From Branchiostoma floridae (lineage: Eukaryota; Chordata; Leptocardii; Amphioxiformes; Branchiostomatidae), in the NCBI RefSeq assembly GCF_000003815.2, contig NC_049996.1:16133452-16197451 (forward strand): a DNA stretch of 64,000 nt, read 5' to 3'. The notes beneath the pieces were generated by a model. The model ran no database searches. It saw only the letters and a list, made by a program, of their open reading frames with translations, and was not told where the DNA came from. Within the stretch, counting starts at the first letter, position 1. Every line of letters starts with the position of its first letter. Positions 1 to 64,000 of this stretch are shown piece after piece. The position numbers were made by a program, and so were the translations under genes.

Positions 1-115
1 TTAGGGTTAGGGTAAGTGTTGGGGTAAGTGGTCAGGATTAGGGTTAGGGTTAGGGTAAGCGTCTGGGTTTAGGGCAGGGTTAGTGTAAGTGTTAGTGTTA
101 AGGTTTGGGGACAAA
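1..115. repeat. Degenerate TTAGGG-like repeat overlapping the coding tail
   Basis: The first bases are TTAGGGTTAGGG followed by drifting variants (GGTAAGTGTTGGGG and similar). On the minus strand they encode the Asn-Pro-rich cytoplasmic tail and the stop codon of the claudin-like gene. The array is short and imperfect and coding sequence runs into it, so it is interstitial and not a chromosome end. Confidence 0.6.
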
Positions 116-3100
116 GTGATATCCGGTTGCTCATCCTCTCTAGCCTTGCGCCCGGTGACGATGAAGGCGATCCCTCCCCCCAACGTGAAGAACACTTGCA
201 CAATCATCATTACGAAGGAGTAGCCGAACTTGACCGACTCGCCAGGTGGGCTCTTCGTCGTCGCCGGCAAAACTATTGGCGGCGGCGACGCCGACGGATG
301 CGACGACGGCTGCGCCGACGGCTGCGACGACGGCTGCGCCGATGGCTGCGACGACTGCGACGACAAAACTATCGGCAGCGGCGACGACGGCTGCGACGAC
401 AAAACTATCGGCGACGGCGACGACGACGGTGATGACAAAACTATCGGTGGCGGCGACGACGGCTGCGACGGCAAAACTATCGGCGGCGGCGACGACGGCT
501 GCGACGACAAAACTATCGGCAGCGGCGACGACGACGGTGATGACTGTGATGACGGAGACGACGACGACGGCTGCGATGACGGCGACGACGGCTGCGACGA
601 CAAAACTATCGGCGGCGGCGACGACGGCTGCGACGACGGCTGCGACGGCAAAACTATCGGCGGCGGCGACGACGACGGTGATGACGGCAGCGATGACTGT
701 GATGACGGAGACGACGACGACGGCTGCGACGACGGCTGCGACGACGGCGACGACGACAAAACTATCGGCGGCGGCGACGACGGCTGCGACGGCAAAACTA
801 TCGGCGGCGGCGACGACGGCTGCGACGACGACGGCAGCGACGACGACGGCGGCGACGACGGCAGCGACGGCTGCGGCAGCGACGACGACGGCGGCGACGA
901 CGACGGCAGCGACGACTGTGATGACGGCGACGACGACGACGACGGCAGCGACGCAGCATAGATGATGGCAGCGAGGACACCAAAGATCCCTGTAGAAAAA
1001 TGAAAGAATCAAGTAAAAATCCTCAGGTAGCTAGAGTGCTAGTCAGCTTTGCGTCTTCCACGACATGTACCATACTTTTCCATGGGTGTTACAAAAGGAA
1101 GAAAAAAACAGGGGGCCACAGCTTAAACTAAATTGACATCTTACGAACTGATAGTTTCTACCGGACTGACTACGCTGGCTATTATAGGAAGAATAATTTG
1201 CCAGGGGAGTTTTGCTTCTAGAGGGATTGGCCGGTCGGCCGGAGGGGAACAATAATTACAATTCAATCTGCTCTACACCTTGATAAAAAACGGAGATTTT
1301 ACTTCCAGACGTTTCGAAGTCCATCACTCTTCTTCAGCGTCACTGATGTGTCTACATTGTACTTACTAATGTAGATCTTTCAAATAAACCACGTCAACAA
1401 ACAAACCTCCGGCAATGATGAGGGCCCCGCCGATCGTCAAGGCGTTCTTCTTGCCCGTGTTTTTGTTGATGTACTTCCAGACGGTGAGGCAGCCCGCAGC
1501 TGCGCCACCGCAGAGGAACAGCAGTCCGAGCGCGGCGAAGGCCCGGGCGACATAGAAGGCATTGATGTCTACGGGAAACAACATGAAAGTTCATTTGTGC
1601 TGGTAGAATACATTATACAGAATGCTAACACTTCACATTCAAATGCAGGCTACGGGAAACAACAGTCTTCAATTAGTTCAATAGCATGAAAGTTCGGGCC
1701 CGGGCGACATAGAAGGCATTGATGTCTACGGGAACTTGACAACAGTCTTTAATAACATGAAAGTTCATCTGTGCTGGTAGAATACATTATAGAAAATGCT
1801 AACACTTGACATCTAAATGTCTACGGGAAACAACAGCCATTAATGCATGAAAGTTCGGGCCCGGGCAACATGGAACTTGATGTCTACGGGAAACAATAGT
1901 CTTTGATAGCATGAAAGTTCATCTGTGCTTGTAGAATACATTATAGAGACTTTACATCCAAATGTCTACGGGAAACAACAGTCTTTGATAGCATGAAAGA
2001 TCATCTGTGCTGGTAGAATACATCCAATCCCCTATAGGCCTACCACAAGCTAAGATGAGAAGTCGAAAATATGCACAGTAAACCTAGAACGTAGAAGTTT
2101 ATTTGCAAGTGCGTGCCCGAGGGCTGATTGAAAGAACACGGTGTAAACATAGTAGATATACAAGTAACAATGGACAGTTATGAACAATATTCTACTCTAA
2201 TACTAGTGTTGGCTATTTCTAAACAGGTTGGGTTTGACTTCTTTTTTGGAAGCAGAGGGAGACGAAAAGCCCCACCTTTTCTAAAATTTGTGGGTTCTGC
2301 GATTTCAAGAGAAAAGTGGCTTTCTGTTCGTCTGTTAATGTGGGGAAGTTGGGATAAGTCTTTGTGGCTTCTCTAAACAGAGGGATTCTTTCGGTTTGGT
2401 TGAATGGACATTTGGAAATAAAATGTGTAGACGAAATCAGGAATTAAAGCATTTTTAGTAATTATGAATGTAAAGATGTAAGCGATGAAAGGAGATGGAT
2501 GGGCAATACCTTCCAATACTGTGTCCTAGACACAGTGTATAACAATCTACTCCCCTACTAGCCTCCACAGCAGTCTCGAGCTCTCTGGGGCCTTTTCCGT
2601 CTTTTTTTGCTCATAATACACTTTTGCTGGCCATTTCTTTTTGTACTGGCCATGGGCCCGAGAGCCTGCTCAGTGGAGGCTACTCCCCTACGCAGGGCTC
2701 GAAATACTTTTTTCTGCATACCTGCACTGGTGCAGGTAACATTGCAAAATTACCTGTACCAGACAAATTTTACCTGAACCAGTCCACTATGAATTCAGGA
2801 GGTATATGGATCGTACTAAATTTGTTCAGGAACCATTGCTATTTTTTCTTTCAGTCAATATAGCTGATAACAATCCACATACACCTACATCATAGGACAT
2901 ATGTATAAAACTCTTTACATGGACCAGTGCAGGTTAGGTGCAGGTAGAAATCAGAAATACCTGCACAGCTACAATTTCACCTGCACTAACGGTATTTAAA
3001 GCCCTGACTACGGCATCAGAAGGCTACATTTACCTTTTACCTTTCACCCGTCAGTGTTCTGTGCATGGTGACGTCACGGTGATCACTTTGACCCTAGCCG

Positions 3101-4157
3101 TAGGCATACTTCTTACCAATTAAACCCAAACAACCACACCTTAATATCTATTCCATAATAGGAAGGTATGAATCATCAGTCTTTTCGTTCTGGCGGGCGC
3201 TCTGTTTACAGCCGATGCCGGACCCGCCGGTGACCAACAAGGCCAGCTATACATAAATCTATGTATAGTGCTTGTGAAATATGTTTCAACGAGTAGCAAC
3301 TTGAAACAACCAGAGGGGTGGTCTAGTAGTTAGGATTTGGCGCTCTCACCGCCGGTAAGGCCCGGGTTCGATTCCCGGCGTGGGAACCAATGAAACAACC
3401 AGAGGGTCGAGTAGAAACAGAAAGGAACAACATGCCGCAACCCTGGCCGGCAGATCACAAATCCAATGTGCAAACCATTCGGCCAAAAGGCTTAAGCCGT
3501 TAGGCGTCTTCGCTTTAGCAGTCCTTAAACACAACTGTTACACACTCATCACTCATCAGTAGCCCCTGGTTTCAGTTAGTTGGTCACACAATCAATATGT
3601 AACTCCCACGGCTGGTAGGGACTCATATAGTTACATGACTATGAGGTTTGGATAGTAAATGAAATGTTCACGGTGTACTTCATGAACTACAATAAAGTTT
3701 GAAGCGCAGCAGGAGATACTTACGGGGTTCAAATACATGGCATTTGTACACGTATTTTTTCAAGGCTACAAAAATAGTGAAAAAATGATATTTCAAAAAT
3801 TCATAATTTATCAAGGAAAGGTGCTAGATAAAGAAAATTAAGATACTTTCTCTGACGACTTACAGATTCTGAAGTACAGCCGACTTGTTGTTTGTAAAGC
3901 AAGGTGAAGGAACGTATGTATATACAGATATGTAATAATATTGCCCGGTATGCATTCTCTGACCTACCTGGGCAAAGCCTTGGCACATTCTGTTCTATAT
4001 AATCCACAGCAATGTAATATTGCCAGCAGAATTCGAATTGCCATAGCCCGACGTCGACCTCCACCCATTTCAGCCAACTCGGGGTCGCAAATCCGATAAC
4101 GTACAAAATCAGCCCGACTAGAGAACTGCCGACAGAAACACTATTTAGTTCCACCAT
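7..4157 (-). CDS. Claudin/PMP22-like tetraspan protein with Ser/Pro-rich second loop
   Basis: Three exons in transcription order: 4157-3968, 1568-1407 and 989-7 (stop 9-7), joined in phase 1 at both introns, giving 444 aa. Exon 1 holds membrane span 1 (about 11-27) and the first extracellular loop with the claudin-family W-GLW-C signature (W31, GLW 37-39, C44) and a second cysteine (C62). Exon 2 gives span 2 (about 68-90) and most of span 3, which exon 3 completes. Residues about 131-360, the second extracellular loop, are almost only Ser, Pro and Gln with about ten PIVL units; ordinary claudins have a loop of about 20-30 residues. Span 4 (about 372-394) is followed by a short cytoplasmic tail. 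Family members act at cell junctions or as membrane adaptors; I infer a plasma-membrane location. Which subfamily it belongs to is unclear. Exon 1 is the first good ATG. Confidence 0.72.
233..960 (-). repeat. Coding Ser/Pro minisatellite in the claudin-like gene
   Basis: On the plus strand the block is a degenerate array of GACGACGGC-type triplet units broken about ten times by CAAAACTAT. Read on the minus strand it encodes runs of SSP/SSQP punctuated by PPPIVL. The reading frame stays open through all of it, so the array is part of the protein. Alternative frames on both strands are also long and open because of the triplet bias; these are shadows. Confidence 0.85.
1540..2030. repeat. Exon-border minisatellite at claudin-like exon 2 acceptor
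   Basis: The first bases of exon 2 plus its acceptor (plus-strand text GGCATTGATGTCTACGGGAA) recur upstream in the intron at about 1695-1735 and 1855-1890, with shorter pieces near 1815 and 1965. The copies also share the intron text TGAAAGTTCATCTGTGCTGG. Each copy carries a potential acceptor. Confidence 0.75.
2693..3006. mobile_element. hAT-like MITE with CAGGGCTCGAAATAC ends
   Basis: The left end CAGGGCTCGAAATAC and right end GTATTTAAAGCCCTG are imperfect inverted repeats of a type common in hAT miniature elements. The interior holds scattered ACCTGCAC/GCAGGT motifs. The 8-bp target duplication is not perfect. A related copy ends at 17588. Confidence 0.55.
3302..3406 (+). repeat. Retroposed tRNA-Glu(CTC)-like copy with CCA and target duplication
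   Basis: The insert 3318-3390 matches the D-arm, anticodon arm (loop CTCTCAC, anticodon CTC) and T-arm (GGTTCGATTCC) of tRNA-Glu. It lacks the 5' acceptor strand and ends in GGGAACCA. It is flanked by an exact 16-bp direct repeat, TGAAACAACCAGAGGG, at 3302-3317 and 3391-3406. A 5'-truncated copy that keeps the post-transcriptional CCA and lies between target duplications points to reverse transcription of a mature tRNA, not a working tRNA gene. A SINE head is the alternative. Confidence 0.75.
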
Positions 4158-4396
4158 CTTGTAGCGCGGTTTTTGGCAGATTTTACAACCGAAAAAAAAT
4201 CAGTGGTGCCTGAAGAATGAGTGATCACGAAATAAAGGTAGTAAAAGTCGCTCGAAAACGAAGCAGACGAGTTACCGACGTCACATAGACAGAAATAGAA
4301 TGTGGGCGCAGCCTTTTGTTTCTCCCTCACGTGATCAAACCTAGGCTTGTGATTGGTTGTCCCAAAGATGAACGGAAGATAAAATCGGCCGAAAGT

Positions 4397-4603
4397 ACTG
4401 TAAATGCATTTAAGTTCGCGGGGGTAATTTCGCGGTAGCGGTAAAAGGGGCTTTTCGCGGTGGATTTAAGTTCGCGGTAACACCATAGACTGCAGTCTAA
4501 TACCATAATAGAAAAATGTTCGCGGTGGTTTTAAGTTCGCGGTGAATTGGCCACCGCGAAAACCGCGAACATTTAACCACCGCGAACATTTCTGCATTTA
4601 CAG
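4397..4603. mobile_element. MITE with ACTGTAAATGCA ends, copy 1
   Basis: Inverted termini ACTGTAAATGCA and TGCATTTACAG enclose several TTCGCGGTGG/CCACCGCGAA motifs that pair internally. Related copies lie at 10045-10264 and 25752-25900. The TA bases flanking copy 2 suggest Tc1/mariner-type mobilisation. This copy lies about 240 bp upstream of the claudin-like start codon. Confidence 0.75.
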
Positions 4604-7600
4604 AAAGGACGGACTATTTTAATACTATTGTTTTAGCCATAGACTGTTTTGTATCTGGACTGTGTGGAAGGTTAAAGCTCAAGAACTGTTAAATGGTTCG
4701 CGATGATTTTTGGTACGTGGGCAGGTGTGTTTGCGGTGATGCTTGATTTTGCGCCCCCTGTTTGCTGACCTTGGTACTGCACCTACACGTTTTGTATTAT
4801 ATCTTCGAAACTGGACATGCCGTGGTGTTTATTTGGGCCTCTAAGTTGTTACCAGTGACTAGGCACTGCTTTTCATGGAGGCCCCGGGAAAGACTTAAAG
4901 ATCTCACTTTCAAACCAACAACTCAGACTCATCATCTTAGCGCATGTGCACGAAACTGAAAACCAAACAACCTTTCACTCCTCGAACACATGACCCCATT
5001 TCTATGTCCCTTCCAAAGGACCCGTACAGCCCCAACCAAGATGCCCTACCCAAGATTGTTGCGGGGTTGTAATTATAATTGAGGCTGCTACCGATTGAGC
5101 TACAGGGACATCCCTAGATATTCACTCTTTGAATCATTCTGTTGTGCTTTTACTGAAGAACAGAGGTTCGAGCACAATAAACTCAAAAGTCGATACCACA
5201 AAAATTACACAAATTGACACATCCGCTATCTTCCAGCAGCCTTTATTGTATAAGTCAGCCTTTTTTTTTACTATTTGTGAAAAAATAGCGCCGATCGGTG
5301 GGCGTTGCCTTGGTGGAAGCCACAGTTACAAGTTACAAGTAGGCGGGTCGTACTCGGTTTAACAATGTCCTGTATAGTCAGGCAGTTAAGCAATGTACCG
5401 TATACAACAAGTAGTTAGGCAGTTAACAGTATATACTAGTGTATAGTACAATGCTAAACTTTCTGCCAACACAAAGGTTTACACCGACCAAATTTTCAGG
5501 GACCTTAATGCCTTTTTCAGGATCAATACTATCCCTGGAAGAAGGCGTCAGTGGTCATTGCAAATCAGAACCAATAATCAGCAGGCTTTTAGGTAGGATT
5601 TTATCATAGGGAGTCCAAATTTATTGGTGAGTTGTTGGGAGTGACTATTGTAGGGGGGGTCCAGGGGCATCCACCTTCCATGGTGCAGTTTTTGATGATT
5701 TTAAATTAACATAGTGCAGTCTAAGCATCCTAAGAGGCAAAAATACTGAATATCATGCTTGTCAGAGGATTTTCTCCCCAGTGTAAGGGCGTCCAGTTAT
5801 TTTAAGAAAAGCGTGTCCAGATGACACCTTGACGCATGCCTGGCTAAAAACCTGATCATCAGTATTGATCCTGAAGAAGGCGACAGTGGTGGTTGAAAGT
5901 TTTATCTGTGTGAACTTTTGTGTTGGAAGAAAGTTTAGCATTGTACTAGGATTACTACCAAACACAGGTCAGCTTCCATGATAACGTTCTGTATAGTTAG
6001 GCAGTTTAACAGTGTTCCGTATAGTTTCAGCCTTCAGCTTGCAAAGGAAGCTGTCTGGCACCAGCTTTCATTGGTTAGGCCATGTTGATAGGATTATGTG
6101 GATAACATCCCCTGGGAACCCCAGAACTGACTCGAGCGTGCGGATAAAAAAAAGTTTAGCCAAAAGAAAAGTTGCCTTCTTTGTGGAATCTAAGTGGTCT
6201 GGAAGGTTGAACAGATAATGTAATACAGCGTACAACAAATGTATTGAATACCTTACTATATATTCTTCACATTCTGTTGTCACATTCTGTAATCTTCTTT
6301 TTTGACCTTGGAATTGACGCTGACATAAGTATATGTTTTCCAATAAATATTTCAAACACAGCAGATATTTGCTCATTTTGTAGCAGCTTGTATGATGTTA
6401 AGCAAGGATGCAATCTTTTTTTTTTTAATTTTCGGAACAGCCGAACGGCGGATGTCATCCATATAATCAATTCAACACGGCCTTTCCGAGTTAGACAGCA
6501 AGGTTAGATTCCCCAGCTGACGTTTTGCAGCAGTTTTAATTCCTCACACTAAATACCACAGCGAGAGCGAAGCAGGTCTGAAATTCATTTTTTCTCCTTA
6601 CGACAAATCTTCACCGTTTCCTTGGCAAATCACAAACTTCGCTCCCTCTAAAATACATAGTAAAAAAAAGAATTGCTGACCCGTCGTCAGCATATTGCCA
6701 TGGTAACGGCCTTATTTACAAAATGTTACATTTCAAACATCATAGATAGTCTGGTCGTCTTCATTAGTCCACACCTTCCTCGATTATAGTAATAATAAAA
6801 GAAAATACTGATATATACAAATTCACGTTACAATAATAACATATGCACGACTTATTGCAATATATATTCTGCAGAACCCCCATCACAAACTTGGTAAGGT
6901 CCACTGACCTCTGACCTGACCCAGAGCACCAATCACTCCAGTGGTTACCATAGTAAAATGAGCCATGGCAACAACTTCTACTGTGTTTGTTTCAGTTGAG
7001 TATATAAAAAAGCTGCTCAACAAGGTTTACGAAACTAAATCGGTCTAATTTCAAATTTTCATCAAGAAAATTTCATCAAGAGTTTCTGTATGGAAGTACA
7101 GACGGAAAAAAATCACCAAACATAAAATCTGCATTTCTGTGACATGCACTTATATAGCCTCGTTTGCAGCCTTTTAGGGGGTGGTGAAGTCTACTTTTGG
7201 GGGGTGCGCTGATTCACAATTTTCAAGATGGACCATGTCCTTATGCCAGGAAGACTGACAATGTCCCAATGTACGTAATGTTTTTCACCATTTCTCAGCG
7301 CAAATTCATCGACCTGTGGAAGGTTTTAGATGATTTACTGCAAAAAAGACAATATACATTAGTGCTAGATTTTTTGCAAGTCCAAGAACAGGTTCTCGAC
7401 GTTCAGACTTGAACTTGAACTTTTCACAAAAGTCTATTACCGGTTTGGCATACTGGTACACACTGTACCAAGTGATCCTGGCACGTATGTTGGAAATCAC
7501 ATATCAGCGCTCCACCAAAATCCAAAACAACAAACATCAGCCCTCTTAGAGACTGTGCTGCAAAGCAGGATTGCAGCCAGAGCCTGTCTTTCCATCCATT

Positions 7601-9023
7601 GACAGAATTTTGCAGCTGGGGACAAAAAATTTTTTTGCCCATTCCGTCCTCTGTGATTGACAAAAACCGATATGTTAAGTCAGTAAAGTTATGAAACAAA
7701 ACTGTCTCCCTTGTGTAATTTGTCACCAAAAACAGATGAACAGCTTAGTCTACCTGCAAAACCCACACCTCAAAATGCAGGAAATACTTAAGTAGCATTT
7801 CAGAGGGTCTAAATTTCAAAATTTTTCAGGGGAGCATGGCCCCGGACCCCCTAGGAATGTTGCGCTTTTGGCTTGGTGGCATTCAAAATCAAGGGGACGG
7901 AAAATGATTTCAGGCAGTCTACAACCCTGCTGCAAAGCTTAAAAGAAGTGTTCCAAAGTGTGGCGTGTGGCTCTGCAGCATGCTACTGTGTCTGTGGTTT
8001 AAAAACATTCTACAGAACTTAATCAGTACGTCTAGTCTGGAAGCATGTAGTGATAGAAGAAGAGCTTGTCTTATAATGCTTCAGTGGTCAGCGGCAACTT
8101 GCTGGCAAGTCTCGTCAGCAGCAGTGACTATATCAAAGCAGAATCTACCATCTTGGTCAAGTTTTGCTATGGCAACAGGATTCTTCCAACGTTTCAAGAT
8201 TCCTGGCTTCTAGCTACTGTTTTTTTTTCTACATCGTTGTTCCGACGGTCCCTAGTTAGATATGTTAAAGTACATACACAGTATAATGCAGGTATCGTTG
8301 TAGCGGTTATACACATCCACAGTTACAAAGGCTAGGGCAAAGCAACCCCAACAACCCCCCCCCCCACCCTGGACAGCAACCCCACCCTGAAATGCCCTCT
8401 TCTAACTACTGCAGACAGAAGGGTTATTTGTGTTGCTGCTTATTTCAATAAACAAAGATGCTAAGGCCACAGCACCACTCAGAACAGTACATGTTCACTT
8501 GCGCAGCTCCAACTACACATTGGCATTTACCCAGCTGGGTTTCTGGTGACCTGGGTTCTAGAGACCCACCTGGGTTTCTGGAAACCCAGCTTAACCCAGG
8601 CTTTTTTCTGACCCAGTTGAGTTTCTGGTAACCCAGCTCAACCCAGGCTTTTCAGTGACCTAGCTGGGTTTCTGGTAACCCTGCTGGGTGTAGGGTTCTA
8701 GTGACCCAGCTGGGTTTCTGGGAACCCTGCTGGGTGTAGGTTTCTAGTGACCCAGCTGGGTTTCTGGTAACCCAGTTTTTGTTGACCCAACTGAGCCCAG
8801 GATTTCTGGAATTTTCATTCTTCATTCAAACACAGAGAGCAGCGGAGGGTAAGAGGAGTTCTCGTTACAACATGGGAAATGTGGGGTTCTGCTCCGGAAG
8901 GGTTATTCTTGTTTCTGCACAGCCTTGCTGTGCTGTGCCATACAAAGCTCAGACGTATGTACAGACTATCATCAATCTTCACCAGCTACACCTCAGGGAA
9001 ACGGTACGTAAACTGGACGACAA
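4604..9023. other. Intergenic stretch between claudin-like and receptor genes
   Basis: No convincing gene is seen. The stretch holds a minus-strand tRNA-like A-box fragment near 5075-5110 (TAGCTCAATCGGTAGCAG), an imperfect inverted-repeat element near 7190-7525 (TTTTGG...GCGCTGATT ends), poly-C at 8357, and the minisatellite at 8527-8810. Open frames here are short, overlap on opposite strands and show no family match I recognise. Confidence 0.5.
8527..8810. repeat. CCCAGCTGGGTTTCTGGTAA minisatellite
   Basis: About a dozen imperfect units of GACCCAGCTGGGTTTCTGG, many locally palindromic (CCCAGCTGGG), lie just downstream of the receptor stop codon, probably in its 3' UTR or flank. Confidence 0.75.
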
Positions 9024-12000
9024 TCACACGTCCTGTTTCAGCTCCTTCATCTTCTCCAGCGAGGCCTGCAGCTTGTTAAGCGTCTTCTTGACCCGCAGTG
9101 CCGTGAGCCGGGCCGCCGGGTTGTGGTACCAACACTCCCGCATCAACTTCGCCATCGCTGTTAATGTCTGCAGGGAGACAGGAATGTCATGGTTACAGGG
9201 TTGCCATAGTTACCTGGTTGTCATGGTCACACGGTTACCATAGTTAACTGGTTGCTGGACCATCTATGATTACTATGGTTACATGATTGCCATAGTTACC
9301 TGGTCACTTGGTCATCTGATTTAAGTTGCTATGGTTACATGGTTGCCATAGTTACCTGGTTGTCATGGTTAAAGGGTTGCCATAGTTACCTGGTTGTCAT
9401 GGTTACACGGTTACCATAGTTGACTGGTTGCTGGATCACCTATGATTACTATGGTTACATGGCTGCCAAAGTTAAATGGTTGCCACAGTTACCTTGTTGC
9501 TGGACAATCTATGGTTGCTACGGTTGCATAGATACATGGTTGCCATAGTTACCTGGTCGCTGGACCATCTGTTTGGAATGCTGGGTCTCTGTTGTCCCTC
9601 GACGACGACCTTCCTCATGTCCTCGTAACTCGGGTCGCTCGGAACGACGTCATAGTAGGGCGGCTTGTACTCCTCTGCTATCCCTGAACACACAAACAAC
9701 ATTTCAGGCTCAACTATATACAATATAAGCTGTGTGAGTGAAAAATTTCCACTGGTTGTCTCTTCCCTCCCTCCCTCCATCCTTACCCCCGCTCATGCAG
9801 CGCCGAGCGACCTCCCACAGCACCAGCCCCAGCGCGTACACATCCCTCCCTCCCTTCCTCCCTCTATCCCTTACTCCCTCACTTTCAGCCTTACCCCCTG
9901 TGCTGTGTTTTGGACCTCTACGCTGTGCTTTGGGCCGCTATGCTGTGTTTTGACCAACAAAGGGAAGTTTTCTGTAGTTTTGTAACGAAGGTAAAATAAA
10001 GTAGGCTATATTTCCCTACATCTGGCCCTCAAAATGCAGGAAATACTGTAAATGCATTTAAGTTTGCGGGGATTTAATTTCGTGGTAGAGGGAAAAAGGA
10101 CTTTTCACGGTGGTTTTAAGTTTGCGGTAGCTCCATGTGCATTGTAGTCTCTAACTCAGTAACTGCCATGGAAAAATGTTCGCCGTGGTTTTAAGTTCGT
10201 GGTGAAGTGGCCACCGCGAAAACCGCGAATATCAAACCACCGCGAAAGTTTCTGCATTTACAGTAGTGTCTCAGGAGGTCTCAGAACACCCCTTACCCCC
10301 AGATGTGCACCGCCGAGCGACCTCCCATAACACCAGTCCCAACGCGTACACGTCGACCCTCTTGTACGAGTCGAAGCACTCGTAGTTCATGATCTCCTCC
10401 AGCAGTTCCGGGGCCATGTAGCGCTTGGTGCCGACCCGCGGGTTCGAGCCCAGGTCCAGCGTGTCCGTTGCCTGGGAGTGCATCACGGCCAGACCTGGGG
10501 ACGGGAAAAAGAAACAGTTTAACAAACAAACAAACAAACATCTACTGTCCGCATCACTGCGAGACATGGGAACAGGAAAAAAACAAAACACCTAAACAAA
10601 CATCTACTGTCTGCATCACTGCCAGACCTGGCAACAGGAAAAATATTTTGACTAAATTCTAGGTTGTGTGACGGTCAGAATTTGCATGTTTGTTTACAAC
10701 ATACGTGAGCTTCATTCTACAAGGTTGGACAAGTCCACTAGCCCGATTGTCTAGGGCAAGTGAAAGTGCTTATCAGGCAAGCAGATGTCCAACTCCACTT
10801 GCCTAATCATGCAAGTAAGATTTTTCCATGAGTGAGATTTTGGTAGAAAGTTTGGAATATCTAACTTTGGTTGCTCATGTTTCCATCGTTTCTCTATCAA
10901 CTTCGATGTAATATTTATCATTGGAAAGCTTTTTACATTTCATTTCCTACCATCTGAAATAACACAGGAGAACATTAATCAAACATTATCTGTTCCTATA
11001 TCTACACCTGTACAAAGAAGCGAGAAGATGTCGACCATCCTGTTAGCTTAGTACCTTCAATTAGTTAAATTGTATCTTGTTGTCTCTGCATATGTCTGTT
11101 ATGTCTGTTATCAGTGACCTGTACCTAGCCCGTTGAGGCATGAATGTACAATAAAGGTCTTTCATTCACTATTTAAGTGCCATTAAACTCACCCAAGTCA
11201 GCGATGCAGCACTGGCCGTTGCTTTTCACCAGGATGTTCTTGCTCTTGAGGTCGCGGTGGGCGATGGCGGGCTTACCCTGCGTGCCGAAAATCTCCACAT
11301 GTAGATGAACCAACCCTCCCGCGATGGAACAGGCAAGCTGTGGACACAGCAATCCATCAATCAATCAATCAATCAACTAAAATCTCCACATGTAGATGTA
11401 CCAGCCCTCCCGCAATGGAACAGGCAAGCTGTGGACACAGCAATCAATCAATCAATTAATCAGTTAATCCAGATTCAAACGCATCTCAGGTTTGTCACCT
11501 GTTTTTACATAGCGCTGGGTAAGTCTAAAACTTCCAGAACACAACGAAATTAAACTTCAAGAACACAACAAAACACAGAAACAAGAACTGGGCATTGTGT
11601 TTAGGGTTACAGGTTGGGGGTCAGAGAGCAAACGTGAGAACCTTCATCATGCGGTGGGCATACAGCGTTGTGTGTTAAGGGTTAAAGGTTAGACTTGAGA
11701 ACTCTTGCTTACCTTAATCATGTGGTGGGTGTCGAGCGTTGTGTGTTTATGGTTACAGGTTAAAGGTCAGGGGTTAGAGGTCGGAACCCCTGCTTACCTT
11801 CATCATGCGGTGTGCGTCGAGCGTTGTGCGCTGCAGGAAGTCGTACAGGGATCCGTACTCGTGGTAGTGCGTGATGAGCCAGAGCTGCGTGCACGAGTTT
11901 CGCGACGTCATGTCGGACGCGATGAAGCCCAGAATGTTCTCGTGGCGGAGGAGGACCGTGTTGTAGATCTCCGTCTCTCGGAACCATGACTTCTCGTCGC

Positions 12001-13404
12001 GGGAGTTGAAAATTTTCACGGCGACGTTTTCGCCCTGCCACTGCCCTCTCCACACCTCGCCATACCTGCCCTTTCCTGGACACACACAACAACAAATTTT
12101 TATACTAAATATCTAATTTCCTGGAGACAAATTTTAAGACAAAGACAAATTTAATAGTACTCATCTCAAGGATATGAAATATCATGCCACGGTAGGGTAA
12201 GGGTTAGTGATGGGGGTGGATACCGGTACAGGAAATCTAGGTTCAAGTATGATTCAGGTCCAGAGGATCAGGTCCAGATCTGGGCCTGATCCTTAATATG
12301 AAAACTTACGAATGGGCGATACTGAAAACAGTAACTCCCACAGGCATTTTAAATCCTGTCTTCATGTAAACTCTGTAAATTTGACTGTAGTAACTTGGTA
12401 GAAATGACTATAAACTCTACTTCCCTCTTGCTATTTGCTTGAACCGGTAAGCGCCAAGAGGTATAAATCCCTGCCGATATAATCTAGTCATTTTGTACTC
12501 GGTCCAAAATCCAGTCCACTGGTTTCTTTCAGGTCTGGTTGTTTGGACCGGTCCAACAAGGAAAAACAGTTATGTAACTAACAGTACACTGTTCTGGTAC
12601 CCACTACAAGATGAAAATGACGGCCCGCCTCAGCAAAAACTGAAGTGCAGCGATAATGACCCACTCCTAGTAACGGGTAAGTACTGACCTATCTGTTCCA
12701 CGAGCGTGATCTGTCGTGCCACGGTAGGGTAAGGGTTAAGTACTAACCTATCTGTTCCACTAGCGTTATCTGTCGTGCCACGGTAGGCTAAGGGTTAAGT
12801 ACTGACCTATCTGTTCAACTAGCGTGATCTGTCATGCCACAGTAGGGTAAGTGTTAAATACTGACCTATCTGTTCCACAAGCGTGATCTGTCGTGCCACG
12901 GTAGGGTAAGGGTTAAGTACTGACCTATCTGTTCCACTAGCGTGATCTGTCGTGCCACGGTAAGGTAAGGGTTAAGTACTGACCTATCTGTTCCACGAGC
13001 GTGATCTGTCGTGCCACGGTAGGATAAGGGTTAAGTACTGACCTATCTGTTCCACAAGCGTGATCTGTCGTGCCACGGTAGGGTAAGGGTTAAATACTGA
13101 CCTATCTGTTCCACGAGCGTGATCTGTCGTGCCACGGTAGGGTAAGGGTTAAGTACTGACCTAGGGTTGGGGTTAGTACTGATCTAGGGTAGGGGTTAAG
13201 TACTGACCTAGGGTAAGGGTTAAGTACTGACCTATCTGTTCCACGAGCGTGATCTGTCGTGCCACGGTTCGTTGCACCAAGAAGGGCAGCCCCGAGCCGC
13301 TGCCTGACGATTGGTCCACGAGGTCCTGTAGCGTGTTGTCGCCGGCGGGGTACGCGTGCATGTCTCCCACGTGCACACCCCCTCTCTCTACATCGCGCTG
13401 GTAC
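9024..13404 (-). CDS. acvr1: acvr1 exons 5-10: GS box and kinase domain
   Basis: Exon 5 (13404-13232) carries the GS regulatory segment [18 protein letters not shown]. Exon 6 (12075-11798) has the Gly-rich loop, the VAVK lysine and the L45 loop. Exon 7 (11337-11193) has the catalytic loop HRDLKSKN. Exon 8 (10494-10297) has the activation segment and APELL motif. Exon 9 (9683-9553) has [16 protein letters not shown]. Exon 10 (9167-9024) has [20 protein letters not shown] and the stop. No key kinase residue is missing. Confidence 0.92.
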
Positions 13405-16400
13405 CTGTGGGTGTGAGGTGGCCTCCTGTTAGTGAAAATGACGTTCGGGCATGTCCTACCCTTACCCCACATTCCCGATCTACAGTAAGCAACAGTCCTA
13501 TTGTAAAAGCTAGTGTTTACAATTGATGCAGAACAAATAAGACCTTCAATGGAAGTCCCATGTTCGTGCCAACCCCTCTCCCCCAACCCCCCCACGTCAC
13601 ACTGGTACCTGTGGGTGTGAGCCTTGTATTAGGGCTGTACAAGGTTGGGCAAGTCTATGATTTTCCAAGGCAAGTAAAAGTACCTATCAGCGCATGTCCA
13701 ACCCCACATGTCCCAATCCCCCCACCCACCCCCCCTCTCTCCACTTCTCGCTGGTAACTGTGGGTGTAAGGTGGTCTTGTGTTAGCTCAGGAAGAAAATA
13801 TGTTTCTGGTTACACTACCGACCCTGCTAACCAGAGACTGGACGCACTAGACGCCCTTACACTGGGGAGTAGATCCTCTGACAAGCATGAAATTCTGATT
13901 GACCAGGGATGCCACTAGGTCACTTGAGGTCACAGTCTTCTAATGTGACCTCTCTGGCAGGCAGTAATTTTGCCCCTCAGGATACCTCAGAATGCACCAT
14001 TATAACTTAAAGTTCTCTTAAACTCTGCATTATGGCAGGTGGATGCCCCCAGCCCCCCCTAGAATAATCGTGCTTATATCCCTTACTGTGACTCTCCAAG
14101 AAATTTGGATGCCTAATAATAAAATCTTAGCTAAAAGCCTGCTTTTGACTCAGGTTGCTGCCTGGCTGAAAAAAAAGGTATTTCAAGCACTGCTATGGCA
14201 GAGGATCGAGTACAAGCAAATAATTGAACCCATACTGTTGCAGCCGACGCTTGTGCATGAAGCGAGCAATGAGGCTAGCAGCACCTGATCCATTTCAGTT
14301 GCTACAGTGCTACTATGGAATTTGCCAGATCACTTTGGCCCAGACCTGAAAATCCCTACCTACCGATCCTATTTTGTGGGTTCAAATCCCTGGCAGGCCA
14401 CAGCAGTCTTTAACACCTGTTTCCCCACTAATTGAAAATGAGCTTCTAACCTGATAACACACTAGAAGAGTTTGTTAGCCAGAAACTTACGTTTGCAACA
14501 TTCCTATAGTAGAGGTACAAACAAATAAAAGAACCCATACCGTTGCAGCCGGCGCTTGTGCATGAAGCGAGCGATGAGGATGGCGGCTGCTGCCAGGATG
14601 ATCAGAGCTCCGATCGGGCTGACGGCGTAGATCACCAGCTGGGTCAGCTCGTTATCCACCGCAAACGTCGGGTCTGAGTCTGAAATATGACACCATTGTT
14701 GTAACATGACTCCTATGTGGTAATATGACACCAATGCTGAAATATGACACCTCAACATCTAACACTAACTCCAATTGTAATCTATTACATGGGTCCAAGT
14801 CTGAAACATGACACCATCTTTGTAAAATGACACCATCACTGTAATATGATATCATCACTGTAACATAACGTCACTGTTGTAATATGACACCCCACATCCC
14901 CTAATACACCAACACTACGTCAACTTATCAACTATAAACTTATCCACCGCAAACGATGGGTCCGAATCGGAAACATGACACCATCAGTTGTAACATGACA
15001 CCATGACTATAACAGGTAAAACTTGCTACCTGTCCGAAGTGTTGGGGTGATGCTTTTGTTGAACATTTCGAAGGTAATGTTGAATGTTACCTGTTCGGAG
15101 TGTTGGGGTGATGTTTTTGTTGCACATTTCGAAGGTAATGTTGAATGTTACCTGTTCGGAGTGTTGGGGTGATGTTTTTGTTGCACATTTCGTAGTCGCA
15201 GCACACAACGTTGACTGTAGGTTGGTCGGGTGTGTTACACGACATCCGCGACTGCTCCTCTTGTCCAAAACAGCCCTGAAACAAAAGAAAACAAAACATT
15301 GTGACCATGAAAGCTACCAGTATCTTTTCTCTTGTGACTTTTGACACCAACACAGTCACAATGTGTGTTAAACATGTCCTGGGAGGACCGAGTGAGGAAC
15401 TGCACACTGTACGGTGACCTCCTTAGACTCTCTCATAAGATCAGGAAACGGAGGATGGCACTGGCCGGACACAATGTCCGACATAAACTGATACAGAACT
15501 GGTACTGGTCGCCAACCAGCTTATCCTCTGGGAGCCAACAGATGGAAAGAGAAGAAGGGGCAGAATGCGTACAACCTTCATTAACAACCTTAAAAGGGAC
15601 ACAAAAATCGGTAACATCACCACAGCAGAGCTTCGCTCTCTCATGGAGGACAAGGAGTGTAATCTCCAAGCAGATCCTACAGTGCCATAAGATAGTATCA
15701 AAGCTGGCCAAGGAGAATAGCTGGCCAAAGGGAGTCAAATGGGCACCGGAGTTTATTACGCCACCGTGGATCTGCTTGGAGATTAGCTGAGTGGAGAAGG
15801 ATCCATTGTGACCCGTGCTGATGACATCCCTGATGTCCACGTTCAAGGTTCAAGGTTCAGCCACAATGGCTAAGATTGTATGGCATTTCATCATCTTTAA
15901 AAACATACTAAGCCAGACTGTAGGCAAGTTGCCAGGGCCGTTACTTAGTGCATTTGTATGTCGGCATTGCCAGAACTTTGCAGATGCTTGGTAAGGCAGT
16001 TCTCTCGCTCTGAACTCACCTTTTTCAGCTCTCCGTAGACGATTGCGGAGTAACATTTCTGCTGGGCTCGGCAGACGATGTCGCCCTGGCAGGAGTCTCG
16101 GTCACACTCGCACAGGAAACCCTCCTCAGGCGTGCTACTGTTACCTGCCATGGCTGATACTTCTGTGCAACAACAGTACAACATCAGTACAACTTCAGTA
16201 CGACAACAGTACAAATTCAGTACAACTTCAGTACAACTACAGTACAGCATCAGTACAACACTAGTGCAACATCAGTATAACACTAGTACAATATCAGTAC
16301 AACACTCGCACAGGAAACCCTCCTCGGGGCTGCTACTGTTACCCGCCATGGCTGATACTTCTGGACAACATCAGTACAACACCAGTACATCAGTAGGATA

Positions 16401-19368
16401 TCAATACAACAACAGTACAACAACAGTACAACACCAGTACAATACCAGTACAACATCAGTACAACATCAGTACAGGAAACCTTCCTCAAGGCTGCTACTG
16501 TTACCTGACATGGCTGATACTTCTGTACATCAACGGTACAACAGGACGATCAGTACAAAACTAGTACAATGCTAGTACATCTACAACAACTGTATAGCAT
16601 CAGTACAATACTAGTCACACAGAAAACTGTAGTGCTACTGTTGGTTATTTGTTTGTTTGTTTGTGCCTTTATTTCAACTCGATAAATACTCCATCGGCCT
16701 TCAAAGCTAGTTTTGTACAACAACAAACAGCAACAACAGTACAACATTGGGCCATTGTTAGCAGACACCTGTGTGGTAAAAGCACAGGAAACAGCTGGAA
16801 GACTGCGTGAGTCTGCTCACGTCATCCCTATTCTTACAACAACCTTGGGACAAAAATAACTCCGAACCTGCAAACTTTTCACCTCTTTATCAGTTTATAA
16901 ATCATACCATTGTGTCTGAGAGAGCTGAAACAGCAAAAATGTCAATTCTGCTGAAATATACAGGTTGGGTGCAGGTAAAACTGGAGCTGTGCAGGTGTTT
17001 CTGATGTCTATATGTACTTGCACTGGTCCATGTAGTGGGTATACCCGGTATATACAAGTTATTGCAGGTAAAATTGGAGCTGTGCAGGTATTTCTGGTGT
17101 CTACCTGCACCTAACCTGCATTGGTCCATGTATACTGGGTACATACAGGTTTGTGCATGTAAAAACAGGTTTGTGCATGTAAAATTGGAGCTTTGTAGAC
17201 AAGGTATTTCTGATGTCTTAGTGAACCAAACCTGCACTGGTCTATGTTCTGGGTATATGCAGTACTCTTCACTCGTGTCTACCTGCACCAAACTGTAAGG
17301 GTTTTCCTTTTCTTTTCTAAATAATTCATAGTAGGTAACATTGAAAATTACCTGCGCCAGACAAATTTTACCTGCACCCCTCTTACTTAATTTAGGAAGT
17401 ATGGATCATACTAAAATTGTTCAGGAACCATTGCTTTTTATTCTTTTATACCTACATTATAGGTCATTAATGTATAAAACCCAGTACATAAACCAATGCA
17501 GGTTAGGTGCAGGTAGACACCAGAAATACCTGCACAGCTCCAGTTTTACCTGCACTAACCTGCATATGCAGGTGGTATTTCGAGCCCTGATATACATGCA
17601 CATTATCTTGTGACTTGTACAGACTTGTAAAAAAAAACACATGATGTCATATCCTGCTATTGTTCTGTAGACCACAGCCAAACCAAAACAACTCTTAAAA
17701 GGCCAAACCAAGTAAGTTAGTTGGTACTCTGCACCAGAAATCAACATATAGATCATATTAGATGACCGTTTAAAGTACCAGAGTACAAGCACCAGCGAGG
17801 TCAACAAACCAAAGAGCACCTAGCAGAAAAAGCACCAAGAGACCATGTCTAGCAGTGAAATAGACGTTAAACGAGGACAACAACAACAACAACAGATGAC
17901 ATCCTCTAAATTGATGAGTTTGACCAAAAGCTGCCTTCATTTTGAAATCAAAGTGGCCAGGAAGACAGAAGAAATGACATAACACAGAGAACGATGTTCC
18001 AAACATTTTTTTTCTTCATTTTCTTTCTTTCATATTGTCATATTTTAATTCTTTGTCTTTGGAATAGTGACGTTCACATTCCACAACATCAAGATACGTG
18101 ATCCGATTTTTTCTTCCCAAGTTACGGTAGATATTTACTCATTTCGCTGCTGCTTTATATGACTTACAGTATGGTTAAAAACTTTATGGATGTCATCCAT
18201 ATAATCAAGGAGGTTGAAAGAGGGAATCAAATCAACATTTAACGTTACAGTATAATTTAAAACTTTTTTTTTTGGAAACTGACGAAAATTGGTGTGCACG
18301 GATATCATCCATATTATCAAATTATCATGGCCCAAGTGTACTTTTACAAGTACGTCTGATAACCAGTGAATAAACTTGCTGTGGCCCAAACCCTGCCCAT
18401 AAACCTGACCCAGATAACTCGCACATCCCAGTCTGCTTGTCAAACCTCTCACGTCCTGGCAACCAAGCTGGAAAAGAAACGTTTTTACAGGGCCAGATTC
18501 TCACAAAACTACAAACACAAATGTTATCATAAAACCACCTGACACACGTTCACAAGTTGCAGTAGGAGTTAACCCTCTTGTGGAATAAATATCGTGTTTT
18601 AGATCTGAATTATCACCGAAATGGAGACTTTTCTGCCAAGGAAACAGGCTATTTTGGTCCGGCGAAGACGAAACAAACTCCTGAGGAGGATTTGGAGGCA
18701 GTTTGTTTACGGCTTGGCAGACGGAGCGCTCCGGGGGAGGGGGGCGGCTTAGGAGAGGGGGGTCGGGGGGAGTTAAGTGGGTCCCCCACCCCCTCCCTAC
18801 GGTATCCACGGATAGTTCCCATAGTCGGCTGCCTGTAGCGGGTGCCAGTCGGGGTATGAACGGGGAGGGAGAGTCGCCCAGACCGGCAGACAGACGGCTT
18901 CACCCCGGCGATAACAGGCTGGCGCCATGGCTAGTACAACACCGGCACCGCCGCTGTCTGGCCGCTTCCCACTCCAAACATCCCGCTTTAAATCGCTCAA
19001 AAACGACGAAAATTACACTACAGGGACCGGATCGGAGTTTGTGATGAACTAGGCAGTCCCAGACGACCTTTTTTGTGAAGACTTCAGCCCGGGGAGACGG
19101 TATAAAGTCTGCAGACAGGACATGTCTGGAGAGGCTCGGCTCAGATACAGGGACAACTTTGGCGACAAAAGATTCCAGCCACTTGAGCACTTCGGCTACA
19201 GTTTCTCGGCCCTTTCCGTACTTATGCCTTTACGCAAACATTTCCTATAAATCTACACATCTTCCCAAACCTACGGAACCCGTGTAACTCCGACTTACCG
19301 GCTGTGGCGGCCCAAGAAGCCGAGAACAGCAGCAGCACCCAGCCCACTAGCTCCAGACTCGCCGCCAT
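9024..19368 (-). CDS. acvr1: Activin/BMP type I receptor serine/threonine kinase, ALK1/2 class
   Basis: Ten exons in transcription order: 19368-19299, 16144-16020, 15275-15152, 14679-14541, 13404-13232, 12075-11798, 11337-11193, 10494-10297, 9683-9553 and 9167-9024. All phases agree and the product is 508 aa, close to the roughly 509 aa of vertebrate ACVR1. It has a signal peptide (about 1-23), a Cys-rich three-finger ectodomain ending CC...CNKNITPT, one membrane span (about 118-140), the GS box [12 protein letters not shown] (about 185-196), the kinase loop GKGRYGEVW, catalytic HRDLKSKN and activation DLG. The L45-loop text [10 protein letters not shown] matches the class that signals through Smad1/5/8. 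Type II receptors phosphorylate the GS box after BMP/activin-type ligand binding. Orthology to ALK1/2 as a pair, before the vertebrate split, is inferred. Confidence 0.93.
9180..9556. repeat. Exon-border minisatellite at acvr1 exon 9 donor
   Basis: The end of exon 9 plus its 5' splice site (minus strand TGGTCCAGCGACCAG|GTAACTATGG) recurs several times in the following intron as variants such as TGGTCCAGCAACCAGTTAAC, mixed with GGTTGCCATAGTTACC units. Some copies keep a GT donor and others have lost it. Confidence 0.75.
9785..9842 (-). repeat. Duplicated fragment of acvr1 exon 8 with its donor
   Basis: These bases repeat the last part of exon 8 (real copy 10291-10350). They still read GlyLeuValLeuTrpGluValAlaArg on the minus strand and keep a GTAAGG donor. 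There is no matching acceptor or upstream exon half, so it is a decoy or relic inside the next intron. Confidence 0.75.
10045..10264. mobile_element. MITE with ACTGTAAATGCA ends, copy 2
   Basis: Same family as 4397-4603, with inverted termini and internal CGCGGTGG/CCACCGCG pairing, flanked by TA on both sides. It sits in the intron between receptor exons 8 and 9. Confidence 0.75.
10850..11160 (+). mobile_element. LINE 3' end fragment
   Basis: The stretch ending GTTGAGGCATGAATGTACAATAAAGGTCTTTCATTC looks like the 3' tail of a non-LTR retrotransposon, with repeated TATGTCTGTTATGTCTGTTAT and a polyadenylation-like AATAAA. No reading frame remains. It lies in the receptor intron between exons 7 and 8. 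Confidence 0.4.
11286..11460. repeat. Exon-border duplication at acvr1 exon 7 acceptor
   Basis: The first 50 bases of exon 7 and its acceptor (plus strand AATCTCCACATGTAGATG to GGCAAGCTGTGGACACAGC) are repeated upstream at about 11389-11445, separated by (AATC)n runs. The second copy carries its own intact acceptor. Confidence 0.8.
11640..11830. repeat. Exon-border minisatellite at acvr1 exon 6 donor
   Basis: The end of exon 6 with its GTAAGC donor (plus strand TTACCTTCATCATGCGGTG) occurs three times, near 11640, 11711 and the true border at 11798. Copies are linked by AGGGTTAAAGGTTAGA-type sequence. Confidence 0.78.
12217..12675. mobile_element. Diverged hAT-like MITE (ACCGGTAC ends)
   Basis: It starts GGATACCGGTACAGGAAATC and contains the GGTCCAGAGGATCAGGTCC motifs seen in the intact copy at 40090-40509. 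It is diverged and is followed directly by the exon 5 donor array. Further partial copies are near 27830-27990 and 46696-46930. Confidence 0.5.
12680..13275. repeat. Eight decoy copies of the acvr1 exon 5 donor
   Basis: A unit of about 59 bp, made of the last 31 bases of exon 5 (coding [12 protein letters not shown]) plus about 28 intron bases containing TAAGGGTTAAG, is repeated eight times beyond the true border at 13232. Nearly all copies keep the donor G|GTCAGTACT. Confidence 0.88.
14220..14275 (-). repeat. Duplicated fragment of acvr1 exon 4 with its donor
   Basis: Plus-strand AACCCATACTGTTGCAGCC through GCGAGCAATGAGG repeats the last part of exon 4 (real copy 14532-14578), including the GTATGG donor. 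No acceptor or membrane-span half is present, so it is a partial copy within the next intron. Confidence 0.78.
14541..16144 (-). CDS. acvr1: acvr1 exons 2-4: ligand-binding ectodomain and membrane span
   Basis: Exon 2 (16144-16020) opens with GNSSTPEEG and the first cysteines (CECDRDSCQ). Exon 3 (15275-15152) supplies GCFGQ and the [14 protein letters not shown] terminus typical of type I receptors, with an N-glycosylation sequon at NIT. Exon 4 (14679-14541) encodes SDSDPTF, then the hydrophobic span and the stop-transfer stretch HKRRLQR. Phases are 1/0, 0/1 and 1/2. Confidence 0.9.
15028..15215. repeat. Triplicated acvr1 exon 3 donor, 61-bp unit
   Basis: Three tandem 61-bp units each end in CGAACAG|GTAACATTC or a close variant. 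Donors fall at 15152 (true), 15091 and 15030. Because 61 is not a multiple of three, use of a decoy would shift the frame. Confidence 0.85.
15355..15658 (+). pseudogene. Non-LTR retrotransposon ORF C-terminal fragment
   Basis: Broken frames read [20 protein letters not shown], then, after frame shifts, [18 protein letters not shown] and [10 protein letters not shown], typical of the C-terminus of LINE reverse-transcriptase proteins. It is directly abutted by the MITE at 15660. Confidence 0.6.
15660..15785. mobile_element. MITE with perfect 17-bp inverted ends
   Basis: TAATCTCCAAGCAGATC at 15660-15676 is the exact reverse complement of 15769-15785. The interior has GGCCAAGGAGAATAGCTGGCC. Related elements are the larger foldback at 20735-21127 and the copy at 25568-25697. 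Confidence 0.8.
16130..16520. repeat. Exon-border minisatellite at acvr1 exon 2 acceptor plus CAGTACAA array
   Basis: The start of exon 2 with its acceptor (plus strand GGAAACCCTCCTC to GCCATGGCTGATACTTCTG) recurs near 16311-16365 and 16475-16530. Copies are joined by a (CAGTACAACAT)n array that continues to about 16620. Confidence 0.8.
16950..17588. mobile_element. Degenerate repeat with GCAGGTAAAA units and hAT-like end
   Basis: Tandem GTGCAGGTAAAATTGGAGCTGTGCAGG-type units fill 16960-17300, followed by a block related to 2693-3006 that ends GTATTTCGAGCCCTGA. The left end is not clear. Confidence 0.45.
18927..19052 (+). CDS. Possible 41-residue antisense ORF in acvr1 intron 1
   Basis: GGCGCCATGGCT is a strong initiation context for a short frame ending TGATGAACTAG. 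It lies in the GC-rich block 18690-19300 that overlaps the receptor first intron and promoter, on the opposite strand. It could be the first exon of a divergent transcript or chance. No family is recognised. Confidence 0.2.
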   Translation: MASTTPAPPLSGRFPLQTSRFKSLKNDENYTTGTGSEFVMN

Positions 19369-19379
19369 TACTCCGCCAT
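19366..19379 (-). promoter_or_regulatory. Three-codon uORF overlapping the acvr1 start codon
   Basis: Reading on the minus strand, ATGGCGGAGTAATGG contains an upstream ATG at 19379 whose reading frame (Met-Ala-Glu) ends in TAA, and the final A of that stop is the A of the receptor ATG at 19368. The signal peptide follows only the second ATG. This overlapping stop-start arrangement could tune translation by reinitiation. Confidence 0.6.
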
Positions 19380-21235
19380 TACACCACGGCTCTTACAACA
19401 GCCTCCCGCCGGAGACAAGGCTGTTCCAACAACCTCCCGCCGGGAACGGGCTGCGACTAAAGTCTGCGGAGTTTTTTTAGGGGGGATTCATTACTATTCA
19501 AGGGGAGGGTGGATTTCGGTCGTTATTCTCAGTAAAAAAATTGCATGAGAACACAAAAGAATTGTGATATCAAATATTCAATGTTAATACAGCTTTTTTT
19601 GTTTGCGGGAACATGCAAAAAAGTGACTTTTCAAACATGTTTTCAAGCAGATGTTTAGCGTTGTATGGCTTCTGTTTTGTTTGTCTGCACTGGGCTCTTG
19701 TAAGGGACTTAAAAGTTGTAAATTTTTTCGTTTTTTTTTTGTTTGTTTGTTGTTTGCACCGGATGACTTTAGGCACACTTCTTGGGTTGCTAAAAGTGTC
19801 GGGAATTTGCGGAACAACTTGAAAAGTTAACTTTAACGTTCTGACGCAGGACGAAACCGAGATTTTTTTTTTTTTTTCTAACAGCAATATGCAAGGAGGT
19901 CTTTCTAATGATGCCGATGAAAGACTGTACTCGAATGATTGAAGCGTCAACAAAATCTCCTTTTTTATACTCAAGAGTACTCTGTACAGACTGCAATGTG
20001 GTATCAAGCCGTTGGGGGCGCTGCTTCACGGCGTTGTGCTTTTGTGTGACGGCATGTTGGCTTCATTCCGATGTGTATTGTATTACACAATGTCATTGTC
20101 ATGCAGAATGTGTATTGTCTGGGTCAAGGTACCTTGTAAATGTGTATTGTTTTTTTCTGTACAGGTGGAAATAACTACTGTGTATAGTTCTAGTTCCTCC
20201 TCTTTCACAAACTTTCCACAGGAAGACCTATCTGTTATGATAAAAGTGTTTTTTACCTAGTTACATTCACAAAGATTGAGAAACCGAATGGCTCAACAAT
20301 ATAGATATTGTACTTTGGCAATGGAGACAAAGTTAACATAAATGTCTTCATTCATTCATACAGACTCTTTGTCACCTGAAATACCAGGTAGTATTATGGA
20401 TCATTATCATGATAAAACTGGAAATACTAGAATCTGAGGGCAACAAAATGTTGCATTGAACTTGTAGAAATGTAATCACTTTGTTTGGACATGTAACTGC
20501 AATTTTGTTGCTCAGAACTAAGTCAGCTAGCTTACAGATGTGGCAGAGACTGTCATTCTCGTATAGGACTGCCATAGCTGAAGCTATAGGGCTGATGAAA
20601 TAGGGTTTTACCATGGTCAATATTGACAAGACAGAGGCCATATACAGGTATACCAGACATAGATTCAAGCACTAACAACTGACCAGTCCAACTGATCTGC
20701 ACCTTAGCTGGCGAGTCCGAATCCCACTAGCCAGTAATCTTCAAGCAGATTTACCAGTGGCATAAGATGGTATAACCTGGCCAAGAAGTATAACTGGCCA
20801 AAGGGAGTCAGCAGGACACCAGTTACTATCCAAGCAGAGGTTAGGCTCCGGCTGTTTTTTTAAACGTTTTTTTAGTCGTCTTTATCAGGCTTTCTATTTT
20901 GTATTTTATCTTCCTGTGTCAAAACATTGGCTGGCGTACTTCAAGAAAAATGACAAAGAGAAAGCCAATAAAAACGACTAAAAAAACGTTAAGAAAACAG
21001 CCGGAGCCTAACCTCTGCTTGGAGAGTAGCCACCAGTGGCCTTTGGCCGGCTATACTCCTTGGCTAGATTTGATACTATTATTATTGATACTACCTTATG
21101 CCACCGGTTCATCTGCCCGGAGACTAGGTAGCCAGGGCACTGTTTCTACTCTCCTCTTGTGTTTCAGTTGTGTTTCAACATTAAGTACTCAATAAAGTAC
21201 TATTTACAGACAGGTCACAAATAACATCAGATTCA
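19380..21235. other. Intergenic stretch between acvr1 start and La 3' end
   Basis: It contains the receptor promoter area (GC-rich near 19380-19500, no clear TATA box), A/T-rich sequence and the foldback element at 20735-21127. No gene is recognised. Confidence 0.45.
20735..21127. mobile_element. Large foldback element with nested palindrome
   Basis: The outer arms (TAATCTTCAAGCAGATTTACC against GGTTCATCTGCCCGGAG) and inner arms (CCAAGCAGAGGTTAGGCTCC at about 20833 against GGAGCCTAACCTCTGCTTGG at about 21003) give a nearly continuous inverted repeat of about 170 bp per arm. It is related to the 126-bp MITE at 15660. Confidence 0.75.
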
Positions 21236-21253
21236 AGTGAAGATAAAAAAGGT

Positions 21254-21259
21254 TTTATT
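21254..21259 (-). terminator. Likely polyadenylation signal of the La gene
   Basis: AATAAA on the minus strand lies about 1.05 kb beyond the La stop codon, with no better signal seen nearer. This implies a 3' UTR of about 1.05 kb, 22305 to about 21235. Confidence 0.4.
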
Positions 21260-22305
21260 CAGATCTGCACAGACAATGTGACAACTACCTGATGTCCCAA
21301 AGAGTGGCATTTTGATGCTCCATAGTTTTACATAAAAAAAGGTTCATTGTCTTGTGACTGAGGCTCACATCTCAACAGCATCAATGTGACATGACTCAAC
21401 ATTATCCACTAAAGGGTGGTATGTTTCTGGCATTGCAAAATGTTCAGATCAAGAAGTACAGTTTTTACAGAAACTACAACATCTATGCACAGTTAGTGTT
21501 TTTCAACTTGACATACTACTGGTACAAAACACAGCATTTTTCTTATGTTTTTTCACCAGTTTGAGATCAACTGCTTTGAAGTAAGAAATAATGTGTTTAG
21601 GCAGATTCTATGGAAGAAAAACTTATGCAAGTTCAACGGAAAATTGTATTTCAATGCAATGAAAAATATGGTTGGATATAAGAGCAAAGGACATTGCCAT
21701 ATTAGGATATACTGACAAGGGCAACTGCCATATAAAGATACACAGATTCTTGCCATATTAGGTAAGGAGCATTGCCATATAAGGTGAGGAGCACTGACAT
21801 ACCACTACACAGTAGAGACTATCGTAGACGTAAAACTTTGGTAATGTCATCACAGTGGAAATTCCACTTTACTAATGAGTAATGGATACAAAACGGCCCT
21901 GCATGTAAAACGGCTGATGTATCGGTGGGTTTTCTGACTGACGTATATTTTTGCCGAACACTGATGTTTTCTCTAGTATTTGTAGGAACTAAAAAGAAAA
22001 AAATACACTACACATTTTATTCTCCTATAGACTAGCGCTGTCTCCAGGACCCATCTCTCCAATCTAGGATGGAAATTTGGTTGTTGGGATGGACAATAAA
22101 GTCGAGAGTCCATCCATAAAATCAGAATTTCATGACATGAAAATTATGAAAATAACAAAAAAAGTATCTTTGTAAGATTAAAATGACAGATATAACAACA
22201 AAAACTAACATGGGCTCCCAAACATTGGGTGAGGCAGAAAAAAAACTGGAGACAGCCCTGCCAAAGAGGTACAAAAATAATAAATCCCCTCCCGTCGGCA
22301 ACGTC

Positions 22306-25300
22306 TCAGTCTGCCTCAGTCTTCAAGTGTTTCTTGGCGGGCTCGTCCTCCTTGACTGACTCCTCCAGACTTCGCTTGGCCGTGGCAGACGTGGCCTCCA
22401 TCTTCTGCTGTGGCTCACCTGAGGAGGAAAACAGCGGTGTGAGACCAGCTGATGGATGAACAATGGTATGAGTCAACTGAATGTTCAGGAAACACAGCAG
22501 GGAAGAACAGTGGTACATGGTATGATACCAACTGAGGGTTCAGGAAAAAGCATGGAAGAACAACAGTATAAGACCAACTGAAGGTGCAGGAAACAGCAGA
22601 AATGGTAGTATGGTACCAGCCAGGGTTGTAGCCAACCTGAAATCATTTTCCGCCCCCTATCAAACACCCAAGGCGCAAGAGGTCACGGAGCTTTCCTAGA
22701 GAGGTTTGGGCATGTTCCCCAGAAAGTTTTGAAATCTAGACCCTCTGAAACCCTATTTCCTGCAATCCAGGTGGTCATACCCTTGACCCTATGACCTACC
22801 ATCACTGCCCTCCCCGTCGCTGTCCAGTCGAGTTTTCTTCCCCTGGAATGTTGTGCTTCTGTCGTTGTCCCGGCTGTCCCGGTCTCCATGGTAACGCCCG
22901 CGTCCCCTGCCCCGACCCCGTCCGCGGCCCCGCCCGCGGCCGTGTCCAAACTTCATCTTCTTCTTCTGCTGTCGGACTTTACTCTGGTTCTCGTACACCT
23001 GCAGCCAGTGGGTCTTCTCTTCCTCACCTGTAACACACAGGTAAAACACAGGTAACATCAGTACACCTGCAGCCAGTGGGTCTTCTCTTCCTCACCTGTA
23101 ACACACAGGTAACACACAGGTAACATCAGTACACCTGTAACACACTTCTGCTGTCGGACCTTACTCTGGTTCTCATACACCTGCAGCCAGTGGGTCTTCT
23201 CTTCCTCACCTGTAACACACAGGTAACACACAGGTAACATCAGTACACCTGTAACACACTTCTGCTGTCGGACCTTACTCTGGTTCTCATACACCTGCAG
23301 CCAGTGGGTCTTCTCTTCCTCACCTGAAGATACAACACAGACGACACAGTTAACTGTTAACTGTCAACTGAAACAACTTGTTCCAAACTTCCATGACCTT
23401 GATCCAGTATACATTCTACAAAGTTGACCCCACAGTTGACAGTAACGGGAGGGGTCCAAAGTCCGGTAGGGGTCCAAACTCCGGTAGGATTTTAAAATCC
23501 TTTTTGCGGAGATATGCATAAGTGTCTGCACATAATAAGTACAACTTGTTATGGACTAAACCTTGTTGTAAATATCTGAAAAGTCAGAGTGTGTGTCCAA
23601 ATTGGTAATCCCCAACAGATAACGATTGAAAAAAGTACACATGTTTGACGCCTTCCGAGCATGCTGACGAGCGAACTTATCGAAAACATGGCCCGGGAAA
23701 CTCTTAAATTATTCATCGTCAAATACGAAATGTGAAAAGATACCACCACAGATGAGAAGGATATCTATAAGACTTCCTAAAGAAGCACAGCTATGCCGTG
23801 TCTTTGCTTTTATAGTTGGATAATCGGAGCTAAATTATGCCGCATGTTCACGGCCCTGTCACCCCCGCCATCTTTGGCAATCACCTATGAAGGAAGCCGA
23901 GCGAAGCTCAACACGATGGAGTTGGTCAACTCGTCAGTAGAGTACCGATCATTCAAGAAAATCGATCCCTACCGACTAAAGAAATCCTGTAGTCATTTCT
24001 GCTGTTAAAAACGAGGTTGAAGCGGGAAATTAAGAAGCCGAAAGTGAAAAAGTGTAATCACAGGCAGATGTAAACAAATGTGCCGCCATTTTGATTTTTG
24101 GCGACAGGTTGGTTTCGCCGTGAGAGGTAAACCTTGTAACTAAACGTATTTAAATATGCAGCGTAATTCAAAATATTGCATATATTTGTGACAAAAAATA
24201 GTATTGCAGAAGGTTAGTGTTATTTTGCATGCATAGGATGCTTAAAAATATACAGAGATGGCTTGGTTGTTAACTTATCGGAGTTTGGACCCCCTTTTTG
24301 TGTTAGAACGTTCCACTGAAACGCAAGTCAAAACCTGCCAATAGTTTCGCGCGCTATCAAACTACAGTTCGGTAGTTGCTGCCGTTAAATGAAATGTATG
24401 TCTGCACAGCTTCAATCACAGTTATATGGTTGTTAACAAGATCTTGACTTGTTTTTGATGGGTTCTCAGTAAAATGTACGATGACAAAAGCCATGCGCAT
24501 TCACTTAGAACAGTAATCGGACATTGGATCCCCCCCCCCGTTACTGACCTACCATGACCTTGACCCCACAGCTAAGTACTGACCTCCAATACATTGACCC
24601 CACAGCTTTTCAGTATTGGCTTCCATGACCTTGAACCCACAACAGGTCAGTACTGACCTTCCATGACCTTCAACCAACAGTTGTTTGGTACTGAACTTCT
24701 ATGACCTTGACCCATGACAGTACTGACCTTCCAATACCCTGCAGGTCAGCTCCTCCCCCTTTAGCGTCACCTTCCCATCAGCCTCCTGGGCAGCAGCAGC
24801 CGCAGCGCCTGGCGAGGCGAATCTCACGGTGCCCTGGAGGGGGGAGGGGGTGCACAGGGTCAGCTTTACATGGTGAAAAAAAAAATCTTTACACTCCATC
24901 CAGAGGTGTTAAATTTGTCCTGACCACAAATATCTGCGACACAAACAAACACTTAAAAAACCATGCCTACATTTTTCATGGAGATAAAATGTAGGCAAAG
25001 TAGTACAGCATTGGCCATCTGAAATGAATGTCAACAGGACACATGTACATGTACAGCTAGGAACTTTGCACACCTGACAACAGCATACCTTGGCAGCTGT
25101 ATGTAAGAAAGTATTAGCCCACTCATGGTACTTGTGTTACCTGTACCAGCAGTAACTCTCACCTGTGTGTCTCCCTTGTTGAAGTCGATCCACTTGACGT
25201 CTCCAAACGTCTGGAACACCTTGGAGACCTCCTCACGGATGGTGTCATCTGGCGCACCTGTGTGAGGGACAGGTGTGCAGATATTTGTCATTACCTTACT

Positions 25301-28300
25301 TTACTTAGTCCCATCCTAATGCCTGAGGGTCGGGACTATGGTAGCATCCAGTATCAGCCTCCTGTCTCTTGATCTGTGGGTGCACTACCTTGTCATTATT
25401 TGCCAACACCCCACAAGCATAATCCAGTACATGGTAGGATACAGAAGTAATAGCCAAATTGAGCTTGAAAATTTACCCTGTAATCTTGAAAAATGGCTTA
25501 GGCCAAAAATGTATCAAGGTTAGATAAAGGTCCAAAAAATAAAAATCTATTTTGATTTGACCTATCCAAAAGTATCTCCAAGCAGATGTTGGTGTGGAAG
25601 ATGTGACCTTTCTACCATATCTCCCGTTTTCTGTCCGCACTCCCAACAAGAAAATCATAGATTGGTCACAATTTTCCCCACCAACTTCTGCTCGGAGAGA
25701 AATCCAAAAGTATACAAACAAACACTGCAACACAATTACAGACAAACGTAGTGCTGTAAATGCATTTAAGTTCACGGAGATTTAATTTCGCGGTAGCGGG
25801 AAAATGGACATTTTGCAGTGGTTTTAAGTTCGCGGTAACACCTTGCACTGCAGTCTCTTACTGCTGTAGAAAACCACCGCGAACAATTCTGCATTTACGG
25901 TACTCTGAACATCAATACATACCTGAGAAGTGGAGAATGCAGCCCTTGGTATATTCCACATCTTTCTGTTTTTCCTCTGCTTTCTTCTTCTCCAACATGT
26001 CTGTCTCTTCTTCCAGCTTCTGCTTCTCTTCCTCCTTTTTCTTCTTCTTTTCTTCCAATTTCATGTTGAAGTACTCGTTCCTAAAGGGATATCAAGTTTC
26101 ATTGGATATCAGAGATATCAAGTTTCATCACTCATTCCTGTTGAGATTATCACTCATTTCTGAAGGGATATCATATTTGATCACTCGTTCTTATAGGGAT
26201 AAGTTTCATCATTCGTTCCTAAAGGGATATCAAGTTTCATCACTTATTCCTGCAGGGATATCAAGTTTCATAATTTGTTCCTAAAGGGAAGGGGTATCAT
26301 GTTTCATTGAGTTCTACAGGGATATCATGTTTCCATGAACCATGAACCTCATTATTAATGAACTCACTCATCCTCTCACCTTATCATTCCCTCCCTCTAC
26401 CAACACCTGCATCAACCATTGATTCAACAATGTTGGGCACATTTGGCCAACTCACCTTGACAATTGTAACTAAACTGTAGCTTCGTCTACACTACAAATA
26501 CATAAATTTTAATCTTTTCATAAAATTTTCATCTTTCATTAGAGGTAAAAAGTCTTAAAGCCTACTTGTAAAAGGTAAAAAAAGTGTCTTGAAACCTACT
26601 TGTAAAAGGTAAGAAAAGTCTTGAAACCTTGTAAAAGGTAAAAAAAAAGAAAGTCTTGAGACCTACTTGAACATCTTCTTGACGTCCTCCCCCTTGTACT
26701 GGACTCCTTCCATTTCCACAAACTTCTTAGCATCGTCCAGACTGCCGAAGGTGGCGAACACTGAACCCTGGAGGGGGAATGTAGCAAACCATCTGTTATA
26801 TTTTACATGATATGACATGTAGCAAACACTTGTCATACATGTATAGAACATGATAGACTAAAATGTTGACTGGGAACGTGGCAATGAAGGTTTCCCACTG
26901 TCACAAGTAGTTTTACAGTGAACAAAACACAACTCTAACCTAATCATGTACATAACTGACCAAACTCTACAGCAATGAGTCACTTTCAGTTCATCAAAAT
27001 GTTACAATAGCTATCATGTCCCCCAAAAGGGAACAACTTTGCCATTCCCTACCTTGTCTATCAGACAAATGTCTTAAAGAATGTCTTAAGATCCTCCAAC
27101 TGACCTTGAACTCCTTGTTCTCATTACGTCTCATGTAGACCGTCTCCACCTTGCCCTTGTCTTGGAAGAACTCCTGGATCACGTCTAAGGTGTCGTCTTG
27201 GTGGAACCCTTTCTGTAAGGACAGACGGCAAGGCATCTTAGAACATCAAGAGGGTCTTAGAACATCAGGGCAGACTAAGAACACCAGGGGGGTCTTAGAA
27301 CAACATGGGTGTTTTAAAACAACAAGGGGGCCTTAGAACAAGAAGGGGGTCTTAGAACAACAGAAAATAACTTGTATGGGGGTCCAGAATGTTTCTGAAA
27401 GTTATCAAGGATTTCAAGAAGTAAGAAACTGTAGACTATCTGGTTCCTCTTGCGCTTGATAAATGTACCGTTATACCAAGGTTTCCACAAAGTTGTGTAC
27501 TGTTGAACATCCCATATTGTATTGTCCAACTAACATTAGGTAAGTAAACCAAAACAGAACTTACACAGTACACAGTCACATGTACATGAAGGTAAGGTAC
27601 TTACACAGTACACAGTCCTGGCCTTGTTTTCCGACCTCCACTGCTCTGTGTTTTTGGGCAGAGCTTTGCTGGGGACTCTCCTCACCTTCGTGTGGTCTTC
27701 ACTAACCTGGGAGAACAACACAGTTAATGGCATAATGTTACAACACGGACGCTATATTCATCAAGTTCATGTATACAATGCTACGTAAGTTTCACTGTAG
27801 AAACAGAAATTACTATCAACTCTACTTTACTTCGCTCTTGATATTTTCTTGGGTCCAGTAAGCCCCAAAATGTGTGAGCGCCTGCCGATATAATCTGTTC
27901 ATTCTTTAAATGGTCAAAGATCCAGTCCACTGATTTTTTCATGTCTGATTTTTTTGGACCAGTTCAACCAGAAAAAATGGTTTTGTACCGGTATAAGCTG
28001 TAACCTTATTGTAAAGTGATCATTCTCAGTCTCACCTCCATGAGTTTGCTGGGAGATTTTTCAAGAGCTGCACAGATGACATCATAGTCTTCAGACAGAG
28101 CCTGTAACAGAACAGGGGACAGAGTATTAATATATCAGGTAGGGGTTAGTGGGGGACAGAGCCAACTTAGTCTGGTTTAAATTTCACTACTATGATTATG
28201 AATCAATGAAGTATAACTTTTTCTTTGGTCTGCAGACTCCCAAATTACAACACCTGCTGTGAAGGTAACTCATCTCTATACACAAAAAGCAAGAAGCCTG

Positions 28301-30136
28301 GGAACAAGGAACATCAAATTTCTACAGGTACAGAACCTTTGAAGGTCACCTCTAACTCACCTTGAGTCTGTTGAACTTGACCAGAGTCTCCAAAGGAACC
28401 CCTTGGAAGTGCAGGGTTAAGGAACATGCACACAGGTGCTGATAAACTGGTAATAATCTGTAGTAAACCCAAATGTCCATAAAATTTGCATGTTGATTTG
28501 ATGTTTGTATTAAAAGAAGTGTATCCATGTTCACCATCTGGTACACCTGCCCCTTGATACACACCAGGTTTCTAGGCATGCAGCTGTGACATGTAGTGTT
28601 AACTCACCATTTAGACTAACTCGTGGTAACGTGCATGCGTACATGAGGAACTGAAGAAGATGTACCCTTAGGCAGACTGGAGAGACGTCTAATGAATGAC
28701 TCTGAGAAGAATAAACCAGTAGAAATTGCATTCTGGAGTGGTGTCAGTGATTGGAACTCTACCAAAGGGTACAAGCACAGTTCAAGGAGACACAATGTGT
28801 GACAGCAGCAGTATTTGGTTTACATGAAAAACCCTCTGCTTACCTAACTCTTGATTCTGGAGGCCTGAATGCTATAGAAGTCTTTGAATTGTTTCTACTA
28901 CTATTTCTCATATTGTTTCCTTCTACACTTGTTGTTGTTGTTGTTATTATTTATCATATTGTTTCCTTCTACCATTGTTGTTGTTGTTGTTGTTGTATGT
29001 AATGTTATGTTTGGTTGCTAAAGACATATATTGTGTGAAAAGCAAAGAATAAAGTTCCATCAATCCAATCTTTACTATTGGTAGTTAAACCATTAGAGTG
29101 AATCCGGTATGGACAATTGTGAACTGTGTTGAAGGATACAGCCTTCGTCTTTCTTGATCTCTCCCTGCAGGAAGCGATCTCGGGTCAGGTTGTGGTCCCC
29201 GAAGTAGTACTGTAGGATGGGAGGAGAGATTAAACAGAGATTAGCAAGGATTAACTTTTAAACTGCAAACAGGAGAGAAGGCGTCAGTCTGTTGTGTCCT
29301 GATCTTTGCTCTTCAACTTCAAGTGACATACCTGCAACTCTCCCAGTATTTATCTAGCCTAGACTTGTAATACTAGTACTATCAGCTGCAACTTCTGTGT
29401 CTGGTAAATAGTTCCAGTTGGAGACAGTTCAAACACTGATTAAAGTACCATATTATTATAACTATTGACTGATAATTATAACTAAGGCTGAGGAATTTTT
29501 GGGAAAAGACATACATTGGCACTGGTGGATCAGAGGTTTGTTTTGTGGTGTTGGTTTTCACAACAGTCTGTATGATTGATGGTCAAAACACTAATCACAA
29601 AGTCCTTGATTTCATCACTCGTTAGCAAGTTTCTTGTATATACAACAAACTTGCTAACGAGTGATGAAGCTGTTCATGGATGCCTCATACTGATATATCT
29701 TGGAGTTAAAAAGTCATGTTATAAATTAGCTGTTAAGTTAGAAAGCTGTCAAGTCTGGAAGCCAACTTGTTTCCCAACTTCCAAGCAGTTACATGAAGTA
29801 CAACAAAGATACCAAAGTCACTTTGAAGAGCCTGCCTCCACAGTGATGTCTTTGTCATCATATATTGGCGTTATGTAACATTCAAGATAGTGTCATGGTT
29901 CAGTGTGTAACATCAGGATGATATTTGAGATGTCAAAATGTTCCAGGTCTTTCCAAACTAAAAGTCTTTTAACTAAGAGATTATAATTTATAATATCTTC
30001 TGCCCACCTCCACCTGCTGGTAGATTTTCCTCTCCAGAGCAGTCGGTTCTGCGGTCGGTTCCACAGCGGGGGTTTCGGCGTCAGGTTCCTTCTTGGGTTC
30101 TGTTTTCACGTCTCCCTTGTTCTCAGTCTCAGCCAT
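22306..30136 (-). CDS. ssb: La ribonucleoprotein (SSB, Lupus La homologue)
   Basis: Twelve exons in transcription order: 30136-30008, 29209-29140, 28401-28361, 28101-28036, 27706-27605, 27212-27105, 26767-26667, 26080-25923, 25257-25163, 24833-24728, 23027-22800 and 22418-22306. All phases agree; the product is 438 aa (human La about 408). It has the La motif with YYFGDHNLTRDRFL (about 36-115), RRM1 with RTVYCKGF and GSVFATF (about 130-205), a charged coiled helix, the second RRM GCILHFSG...VKWIDF (about 248-325), an Arg-Gly run and a Lys/Glu tail with nuclear-signal-like PAKKHLK. La binds 3' oligo-U ends of RNA polymerase III transcripts and protects them. The bases before the ATG end in an acceptor (TATGCAG|AAGG), so a 5' UTR exon lies upstream. 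Confidence 0.94.
22430..22625. repeat. Intronic minisatellite next to La exon 12
   Basis: Three to four imperfect units of about 60 bp (GACCAACTGA-GGTTCAGGAAA-CAGC-GGAAGAACA) lie just upstream of the last exon in transcription order. Unlike the other arrays, no exon bases are obvious in the unit. Confidence 0.6.
22800..25257 (-). CDS. ssb: ssb exons 9-11: second RRM and Arg-Gly run
   Basis: Exons 9 and 10 form the second RRM (FQTFGDVKWIDFNKG, then GTVRFASP). Exon 11 begins GEEEKTHWLQVYENQSK and then has about nine consecutive Gly-Arg pairs, which the human protein lacks in this form, before the FQGKKTR motif shared with vertebrate La. Confidence 0.88.
22985..23335. repeat. Exon-border minisatellite at La exon 11 acceptor
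   Basis: The first part of exon 11 with its acceptor (minus strand ACAG|GTGAGGAAGAGAAGACCC) occurs as the true copy at 23027 and three more times up to 23330, with a period near 117 bp in the outer copies. The minus-strand frame stays open through two repeats. Confidence 0.85.
23441..24545. mobile_element. About 1.1-kb inverted-repeat element in La intron 10
   Basis: The left end AGTAACGGGAGGGGTCCAA and right end TTGGATCCCCCCCCCCGTTACT pair, and inner GGTCCAAACTCCGGTAG pairs with CGGAGTTTGGACC near 24287. No transposase is recognised. Confidence 0.55.
24540..24735. repeat. Exon-border minisatellite at La exon 10 donor
   Basis: Units of TACTGACCTTCCATGACCTTGA (the minus strand carries GGAAG|GTCAGTA, the true donor at 24728) repeat about five times into the following intron. 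Confidence 0.75.
25568..25697. mobile_element. MITE related to 15660-15785
   Basis: Left ATCTCCAAGCAGATGTTGG pairs imperfectly with right CCAACTTCTGCTCGGAGAG. It lies in La intron 8. Confidence 0.55.
25752..25900. mobile_element. MITE with ACTGTAAATGCA-type ends, copy 3
   Basis: Shorter member of the family at 4397 and 10045, with GCTGTAAATGCA and TGCATTTACGG ends. It abuts the La exon 8 donor at 25922. Confidence 0.7.
26076..26330. repeat. Exon-border minisatellite at La exon 8 acceptor
   Basis: The acceptor plus the first exon bases (minus strand CCCTTTAG|GAACGA) repeats about six times with the intron text TTTCATCACTCGTTCCTAAA. Several copies keep TAG|GAACGA. Confidence 0.78.
26560..26680. 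repeat. Exon-border minisatellite at La exon 7 donor
   Basis: Minus-strand CAA|GTAGGTTTCAAGAC, the donor of exon 7, repeats about three times with poly-A spacers. Confidence 0.7.
27225..27365. repeat. GGGGGTCTTAGAACAACA minisatellite
   Basis: About six units of 21-25 bp lie in La intron 5, beside the exon 6 acceptor. Confidence 0.75.
27545..27620. repeat. Duplicated La exon 5 donor
   Basis: Plus strand ACTTACACAGTACACAGTC occurs twice; the second is the true exon end (TACTGT|GTAAGT) and the first is a decoy about 45 bp into the intron. Confidence 0.7.
28036..30136 (-). CDS. ssb: ssb exons 1-4: La motif
   Basis: Exon 1 is an acidic and proline-rich leader ending ALERKIYQQVE. Exon 2 gives YYFGDHNLTRDRFLQGEIKK. 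Exon 3 is tiny (41 bases) and restores the conserved EGW-VPLETL by splitting the Trp codon T|GG. Exon 4 gives ALSEDYDVICAALEKS. The aromatic residues that hold the UUU-OH end are present. Confidence 0.9.
28928..29060 (+). repeat. (TTG)n tracts and LINE-like 3' tail
   Basis: GTTGTTGTTGTT tracts are followed by AAGCAAAGAATAAAGTTCCATCAATC, like a non-LTR retrotransposon 3' end. It lies in La intron 2. Confidence 0.4.
29611..29668. repeat. Perfect 22-bp-arm hairpin
   Basis: TTCATCACTCGTTAGCAAGTTT at 29611-29632 is the exact reverse complement of 29647-29668 across a 14-base loop. It lies in La intron 1. Confidence 0.85.
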
Positions 30137-30364
30137 GTCTGATCCTTCTGCATAGGGGAGTTATGAAGTATGACATATGGGTAAATCTGAAATTCAGAGC
30201 GCTTTTCTCACAGTGATTAAATAAAACATAGGCTATGTGCCTTTGGAACAGTGACTAGTGAGTACCTTATCATATAAACTACGGCTTTGAGTTTTGCTCT
30301 TAAATACTATCCTTCACATGTTTATAACTACATACAACTAGAACGATTTCTAGACGATTTCTCC

Positions 30365-30915
30365 CAAGTTAGGGAGACCGGGAATACAGGATAGCCCTTA
30401 CTTTTATTCTGTCTTTATACACATATATTCTACTTGTAAATATTACTTTATATGCTAACAAAACCTCATCGCTAAACTTCTTTTTTTTGCTCGGTATTTA
30501 GCGGCGAACTCTGGATCTGCGGGCGGGCCCGGTCGGCATGTCGGCCCGCCCACTTTATTGATAATTTTTGCGCGGACTGGCAGCGCTCTTATGTCACTAC
30601 AGTGGCAAGCTTTATTGAGAAATATAACTGAAGTATATTATTATATGTAACATAGTTTCATAACAGCCTATGTGTATTAATTTGAGATTACAGTGAGCGG
30701 CGCACATCCCCGGGCCGACATGCAACATATACCCGCCAACGAGCTAGCACCCCGACGTTGATCGGGCGTTAAATAAAAGTGCCAAACCGAAGAGAACGTT
30801 AGAATTAGAGCGACGAGGTCTTGTTTAAATATAAAGTTATATCTAAAATTTGGATATATGTGTGTAAAAGCAGTATAAAAGCAAGGGCTATCCTGTATTC
30901 CCGGTCCCCGTAACT
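30365..30915. mobile_element. Foldback element upstream of La
   Basis: GGGAATACAGGATAGCCCTT at about 30380 is mirrored by AAGGGCTATCCTGTATTCCC at about 30883, with further pairing inside (GGCATGTCGGCCC against GGGCCGACATGC). It occupies the probable La promoter region. Three TTGGGGCGAGT units follow at 30913-30970. Confidence 0.7.
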
Positions 30916-31030
30916 TGGGGCGAGTCGGTAGTAAATAGTTGGGGCGAGTTAGTCTTGGGGCGAGTTGACCTGTTTCCAACTAGAACAGCCTACTGGCACC
31001 ACAAAAATAATTTAGTAATACCGGTAGTAA

Positions 31031-34000
31031 CACAGTGCACGGGGAGGTGGGGTTTACCCAAGAAAAATGTCGGAAAAACATCGGCGCGTGCATGTGGGTA
31101 TATGATGGTTTTTCGTCGGAATTAACGGTGATCCGTCTTGCCCTTTGGATTTTCGTAGGAAAACCGTATTCCAATGTCGATTTTCCAATGATATAACGGC
31201 ACTTATCCGATGGACTTTTAACTTCCGACATTAATCTGATGGCCTTCCGACGACAGTTAATGGTTTCATGTCGGGTTTTTTTTCCTACAGAGTTCCGATG
31301 CAGGTCACCTAGACAACAAGTTAACAAACGTGGCAGATGGGATTTCCCCGCTTGGATGTGGCCATGGCAACGCCACTGAGTGACGAATAGCTTCTTTATT
31401 GGTTACCATGGCTACTGAATGATTGACATCCGTGATCGTCGCGATTTGTTTTGTTTTCTCAGCTGTGGCGTTAAGAATATGAATAATTAAAGAAAAAAAG
31501 GTAACTTAAGACGATCACTTTGAACCCAGAAAATGTGGGTTCGACCCCTTGATAGGACATTATTTTTTAATGTTTTCCCGAAGGGCAAAACACATTGGTT
31601 TGACCAAGGAGTTTGTTTTGACTCCCTTTTTGTTGCGGTAGACAAACAAAACAAATTCTAGAGTCAGTCTGAAGACAAGCTGGACATCTCCGCGAAAGGT
31701 ATATAGGGTAGGCCCGAAGGCTTCCCCTGGCAGAATGGCGATCCAGGCGACCAAGCCAAGATAGAGCAAACATCACGCTTCAGATTAACTTCATCAGCGT
31801 GAATGACAGCTACCCCAGGTGATGTGGAACACATAATTCATGCACAGAGTTGTCTATGCTCGCATACTTTAGAATGTGGTTTATAAAATGGCCACATTAT
31901 GTATTTTTCACAAAACTGTTCATAAAGAAACAGATTTAAGTGATTTTGCCAAGAACAATCGCGTATATTTCATGGTGCGTCAAACCCATTCACAAAACAT
32001 GTTTATTATTAGAGGAATTCAATAAATAAAAATATTTAATAAATTATGTTAATGAGGTCCTGAAAACTCAAGGATGTACACACCACTCGTACTAAGTTGT
32101 CTACGCTTGCATACTTTGAATGTGGTTCTTAAAATAGCCATATCATAACCGTTTCACAAAACTGTACAAAAAGAAACTGATTTAAGTGATTTTGACAAGA
32201 ACAATTGCGTATATTTCATCGTGCGCCAAATCTGTTCACAAATCATGTTTATTATCAGAGCAATTCAATGAATACAAACCTTTTGATAAATTATGTTAAT
32301 GAGGTCCAGTTAATGAGCATTTTCTATTGCTGAGCCGTCAACCCAGTTGCTTATCATAGATAGATGGACCAAAAAATGAATACCACACTTTCTTGATTAA
32401 AGCACCTTTGTTTGGGAAATAAAAATGTTTTCTGACTGATCTGTTATGGACCTCCTACCTTCAACTACTATTGTACTATGTACATGTGCAACATATCTCT
32501 TGCGTATGCGGAAACCTTCTGGCGTCTTTCATACAATTTTTGCAGATGATTGCGGGACGTCCAGAATTTTTTTTTAACGTTACGTGTTCTAATTCTGCGG
32601 AAGATTGCAGGACGTATTGCGGAAGATGCAAAACGTCGGCAGAAACTTGAAGCGCATTTCATGGCCGTTACCGATGACACATCTTTTATAAAATCGTTAT
32701 GTCATCCACTTGCGTGAAAATATCTCCATGGCTTTCATGGACCCATTTCGACGCACAGTATTTTTAAACTACGGTGATTCAGAAAAAATACTACCAATTA
32801 TCGGACAGTGGTTATCTTTTTTTTTATTTACTTAGGATTCACCTGGGTAGATGGGGGGGGGGGGGCGAAGGAGGCCATATATATATAGGATTCACCGCAA
32901 AGGCTCATGGAGCCACTCAAACGTTTTGGGTTATAATACTGTATTGTGAAAGATGTCTGTTAACCCTTGACTTAATCAATCAAACAATCAAAAATGGTTA
33001 ATTAGTAAAACAAAGTACTGGCAGCCAGGGGATGAATTGTGACTTGTTGTACATTAAAATCTCTGCTTACTTAATATAATTAACATACACAATCAATTTC
33101 TAGCACGTGATTGCACTTTAAAACAAATGATCTCGGAGAGAATTGCTGTTTAAGTGGATAGTTCATTTAACATGAATAAAAGCATACATAGTTTACAGTT
33201 CATAAACATTGTCATTTTTTCTCGTTGAGAAGCCTTAGCATTGATGGTACAGGACTGTTGCGGAATCTTGTAGTGCGGAAGGTAGGTACGGTCAGTGTTT
33301 GTGAATTCCGCAGGTTACGGCCATGCGTCTGACCACGGGTTTGCGGTAACAGGTGTGCAGTTCTTTCTGACTTCTGCATACTGGATGCAAACCTTCGGCA
33401 GAGGTTGGTTCTTCTTTCCTCCAGTGTTTCAGGCTTCAAGTCCGCACTGTTGCAGGGCTGATGAGTAGTCAGTGTAGTGTCGCCCGAGGATTGTTCGGCA
33501 GGCGCGTCTCTGTACAAGTTCCAAGGTTGCGGTCTGTTTGCTTGTAAGACTGTTGTGGTACACTGGTGCACAATATTCCAGAATAGGCCTGATAAATCCA
33601 CAGTACACCGTTACCAAGTCAGCCACCGGTAGTCCGAACGTCTTAAACAGTTTCAGATTGTACCCATGGGAAAGCAAGTCCGAGGAAGCTTATTCCATAG
33701 CGATGTCAGGTTGATCCGTTTTCTACTCGTATGGTCTGGCCAATGCATGCTTGACTTTGTCTTTTTTATCAAGTGATAATATCCAGTCTATTATCTTGTT
33801 AATAACTATAGTCTGTGTGGACTGTCTTTGGCTGAGTTCATGTTAACTTTCGAAACGTGTTAGTTCCTAGATTAGTGTTAGTATTAGAGAGTTAGTGTTA
33901 AAGTGACAAAACAAACTTTTGAGAAAAACAGTGAAACATTAATAAATCAACAGGAAATCAAACTCAACAGGAACAAAACGGATAAATTTATCAATAGATA

Positions 34001-34540
34001 ATATAAGATAAATCGGTTCTTCCGTGACAGCACATCTCCATCCTCAAACTTTGACGGTATTGACAAACCTGAAGAATGGGAATACACGACATTAGTCATG
34101 ATCAACATAATGCACTGGTCAACTAGCCACCGAAAGTGACAGTGGTTTCAAAAAGTGGGCATCCTAAAAAAATTGTTAAATTACCCTAGTTAAAAAATGT
34201 AACATAAAAGGAAATATGTAATCAACAAAACAGTATCAACTCTGTAGCTCGTTTATTCATATCGAGATATTCCTACATTATCCTGTTAATCGGGGCCTGA
34301 CGCCTGTCATGACCTCAAGTGACCTCCAGTCGGTGCGTTAAAACCGACACATTTCCAACATCTATTGGGAACGCATCGGAAGACTGACGGAAAAACAATG
34401 GGCGGGCGCCATTGATTTGGCCTGATTTCTGGATTTCTGTCGGATCCAACATCGGAAAATCTGAATTTGAAAATCCGACACAAATCTTACATAATTACGT
34501 TACCAACCCATTGACAATCCGACCTCCCCGTGCACTGTGT
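31031..34540. mobile_element. Harbinger-like non-autonomous element, 3.5 kb
   Basis: An 18-bp inverted terminus CACAGTGCACGGGGAGGT (31031) pairs with ACCTCCCCGTGCACTGTG (34523-34540), flanked by TAA on both sides. Subterminal regions are rich in TCGGAAA/TTTCCGA motifs. No transposase is seen; the interior carries the LINE fragment at 33212-33677. Confidence 0.65.
33212..33677 (-). pseudogene. LINE reverse-transcriptase C-terminal fragment
   Basis: The minus-strand frame at 33677-33429 reads YCGFIRPILEYCAPVYHN and ELVQRRACRTILG, classic for the C-terminal end of non-LTR reverse transcriptases. The sequence then shifts frame near 33430 and continues LEERRTNLCRRFASS to PSMLRLLN at 33212. It is therefore broken, 5'-truncated and nested in the Harbinger-like element. 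Confidence 0.75.
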
Positions 34541-34984
34541 AACAAGTCCACAAATTATGCCTGAACATCATTGTACTGTATGTAAAGACATAAGTCTACA
34601 TAAACTTTCATTCTATTATTTGTTAAATTGTGTTTCTGTCAACATTCAAAAGACCACAGCTTCTACTTCAGGTACAGGTAAAATAACCGTATACTAGGCA
34701 CAGGTCCGGACCTGTACCTTTGTTACCTGACGGTACATGTACGTTCAAGGATTTGGGTGCATGAGAAACAAAGGGAATGAAAGGCTGAAAATTTATAAGT
34801 GGGACGAACACGAGTCTAAAAGTACAATTATGAAAGTATCAACACCCGTGCAACAATCGCACATTTAGTAAAATAACCCCAAAACTAGTGTTACGTTTAG
34901 TATAACTTTGGAAACTGGCTGAAACTGAAACTACTGCTTTTACTTCTCGCCAAGTGGGGGAGGGGGGCATATTTTTTTTAACAA

Positions 34985-35905
34985 TTCTGTATTTTACCTA
35001 AATAAACGAGAATTCTACCTTATCCAAACTCCCCAGCAAGCCACAAGCACCTTACCTAAACACTTGTCACAGAATCAGCCGCGAATTTCAGCTCAGTCTC
35101 GGCAAAACCAGGATAGAGACGTTTTTATTGCGTTTTTATCACGTAATCCGGACGCAATCAAACGAACACATGTGTTAGGGTTTCAGCATCAGGGGCTATG
35201 AATGGAGGTTTGGGGTATATCGGAATGCTTCACCTCCGATAGCCCATGATACTGTCAGTTTCTTGTCTTTGATAATGAAACTATCACATGTTTTTTCCGT
35301 AAACATAATATTCAAGCGCTGGATTTTCCTTTGAAAAACCGTCCGATGGTTGGTTCTTTGCTACAAGGCAGTACCTAGGAAACTCTATGTGAGACACTGT
35401 TAAAGCGTCACTCGGGCGCGTGAAAGGCCCCCATGCGGAATCAATGTGTAACTGCACCAGTACCGTTAGTTTCCAAAGAACGGGTCTAGAATGTACAAAA
35501 GGAAGTTGTTAAGTACTTAGGGACCTTCCATATCCTCAACGTGACGTTATATCCAATCGTTTTGCTAGATAATGTCGAAACATTCATGATAAAAAATGTT
35601 GGACTCTGAAACCTGACCCCACGCGTGGAATAGTCCATTTTTCAGATGTAGGGAGGACAGCAGCATAGGTTAAGTTCAAATATTAACAATTGTACGGACT
35701 GGGGCACAAATGTATGAGTAATATTTTATAAGAAGATGTGCAGTAGTATTGAATTCATTTTGATGCGTATAGCAAACTTGTGTGGGTATTGATAACATAT
35801 ACTTTCTCGTTACACCCCTAATACTGAATGGCATTGCCCTCTGGCGGAAAGCGGAAATAAAGTTCCCGAAGTTTGCGGACATCTTGTGGAGATTCACGGC
35901 AAAAA
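34985..35905 (+). promoter_or_regulatory. Promoter and 5' UTR exon of the death-domain/Roc/GT gene
   Basis: This block is closely matched at about 60530-61505, upstream of the second gene. Both contain GGAAAGCGGAA followed by TTTGCGGACAT...GCAAAAA|GTAAGTA, a good 5' splice site at 35906. Conservation of the block before both genes suggests a promoter plus a short non-coding first exon of about 50-90 bases. The next exon acceptor is at 38833. Confidence 0.5.
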
Positions 35906-36364
35906 GTAAGTAAACATGAAGGTCTGCGCACTTTTAAGGATTTTATGATTCGTCAGGATTGTCAGGATTATGTTCTTTGTCGGGAAATCCATGTTGAAAA
36001 ACTTTTGCCGTTGCAGTGACGTCCAATTTGAAAGTCGTGAACTCAATTATGTGCTTGTTGATATATTTGCTCTAAACTTCTGCCGTACTCTGAGTACACT
36101 GAAAACCTTTCATTAGTAACTTATTCATGTACTTCTGCAAATCTACTAAGTGATTTCGAAATGTTAAGGTTTCAAGTTGAACTTTTCCCAAAGGGCCTGA
36201 AATCAGACTTTTTTTCGATTAGAAAATACAGCTTTAAGAGTAACGTTAGAGTACAGTAGAGTAGAGTTGTTCCAGCCCGGTAGGAGTGTCCACTCCAGTT
36301 TAGAAAATTATATCAGGGTCACATTTTTCTGCATAGGAATTTTGTACTGCACATTTTTACCTTT

Positions 36365-38560
36365 GCCAGAATGGCAAGGTTATGTTTTAGGCTTGTACGT
36401 CTGTCTGTCTGTCTGTCTGTCTGTCGCCAGCATAACTCGAGAAGCCTTGGATGGACCCTGATGATATTTGGTAGGTGGGTAGGGGTCGGGAAAATGAAGG
36501 TCAAGTTCGATAATGGGTCCCCTAGCGGCTTGCTATGGTACTACAGCGGAAGCTCAATTTTTGATATCTTGTGTTCTGGACACGCAGTGGTCATGATTTT
36601 TGAGTGGTAGATAGCCCTTGGGGCAGAGAGTAATTGCTGTGAGTTTGGGCCCCCTAGCAGCTCTATTAGAACTGCAGGTGCCGGTTTCCTTTCAAATTTT
36701 GGACAAGAATAACTAGAGAACGTGTTGACGGATCGTCATAATTTTTAGTATGTAGATAGAATGAGTGATGACTTACACAATGAAATACTACTTATGCAAA
36801 TAAATCCTCTGCATTCCCTGATAGGACTTTCAAACTTGACACATTTGTAGCTGGGAAAGAGAGAAATGTTAACACATATTAATTATGCAAATGAGGTCAT
36901 CATTTGCATAATTAGTGAGAAAATATAAACGTGTTGATGGATCGTCAAGATTTTTCGTATGAGATAGCCTATGTGAGAACTTACATAATGAGATACAAAT
37001 CATGCAAATAAGCAACTAATTTACAGAACATAAATCCACTGCATTCCATGCTAGGACTTTCAAAGTTGTCACATATGTAACTGAGAAAGAGGGCAGAGAG
37101 TAAGAGGTGTATGTTTGGGTCCCCAACGTCTTTTTGGAACTGCAGGAGCCGGTTTAGTTTTAGACTTTGAAAGAAAATAAGTCAAGAAGGGATGAAGCGA
37201 TCATCATGATTTTTGGTATGCTGATAGCTTAGATAAAGCTTGATACAATTTGATGTTAATTATGTAAATTGCGATCTCATTTGTATAATCAATGGCAAAA
37301 TTTTATGAACCAACTCCAGGCATATAAAGTAAAATGTAATGAGTAACACATTTATGTCTACAGACATCATTCTACATAACAAACCTGGTTTATTTGGCAA
37401 AGGTATGTGTTCGTGGAACTCTAGTTTTACATATTTTAGGAGACAAATTTTTTTCTCCGTGCAAATTTTTCCTTTGCAGAAAACCTGTTACCTTTATTAC
37501 CTCCATGAAATGTCATGGAGGTTATATTTTGACTATCGTTTGTCTCTCTGCCTGTCTGTCTGTCAACAAGATAACTCAAGAATGGATAGAATTGGATTGG
37601 TTTCATACTTGGTGTGTTGGTGGGGTGTGATGAAAGATGGAAGTGATTAGATTTTGGGCCCCTAGTGGCTTCCCTTGGTACTGCAGCGCAACTTCCGGTT
37701 TTGCTATCCCGTGCTCTGAACAAGCTCATGGTCACAAATTTTAAGTACTAGATAGCTCTTGTGCTCAGGAATAAGTGAACAAAAGTTTGGGCCCCCTAGC
37801 TACTAGTTTCGGGATAGCAGGGGCATTTTTGTCAAATATTTCTGAAGTGGATAACTCAAGAAGGGAACAACGAATTTTCAAGATTTTGGTATGTATGTAA
37901 CGTTACCTTAGACAATTTTGTACAAAATGAAATACTAATTATGCAAAATAGAAGTACATTTGCATAATTAATTAGAATAATCTATCATAGCAGTTTTTTC
38001 AATGTACCTATTGTCCCGGACACGATATGGTCTTGACATCGTAGTGGTAGATAGCATTCAGCATCATGACAGAGTGGAGCAAGTTTCAGCCCCCTGACAT
38101 TTATTTTCAGAACTGTAGGGGTATTTTTTGTTGAGACATTCGAAAGAGGATAACTGCAGAAAGGAATGACGGATTGACATCATTTTAGGCATACAGGTAG
38201 CTTAGGCGAAGATGTTCATAATTAATGATATACATGTTATTAGGGATTCATTTGCATAATTAATGTGGAAATAGCATAATTCCATTGTTTTCAATAACTG
38301 GACTTAAATGAATGTAACGCATAGATGGAACATAAGCAGATACCAAATATGCTAATGAGGAACTGATTTGCATAATGTATGCAAAAATTGCAAAACCACT
38401 TAATGATTAATGATGGGAATTTTATACTTGTGACATGTGTATGTTAGTCAATGATGAACGTCACCATGCATAAATCATGTAAATGTGCAAGTCATCTGCA
38501 TGAAATTTACAAAAGCTCTAAATATTTCATGGAGGTATGAGGTCGCCAAACTCTAGTTAT
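36365..38560 (+). repeat. Interspersed repeats with (GTCT)n in intron 1
   Basis: Two related elements begin near 36365 and 37497. Each has a CTGTCTGTCTGTC tract followed by ATAACTC(A/G)AGAA and recurring TTTTTGGTATG and TTAATTATGCAAAT motifs. The second is bounded by CATGGAGGTTAT and TTTCATGGAGGTATGAGG. No coding sequence is recognised. Confidence 0.5.
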
Positions 38561-38833
38561 ATATCCCTTTCGACTTCTTAGATGTATTCTAAACCTGGTG
38601 ACCATGACCTTTTTGTTATGCGTCACTGTGATTATCAAGACTTTGTGATAACTTGTAAATTTCCTATATGTCCCTCAGTCATGATGTATTCTTGCGTGTA
38701 CTATGATAGCCGAATGTTGAAGAAAAACTAAATTATATACTCCGAGGCTCTTTGGTTACTGCATCTTTGCATGTCTAAAATTATGTTCCTGTCCCCATAT
38801 GTGTCCACATACTTTAACACCCACCTGTTTCAG

Positions 38834-38904
38834 GTGTTGAAACCATGGGTACCTGACACCTGAACAAGTCATCATGGCTGAGGGCCAATGGCAAGGTCCC
38901 ACAG
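38834..38904 (+). CDS. First coding exon, start codon
   Basis: The acceptor CCTGTTTCAG ends at 38833. ATGGCTGAGG at 38874 opens MAEGQWQGPT and ends at the phase-1 donor ACAG|GTAAGA. A preceding ATG at about 38854 encodes only Met-Gly-Thr before a stop, a small uORF. Confidence 0.65.
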
Positions 38905-41900
38905 GTAAGATTTCACATCCTATCTTTCAAGCATGAAATTACTATAATTACAAATCATAATCCCTTGACATATATTTGTGTGTCGTTGGGGCACCATGAA
39001 TAGTCAATCCACCATCCTCCTCCAAAAACTGTGTCTTCCACTGCAGTGCTCTCATAGCTTCAGCTAGGCTCAGTCCAATCAATTCTTTTTGGGTTGGCGG
39101 AAACGGCTGCCCGGTCGGTCGGCGGAAACCGCTGCCCTGTCCGGTCCGGAGGTTGGTTTTGGGGTTTTGAGTGTACCAAATGTAAACAACATGGCTTGCT
39201 GTCGCAACAGTAATTTAGGTGCATTTCTTGTGTAGGCTGGCCCTACGTTGAACAGTAGTACTAATATCGTAAACATTACCGTAATTACCGTAATAACGGC
39301 GTGATTTTGATCTTATACACGTTTGCGGTAACCACCAGATTTCGGTGATGTCATGATCAGCTCATTAGCGCTTATAAGGTCGATAATGAGCCACTTGTAC
39401 TCACCGTAAGAACTGATTTGCGCCTTGATTTTTTTTGCGAAAATATTATCCCCAACACTAGTTTTATATTTATATACTCTGAAACAAGAAAACTGTAGGT
39501 TAGATTGATTGGATTGTGTAATTCATCGGAGGTTTTCGGCATTCCATGCGGCGCACATTAGGTCGTTGACCCCGAAATACGCAGCGTGTGGACACGTGGA
39601 TATGTGTGAGGCGCTTCTAATAGGGGACAGTAGTAAACTTTATTATTACTTGCTCTGGAATAGCTTTAGGCAAATAAGATGTGGGCATTGATCAGAGTAT
39701 GAGTCATTCGTGTTGAAGATTAATTGCTAATTTAAAATATTTTCTCGAGTCGACCATGGCTACGTTGTTTATCGCGGTGCTATTTGGGCTCCAACCGCTC
39801 TGCCGATCTGGGACTGGATGGGATTCTGCTGACTTTTAGTACTTTGGCCTCGAACATATTTTGTTAAATCCTTAGTTAAATCTTTATTATCTGCAGGTTT
39901 TTTCATTTCCGACATGTGAGAAAATTGTATCGTGATCAATCAAAGAATTGCAGTTTCAGGCTGTTTGATTAATAATAAATTATGTTCTCATTAATATTCC
40001 GTGTTCAAAAGATGAATATTCTTGATATTACCGACTGCTCTCCACGTAATTACAATCGTATTTACAGCATGTACACGATTACCGTCGTCTAGGGCTGGGT
40101 ACCGGTACAGAAAATTCAGGTCCAGGTCCGGTTCAGGTCCAAAGGATCAGGTCCAGGTCCGGACCTGAACCTGGACCTGATTCAGTATGACTCATACCAA
40201 TTGTCCATTTCACTACAAAGAAATCTGTTTGGCGGAGTATTAGACTTACACTGGCGTTTTAAAATCCTACAACGCTAACTGCACCTGTACGATTGACTGT
40301 AAACCTTGATAGAAATTACTATAAACTCTACTCTACTTCACTCTTGTCATTTTCTTCCAACTGCAAGCGCCAAAACGTGTGAATGCCTGATAAAATAATA
40401 TGTTAATTTTCTAATCGGTCCAACATCCGGTCCACCTAATTTTTTCAGGTCCGGTTTTTCTGGACCGATCCAATAAGAAAAAACGGTTTTGTACCGGTAC
40501 GCTGCCCTACCGTCGTCGTAATTTAGATACAGAATATTACCAGCCGTTTTCCAACCGAAGCCCCGTCCAAAATTTCGACACGCAGTTTTGTATACGTTTA
40601 TTCTACGATGAGTGTATGTTTGATAGTGAGATTACAATATATTAATGCTTTCTGCTGCAAGGAGACGCAGCTGCACTAGATACCTTACTCTGCTGTATGC
40701 AATACTCGAAACCCCAAAAAACAACCTCCGGACCGGGCAGGGGTTAGTTGTATTGTCCCTTGTAGTATGGTGTTTGCAAGTACTAGTCCCGATGACTATT
40801 TCAGATACATGTATGTAATATGCATCTGCAAGGAAGTTTGACATGTCCATGACATGACTTCGGTGATGGCCAGGGGGGAGTGACACCTTTTAGATTCATT
40901 GCTAGTGTAACAGTGGTGTTCAAATACCGCCTATCGTCCTTGCCCAACAGCTCTTGAGCTTTGGTGGCAACAGCGATAGCGGTCATGACTTGTAATCCGC
41001 CGACCCGAGTTCAATCCCCGGTGTCGGCATGGTTGTTTTCTTTCTGTTCTTACTCGCCCCTCTCAATTCTACAAGCCGATGCGGAACTGCTGGAGGAGAA
41101 ACCGCCCTCTGCCGAACCGGAGGTCACCACTGCCCAGGCCGAGGAGGACGTCTACGAAGCCATCAGCGATGACGAACTGGACGCCATGATGGATGAGGAG
41201 GCCATGAAGGAGGCTGACCAGACTGACTCCAAGGAGGAGGAAAAACGGGAAGCAGCGGATGTGCCACACTGTGAGTAACAGTCTAAGATGTGCCACACAG
41301 GGATGTCAATCTCGGAGATTCGAGGACGAATCTTGAAAAGAAAAGGGGGAGTAGTGTAACAGTGGTGTTCAAATACCGCCTATCATCCTTGCCCAACAGC
41401 TGTTGAGCTTTTGTGGCAACAGCGATAGCGGTCATGACTTGTAATCCGCCGACCCGGGTTCGATCCCCGGTGTCGGCATGGTTGTTTTCTTTCTGTTCTT
41501 ACTCGCCCCTCTCAATTTCTACACTACTAATAACTTGTAAAAGTGTGATAACTTTTTTTTACATTGCTTTGCAGATGTTGAAAAGTACTTCTTTTTCATC
41601 AAGGAAGAGGTCAGCTCAAATTGGAAGGACCTGGCCTTCCATCTTGGATTCAAGCGAGCAGACAGGGAGAACATAGCCAGTACAAACCGAGATGACAAGC
41701 ATCGCTGTATAGCCCTGTTGGAGGAATGGCACAATCGCAATGGAAAGAAAGCCACCATAGAGATCCTGATGGAGGCTCTATCTGAGGCAGGGTTACAGCG
41801 TACTGTGGATGGGCTGAAGAACAAATATCCTGGTAAGAATGATAATCATTGTTCCCCGAAATCTATTTTTCTATTACAAAATAAGACAGTAGCATGGGGA

Positions 41901-44900
41901 AGAAAATTTGTCTTTCACATGCACATTATCCGACTGCTGCCTACCCCTGTGTCAGGGATCCCAGCAGCAGATGATGGATACTACTACATTTGATGATACA
42001 ACACATTAGAATTATAAGATAGCAGATGTAAACACCCCTCCAGTCTGTGTATCTGTATCTATACAGCCGGTATAACCACCCTTGGGTGTAACACAGCTAC
42101 AAAGTTATAATAGCCATGAATATTACATATTGTGTGCTCTAAGAATCTGTACTATATATAGAAGTAATACAATCTCTTCTCCACCATACCTGAGTTGAGC
42201 ACGTCTTATAAGTCTTCATATTAAGTCTTCATATATTTAACTCTATTTTTCACCCAAATTGTCTCAACACCACAAACGGCCAGAAAGGACTAATTATAAA
42301 ATCTGGCCTGATATGTGCAGTGTACACATGGCAATGGTCTTATATGTGATGCCCTTGATACATTACCTAAAAAACTATGTACATGCTGTAACATTATAAA
42401 TGATAAACTCTTACTATATTCTTTGAAGTTATTATGCTAGCTTCAAGATAGAAGGAATTTCTGGCTGCCACATGGTATTTTCTTTGTTAGGGATCTCATG
42501 GAAAAGTTCTTAATACCATTTTTAGCTCAATAGATGACAGGACGATATGACAATAGAAACAATTGGTTCATAAATAAATAAATAAATAGATTATAGCATA
42601 AGAAAAACACACTCAGAAAAACAATTCAAATAAAACATTTATCCGAATAAAAATTTTCTATCCGATCCAAAATTGTGTTCACACTGCTCTTCGGCAATCT
42701 GATTAGTGCACCCTCAGTCTTATCCGAATAAAACATTAGTTGCGTTTCACGGACATATAGCTACATGGCGCTCCTTAAAGGTCACAGGTTGAGGTCAAAG
42801 TGAGGTTCTTAACTTTGTTCCTGCACTGGTCGAGGGATTTCTCAACTCCGTGCTCCACCATTCCTTTGGATATATAAATGTCCGTTCTTATATGGACTTT
42901 CCCAAGCTTTTTCTGCGTCTCCTCCCGCCCCCAGATGGAATTGAGCAGCTTCATCTGTTCCGGCATCCACTTGGCGAATGATGAAGATTTCCTTTTGGTC
43001 ACTTGCAAGTAAAACTTGGCGAAAAATACTAGCTGAAAACTACAAAGTGATCTGGTGCGTGTTGTGTTGCATGTCCTGCGCGATGCAAACTATGACCCCA
43101 AGTTCACAGATGTATGATGTCACACCCCGAACTAGCGGAATCCTATCCACTTGCGCGTTCACACTGCCGAATCACACAAATCGGACTCCCCGCAGCACAG
43201 TTCTATCCACTTCACCGAGGTGGATTGCGAAGGATTCGTTTCCATGAAATCCACTGCATGCCAAAACTTATTCGGATAACTTTATCAGTCTTAGATACAA
43301 GCACGTATTAATTGCAGCTTGTAACTATCTTGAAACGAGTGGAATAACTTGAAATACTCAAGACTTGCTGCATGCTTGTATTTCATAAATTGCAATAGAC
43401 TATACAGGGTGACTGAGCTTGTGGTTTTTCCTGACCAATATTGTCTTGTTCAGGCATGCATTTCCTTTCACCCCTCATATCCACCTCCAGAACTGCGCAG
43501 TCCAGATTCAGACCTTACTGTGCGCCTACAGCTGGGCCTGATGCGACAAACATGGGCTCAGCCAGGGGACATCGAAGGACAAATCGAAAAACGGATCGTA
43601 GAGCTGGAGCAGGAACTGTTTACTGCAGAAGTGTTGACGGACGAAGAGCGCTTCGGGAAAGCACATAAGGCCTTCCAGAGAAGCAAGGCTCTTCTTATGA
43701 ACACAGTTGTTGGAGGAGGGGTAAGTAATTTGGTGACTTACATGTATGTGGTGGGTTTTGGGTGATTAGCCAGTGTGATTCAGTACTTTTATAGCAATTT
43801 CTAGCAAGAACCAATCAGACTAGGCTGCTGACTGTAGAAATTAACTGGTACAAATGACTAAACACTGTGTGAATTGTCATGGACACGCTTGCAGAGAAGG
43901 TCAGCAGGACTGGCGCCACGTTGTTATCATTAGGTCTACAAAAATTTATGTCAATACATGTATTAGTCTTTTTTCACTTAAGCTTAAGACGTTCCAGATA
44001 AATTTGGATCTCGCCTTTACAGACCAAAGTAGCACGGCCTGCCGGGCAGTCAACAGTTGCAGGGCCTTCTCATGAATTCTTAGGGATGTTGGCAAAAGAG
44101 GGTGAGCTACAACACTTAACGGTCATGCACGTATGCTACAGTGCTTATACAATATATGCAGTAGTTTGATCGATATAAAATACCAGTCAGTTTATCATTC
44201 CACACACAATGTACTTGTATCAAGATCGTTAATCAGACATCAACTATATGTACGATGAGCAAGTCATCAGTCCTTTGAATTATGAAATTACTATACAGAT
44301 CATAATCCCTTGACCTATTTGTGTGTCGTTTGGGCACCATGAATAGTCAATCCACCATCCTCCTTCAAAAATTCTGTCCTCCACTGCTCTCATAGCTTCA
44401 GCTAGGCTCAGTCCTGTCCATTCTTTTATGTTGTCTTCCCACATTGTCCTCTGTGTTCCCCTCTTCTGATCACATAGTCTTTATAGCAAATGCCCACAAA
44501 CGCCCACTCTGGAGAAGTCCGCGCTGCACGAATCTCATATTTTTTGCCTGGAATATGTCCTCTTTGTGCTCCCATGTATTAATCCTGAGTTTCAAGTCAA
44601 TCCATTGATGCGAAGTGATATAAATCAAAGTTAACGATTGTCGATGGTCTTTTTAGCGAACGCCCAGAAAAAAGTATTTTTAGCGAATGCCGACTATATT
44701 CACAAAAATATCGGCCGTCGCGATTATTGTGTTTATCAGTCTTAGATACAAGCAAATATTAATTGCAGCTTGTAACCATCTTGAAACGAGTTGAATAACT
44801 TGAAATACTTAAGACTTGCTGCATGCTTGTATTCATAATTGCATAGACTATACAAGACTCATAGTTTGTGTTTTTTACTGGCCATTTGTGTTGTTTAGGC

Positions 44901-47900
44901 ATGCATTTCTTTTCACCCCTCGTATCCACCTCCAGAACTGCGCAGTCCAGATTCAGACCTTCCTGTGCACGTTCAGCTGGGCCTGATGCGACAAACATCT
45001 GCTCAGGGGCAGGCTGGGGACATCAGCAAAGAACATATCAAAGAACGGCTCTTCGAGCTAGAGCGGCAACTGATTACTCCAGAAGTGTTGATGGACAAAG
45101 AGCTCTACAGGAAAGCACTGAAGGTCATCCAGAGACAAAAGGCTTTTCTTATAGACATGGTTTATGGATCAGGGGTGAGTAATTTGGTGACGTATGTGGT
45201 GGGTTTGGCCAGCGTGATTCAGTAGTTTTGTAGCGATTTCTAGCAAGAACCAATCAGACTAGGCTGCTAAGCAGGTCACCAAGTGTCATTGACAAGTAGC
45301 CAATGACAGCCTAGCTGTGGCTATAGATAGCACACCTGGCTAATCCCTTGTTTCTTATAAAACACTTAAACCATTAGTGCATTTCAGTTGTTGTTTTACA
45401 TTTCTTAAATACAGTCAAACCTGCCCAAGACGACCACCCGGGGGACCGGGAAAAAACGGTCGATTTGGACAGGTGGTCACTGAGAAGAGTATCGACTCAA
45501 AACATGCCCGATGCAAAGTAAAATTGTTTCCGTTGTGTTTAATGGCAAATAGCAAGCACACTACTCGCACGCAAAGAACTTTATTGTCAAACACAACACG
45601 CACAATGTAAATTGTAAATTTGACCCCAAGCTTTTTGTACCTAACGTTTTAGACAGTAAGGGAACTTGATCGCTGTGTTCTTGAACTACGGTGCACCTTT
45701 CGAATTCGATGCCCGGTTTGTCCCAATAGCGTACTGACATTGTACCCACGGGCGAATGTACAGTACAGTTGGGCAAAAGCACTCACACAGATCTTTCTTA
45801 AAAAAAGTATGAGGCTATATACGTTTCAGCATTCGTTCACTTTATAATGATATAGACTTTAAAAAAAACTTCTGTTACAACTAGATTCGGATTTTCTTAC
45901 AACGAAATTTCCTCCCATAATACAGTAGACTGCCCCATTGACCCACCCATTGACTGCCGCCATCCTTATTCTAAACAATACATCGTAATGGCAGTCAAAA
46001 TCCGACGCAAACTGACCGATTTCGGCACAAAATCGCGCTAGTTATCATAAAAAATCGATGAAAACCTCAATTTTGAAAATGATGCGGTCGTTATGGGTCC
46101 CAATTTGGGCCGGTCGCGGTCGCGTTGGCCAGGTGGTCATTGAGAAAAGGTCGCTTAATGCTTACGTCAATGGGAAAAAAATCGGAACCGAGAAAAAGCG
46201 GTCGAAATGGCCAGGTGGTCGCTGAGAAGAGGTGGTTGCTCGGGCAGGTTTGACTGTATATCTAATTTATCAGTTTTAAAAGTTAACTTTGATGACGTGA
46301 GGAGACAGTAAAGGCGAAGTTTTACACCTTCAATGGCGATGAACTTGCGCTAATGGAACAATCTTTTGTACAATTCCAATCTGACAGGAGACTGATGCTT
46401 CCACAACATGTAAAACCTGTGACCAGGGTTTAAGAGCCCTAGAATGGACACCAATGAGTGAAGTGATCTGTGCGTGAATTGTCAGTTAAAATCACAATAG
46501 GCACTTCTTCCCTTTGCAACAAAGGTCAAAGATACTAGACTTGTGCAGCTGTAAAATAAGCACATATTATAATTATATGCTGTAGATTGAACAAAAAGGA
46601 TCAGAAAACAGATAGCAAATGTCATATTGCCAAAGTAAATAAAAAGTCAAAGAATAAGAATTTGTGAAAGAACAAAATGAAAAATCTATTGTTGGTAGGG
46701 GCCACTGGGTATCGGTACAGTAAATTCAGGTACGGGTCCGGTTCAGGTCCAGAGGATCAGGACCAGGTACAGAATCTACGGCCTTGTACCTGAACCTGAT
46801 TGTCTGTGAAAACTATTTGGCAATCATAACTCAAAACAATGGTCCATTTTCAATTATTTTGTTACAAAGGAATCTGTTTGGTGGAGTATCTGACCTCCAC
46901 TGGTGTTTTAAAATCTTTTAATGCATAGAGGCCCTCTTTCAAGTCCTCCTTGCTTTATGCATTAAACCAAGGCTTAAGCTAAACCTTTGACTGTAGAAAT
47001 TAACTGGTACAAATGACTAAACACTGAATTGGCATGGACACGCTTGCAGAGAAGGTCAGCAGGACTGGCACAAGAAGTTGTTTTCATTAGGTCTACAAAA
47101 ATTTATGTCAATATTAGTCTTTTTTCACTTAAGCTTAATATGTTCCAGATAAATTTGGATCTTGCCTTTACAGACCAAACCAGCACTGCCTGCCGAGCAG
47201 TCAACAGTTGCAGGGCCTTCTCATGAATTCTTAGGGATATTGGCAAAAGAGGGTGAGCTACAACAATTATTGATGGTCATGCACGTATACCACGTGCTTA
47301 TGTATGCAGTAGTTTGATCGATCTAAAGTACCAGTCAGTTTATCACTCCACACACAATGTACTTGTATCAAGATCGTCAATCAGACATACACTCGGCACA
47401 AAAAGTTTGGAATATCAACTTTGGTATATCATATTTTTGTTATTTATGCATCGATTTCAATGTATTATATATCAATAGAAAGCTTGTGTGATTTTCTTTC
47501 CCATGGTATCAAACTTATTATGATTGTTATCACATGAAACGAGCACAAGGCCTGCTTACGTGAGTGGGTCACGAAAAAAAAGTGCCCAAATTCCCCTACT
47601 TCTGTTCAACACTGCATCGTCATGTTGATATTGGCGCGTGTGTCACTGGTTCAATCAGTCCTCTTTTCACCTCACATTTTGTATGCGGAACATACAAGGT
47701 TTTAGTACACTTGAGTAGAGTTCATCTGCCCTTTCGATAGTTGTATGGCAGAATCAAAGCGTGGATGCGGCAAGGAGAACCGCACGCTGACAAGGCAAGA
47801 GTAACTTTCGGCATTTGGTGGTGGAGGCAGCGTCATGGTGTGGGTGGTATAACCACCATAGGGTAAACAAGACTCGTCATCATTCCAGGCAAATTAATGT

Positions 47901-50900
47901 GGTGACATATAGGGACACCATCCTCCATCCAGTAGCAACATTCTACCTCTTCAATATTGGACCAAATGCCATTCTGCAAGATTACAACACCAGTCCACAC
48001 AGAGCAAGGACCATTGGATGCTGGAGCACAGTCTTAGGGTGCAATAGCCTTCCTACGGCTTATGGCTAGCACTCGATTGATCACCTCTTGCCATGGTTCA
48101 GATTTTTTGCTTGAATAAAGATTAATAGTAGCTTTGATTGACATGTCATGTTTATCCAACTTGCCTTCATTCACAAGTCAGTACTGACGGAAGAAAATGA
48201 GCAGCATGGAGTGTTTGACTATCTGTTGTACCCCCTGTACGTAAGCGGGCTTTAAGTCCTCGTTCCATGAATTTACACTCATAAAATACTCTACTCAGAT
48301 ATGCTAAAAAGAAACTTGGATGTTCTGTATACCAAACGTCAGGTGATAAAAGGATTGATTGAATCATTGTCACCCGCGGCCATAACAACGGTTGAACCGA
48401 ACGATACAGTTTTGAACAGAAACGGGAATTTGGGCACTTTTTTTTCGTGACCCACTCACGTTAGCAGGCCTAGTGTATGTTCCATGAGTTAACAGTGATA
48501 ATGAGTTTGATACCATTGGAAAGAAAATCATGCAAGCTTTCTATAGATATATAATATATTGAAATTGATGCAGAAACAACATAAATATGATCAACCGAAG
48601 TTGATATTCCAAACTTTTTGTGCTGAGTGTATATACTATATGTACGAAGAGCAAGTCATCACAATGTTGGATAAAGTCTTTCTCTTTTAATGCAGTGGAC
48701 AGTTGAAGGTTCTCCGTAAGGGTGTTTAATTAAGATAGGTACAACAGAGAAATGGGTGGCGTCTTTTTTTTCAAACCCATTTCTCTGTTGTACCTATCTT
48801 AATTAAACAAAATGTTTCTTATAACTTTATAACGTTCGGGCAGCAGAACTTCGGGTCTTTACAGGAGGAAAGCACTTCGTGAAAAAAATATTCTCCATTA
48901 GTACAGATTATAAATTACATAATAGGCTTATAATTTCTGTTCAATCTTAAATTTGTATTCTACCAGAGAGGATCACAAAGTGAGCTTTCAGGTAAAGATC
49001 CTCAATTGTCAAAGTGTGTGTTCAATATCTAGATTATGCTATCATACAATTGTCTGTGGATGATGTTTGTTGACTTTCATCAAGCAGTATCTTGAAGTCT
49101 TAGGGATGTCAACAAAAAAGGGTGTCAGATACAACACTTAAAACTTAAGTACATTGTAACATAGGTCTAAGATACTAGTCAGTTTATCATTCTATCAAGA
49201 TTGTTACTCAGACACTGACTATTCTATCTTATATGTACGATAAAATGGCTCCTCTTTTCATCCAGGGGACAGCAGTGTTCCGCTCGAAATACGGCTGCGT
49301 GGTCCTGCAATGCAGCAGCTCTACTCCCAGGCCTGCCGCCAGGGGGTGCGACCGGTGCACAGCACGCGCGGGCTCGTGGTTGGTCAGTTCAGATCCGGGA
49401 AGACTTGTGTCGTCAGGAGGCTGACAGGAGAGGAAGTTGTTGAGGATGAACCGATAACAGACGGCATCGAGATTTCACCGAGCGTGATGACCAAAACCTG
49501 GCGGAAGGCAAAAGGTTTGAAATAGCTGTTTGGGCTCTTCCACACATATTGTACAATTATAATATATATTCAACTTTGCAAAATTGACATGTTCTTGAAA
49601 ACCGTGTACCCAGTATGACAAAATCATGAGGTCCTAACAATTGTTGCCTTACGCGATAGTTTAAAGTGGAATTGTCATACTAGTCGCGGCTATAACCATA
49701 CTAATAAAGACATTCTTGCTTACAGAGGAGCCAGATGAATTCAAGGAAGCCATGGCAGAACACTTAGCTGAGCAACAAGAAGAGAAAAAATTAAAAGACT
49801 TGGCATCGTCACGAACCCAACAGGTGGTCGGGCAGCACAGTGACAGTAAAGCCCCTACAGGTATCTAATGACGTTTAACATAACATGATAGGTACACAGA
49901 ACACAAATGTTAGCTCAGAGGCTTAGGACATCCACAAGGCAAATCAAGTATATGTACATGTACATGTACAAACAATCATTTTGCATGTATCTTCAAAAAC
50001 ATGCAAGGATATGTAATGCTTTCTTTCATCTTGTTCACATAAAGAAGAAACAGCGAAGCAGACTTTGCAAACACAGCAAAAGGAACCACTGAAAGAGGAG
50101 ACACCGACACAAAGTCAACAGACTGCAAACCTGGAAGATGAGCGTAAGAAACGTTTCACCTATTATCTCCATATCTCAATTAGTTAGAAATACATATTAG
50201 AAAGTTAATGTAAACCTGTACAGCATAGCCTGAAAGTAATTTTTTGTTCAATTGATTGTAGCTGATTGAGTCGAATGTCACACCCTTGGAGGGCTGACAG
50301 GATTGTTCACAATTACCTGGTATAATGATACAATCTTTAGATTTCATGTAACATTAACTGAAACAAAAAGTTTTTGTTGCAGGGAGTGGGGAATGTGTAG
50401 ACAGGGCTGCGTCACAACAAACACAGCACCAACAGCGGCTACAGGGTGATGTCCCGGTACAGCAGCAAGCACAGGACATTCCGAATGACGTCATAACAAA
50501 AGCCAAAGAGCGACTCCAGGGTGGTGTAACCGAGGAGCAGCTTGGAACAGCCGAACACCCGCGTCTCTCCATCTGGGACTTTGGCGGCCAGGCAGCGTAC
50601 TACGGCTCGCACCAGAGCTTCTTTACCTACCGCGGGATCTACATCCTGGTCATGTCACTGCTGCAGAAGCTGTCAGACCCAGTTCCTGATCTGGACTACA
50701 AGGCATCAGCTGACAACCTCGTCACTGGAAGAGGTACTACGCATATAGGTTAAACTTAATAATGTGGTGACAATGCAATCAGGTTGATCTTTCGTTAGAC
50801 TACAAAGGCATTTGATTTGAAGATGGAACTAAAATGGAACTTTAAGAAGTGTTAAAAAGCTGCAATGGACCAATCCCAAAACCCCACCCCCTGTTCGATC

Positions 50901-53900
50901 AAGGCTCTATTTCGAACACCTCCGTCAAAAATAGCCATTTCTGTCCTGCTGTGGCAGTTTTTGACGGAGGTGTTCGAAATAGAATAGGTGCTTCTATTTG
51001 TTCAATATGGTGTTCGACAGGATCGGTCCATTGTGGGATAAGCATTAACATTTTACAAGTATCTGATAAGCCTTTTCCACATGTCCAGACTACCTAGACC
51101 ACTGGCTGAACTCAGTCCACACACACACCCTGGTGCACGGACAGGAACACACGGGGAAGCCTCCTGTCGTCCTGGTCCTCACACACAAGGACAATGTCAG
51201 CAAGGTATGTAGATTTTTTAATATTTTTTTGAAAATATAAAGTTTACCGATGGGGGTGAGCTTGTCCTGGAGTTGCAGTTCATCTTGTTCATCAGGATCA
51301 GCCTTGAGTTGATTTTTTCAAATTAATCAATATTGCTTTGAGGTCTTCATTAGGTGAATTTTGTTCTCTTAATTTCAGTCCGACATTGAGAACTACAAGA
51401 AAGAAGTACTTGAACACATCAGTGGTAAGGCTGCCGGCAAACACGTCTTACCGAGGATTTTTGTCGTCAACAACTTTGACAAGGACAACAGCGACATTGA
51501 CGAGCTCCGAGAGTACCTCTGTGAGGTGGCGAAGTCTCAGTGGTACATGGGCCAGGAGGTGCCGATAACCTGGCTTCATCTGAAGTCCAAACTGATGGAC
51601 AAGCGGAAAGAGGGCGACCCTTTCTGTCCTTTCCAAGATGTCGTAGGTCTGGCCCGGGGTGATGACGTGGGCATCACAGACGACAGTCATGTTGCTGACA
51701 TCCTGACCTTCCTGCATGACCTTGGTGACATCATCTTCATCAACGAACATTTCCTCCGCGATCACGTGGCCCTTCGACCCCAGGTGATGATTGACGTCTT
51801 CAAGACCATCATTACCGTACCTGAGTACCAACAAGACAGGAGCATGGGTGGGGAGGTTGCCGAGATGTGGAGGAGGCTGGAGAACGAAGGCATCCTCAGT
51901 GACAGGCTGTTGACAATCATCTGGACCAAAGCAGATCAGAAGATGCAGAAACCCTTTCTACTCCAGAACAAGACCTTCCTCAAGCGACTGATGGAGAAGT
52001 ACTACCTCATCTGCAACGCTACGCCGATCGGTGTGGTTGACAACACAATGCAAGAGCCTGAGAAAGAAGAGATCTACTTCGTACCATCTCTTCTGGCCTC
52101 AAAGCCTGACGAGGGCACCTTGTATCCTCACATGACGAGATGCCAGTCACCCCTGTATGTCGTATTCGACAACATGTTCCTCCCCAGCGGCATGTTCTAC
52201 CGTCTACAAGCAATCTGTGTGCGCAGGTTTGGTCTTCAAGAGTCCCGTGTGTTTGTCAGCTGCGGTCGATTTCCTACCGATGATGCAAAGCAACAGTTCG
52301 TGGTAACCAAGGTGAAGCACTACCTGAAGGTGGAGCTTCTGTCGTCTGAATCTGAAGACCAGTCAGTGTTCACACAGGGACTTCCCGTTAGAAAGTTTCT
52401 CAGTAGCTGTCTGTTCGAGATCAAGGAGAAATGGATTCCCTCCATCCAGTATGATTGGTGCTTTGGGGAGGAGTCAGACGAAGGAACTGGCAAAATGGCA
52501 TTCCACAAGCTCTCTGACATTGGGCGTGAAATGGGAATGGGGTCTAGTTGGTGAGGCCAATTATACTTTCTATTTTTTGTCAGTGAATCAAATCTTTTCT
52601 TTTGTTTAGCCCATACATAAGAAGATTCCTGGTGTTCAGTGTCAGAACACTGTGTACTATTTGTGATGTTGCTAACTGATAGTTTTAAATACTTTTAATC
52701 TCAGTTTTCCAGAAGACTTTGTTGATGTGTGGGTGGGTGGCAGCGGTGCCCAGAGGATGCCCCGTGCAGGTAAATAATGCTTGTTTAACTTTTCTTACTT
52801 TGTATGACGTTTGCTTAAAGAAGAGTCTGCATGCCAACTAAAGGAAACACTTTGCACATTCAGAAAATTCTGGCGGTGCTGGACCAGTGATGATAGAGCC
52901 CACCCTGAGACCAAATCCAGTCCACACGATTGGCCCTATCCTGGACTGTATGGAGATGTGCGGCAGAGACGAAGGGCTGAGTCTGGCTGAGTGTGATCAG
53001 ATCAGGCACGAGCTCACATTCGTCAGCAGGTTCAAAGAGTTGGTTGCTACAGTCAACAATGCCGGAGACAAGCGTCGTCGCCTACTGGGTGCATCTGTGG
53101 AGGTTTGCCTGCCAGAGAGAGCAGCAATGTTCCCCAGACAAGAGAGAGGTAATGACTACTTCAAACCCATTTTCTGTTGTTGTTGTTAAAAACAACTGTT
53201 CAACTGTTTTATTCTCCTTGTGTGCATGATGATGCTCTGCATTGTGTAATAGTTTTTCTGCCAGAAATATTGAAACATTGATGTTTAACTTTTATTCTGC
53301 CTACCTTTCTAGGTAACACAATCGTTGTCCTGCATGTCGGAGACTACAATGACAAGCTCGTCCGGCCATTATTGGAAAAGGCAGTCCAGTCCTCCGGCAG
53401 GTACGGTGTAACAGTTTGTGAAGACGTCATCGAACCTGGGGATATCATGACTGACAAAATCTTGGATCATCTTCTCAAACAAAATGCTAGGATGGTCGTA
53501 CCAATTATCACGCCGCAGGCCCTCCACAGCAGGTACTGGTCCGCGCTCGGGTACGAGTTCTCCGTACAAAACAGGAACCTGGTCTTTCCGGTCTTCGCTT
53601 ACCCTGAAGGGACAAGGGAGCGTTTGCTGGAGGTGCTCGGCAGGCGCTGTGAGGGAATATTGGATATGCCATCTACAGAAGTACCAATGACCGGGGAACC
53701 ACTGTCCAGTACCAAAATCAGTCTGACTGCTGCAGAAATTATGAGAAAGGTGCGTTGATACGGTGCAATGTCTATTTTTATACTTTGTGGTCATAAAATT
53801 GTTTTTGTTGTTGAGTTATACACATGGAGTCACTTTTTTGGTTTGCTGTATCAATTATGTCAATTTTGTTTCCACAGGCATCGTCCTCTGTGGTGCTTAC

Positions 53901-56900
53901 AATGTACAAAATCACACCAGAAGGCTGCACACTTGAGGAGGATGGCGTCACTATCTCGTTTCCAAAAGGATGCGTCAAGACGGAAAGGTCCCTGTCCTTG
54001 GAGGTAAATTTAGGTAATATTACTCTGTAGGATCTTTGATATTATATCTTTGCCCTTGCAGACAAGCCAATGCGTAGATTAGATATGTACAGACGCAATG
54101 TTGCTAACACGTGTCTCTTTCAAGCTTGGCGATGCAGTGTTCAAATGTGATTGAAGATGACTTCATTCTTTTATCTTCCCAGTTTAGTCATGTGCTGTTG
54201 ACTTTTATTCAGTCATGCATAATGGGCAAAAGTGGATAATTGGTCAACCAAAATCTACTAATATCTGTATTTGTTTTCTGCATCATTTTTTTGTTATCCT
54301 GCAGGTTGAGATGCTCCCCATTGACGACGCCTTAACAAAGGCTTTCTCGGCTGTGACGCCGGTACTGACCGTCCACCAAGACCAGGAGGAAGATTTCTTA
54401 CAGCCCGTGAGAGTCAGCCTGCCGTGGGGGTGGAGGAAGAGTGGCTGTGGAGCGGACAATGTCGTCTTGATGGAGAGAAAATCCAAACCAAATCCTCCCC
54501 AGTGGACTTTGCTAAAACTGGAGTTTCAAGAGACAGAGGACGAAGTTACATTCTCAACGAGACACTTCTGCGGGTAAGGCATTGCCCTTGATAGAGAAAT
54601 CATTTTAATCATTTTATGCAAAGCTGTGTGCCGTCCTGTTGGCATAACAGTTAGGGTGTCTGGCCTGGAACCCAGAGGTCCTGGGTTTGAATCCCCTCAC
54701 ATGCTACCGACGTTGTGCCTTGGGGAAGACACTTTTACACAGTGAACTCACTTCACTCAAGCACGGGTAATGCGCTGTCCTTAAGAGAATAATCATTTCG
54801 TACATTCTATGCAATCACATAATGTTTTGCCTTGCTTTGTTTAATTCTATAGGATTGCCGGTGCCAAAGAAAGTGGAAATGGTGGCGAAAGCTCTACCTC
54901 TAGTAGCGACAGTCCAGGAAACCATGAGGAGGCAGACAATCAGGAGGTACCAGAAGAAAGAAACCTAAGAGAATCGGGGAAAATTGATGAGGCAGCCAAT
55001 GAGGCATTGGCAGAAAAAAGTATCTCAAGTAAACCTGGTCACCAGGATGAGGCAGCGACACAAGGGGTAACAGATGAAAGTATCTCAAGAGAGTCAAAGG
55101 TTTCATCAACACCCGCATCTACACCCACAACTGAGGCATTCCAGGGATGTTGGAACAGATATGCGGAAGACAGGGTGTACCTCATCATAAACCCAAACCA
55201 GGCAACAGCAAACAACAACTACGTCCACCTCATGTGTGTTCACAAGGACGATGACCCCACAGACTTCTTCCGAGCTGCCAACATGTTGCCGGTCCCACCG
55301 GTTCAACAACGCATCGTCATGGGCAAGGAAGAAAGGATAGATGCCAAGTTTGATAAAGAAAGAGAAGTCATTGGGAACCCCCTTGACGTTTCGGATGGTA
55401 TCAGCTTCTTCTTCCCTCCCGCTAACTGCAACAGGTGGTCCGTTGGACTGATTCCCAACACCTCGCGCCCAGCTAAGAAGAAGTGTCTGTTAGGCACCGT
55501 CCATTTCAGACTCTTTTCTGATACCGAAGAACAAGTAACTGATCTCAGACGCCGGATCCCGTCAGCACCCGTGTTCCTCTACTTTGACGGTGGGTCATTG
55601 GCCTTATCATGTTCCTGCCCTTATGGTTTTATGACATTGGTTGATTGTAAACTAACAAATAAGATCATGAAAGAGCATTCGGTTTCTTAAAATCTAGCAA
55701 ACAATTCTAATTCTCTGTCTAGAAACATCTAAACGGCCCTCATACAGATGGTAAAATATGTCAATTTTTGTTGAAATGCAGAACCACGATAAAGAGAAAG
55801 AATAGAATTGTACTATGTACTCCTTGGTGTAACATGCAATTCCACCAATGATGGGTTGTCTTTTACCTTCATGCCGTAAAAGTATTCCTCAAAGTAATTT
55901 TTTTCAATGGCAGATGAAGGAGAGACAATTAAGATTCAACAGAAGGATGAAGGTGTCATCGTCGTAAGCGAGCCGTTACAACTACAACAAAAGAGAGGTA
56001 AAACTAACATGATAATCATGTACCAGAAGCCAAGTGGTTTTTCTTTTCTTTACCAGATGTTACTAGGTACAGGCAGCCTCAGTTAAGAATGAAACAGGAA
56101 AATAGCTTTGTCCTTTTGGATAGTAGTCCAATCTATTGTGAATCATGGTCATATCATTCTACAAAATTAGATCAACTGTTTTGTTATGTAGTACTCCAAT
56201 TCACATGTACAATGCAGAGCGTATTTGGAAGTAAAAGTGATGTGGTCTATCTTACATTATCATAGGAAAGCCAAGCAAGGTTTATTTCTTTATTCAGAGT
56301 ATGGGTGGAGTCATGCTAAGAAGGAAACATGACATTGTACTGGTACAATGTTACTCAGGTACAGATTGTTTTTCGGAAACATAATGTTGACAAGAATCTT
56401 AGTTTCAGCTCCTCTTATCTTTGATTGCGTACATACCACACACTTTAGGTTTGCCACTTGAGGAAAATGTTAAATGTAGAATGTGAAAAGAAGGCTTATT
56501 TTAAGCAACTGTAGGTGTCCATGTATTCCTCTAGATATTTGTTTTCTCAATTGAACTGAATTGTATTGGCAACCCAATATCTAATTTTCAATAGATTTAT
56601 GGTTACTATAATACATTTAACTAAGCACCCTTTTATCACCTACATTCTACCTGGGATATTAGTAGCTCTAGTAATTGATCACGAATACTAAAATGAATGA
56701 AAATATGTTGATTTGGATTTGCAGAGGTCATTTCTATTCTCTTGGTTAACGACGAGTACTGTACATCCCATGGAGGGCCTTCAAATGTCAACCGTCAAGT
56801 GGCACAGTTCCTGCACCAGCATGGCACTACAGTCCATTGTACAGCTCTGCAAGCCTCTGAAGACGACAACAGGTGTGCCACAGAGGACGGTGTCATTCTG

Positions 56901-57950
56901 CACTTGCCAGTCCAAGGTTCAAGGAAGAAGAAGGCACCATCTTTGGAATGGTTAACCGACTACCACAGCTTTCACTATCCAGATATACCGCAGGATCTGA
57001 AGTGTATTGTGGGCCACGCGGATGTCACAAGTGAAGCTGCGAAGAGCATACAAGCGACCCGCTGTCAACACGCAAAGTTGGTCCTTTTCAACCACGACAT
57101 GCCAGAAGATACAGAGCACTACAAGGGAGCTCAGAAAGCGATGGCTGCGGGGAAGAAAGTGGAAGACATCCTAGAGGATACCAAGAACGCGGATGCCGTG
57201 TTCTCTCTGGGAAGAAGAATCTACGACCACTACGAGACGAAGTACAAGTCACTTGGAGACAGCAAACCAACAGAACACCTGATGTTCCTCCCAAGACCGT
57301 CCCCACTATTTGAAGCCATCTCTGTTAAACCAGGAGGAGGGGAGAAAGTTGTTCTGACTGTCGGAAGGGTGACCGAAGTGGAGAAGCTGAAAGGCCATGA
57401 CCTGGCAGCCCGCTCCATTGGGGAGGTTGCAGAGAAGATCCCAAACGTCAAATTGTGGGTTCGTGGGATAGATGAAGATGACTGGGAAGCGAGCAAGAAC
57501 ATCCTCGAGGAAAACCTGAACAGTGGGAGGATCAAACCCACACTGCTGCCATGTGGAACCCAGGAGGACATCGCTCAGGACATGCAGCAGGCCCACCTGG
57601 TCCTGATGCCGTCCCGTGCCGAGCCGTTCGGGCTGATCGGCCTGGAGGCCATCGCAGCGGGAATCCCTGTACTCATCTCTGACAAGTCAGGACTGGCAGA
57701 CATGATCACGGACTTAATCAACGATGGGAAGTGCAGCGCAGACATGAGGCACAGGATCGTGGAAACCAGCGTTAAGGAGTCCGACCTAGAGGAAGCTGCA
57801 AATGAATGGGCAAAGGCAATTGTGGGTACATTAAAGTACTCTGAACATGAATTCAGGAAAGCAGCCGAGTACAAGAAGCAGCTCCTGAAGTCCAAGTACT
57901 GGGAAGAGTCACACCAGAACCTGCTGCGGGTCTGTGGATTGACTGACTGA
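38874..57950 (+). CDS. Death domain-Roc-COR-TIR-ZU5-UPA-GT4 multidomain protein
   Basis: Coding exons: 38874-38904, 41076-41270, 41575-41832, 43491-43720, 44023-44101, 44936-45174, 47174-47252, 49266-49514, 49726-49860, 50045-50143, 50383-50733, 51089-51204, 51379-52550, 52705-52769, 52864-53148, 53313-53749, 53878-54003, 54305-54573, 54853-55589, 55914-55997 and 56725-57950. All junction phases match and the sum is 6462 bases (2153 aa). Order: acidic leader (11-75), death domain (77-160), helical cassette twice (162-264, 265-370), Roc GTPase (371-690), COR (about 740-1078), unassigned (1100-1194), TIR-like (1197-1300), ZU5 (1345-1470), UPA-like (1535-1715), glycosyltransferase GT4 (1746-2153). 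Death, ZU5 and UPA modules occur together in UNC5, PIDD and ankyrin; Roc-COR is the ROCO-family switch. I infer a cytosolic sensor or cell-death/immunity signalling protein. Fusion of separate genes by misjoined exons is the main alternative. Confidence 0.8.
39080..40745. mobile_element. Inverted-repeat element hosting the hAT-like MITE
   Basis: GGTCCGGAGGTTGGTTTTGGGGTTTTGAGT near 39140-39172 is mirrored by CTCGAAACCCCAAAAAACAACCTCCGGACC near 40705-40735. The MITE at 40090 is nested inside. No transposase is recognised. Confidence 0.55.
40090..40509. mobile_element. Intact hAT-like MITE with 8-bp target duplication
   Basis: The ends TAGGGCTGGGTACCGGTAC and GTACCGGTACGCTGCCCTA are inverted repeats, flanked by the exact 8-bp duplication CCGTCGTC at 40082-40089 and 40510-40517. 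The interior has GGTCCAGGTCCGG palindromes. Confidence 0.88.
40906..41523 (+). mobile_element. LTR pair with Ty3/gypsy-like internal 3' end
   Basis: Two direct repeats, 40906-41073 and 41355-41523, are about 95 percent alike, start TGTAAC and end TCTACA. Just before the second lie GATTCGAGGACGAATCTTGA, resembling the end of a gypsy pol frame, and the polypurine tract AAAAGAAAAGGGGGAG. Each repeat contains a tRNA-like block with a B-box (GGTTCGATCCC, 41457-41467). No target duplication is clear (CTAG against CTAC). The host exon 41076-41270 lies between them. Confidence 0.65.
41076..41270 (+). CDS. Acidic exon between two LTRs
   Basis: This 65-codon exon has phase 1 at both ends, between the acceptor CAATTCTACAAG and the donor CACT|GTGAGT. 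It encodes a strongly acidic segment (EDVYEAISDDELDAMMDEE). Its acceptor is formed at the last bases of the upstream LTR (40906-41073), and its downstream intron holds an LTR-element 3' end and a second LTR. Confidence 0.65.
41575..41832 (+). CDS. Death domain exon
   Basis: 86 codons, phase 1 in and out. The sequence has the six-helix death-domain pattern: WKDLAFHLGF, then IASTNRDDKHRCIALLEEW, then ATIEILMEALSEAGLQRTVD. Helix 3 and the W in helix 5 are in place. Such domains assemble with other death domains in apoptosis and NF-kB signalling. Confidence 0.88.
42638..43285 (-). mobile_element. Harbinger-like element with Myb/SANT-like fragment
   Basis: TTATCCGAATAA near the left pairs with TTATTCGGATAA near 43267. 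The minus-strand frame 43008-42775 reads WMPEQMKLLNSIWG and QCRNKVKNL, like the Myb/SANT-type DNA-binding protein of Harbinger elements. It is truncated. Confidence 0.5.
43491..44101 (+). CDS. Helical cassette copy 1 (two exons)
   Basis: Exon 43491-43720 (77 codons, phase 1 to 0) reads LRSPDSDLTVRLQLGLMRQ and IVELEQELFTAEVLTDEERF. Exon 44023-44101 (phase 0 to 1) reads TKVARPAGQSTVAGPSHEFL. The pair therefore has phase 1 at both outer ends, so it can be duplicated without breaking the frame. An alternative acceptor 15 bases further on also keeps phase. The first exon resembles the N-terminal helical half of a TRADD-N domain. Confidence 0.7.
44936..47252 (+). CDS. Helical cassette copy 2 (two exons)
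   Basis: Exon 44936-45174 (80 codons, phase 1 to 0) and exon 47174-47252 (phase 0 to 1) are clear copies of the pair at 43491-44101; the small exon differs at only a few codons (TKPALPAEQSTVAGPSHEFL). Intron flanks are also copied. The intron between the two exons holds the pogo-like MITE, and the intron after them holds the Tc1 element. Confidence 0.7.
45412..46256. mobile_element. pogo/mariner-like MITE, 845 bp, TA-flanked
   Basis: CAGTCAAACCTGCCC at 45412 pairs with GGGCAGGTTTGACTG ending at 46256, with TA on both sides. Longer subterminal pairing includes CAGGTGGTCACTGAGAAGAG. No transposase is present. Confidence 0.8.
47390..48629 (+). mobile_element. Degenerate Tc1-like transposon
   Basis: CACTCGGCACAAAAAGTTTGG at the left pairs with CCAAACTTTTTGTGCTGAGTG at the right, flanked by TA. 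Longer terminal repeats of about 200 bp are diverged. The interior 47813-48070 retains Tc1 transposase text: GGGGSVMVW, TILHPVATFYL and GPNAILQDYNTSPHRAR, in broken frames. It sits in the duplicated intron after cassette copy 2. Confidence 0.85.
48724..48808. repeat. Perfect 34-bp-arm hairpin
   Basis: The arm starting GTTTAATTAAGATAGGTACA at 48724-48757 is exactly reverse-complementary to 48775-48808, across a 17-base loop containing poly-T. Confidence 0.88.
49266..51204 (+). CDS. Roc GTPase module with Gln/Glu-rich insert
   Basis: Exon 49266-49514 has GPAMQQLYSQA, a typical ROCO lead-in, and the P-loop GQFRSGKT (about 410-417). Exons 49726-49860, 50045-50143 and the first half of 50383-50733 form a Gln/Glu-rich insert of about 140 residues. 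The G3 motif WDFGGQ (about 596-601) follows, and exon 51089-51204 has the G4-like THKD (about 680-683). P-loop Lys-Thr and the G3 Asp and Gln are intact, so GTP binding is expected. Confidence 0.85.
51379..52550 (+). CDS. End of Roc and COR domain
   Basis: A single 1172-base exon. It begins with the last Roc strand (HVLPRIFVVNNFD), then COR text such as EVPITWLHLKSKL, ADILTFLHDLGDIIFI and LRDHVALRPQVMIDVFKTII. COR follows Roc in all ROCO proteins and mediates dimerisation. The exon leaves in phase 2. Confidence 0.85.
52705..53148 (+). CDS. Linker exons of unknown fold
   Basis: Exon 52705-52769 (FPEDFVDVWVGG) and exon 52864-53148 (GPILDCMEMCGRDEGLSLAE, then FKELVATVNNAGDKRRRLL) join COR to the TIR-like domain. 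The second is helical and could be a small death-fold or adaptor, but I recognise no family. Confidence 0.6.
53313..53749 (+). CDS. TIR-like domain
   Basis: 146 codons. It opens with the strand IVVLHVGDYND, then VTVCEDVIEPGDIMTDKIL (a D-PG-I motif), the strand RMVVPIITPQAL followed by YWSALGYEF, and LVFPVFAY. The order matches TIR/SEFIR folds. A Glu after the Trp is a candidate for the NADase catalytic residue, but its spacing (W+6) differs from SARM1-type TIRs. Confidence 0.65.
53878..54573 (+). CDS. ZU5 domain (two exons)
   Basis: Exons 53878-54003 and 54305-54573. The text GCTLEEDGVTISFPKGCVK and then AFSAVTPVLTVHQDQEEDFL and PVRVSLPW follows the ZU5 pattern (beta strands with a Pro-Lys-Gly turn and PV-LPW strand) of UNC5, PIDD and ankyrins. 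Confidence 0.75.
54628..54795 (+). mobile_element. tRNA-derived SINE
   Basis: GTTGGCATAACAGTTAGGGTG (A-box region), then GGGTTTGAATCCCC (B box), and a tail CTTGGGGAAGACACTTTTACAC typical of LINE-mobilised SINEs. It lies in the intron between the ZU5 and UPA-like exons. Confidence 0.7.
54853..55589 (+). CDS. Acidic linker and UPA-like region
   Basis: The first 65 or so codons are Ser/Glu-rich and disordered-looking. From FQGCWNRYAEDRVYLIINPN onward the segment is strand-rich and ordered (DGISFFFPP, NRWSVGLIPN, LLGTVHFRLF). Its position directly after ZU5 and its beta content match a UPA domain, but the match is by order and pattern only. Confidence 0.6.
55914..55997 (+). CDS. Short linker exon
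   Basis: 28 codons, phase 1 in and out (DEGETIKIQQKDEG). It links the UPA-like region to the glycosyltransferase exon. Confidence 0.6.
56725..57950 (+). CDS. GT4-type glycosyltransferase domain
   Basis: The last exon, 409 codons including the stop. The N-terminal half has the GT-B/GT4 opening SILLVNDEY and GGPSNVNRQVAQFLHQHG. The C-terminal half has VVLTVGRV, KLKGHDLAARSI and the nucleotide-sugar signature SRAEPFGLIGLEAIAAGIP, with the E-x7-E pair at about 2045 and 2053. A complete, apparently active retaining glycosyltransferase fold is fused in frame to a signalling protein. Donor and acceptor cannot be read from the sequence. Codon use looks like the rest of the gene, so recent transfer is not indicated. 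Confidence 0.88.
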
Positions 57951-58160
57951 GTCTAGATGGCTTCGGATTCAAAGTTGTTCATCTGATACCTAATGTATCT
58001 GTGTGCGCATGTTCCAAGGCACAGTTCCAACATGTCTAGAAAGTGAAGTCATTGATTACTTTGCACATACAATTTCACAATTGTATTCATTGACAATGAC
58101 ATTGACTATTGCCTATTTAGAGGTCTTCTCTATAATGAGGTCAAAGTAATTGTGGATGTA

Positions 58161-58166
58161 AATAAA
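58161..58166 (+). terminator. Polyadenylation signal of the multidomain gene
   Basis: AATAAA lies 211 bases after the stop codon, in A/T-rich sequence, giving a short 3' UTR. Confidence 0.6.
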
Positions 58167-58371
58167 GTCATGTTTATACATTAGAATCAGGGCAATTCAG
58201 CCAGCTGGCCATGAACTTGGGTTGTATATGTAGATTGATGTTTTTACTATCGCTGAGGATATTGAAGTTCAATCTCGTGTAGATCTAATTTGGCAACAGG
58301 CACTTTGAGTATGTACATACATGTAAGTATGGTATATGAACTATTATGACTGACATACAGTAGGGTACTTA

Positions 58372-58665
58372 GAAGTTACATATAGCTCATTCTCCTATGC
58401 AGAGACATCCAATGACGCCAGCAAACCGCCACTTGTCTGTACTCTGCTATCTCAACCGTCAACATCCACAAGTTCCTGTGGGTGTCGCCACAAACCAGCT
58501 GTCAGCCAATCAGAGGATTCAGCCTTTCAGTTTTGAAAAGGGATCTCGATTTATAAGCAGGGTAGTCAGGAACTGATGGTGACGGTTGAGATAGCAGAGT
58601 ACAGACAAGAGGCAGTTTTCTGGTGCCATTGGGTATCTCTGCATAGGGAAATGTTATAGCTAAAA
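58372..58665. mobile_element. Foldback MITE
   Basis: The left arm contains CTGTACTCTGCTATCTCAACCG and the right arm CGGTTGAGATAGCAGAGTACAG. The outer parts (ATGCAGAGACATCCAATG and CATTGGGTATCTCTGCAT) also pair. Confidence 0.8.
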
Positions 58666-58686
58666 CAAACAAGTAAAATTTAGAGG

Positions 58687-59618
58687 GTTTACGGAAAAGC
58701 CTGGGCCCAGCAGGCTAGCCTGCAGGCACCCTTTTTGGGCCCCAAGGCTATTGATAGGGTTTGACCCATTAATAGATTTTTTTAAACCTACAACTGGGTA
58801 ACCGACAATTCGAGTGCATGCAGGGTGCATTAGACAGAAGGCAAAGCAAACAGTTTGGTCATATCTATGGGGGATTGGGGTTCAATGGTTTACAGCAAAG
58901 AACAATCAAATCAACTACTGTAACTTCAAGGGTTATTAGTACATTTACTTTTCCTTTGACTATACTAGCAGTCATTCCTACAATACTTATAGTGGCTATC
59001 AGTAATTGTCCTACATGAGAGAAACGAATAGCACAAACAACACTAACGTTACATGTCATATTATACACCCCCCTCACATACAATTGACACATATAAACGC
59101 ATAACATACATAAATTCCTACATCCATGCTCACTGACACTTGATGTTTGAGACATCTGTTTCAAATTTGATGTTTTGGCAAACAGCCCCTATCCTAGAGG
59201 ACCAACCGTTGTCTTGGGTTACCACTGACCCAGTTTTTCCACAAAGAAATTTCATGTACAAACACACACTCTCATACATGCATGACATCTGTTTTGAATT
59301 TGATGTTGTGTGCTATCATTTCCTGACCCATCCTAGTATTCTTTATTTCGCAGTAGTACCCCTCCCCTTCAGTCTTAATTTAACATTTCCAGCATTTTCT
59401 GTTGTATACTTGGAATTTAATTCATGATCAACTGTTACCTTTCCCCATCCCAGCCCCATCCCACCCACAGCTGGGATTGTCATTGACCCAGTTTTTTATT
59501 TAAAAAAAAAAAACTTCAGCTGCAGGCCAAACCCCATGCATAGCCTTGGGGCCCAGAAAAGGTAGTCTTTCAGGCTAGCCAGCCCAGCTCCTGGGCCCAG
59601 GCTTTTCCGTAAACCCAA
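58687..59618. mobile_element. Inverted-repeat element, 0.93 kb
   Basis: GGGTTTACGGAAAAGCCTGG at the left pairs with CCAGGCTTTTCCGTAAACCC at the right, with further pairing of GGCTAGCC and GGGCCCCAAGGCTAT motifs. No transposase is seen. Confidence 0.78.
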
Positions 59619-60470
59619 ATTTAGAAGGCAGGAGAAATAATTGTACACTTTTCAATGGATCCAGTTTGTGAAGATAAGGTTTGCAATATGTCGACAACCA
59701 AAAAAATTTTGTTATTAATATCTCCATCAAAAATGGAGATATCGTTTTGGGTGTGTCTGAGTGTGTCTCAGTCTAGTTTGTCTAATTTCTGGATTTTTGT
59801 TGTCAGCATAAACTATTAATATTTAAGAACCTGTTTTTCATATCTTTTGACATGGTGGTATTTCAAATCATACTTTTATGTATTGCATCTTGATGTCAAT
59901 TACAAAATAAATTGTCACACATATCAAAGTTTGGTCGCTGTTCAATCTCTAAATATGGTAGTATATAGTATAAGTTTAACATACATGTAAGTATGCACAC
60001 AGAATTTCTTCATTTTTGTTCTTAAACATATTATTTGACTTAGAAATTAATATTGACTTTGGCAGTCTTTATATTGACATAAGTATCCTTTCTGATATAT
60101 TCTTGCAATTTATGGCATATTTTACTGATTTTGCAGCTGCATTGTACGATTTAACGTTACAGCTTGGTTGAAAAGGTTTTTTGGGGGGTGCGGACAAAAA
60201 TTGATGGTGGATGCCATCCAAACAATCTCAATCAAATCAAGGAGCTTTTATCAGATATCTGATAGTCTAAAAGCTCTTTGATCAAATCAACATGGCCTAG
60301 CTCAAGTTGTGAGGGGCTAACCCACCCGTTTTGAGATGAATAAATAAAGATGACCAAAGATGGGGTCGCTGTAAAACTGAACAGTAATGATTTAGAGTAG
60401 AGTAGAGTACTAGTATGTCGGCGATGATTGAAATAATCAGGCGCTACTCAAACATATGCCAGAACAACTG
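59619..60470. other. Intergenic A/T-rich stretch
   Basis: No gene is seen. A hairpin at about 60241-60283 (GAGCTTTTA...TAAAAGCTC) lies in a repeat that also occurs near 6430-6490 and 18180-18330 (GATGTCATCCATATAATCAA). Confidence 0.45.
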
Positions 60471-60529
60471 GTGGACAAAGCTTCTTTATTGTCGTCTCAG
60501 TACACACACCTCAGAAAACGGGAATTTTA

Positions 60530-61505
60530 CATCATCCAAAGTTCTCAGCAAGCCACACGTACCTTACCTACACGGTTGTCACAGAATCAGCCTCGAATTT
60601 CAGCTCGGCCTCCGCAAAACCAGGATAGAAACGTTTTTATTGCAGCAGAAATCTATCGTAATCCGGACGCAATCACACGGACACATGTGTTAGGGTTTCA
60701 GCATTTGGGGCTGTGAATGGCTGTTTGGGGAATATCGGAATGCTTCACCTCCGATCACCCCTGCCTGGTACTCCCTGTTTCTTGTCTTTCATAATGAAAC
60801 TATCACATGTTTTTTCCGTAAATATAATATTCAAGCTGGATTTTCCTTTGTAGAACCGTCCGATGACTGGTTCTTTGCTTCTTTATATAATACCAAGTAA
60901 ACTCCAAGTGAGCCTCATTTAAAGCGTCACTCGGGCAGGCAGATGAAAGGCCCCCATGCGGAATCAAATTGTAACTGCACCAGCAACAAGTCCCTTTGAC
61001 ATGACACTGACCTGCAGTTGCCAGAGAAACGGGACTTGTGTGGTCGTGGGGCTACTCCTGTATTATAAACTTGAAATAACGTACTAAAGGAAGTTGCAAA
61101 GTAAATAGAGACATTCCATATCCTCAATGTGACGTTATATCCAATCGTTTTGCTAGAAAATATCGAAACGACTCTGAAATTTGACCCCACGCGTGGAACG
61201 GTTCATTTTGTCAGATGTAGGGAGGACAGCGGCATAGATTAAGTTTACATATTAACGATCATAACTCGTTACGGACTGTAGTTCACCATTTATAAATGAT
61301 ACTTAATAAACATTTATTCACATGAGTATGTGATTCATTTTGCTACCCATAGCTAACTTGTGGGGTCTAACAACATGAACATTCCCGATAACACCCCCAA
61401 TACTGAGTCGCGTTGCCTACGAGCGGAAAGCGGAAGTAAAGTTGTAACGGTGCCAGTAAGTTCAGAAAGTTTGCGGACATTTTAGGGGAGATTCGTGGCA
61501 AAAAA
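60530..61505 (+). promoter_or_regulatory. Duplicated promoter and 5' UTR exon of the second gene
   Basis: It matches 35030-35905 over nearly its whole length, including ACACATGTGTTAGGGTTTCA and TTTGCGGACAT, and ends GGCAAAAAA|GTAAGTAT. The copy defines the 5' edge of the duplicated locus. Confidence 0.55.
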
Positions 61506-61742
61506 GTAAGTATTATATAAACATGAGGGTCTGCGCACTTTAAAGTATTTTCTGATTCGTTAGGAAGATGTTCTTTGTCGTAAAAGACTTTTACTTCGTT
61601 GCTTTTACCCACTTCAGCGACGTTCAATTTGGTTGATAGACTTCTCTCTTTTGAATAATTGGATCATGGGAGTTGATTACTGGCTGGTACTTTAGATCAT
61701 GTTCTAAAGTTTTGCCGTATACATTGGGTTATTCCAAAAAAT

Positions 61743-61842
61743 NNNNNNNNNNNNNNNNNNNNNNNNNNNNNNNNNNNNNNNNNNNNNNNNNNNNNNNNNN
61801 NNNNNNNNNNNNNNNNNNNNNNNNNNNNNNNNNNNNNNNNNN
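61743..61842. other. Assembly gap of 100 N
   Basis: Exactly 100 N, the usual placeholder for a gap of unknown size. It falls in the first intron region of the second gene, so the start codon exon and any death-domain exon may be hidden there. Confidence 0.98.
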
Positions 61843-62366
61843 GCTAAGAACAAGAATAAGGTAGAATTAAGTAGGGGTTGTTTTAGATCTGTAAGCATGG
61901 GAAAGAAAATTTGTTTGTCTCATTTGTTGTTGAGTGACTGTGATTTTAATGTTTATCTGCACAAAATAATCCTTATTAATCTTTGCATTCAAGAAATTTT
62001 GTCTGCACATCAGCAGATAAGGAAACAATCTTAAGACTGTGAGAACCAAATGATCATGCAGGGGTTACATTTGATTCTGTCTGCTCCACTTACGGTAATG
62101 CATGTAATACAGTAATAGATGTAACAAATAAGCAACCTTAATTTTCATATGCTACAAACTTCTAACACTTCATTAACACACAAAGGATGTGTGCTAAAAA
62201 GAGATAATCATTAATGATTATCTCTTTTTTATGATTTATCAACAGTACATTACAGTATTACAATCAGCAAAATTCTTGACAATGTACATGTACATTGAGT
62301 TGTGCTCATGATATCAAATATTTCTTTTCACCCTTTTGTGTCCACCTCCTGAACTGTGTGGTCTAG

Positions 62367-64000
62367 ATCCAGTCCTTCCTGTGCGCCTACAGCTGGCTGT
62401 GGTGTCGCAAACATCTGCTCAAGGGCAGGCTGGGGACAAAGAGCCAAAGGATAAAATCTTAGAGCGAATCCTAGAACTAGAGCGGGAACTGTTTACTGTA
62501 GACGTGTTTAATGATCCGGTACGCTACAGAAAAGTACGAAAACTCTTTAAGAAACACAAGGCTCTGTTAAAGAGGGCTCTTAAGGGATCTGTCATCCTCC
62601 TCCTGACGTTCCTACGCCAGACTGATATGGACAGGTTCTACCACAACCACTACAGGGTTGGGGAGGGCAGCCTGTCTCAACAACTCTCACACATCCTCAT
62701 CTCAGAACACCTACAGGACAAGGTCAAGGGTGCACAGCTGATCGTGAGGCTCCAGGTGAAGCATGAAGACTATCTGCGGGTTCGAGGCAGACTGGGACAA
62801 GGTGAGAAATGCAAGTTTTGCTGAAACTTTCAGTTTTGCCCATAACAGAGTCTTAAACTCTTGTGGAACAAAAGAACGAAGATTTATTTCATAATCTTCT
62901 TAGTTCTACCAACAAGGATTTAAACTTTCATGTCAATCATTCAATTACAATGTTATTTTCTCCTTTTGTAGAAAAAGTTTTGAAGAGAATAAGATTTCTT
63001 ATTTGCAATAAGATTTAGCATCAAACAACTCAGTCTGTACTTCATTTATTTACATGTGTTATAAATCTAGTCCCTTCAGTCGTTTATCTAATTTTCAAGG
63101 GAGCCTGCATAAAGAGGTCTTACACAACACTTTGACCATGAAAGCTCCTTGCTTTGACCAATAAACAGGATTGGACCGTACCACTTCTGTTGACAACTTG
63201 CTGACCCTCCCACCCCCCAACAGACAAGTGGACCATTCCAGCCTGAGAGCCTTAGACCTGGCCGTGGTTGGTAGAGAGGACCAGTCCTGTGCAGAGGGAC
63301 GTGATCACAACTCAACACCGAAGTTCCGAGTCAGACAGATGCAGGCAGTTGTGAGAACAGGTAGGGAGAAAGCAGAAGGACTGGCTAGGCAGCTGCAAGA
63401 GCTTCAGATCAAGCAGGGACTGACACAGACAGCCAGAGAAGAGACAGAAGCCACAGAATACCTTCTGAGCAAGGAGGTAATCAGGAGGACAGAGCAGAAG
63501 GAGAAAGCAGGGAAAATCCTAGAACAGAAGCTAGAAATTCAGCATCTAAAAGAAACCAACAATAGCATGGCAGCTACAATAGTGGAACTTACAGCTGAGA
63601 ACACAAGGATTTCCAATCGACTTGCAGACATTCCTAAACTCTGTGAAGAAGTCAGAAAATGGAGAGAGAAAGACAAGACATCACAGAAAGTCCTGTCAGA
63701 ACATGAAGTAGAAATCCAGCGGCTCCAGGAGACCAACAAGAGCATGGCAGCTACAATAGAGGAATTGCTGGAGGGCAAACACACACTGGCAGATGGTAAG
63801 GCACAAATAATGCATGAGAACTGCCTTTTTCTAGGCTAACAATGACAACTGTTGTCACTTCTTCCCATGAGTTTCAAGCATGGAAAAACTTCTAGATTGT
63901 GTGAAATTGTCTATATGCTGTTGCAGGTTTTTCAGCTGCGGCCACATCTCAGGACAGCAGGAAATCTCTTCTACAAAGGTTTATGGGTTTATTTTCATCA
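62367..64000 (+). CDS. Partial paralogue: TRADD-N-like domain plus coiled coil
   Basis: Exons 62367-62801, 63169-63795 and 63927 onward; junctions are phase 1. The first exon starts like cassette exons 43491 and 44936 (LPVRLQLAVVSQTSAQGQ, ILELERELFTVDVFNDP), then runs straight on into a beta-rich part, SVILLLTFLRQTDMDRFYHN to AQLIVRLQVKHEDYL, that follows the order of a TRADD N-terminal domain. The second exon is mostly coiled coil with an internal repeat (ETNNSMAATIVEL and ETNKSMAATIEEL). No start codon is visible and the gene runs off the window. A function as an adaptor in death or NF-kB signalling is inferred. Confidence 0.65.

Follow-up and report, generated by a model that had tools for sequence, protein, structure and literature searches.

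Does a single chordate gene join a Death domain, a Roc-COR GTPase, a TIR, a ZU5 module and a complete glycosyltransferase and, if so, what would its product do? The question arises from a window of 64,000 nt of the Branchiostoma floridae genome (GCF_000003815.2, NC_049996.1, 16,133,452-16,197,451, forward strand), in which a sequence-only reading had proposed such a gene. According to the text of PMC8195603, GT4 glycosyltransferases act as conflict effectors both in animals and in bacteria, in the latter on Roc-COR proteins, and GT4 domains occur in cephalochordate and coral immune-type proteins. Since GT4 on bacterial Roc-COR (AP-GTPase) proteins is published there, the pairing of a Roc switch and GT4 has a precedent in principle, and the surprise first expressed at a GT4 ending has to be scaled down. 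What is new relative to that text is the full domain order, together with a swap between Death and GT4 in the downstream slot.

We rebuilt the 21-exon model exactly from the window, from ATG to TGA (38874-57950, plus strand; Table 1), reproducing the 2153-aa frame that had been proposed. All 20 of its introns are GT-AG, 13 of them in phase 1, exon phases match throughout, and the 21 exons contain neither frameshifts nor internal stops. That all of them form one transcript we infer from the predicted model. In the predicted protein, Pfam matches above cut-off comprise Death (49.2 bits versus 22.6), Roc (41.8 versus 27), COR-A (41.3 versus 35.3) and GT4-conflict, in line with the Death and Roc-COR modules named earlier. 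The same scan returned no NACHT or NB-ARC match, and identity as an NLR (a NACHT/NB-ARC receptor) is rejected on this ground. Pfam TRADD-N is likewise unmatched, exons 4, 6 and 15 encode domains without a name, and no kinase domain was found. The architecture as first read is thus largely right and the observation partly confirmed: its UPA is unproven and its N-terminal exons are uncertain, while the remaining modules stand.

Table 1. Exons of the gene model, with positions in the window
Exon and content	Position	Strand	Basis
1, proposed start (aa 1-10)	38874..38904	+	weak; too short for homology search
2, acidic linker (aa 11-75)	41076..41270	+	weak; between two 172-bp direct repeats
3, Death domain	41575..41832	+	Pfam Death E 3.7e-14
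4, domain without Pfam match (copy 1)	43491..43720	+	
5, linker (copy 1)	44023..44101	+	gene model
6, duplicate of exon 4	44936..45174	+	57.5% aa identity
7, duplicate of exon 5	47174..47252	+	85% aa identity
8, Roc P-loop GQFRSGKT	49266..49514	+	close copies at C18, C12, C10
9, charged linker inside Roc	49726..49860	+	gene model
10, Q/E-rich linker inside Roc	50045..50143	+	gene model
11, Roc, WDFGGQ motif	50383..50733	+	Pfam Roc E 1.5e-6
12, Roc end, THKD	51089..51204	+	gene model
13, COR	51379..52550	+	Pfam COR-A E 2.3e-11
14, linker	52705..52769	+	
15, conserved unnamed domain	52864..53148	+	precedes TIR in seven copies
16, TIR	53313..53749	+	family profile, predicted fold
17, ZU5 first half	53878..54003	+	family profile
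18, ZU5 second half, ends HF-C	54305..54573	+	family profile
19, low-confidence (disordered) linker, then beta-sandwich, UPA position	54853..55589	+	
20, linker	55914..55997	+	gene model
21, complete GT4-conflict glycosyltransferase and stop	56725..57950	+	Pfam PF20706 E 1.6e-68

Roc is followed by COR, the order of a ROCO protein, and the translation retains GQFRSGKT, WDFGGQ and THKD, which we take to be the P-loop and the G3/G4 motifs. The separation of the P-loop from WDFGGQ by about 180 residues, partly Q/E-rich, is unusual. For the TIR and the ZU5, single-sequence searches with the window found no Pfam match and no credible PDB match, so that family profiles were needed. A 20-sequence TIR profile retrieves seven bacterial TIR entries at E<=0.001 (best 1.2e-10), with Pfam TIR_2 matched by 6 of the 20 members and Pfam TIR by 4. 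The structure model (mean pLDDT 88) has 15 PDB matches at E<=0.001, comprising 12 TIRs and 3 flavodoxin-like proteins. Exon 16 is accordingly assigned as a TIR by family profile and predicted fold, as had been proposed; the preceding exon 15 has no Pfam match. The usual TIR catalytic Glu presumably lies four residues past the conserved Trp. Exon 16 has Gly at this position (WSALGYE), unlike an NAD+ hydrolase; Glu occupies it in only 3 of the 20 rows, and an invariant Glu is found two residues further on.

The 11-row ZU5 profile matches only ankyrin-3 (E 2.8e-4) and ankyrin-1 (E 1.1e-3) in the PDB, while Pfam ZU5 is matched weakly by two of the 11 members (best E 0.0059) and FIIND by one (E 0.072); exons 17-18 are assigned to ZU5 by family profile only. 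Exon 19 gave nothing credible in a single-sequence Pfam search. Its C-terminal part is modelled as a beta-sandwich, for which none of 865 PDB matches reaches E<=0.001 and no profile matches. Of the ZU5/UPA pair that had been read here, the ZU5 therefore holds and the UPA is not confirmed.

A ZU5, then a beta module, then a terminal output domain is also the layout of PIDD, UNC5 and NLRP1-CARD8, and HF-C stands where the text of PMC3210808 places their HFS/SFS cleavage motif. The amphioxus protein differs in having Cys for Ser, GT4 for Death or CARD, a low-confidence linker of roughly 90 residues past the ZU5, and a beta-sandwich model without significant match in place of their UPA. The window protein lacks the F-S motif itself: HF-C is found in the window and in 5 of 6 close copies, with QFS in C10, HFS in C15 and HFQ in one C9 and both C14 loci. 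Unlike in CARD8, the residues past HF-C are not predicted to form a strand. We regard as doubtful a self-cleaving receptor in which the ZU5 would cut HF|C, with Cys acting for Ser, and in which loss of the Death-Roc-COR-TIR half would free a C-terminal GT4 fragment. If true, this would be a glycosylating counterpart of NLRP1/CARD8 release, the freed output being not a death fold but an enzyme that tags its target with sugar.

As had been noted, the C terminus is a complete GT4: PF20706 matches across profile positions 1-385 of 385 (228.3-231.9 bits versus a cut-off of 26). In an alignment of 14 of the 57 amphioxus copies, columns E299 and E307 (EX7E), R214 and K222 are invariant in 14 of 14; we assume that these are active-site residues. 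Among bacterial relatives, found at 39 loci, GT4 is C-terminal in seven of nine ORFs and N-terminal in two. A Pfam scan of two of these nine showed no Roc in either, and a sub-threshold NACHT in one (20.4 bits versus 26.7).

How common is this combination in the genome? Looking up to 20 kb upstream of the 57 GT4-conflict loci, we found a Roc match on the same strand at 28 and on the opposite strand at none; the other 29 lack one over that distance. Within 15 kb the same-strand count is 25 of 57, compared to a mean of 0.54 and a maximum of 4 in 1000 random placements. The Roc-TIR-GT4 order recurs at six further loci. In six close copies exons 15-19 recur in order (41-95% identity by exon), with part of the COR present in five. 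Downstream of 24 ZU5 or ZU5-like modules we found Death at 14, GT4 at 6, neither at 4 and both at none; in the close copies the module is Death in five of six and GT4 in none. 'ZU5-like' is a tentative name, because the similarity of the C5 module to the ZU5 profile of the window is only weak (hhalign probability 9.6%, P 0.0034); the second half of the module has no match to that profile, and the module has no Pfam or PDB match. A 'Death-GT4' label assigned by eye to genes at C18:16.44-16.54 Mb was dropped, and these are called GT4 loci without Roc match only, because Pfam is empty in the piece scanned (L037). By position and family context, Death and GT4 thus alternate in one slot, and the window gene belongs to a large shuffled family.

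DAPK1 is a ROCO protein with ankyrin repeats and a terminal Death domain, an architecture that resembles the sister copies; the window protein differs from it in having TIR, ZU5 and GT4, and no kinase was found. The GT4 conflict proteins of metazoans (Kaur et al. 2021, PMC8195603; PF20706) belong to the same GT4 family, which has expanded and become joined to immune-type domains, cephalochordates included. However they are described there as GT4-TRADD-N-LRR and variable coral fusions, and the text, Figure 6 source data aside, does not describe a ROCO-TIR-ZU5-GT4 order. The bacterial AP-GTPase proteins of the same text likewise pair a Roc-COR switch with a GT4 at the C-terminal effector position; they have N-terminal LRRs, the window protein Death (ankyrin repeats in a copy) plus TIR and ZU5. 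The coral glycos_transf_1 proteins, as the text of PMC12314368 gives them, also place a glycosyltransferase on an immune-type chassis with LRR, TPR or ankyrin repeats; the LRR ones have NACHT and the TPR/ankyrin ones mostly no named NTPase, in contrast to Roc-COR in the window protein.

We lean, by a little over an even chance, towards a ROCO-class innate-immune or stress receptor, presumably cytosolic, whose output would be sugar transfer by GT4. The N-terminal part, which here consists of Death and the duplicated domain where a close copy has ankyrin repeats, may sense or recruit, Roc-COR would be the switch, and TIR and ZU5 would serve assembly and relay. Once activated, GT4 may transfer sugar to an invader or host target; sister proteins would recruit partners through a terminal Death domain instead. 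Sugar transfer is the best-supported mechanism because GT4 fills the relatives' Death slot and keeps its active-site columns. The earlier proposal of a sensor with such an output is to this extent partly supported, its activity and target being conjectural. The locus defines a family of chordate genes built on one GTPase chassis, with sugar transferase and Death domain as apparent alternatives in a single downstream slot, so that the proposal of GT4 as an immune effector in animals becomes directly testable by domain swap or inactivation. For amphioxus immunity, it means that shuffling reaches the level of whole output modules.

Support for exons 1-7 is much weaker than for later exons, and a substantial though lesser possibility is that the locus holds two genes, one with Death and the exon-4-type domain (exons 1-7), the other a ROCO-TIR-ZU5-GT4 gene starting elsewhere, joined in one long frame by chance through shared phase-1 introns, the prevailing class. 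The exons preceding Roc are the least secure because the C18:3.42 Mb copy has about nine ankyrin repeats in the 3 kb ahead of its Roc exon. The exon-4 domain also occurs at 62.35 kb of the window and adjoins Death at C16:16.537 Mb, with no Roc reported nearby; the direct repeats enclosing exon 2 (96.5% identical) point the same way. However, searching the window with ankyrin repeats found none. Upstream DNA was examined for one copy, and there CAG precedes the Roc exon in the same phase, which leads one to expect a further exon on that side. Identity between exon 3 and the downstream Death of the family is only 40%. The sole hint, by position only, that a Roc copy shares exon 3 comes from C12, where an exon-3-like Death (62% identical) is found on the same strand, 11 kb ahead of the Roc exon.

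An unlikely reading, yet one to be weighed, takes the protein as a scaffold: Death and TIR would be its outputs, and GT4 would serve not as an enzyme but to sense, by binding a glycan or nucleotide sugar. The PMC8195603 abstract does put GT4 beside invader-sensing modules, and the N-terminal Death could recruit partners; against this stand the invariant active-site columns and the enzyme's place in the Death slot. Rather less probable is a receptor ending past exon 20 with GT4 as a separate downstream gene. The close copies, with Death and not GT4 at that position, leave room for GT4 as a gene of its own or as one captured recently, and GT4 loci without Roc match exist on the window's own contig. 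But the exon 21 acceptor is clean and in phase 1, and the first in-frame Met lies well inside the domain, which makes the enzyme dependent on a coding exon further upstream. In addition, GT4 follows ZU5-type modules, by position, at five other loci, no Death exon besides exon 3 was found in the window, and in a tree of 17 rows, which covers 14 of the 57 amphioxus GT4s, the window GT4 falls together with four others (98/98), each of them with Roc upstream. A pseudogene, meaning a locus that is decaying or a chimera built by shuffling, is very improbable: repeats and duplications in the 5' half would suit it, but the frame is intact and pairwise dN/dS is below 1 in the core and GT4 (exon 13 versus the C12 copy 0.27; without significance test, 0.16-0.33 for TIR, ZU5 and COR, 0.41 for exon 19 and 0.24 for GT4, whose dS of 1.36 is near saturation).

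Returning to the favoured receptor gene, two minor observations concern its exons. At 23.5 kb, the minus strand matches the Roc exon (30%, E 3e-4); we put this down to chance, since the ORFs at that place resemble what we presume to be a La gene. Exons 4 and 6 differ with dN 0.27 and dS 0.11 (Fisher 0.04) and at 40/230 exon versus 21/297 intron positions (p 3e-4), a comparison picked post hoc. Diversifying selection between them was set aside, since this is a single comparison and those with the 62.35 kb copy have no dN excess (dN 0.37-0.39, dS 0.55-0.57); gene conversion with that copy could produce the pattern instead.

Twenty-one exons, spliced in matching phase across 20 introns that are all GT-AG, encode a predicted protein of 2153 residues followed by a stop codon. 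This frame had been claimed by the sequence-only reading, and a junction-finding script run on its junctions reproduces exons, introns, phases and stop. Of the domains claimed at the same time, Death, Roc, COR-A and GT4-conflict are above the Pfam cut-off when both halves of the protein are scanned, TIR is borne out by profile and fold and ZU5 by profile, and UPA is not supported. That exons 8-21, from Roc to GT4, form one gene is highly probable; that the gene extends back to the Death domain of exon 3 is rather probable.

Coordinates of the features discussed
Feature	Sequence	Position	Strand
Predicted gene, 21 exons	window	38874-57950	
Two 172-bp direct repeats (96.5% identical) enclosing exon 2	window	40903-41523	
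Exons 4+5 and their duplicates 6+7	window	43491-47252	
Exon 15	window	52864-53148	
Third copy of exon-4 domain	window	62351-62590	
Coiled-coil-like ORF	window	63165-63839	
ORFs presumably resembling La (SSB) RNA-binding protein	window	22000-30200	minus
Four close copies	contig C18	3.39-3.46 Mb	
Close copy	contig C12	2.96 Mb	
Close copy	contig C10	16.98 Mb	
Ankyrin repeats (L119)	contig C18	3421171-3424170	
Roc, TIR, two Death, GT4	contig C17	16176806-16193358	one strand
GT4 genes without Roc match (L029, L034, L037)	contig C18	16.44-16.54 Mb	

Using the window sequence alone, TIR, ZU5 and UPA had no Pfam match, and therefore the three names had to be tested. A profile of 20 sequences (exon 16 and its genome relatives) found 13 PDB sequences at E<=1, seven of them at E<=0.001, all bacterial TIR entries (best 1.2e-10). 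The AlphaFold model of exon 16 (mean pLDDT 88) matched 15 PDB entries at E<=0.001, namely 12 TIRs and three flavodoxin-like proteins; judged by profile and predicted fold, the TIR name holds. In TIR NADases the catalytic Glu stands four residues after a conserved Trp. Because the window has Gly at this position, and no more than three of the 20 rows have Glu, NADase activity of the window TIR is doubtful; an invariant Glu lies two residues further on.

The ZU5 name likewise holds at the level of profile comparison: an 11-row profile built on exons 17 and 18 joined together found only ankyrin-3 (E 2.8e-4) and ankyrin-1 (E 1.1e-3) in the PDB. The C-terminal end of this domain is HF-C in the window, the C12 copy and the four C18 copies, and QFS, HFS or HFQ in others. 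At the corresponding place CARD8 and NLRP1 are cleaved at the F-S bond and PIDD and Nup98 have HFS, according to passages of PMC3210808. Exon 19 is predicted to form a low-confidence linker followed by a beta-sandwich without significant PDB match, and this model lends the UPA name no support.

A search of the genome (513 Mb, 431 contigs) found at least 57 GT4-conflict places and 147 Roc matches. A Roc or P-loop match lies upstream within 20 kb on the same strand at 28 of the 57, downstream on the same strand at 11, a pattern that tandem arrays would produce, and on the opposite strand, upstream or downstream, at none. Upstream Roc within 15 kb occurs at 25 of the 57 places, versus a mean of 0.54 and a maximum of 4 in 1000 random placements. 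The order Roc, TIR, GT4 recurs at six further loci (four on C5, two on C17). On C3, Roc is preceded by weak TIR matches (E 0.3-0.7). Where the window has its ZU5, three C5 loci have a distant ZU5-like module; of the 57 places, the window alone combines upstream Roc and TIR with an upstream window-type ZU5. For COR, TIR, ZU5, exon 19 and GT4, pairwise dN/dS values are less than 1. Exon 15, a conserved domain without Pfam match, precedes TIR in the window, the six close copies and a C5 locus (53%).

A tree of 17 rows took in 14 amphioxus GT4s out of the 57, plus three bacterial ones on long branches. In it the window GT4 groups with four others (support 98/98), two from C5 loci and one each from C191 and C14, and each of the four has an upstream Roc. 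Further Roc-linked GT4s (C3, C8, another C191) fall outside this group. The window GT4 is also separate from the GT4 loci that lack a Roc match and lie on its contig at a distance of 0.25-0.35 Mb. At L029, L034 and L037, short segments preceding GT4 resemble a split death fold by eye; L037:403-591, the sole piece scanned, had no Pfam match. OTU-type protease ORFs immediately precede GT4 downstream of Roc at L030, L033 and L038 on C14 and C8 (assigned by Pfam for L030, by eye for the others), and a Roc-OTU-GT4 receptor class is possible.

Exons 15-19 have counterparts in all six close copies, 41-95% identical to the window depending on the exon and in some cases matched only in part. The C12 copy is the only one followed further downstream, and there a search recognises Death (Pfam E 1.4e-19), not GT4, as the next exon. 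Twenty-four loci (12 with window-type ZU5, 12 with C5-type ZU5-like modules) were compared with all 57 GT4 and 150 Death places for the module that follows on the same strand within 8 kb: 14 have Death, six GT4, four neither and none both, counted as genomic positions rather than spliced transcripts. Controls gave 1/24 on the opposite strand and 2/24 upstream on the same strand. Outside the 24, the locus at C17:16.19 Mb has one Death about 1 kb before GT4; thus, across the whole genome, Death and GT4 do not strictly exclude each other.

Most likely, the window protein is an intracellular receptor with GT4 output. N-terminal recognition would act via the Roc-COR switch, TIR and ZU5 would aid assembly, and GT4 would deliver the output from the slot where sister proteins place Death; its substrate, site of action and trigger are what we infer. 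Kaur et al. 2021 (PMC8195603), in the parts available, propose GT4 as an effector modifying invader molecules, and describe both GT4-TRADD-N in cephalochordates, hemichordates and cnidarians and bacterial Roc-COR proteins that carry GT4. Its supplementary tables may list the window's domain order, of which the portions of open-licence literature searched hold no description. By whole-word search, the available text of the 2008 amphioxus domain-shuffling paper (PMC2575513) and of the 2025 lancelet pangenome paper (PMC12373286) contains no glycosyltransferase, Roc or ZU5; the latter reports that Death and TIR are enriched among dispensable genes. In brown algae, according to excerpts of PMC11378527, ROCO genes whose repeat exons are shuffled and under selection are known candidate immune receptors. 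The nine longest-matching bacterial GT4 relatives are 25-33% identical, and in five of them GT4 closes an ORF of 1641-1673 residues; the only one of these five scanned gave a sub-threshold NACHT match.

As to the N terminus, in the C18:3.42 Mb copy the 3 kb of DNA immediately preceding the Roc exon contain about nine ankyrin repeats; used as queries against the window, they gave no match. On C12, the strand carrying the Roc exon has an exon-3-like Death (62%) 11 kb further upstream, which may or may not be part of that gene. The coiled-coil-like ORF of the window is preceded by the third copy of the exon-4 domain. Exons 4 and 6 differ at 40 of 230 sites, and the flanking intron at 21 of 297; rapid diversification of a recognition region or gene conversion would each suffice to explain the excess. 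The splice acceptor of exon 2 falls at the end of the first direct repeat.
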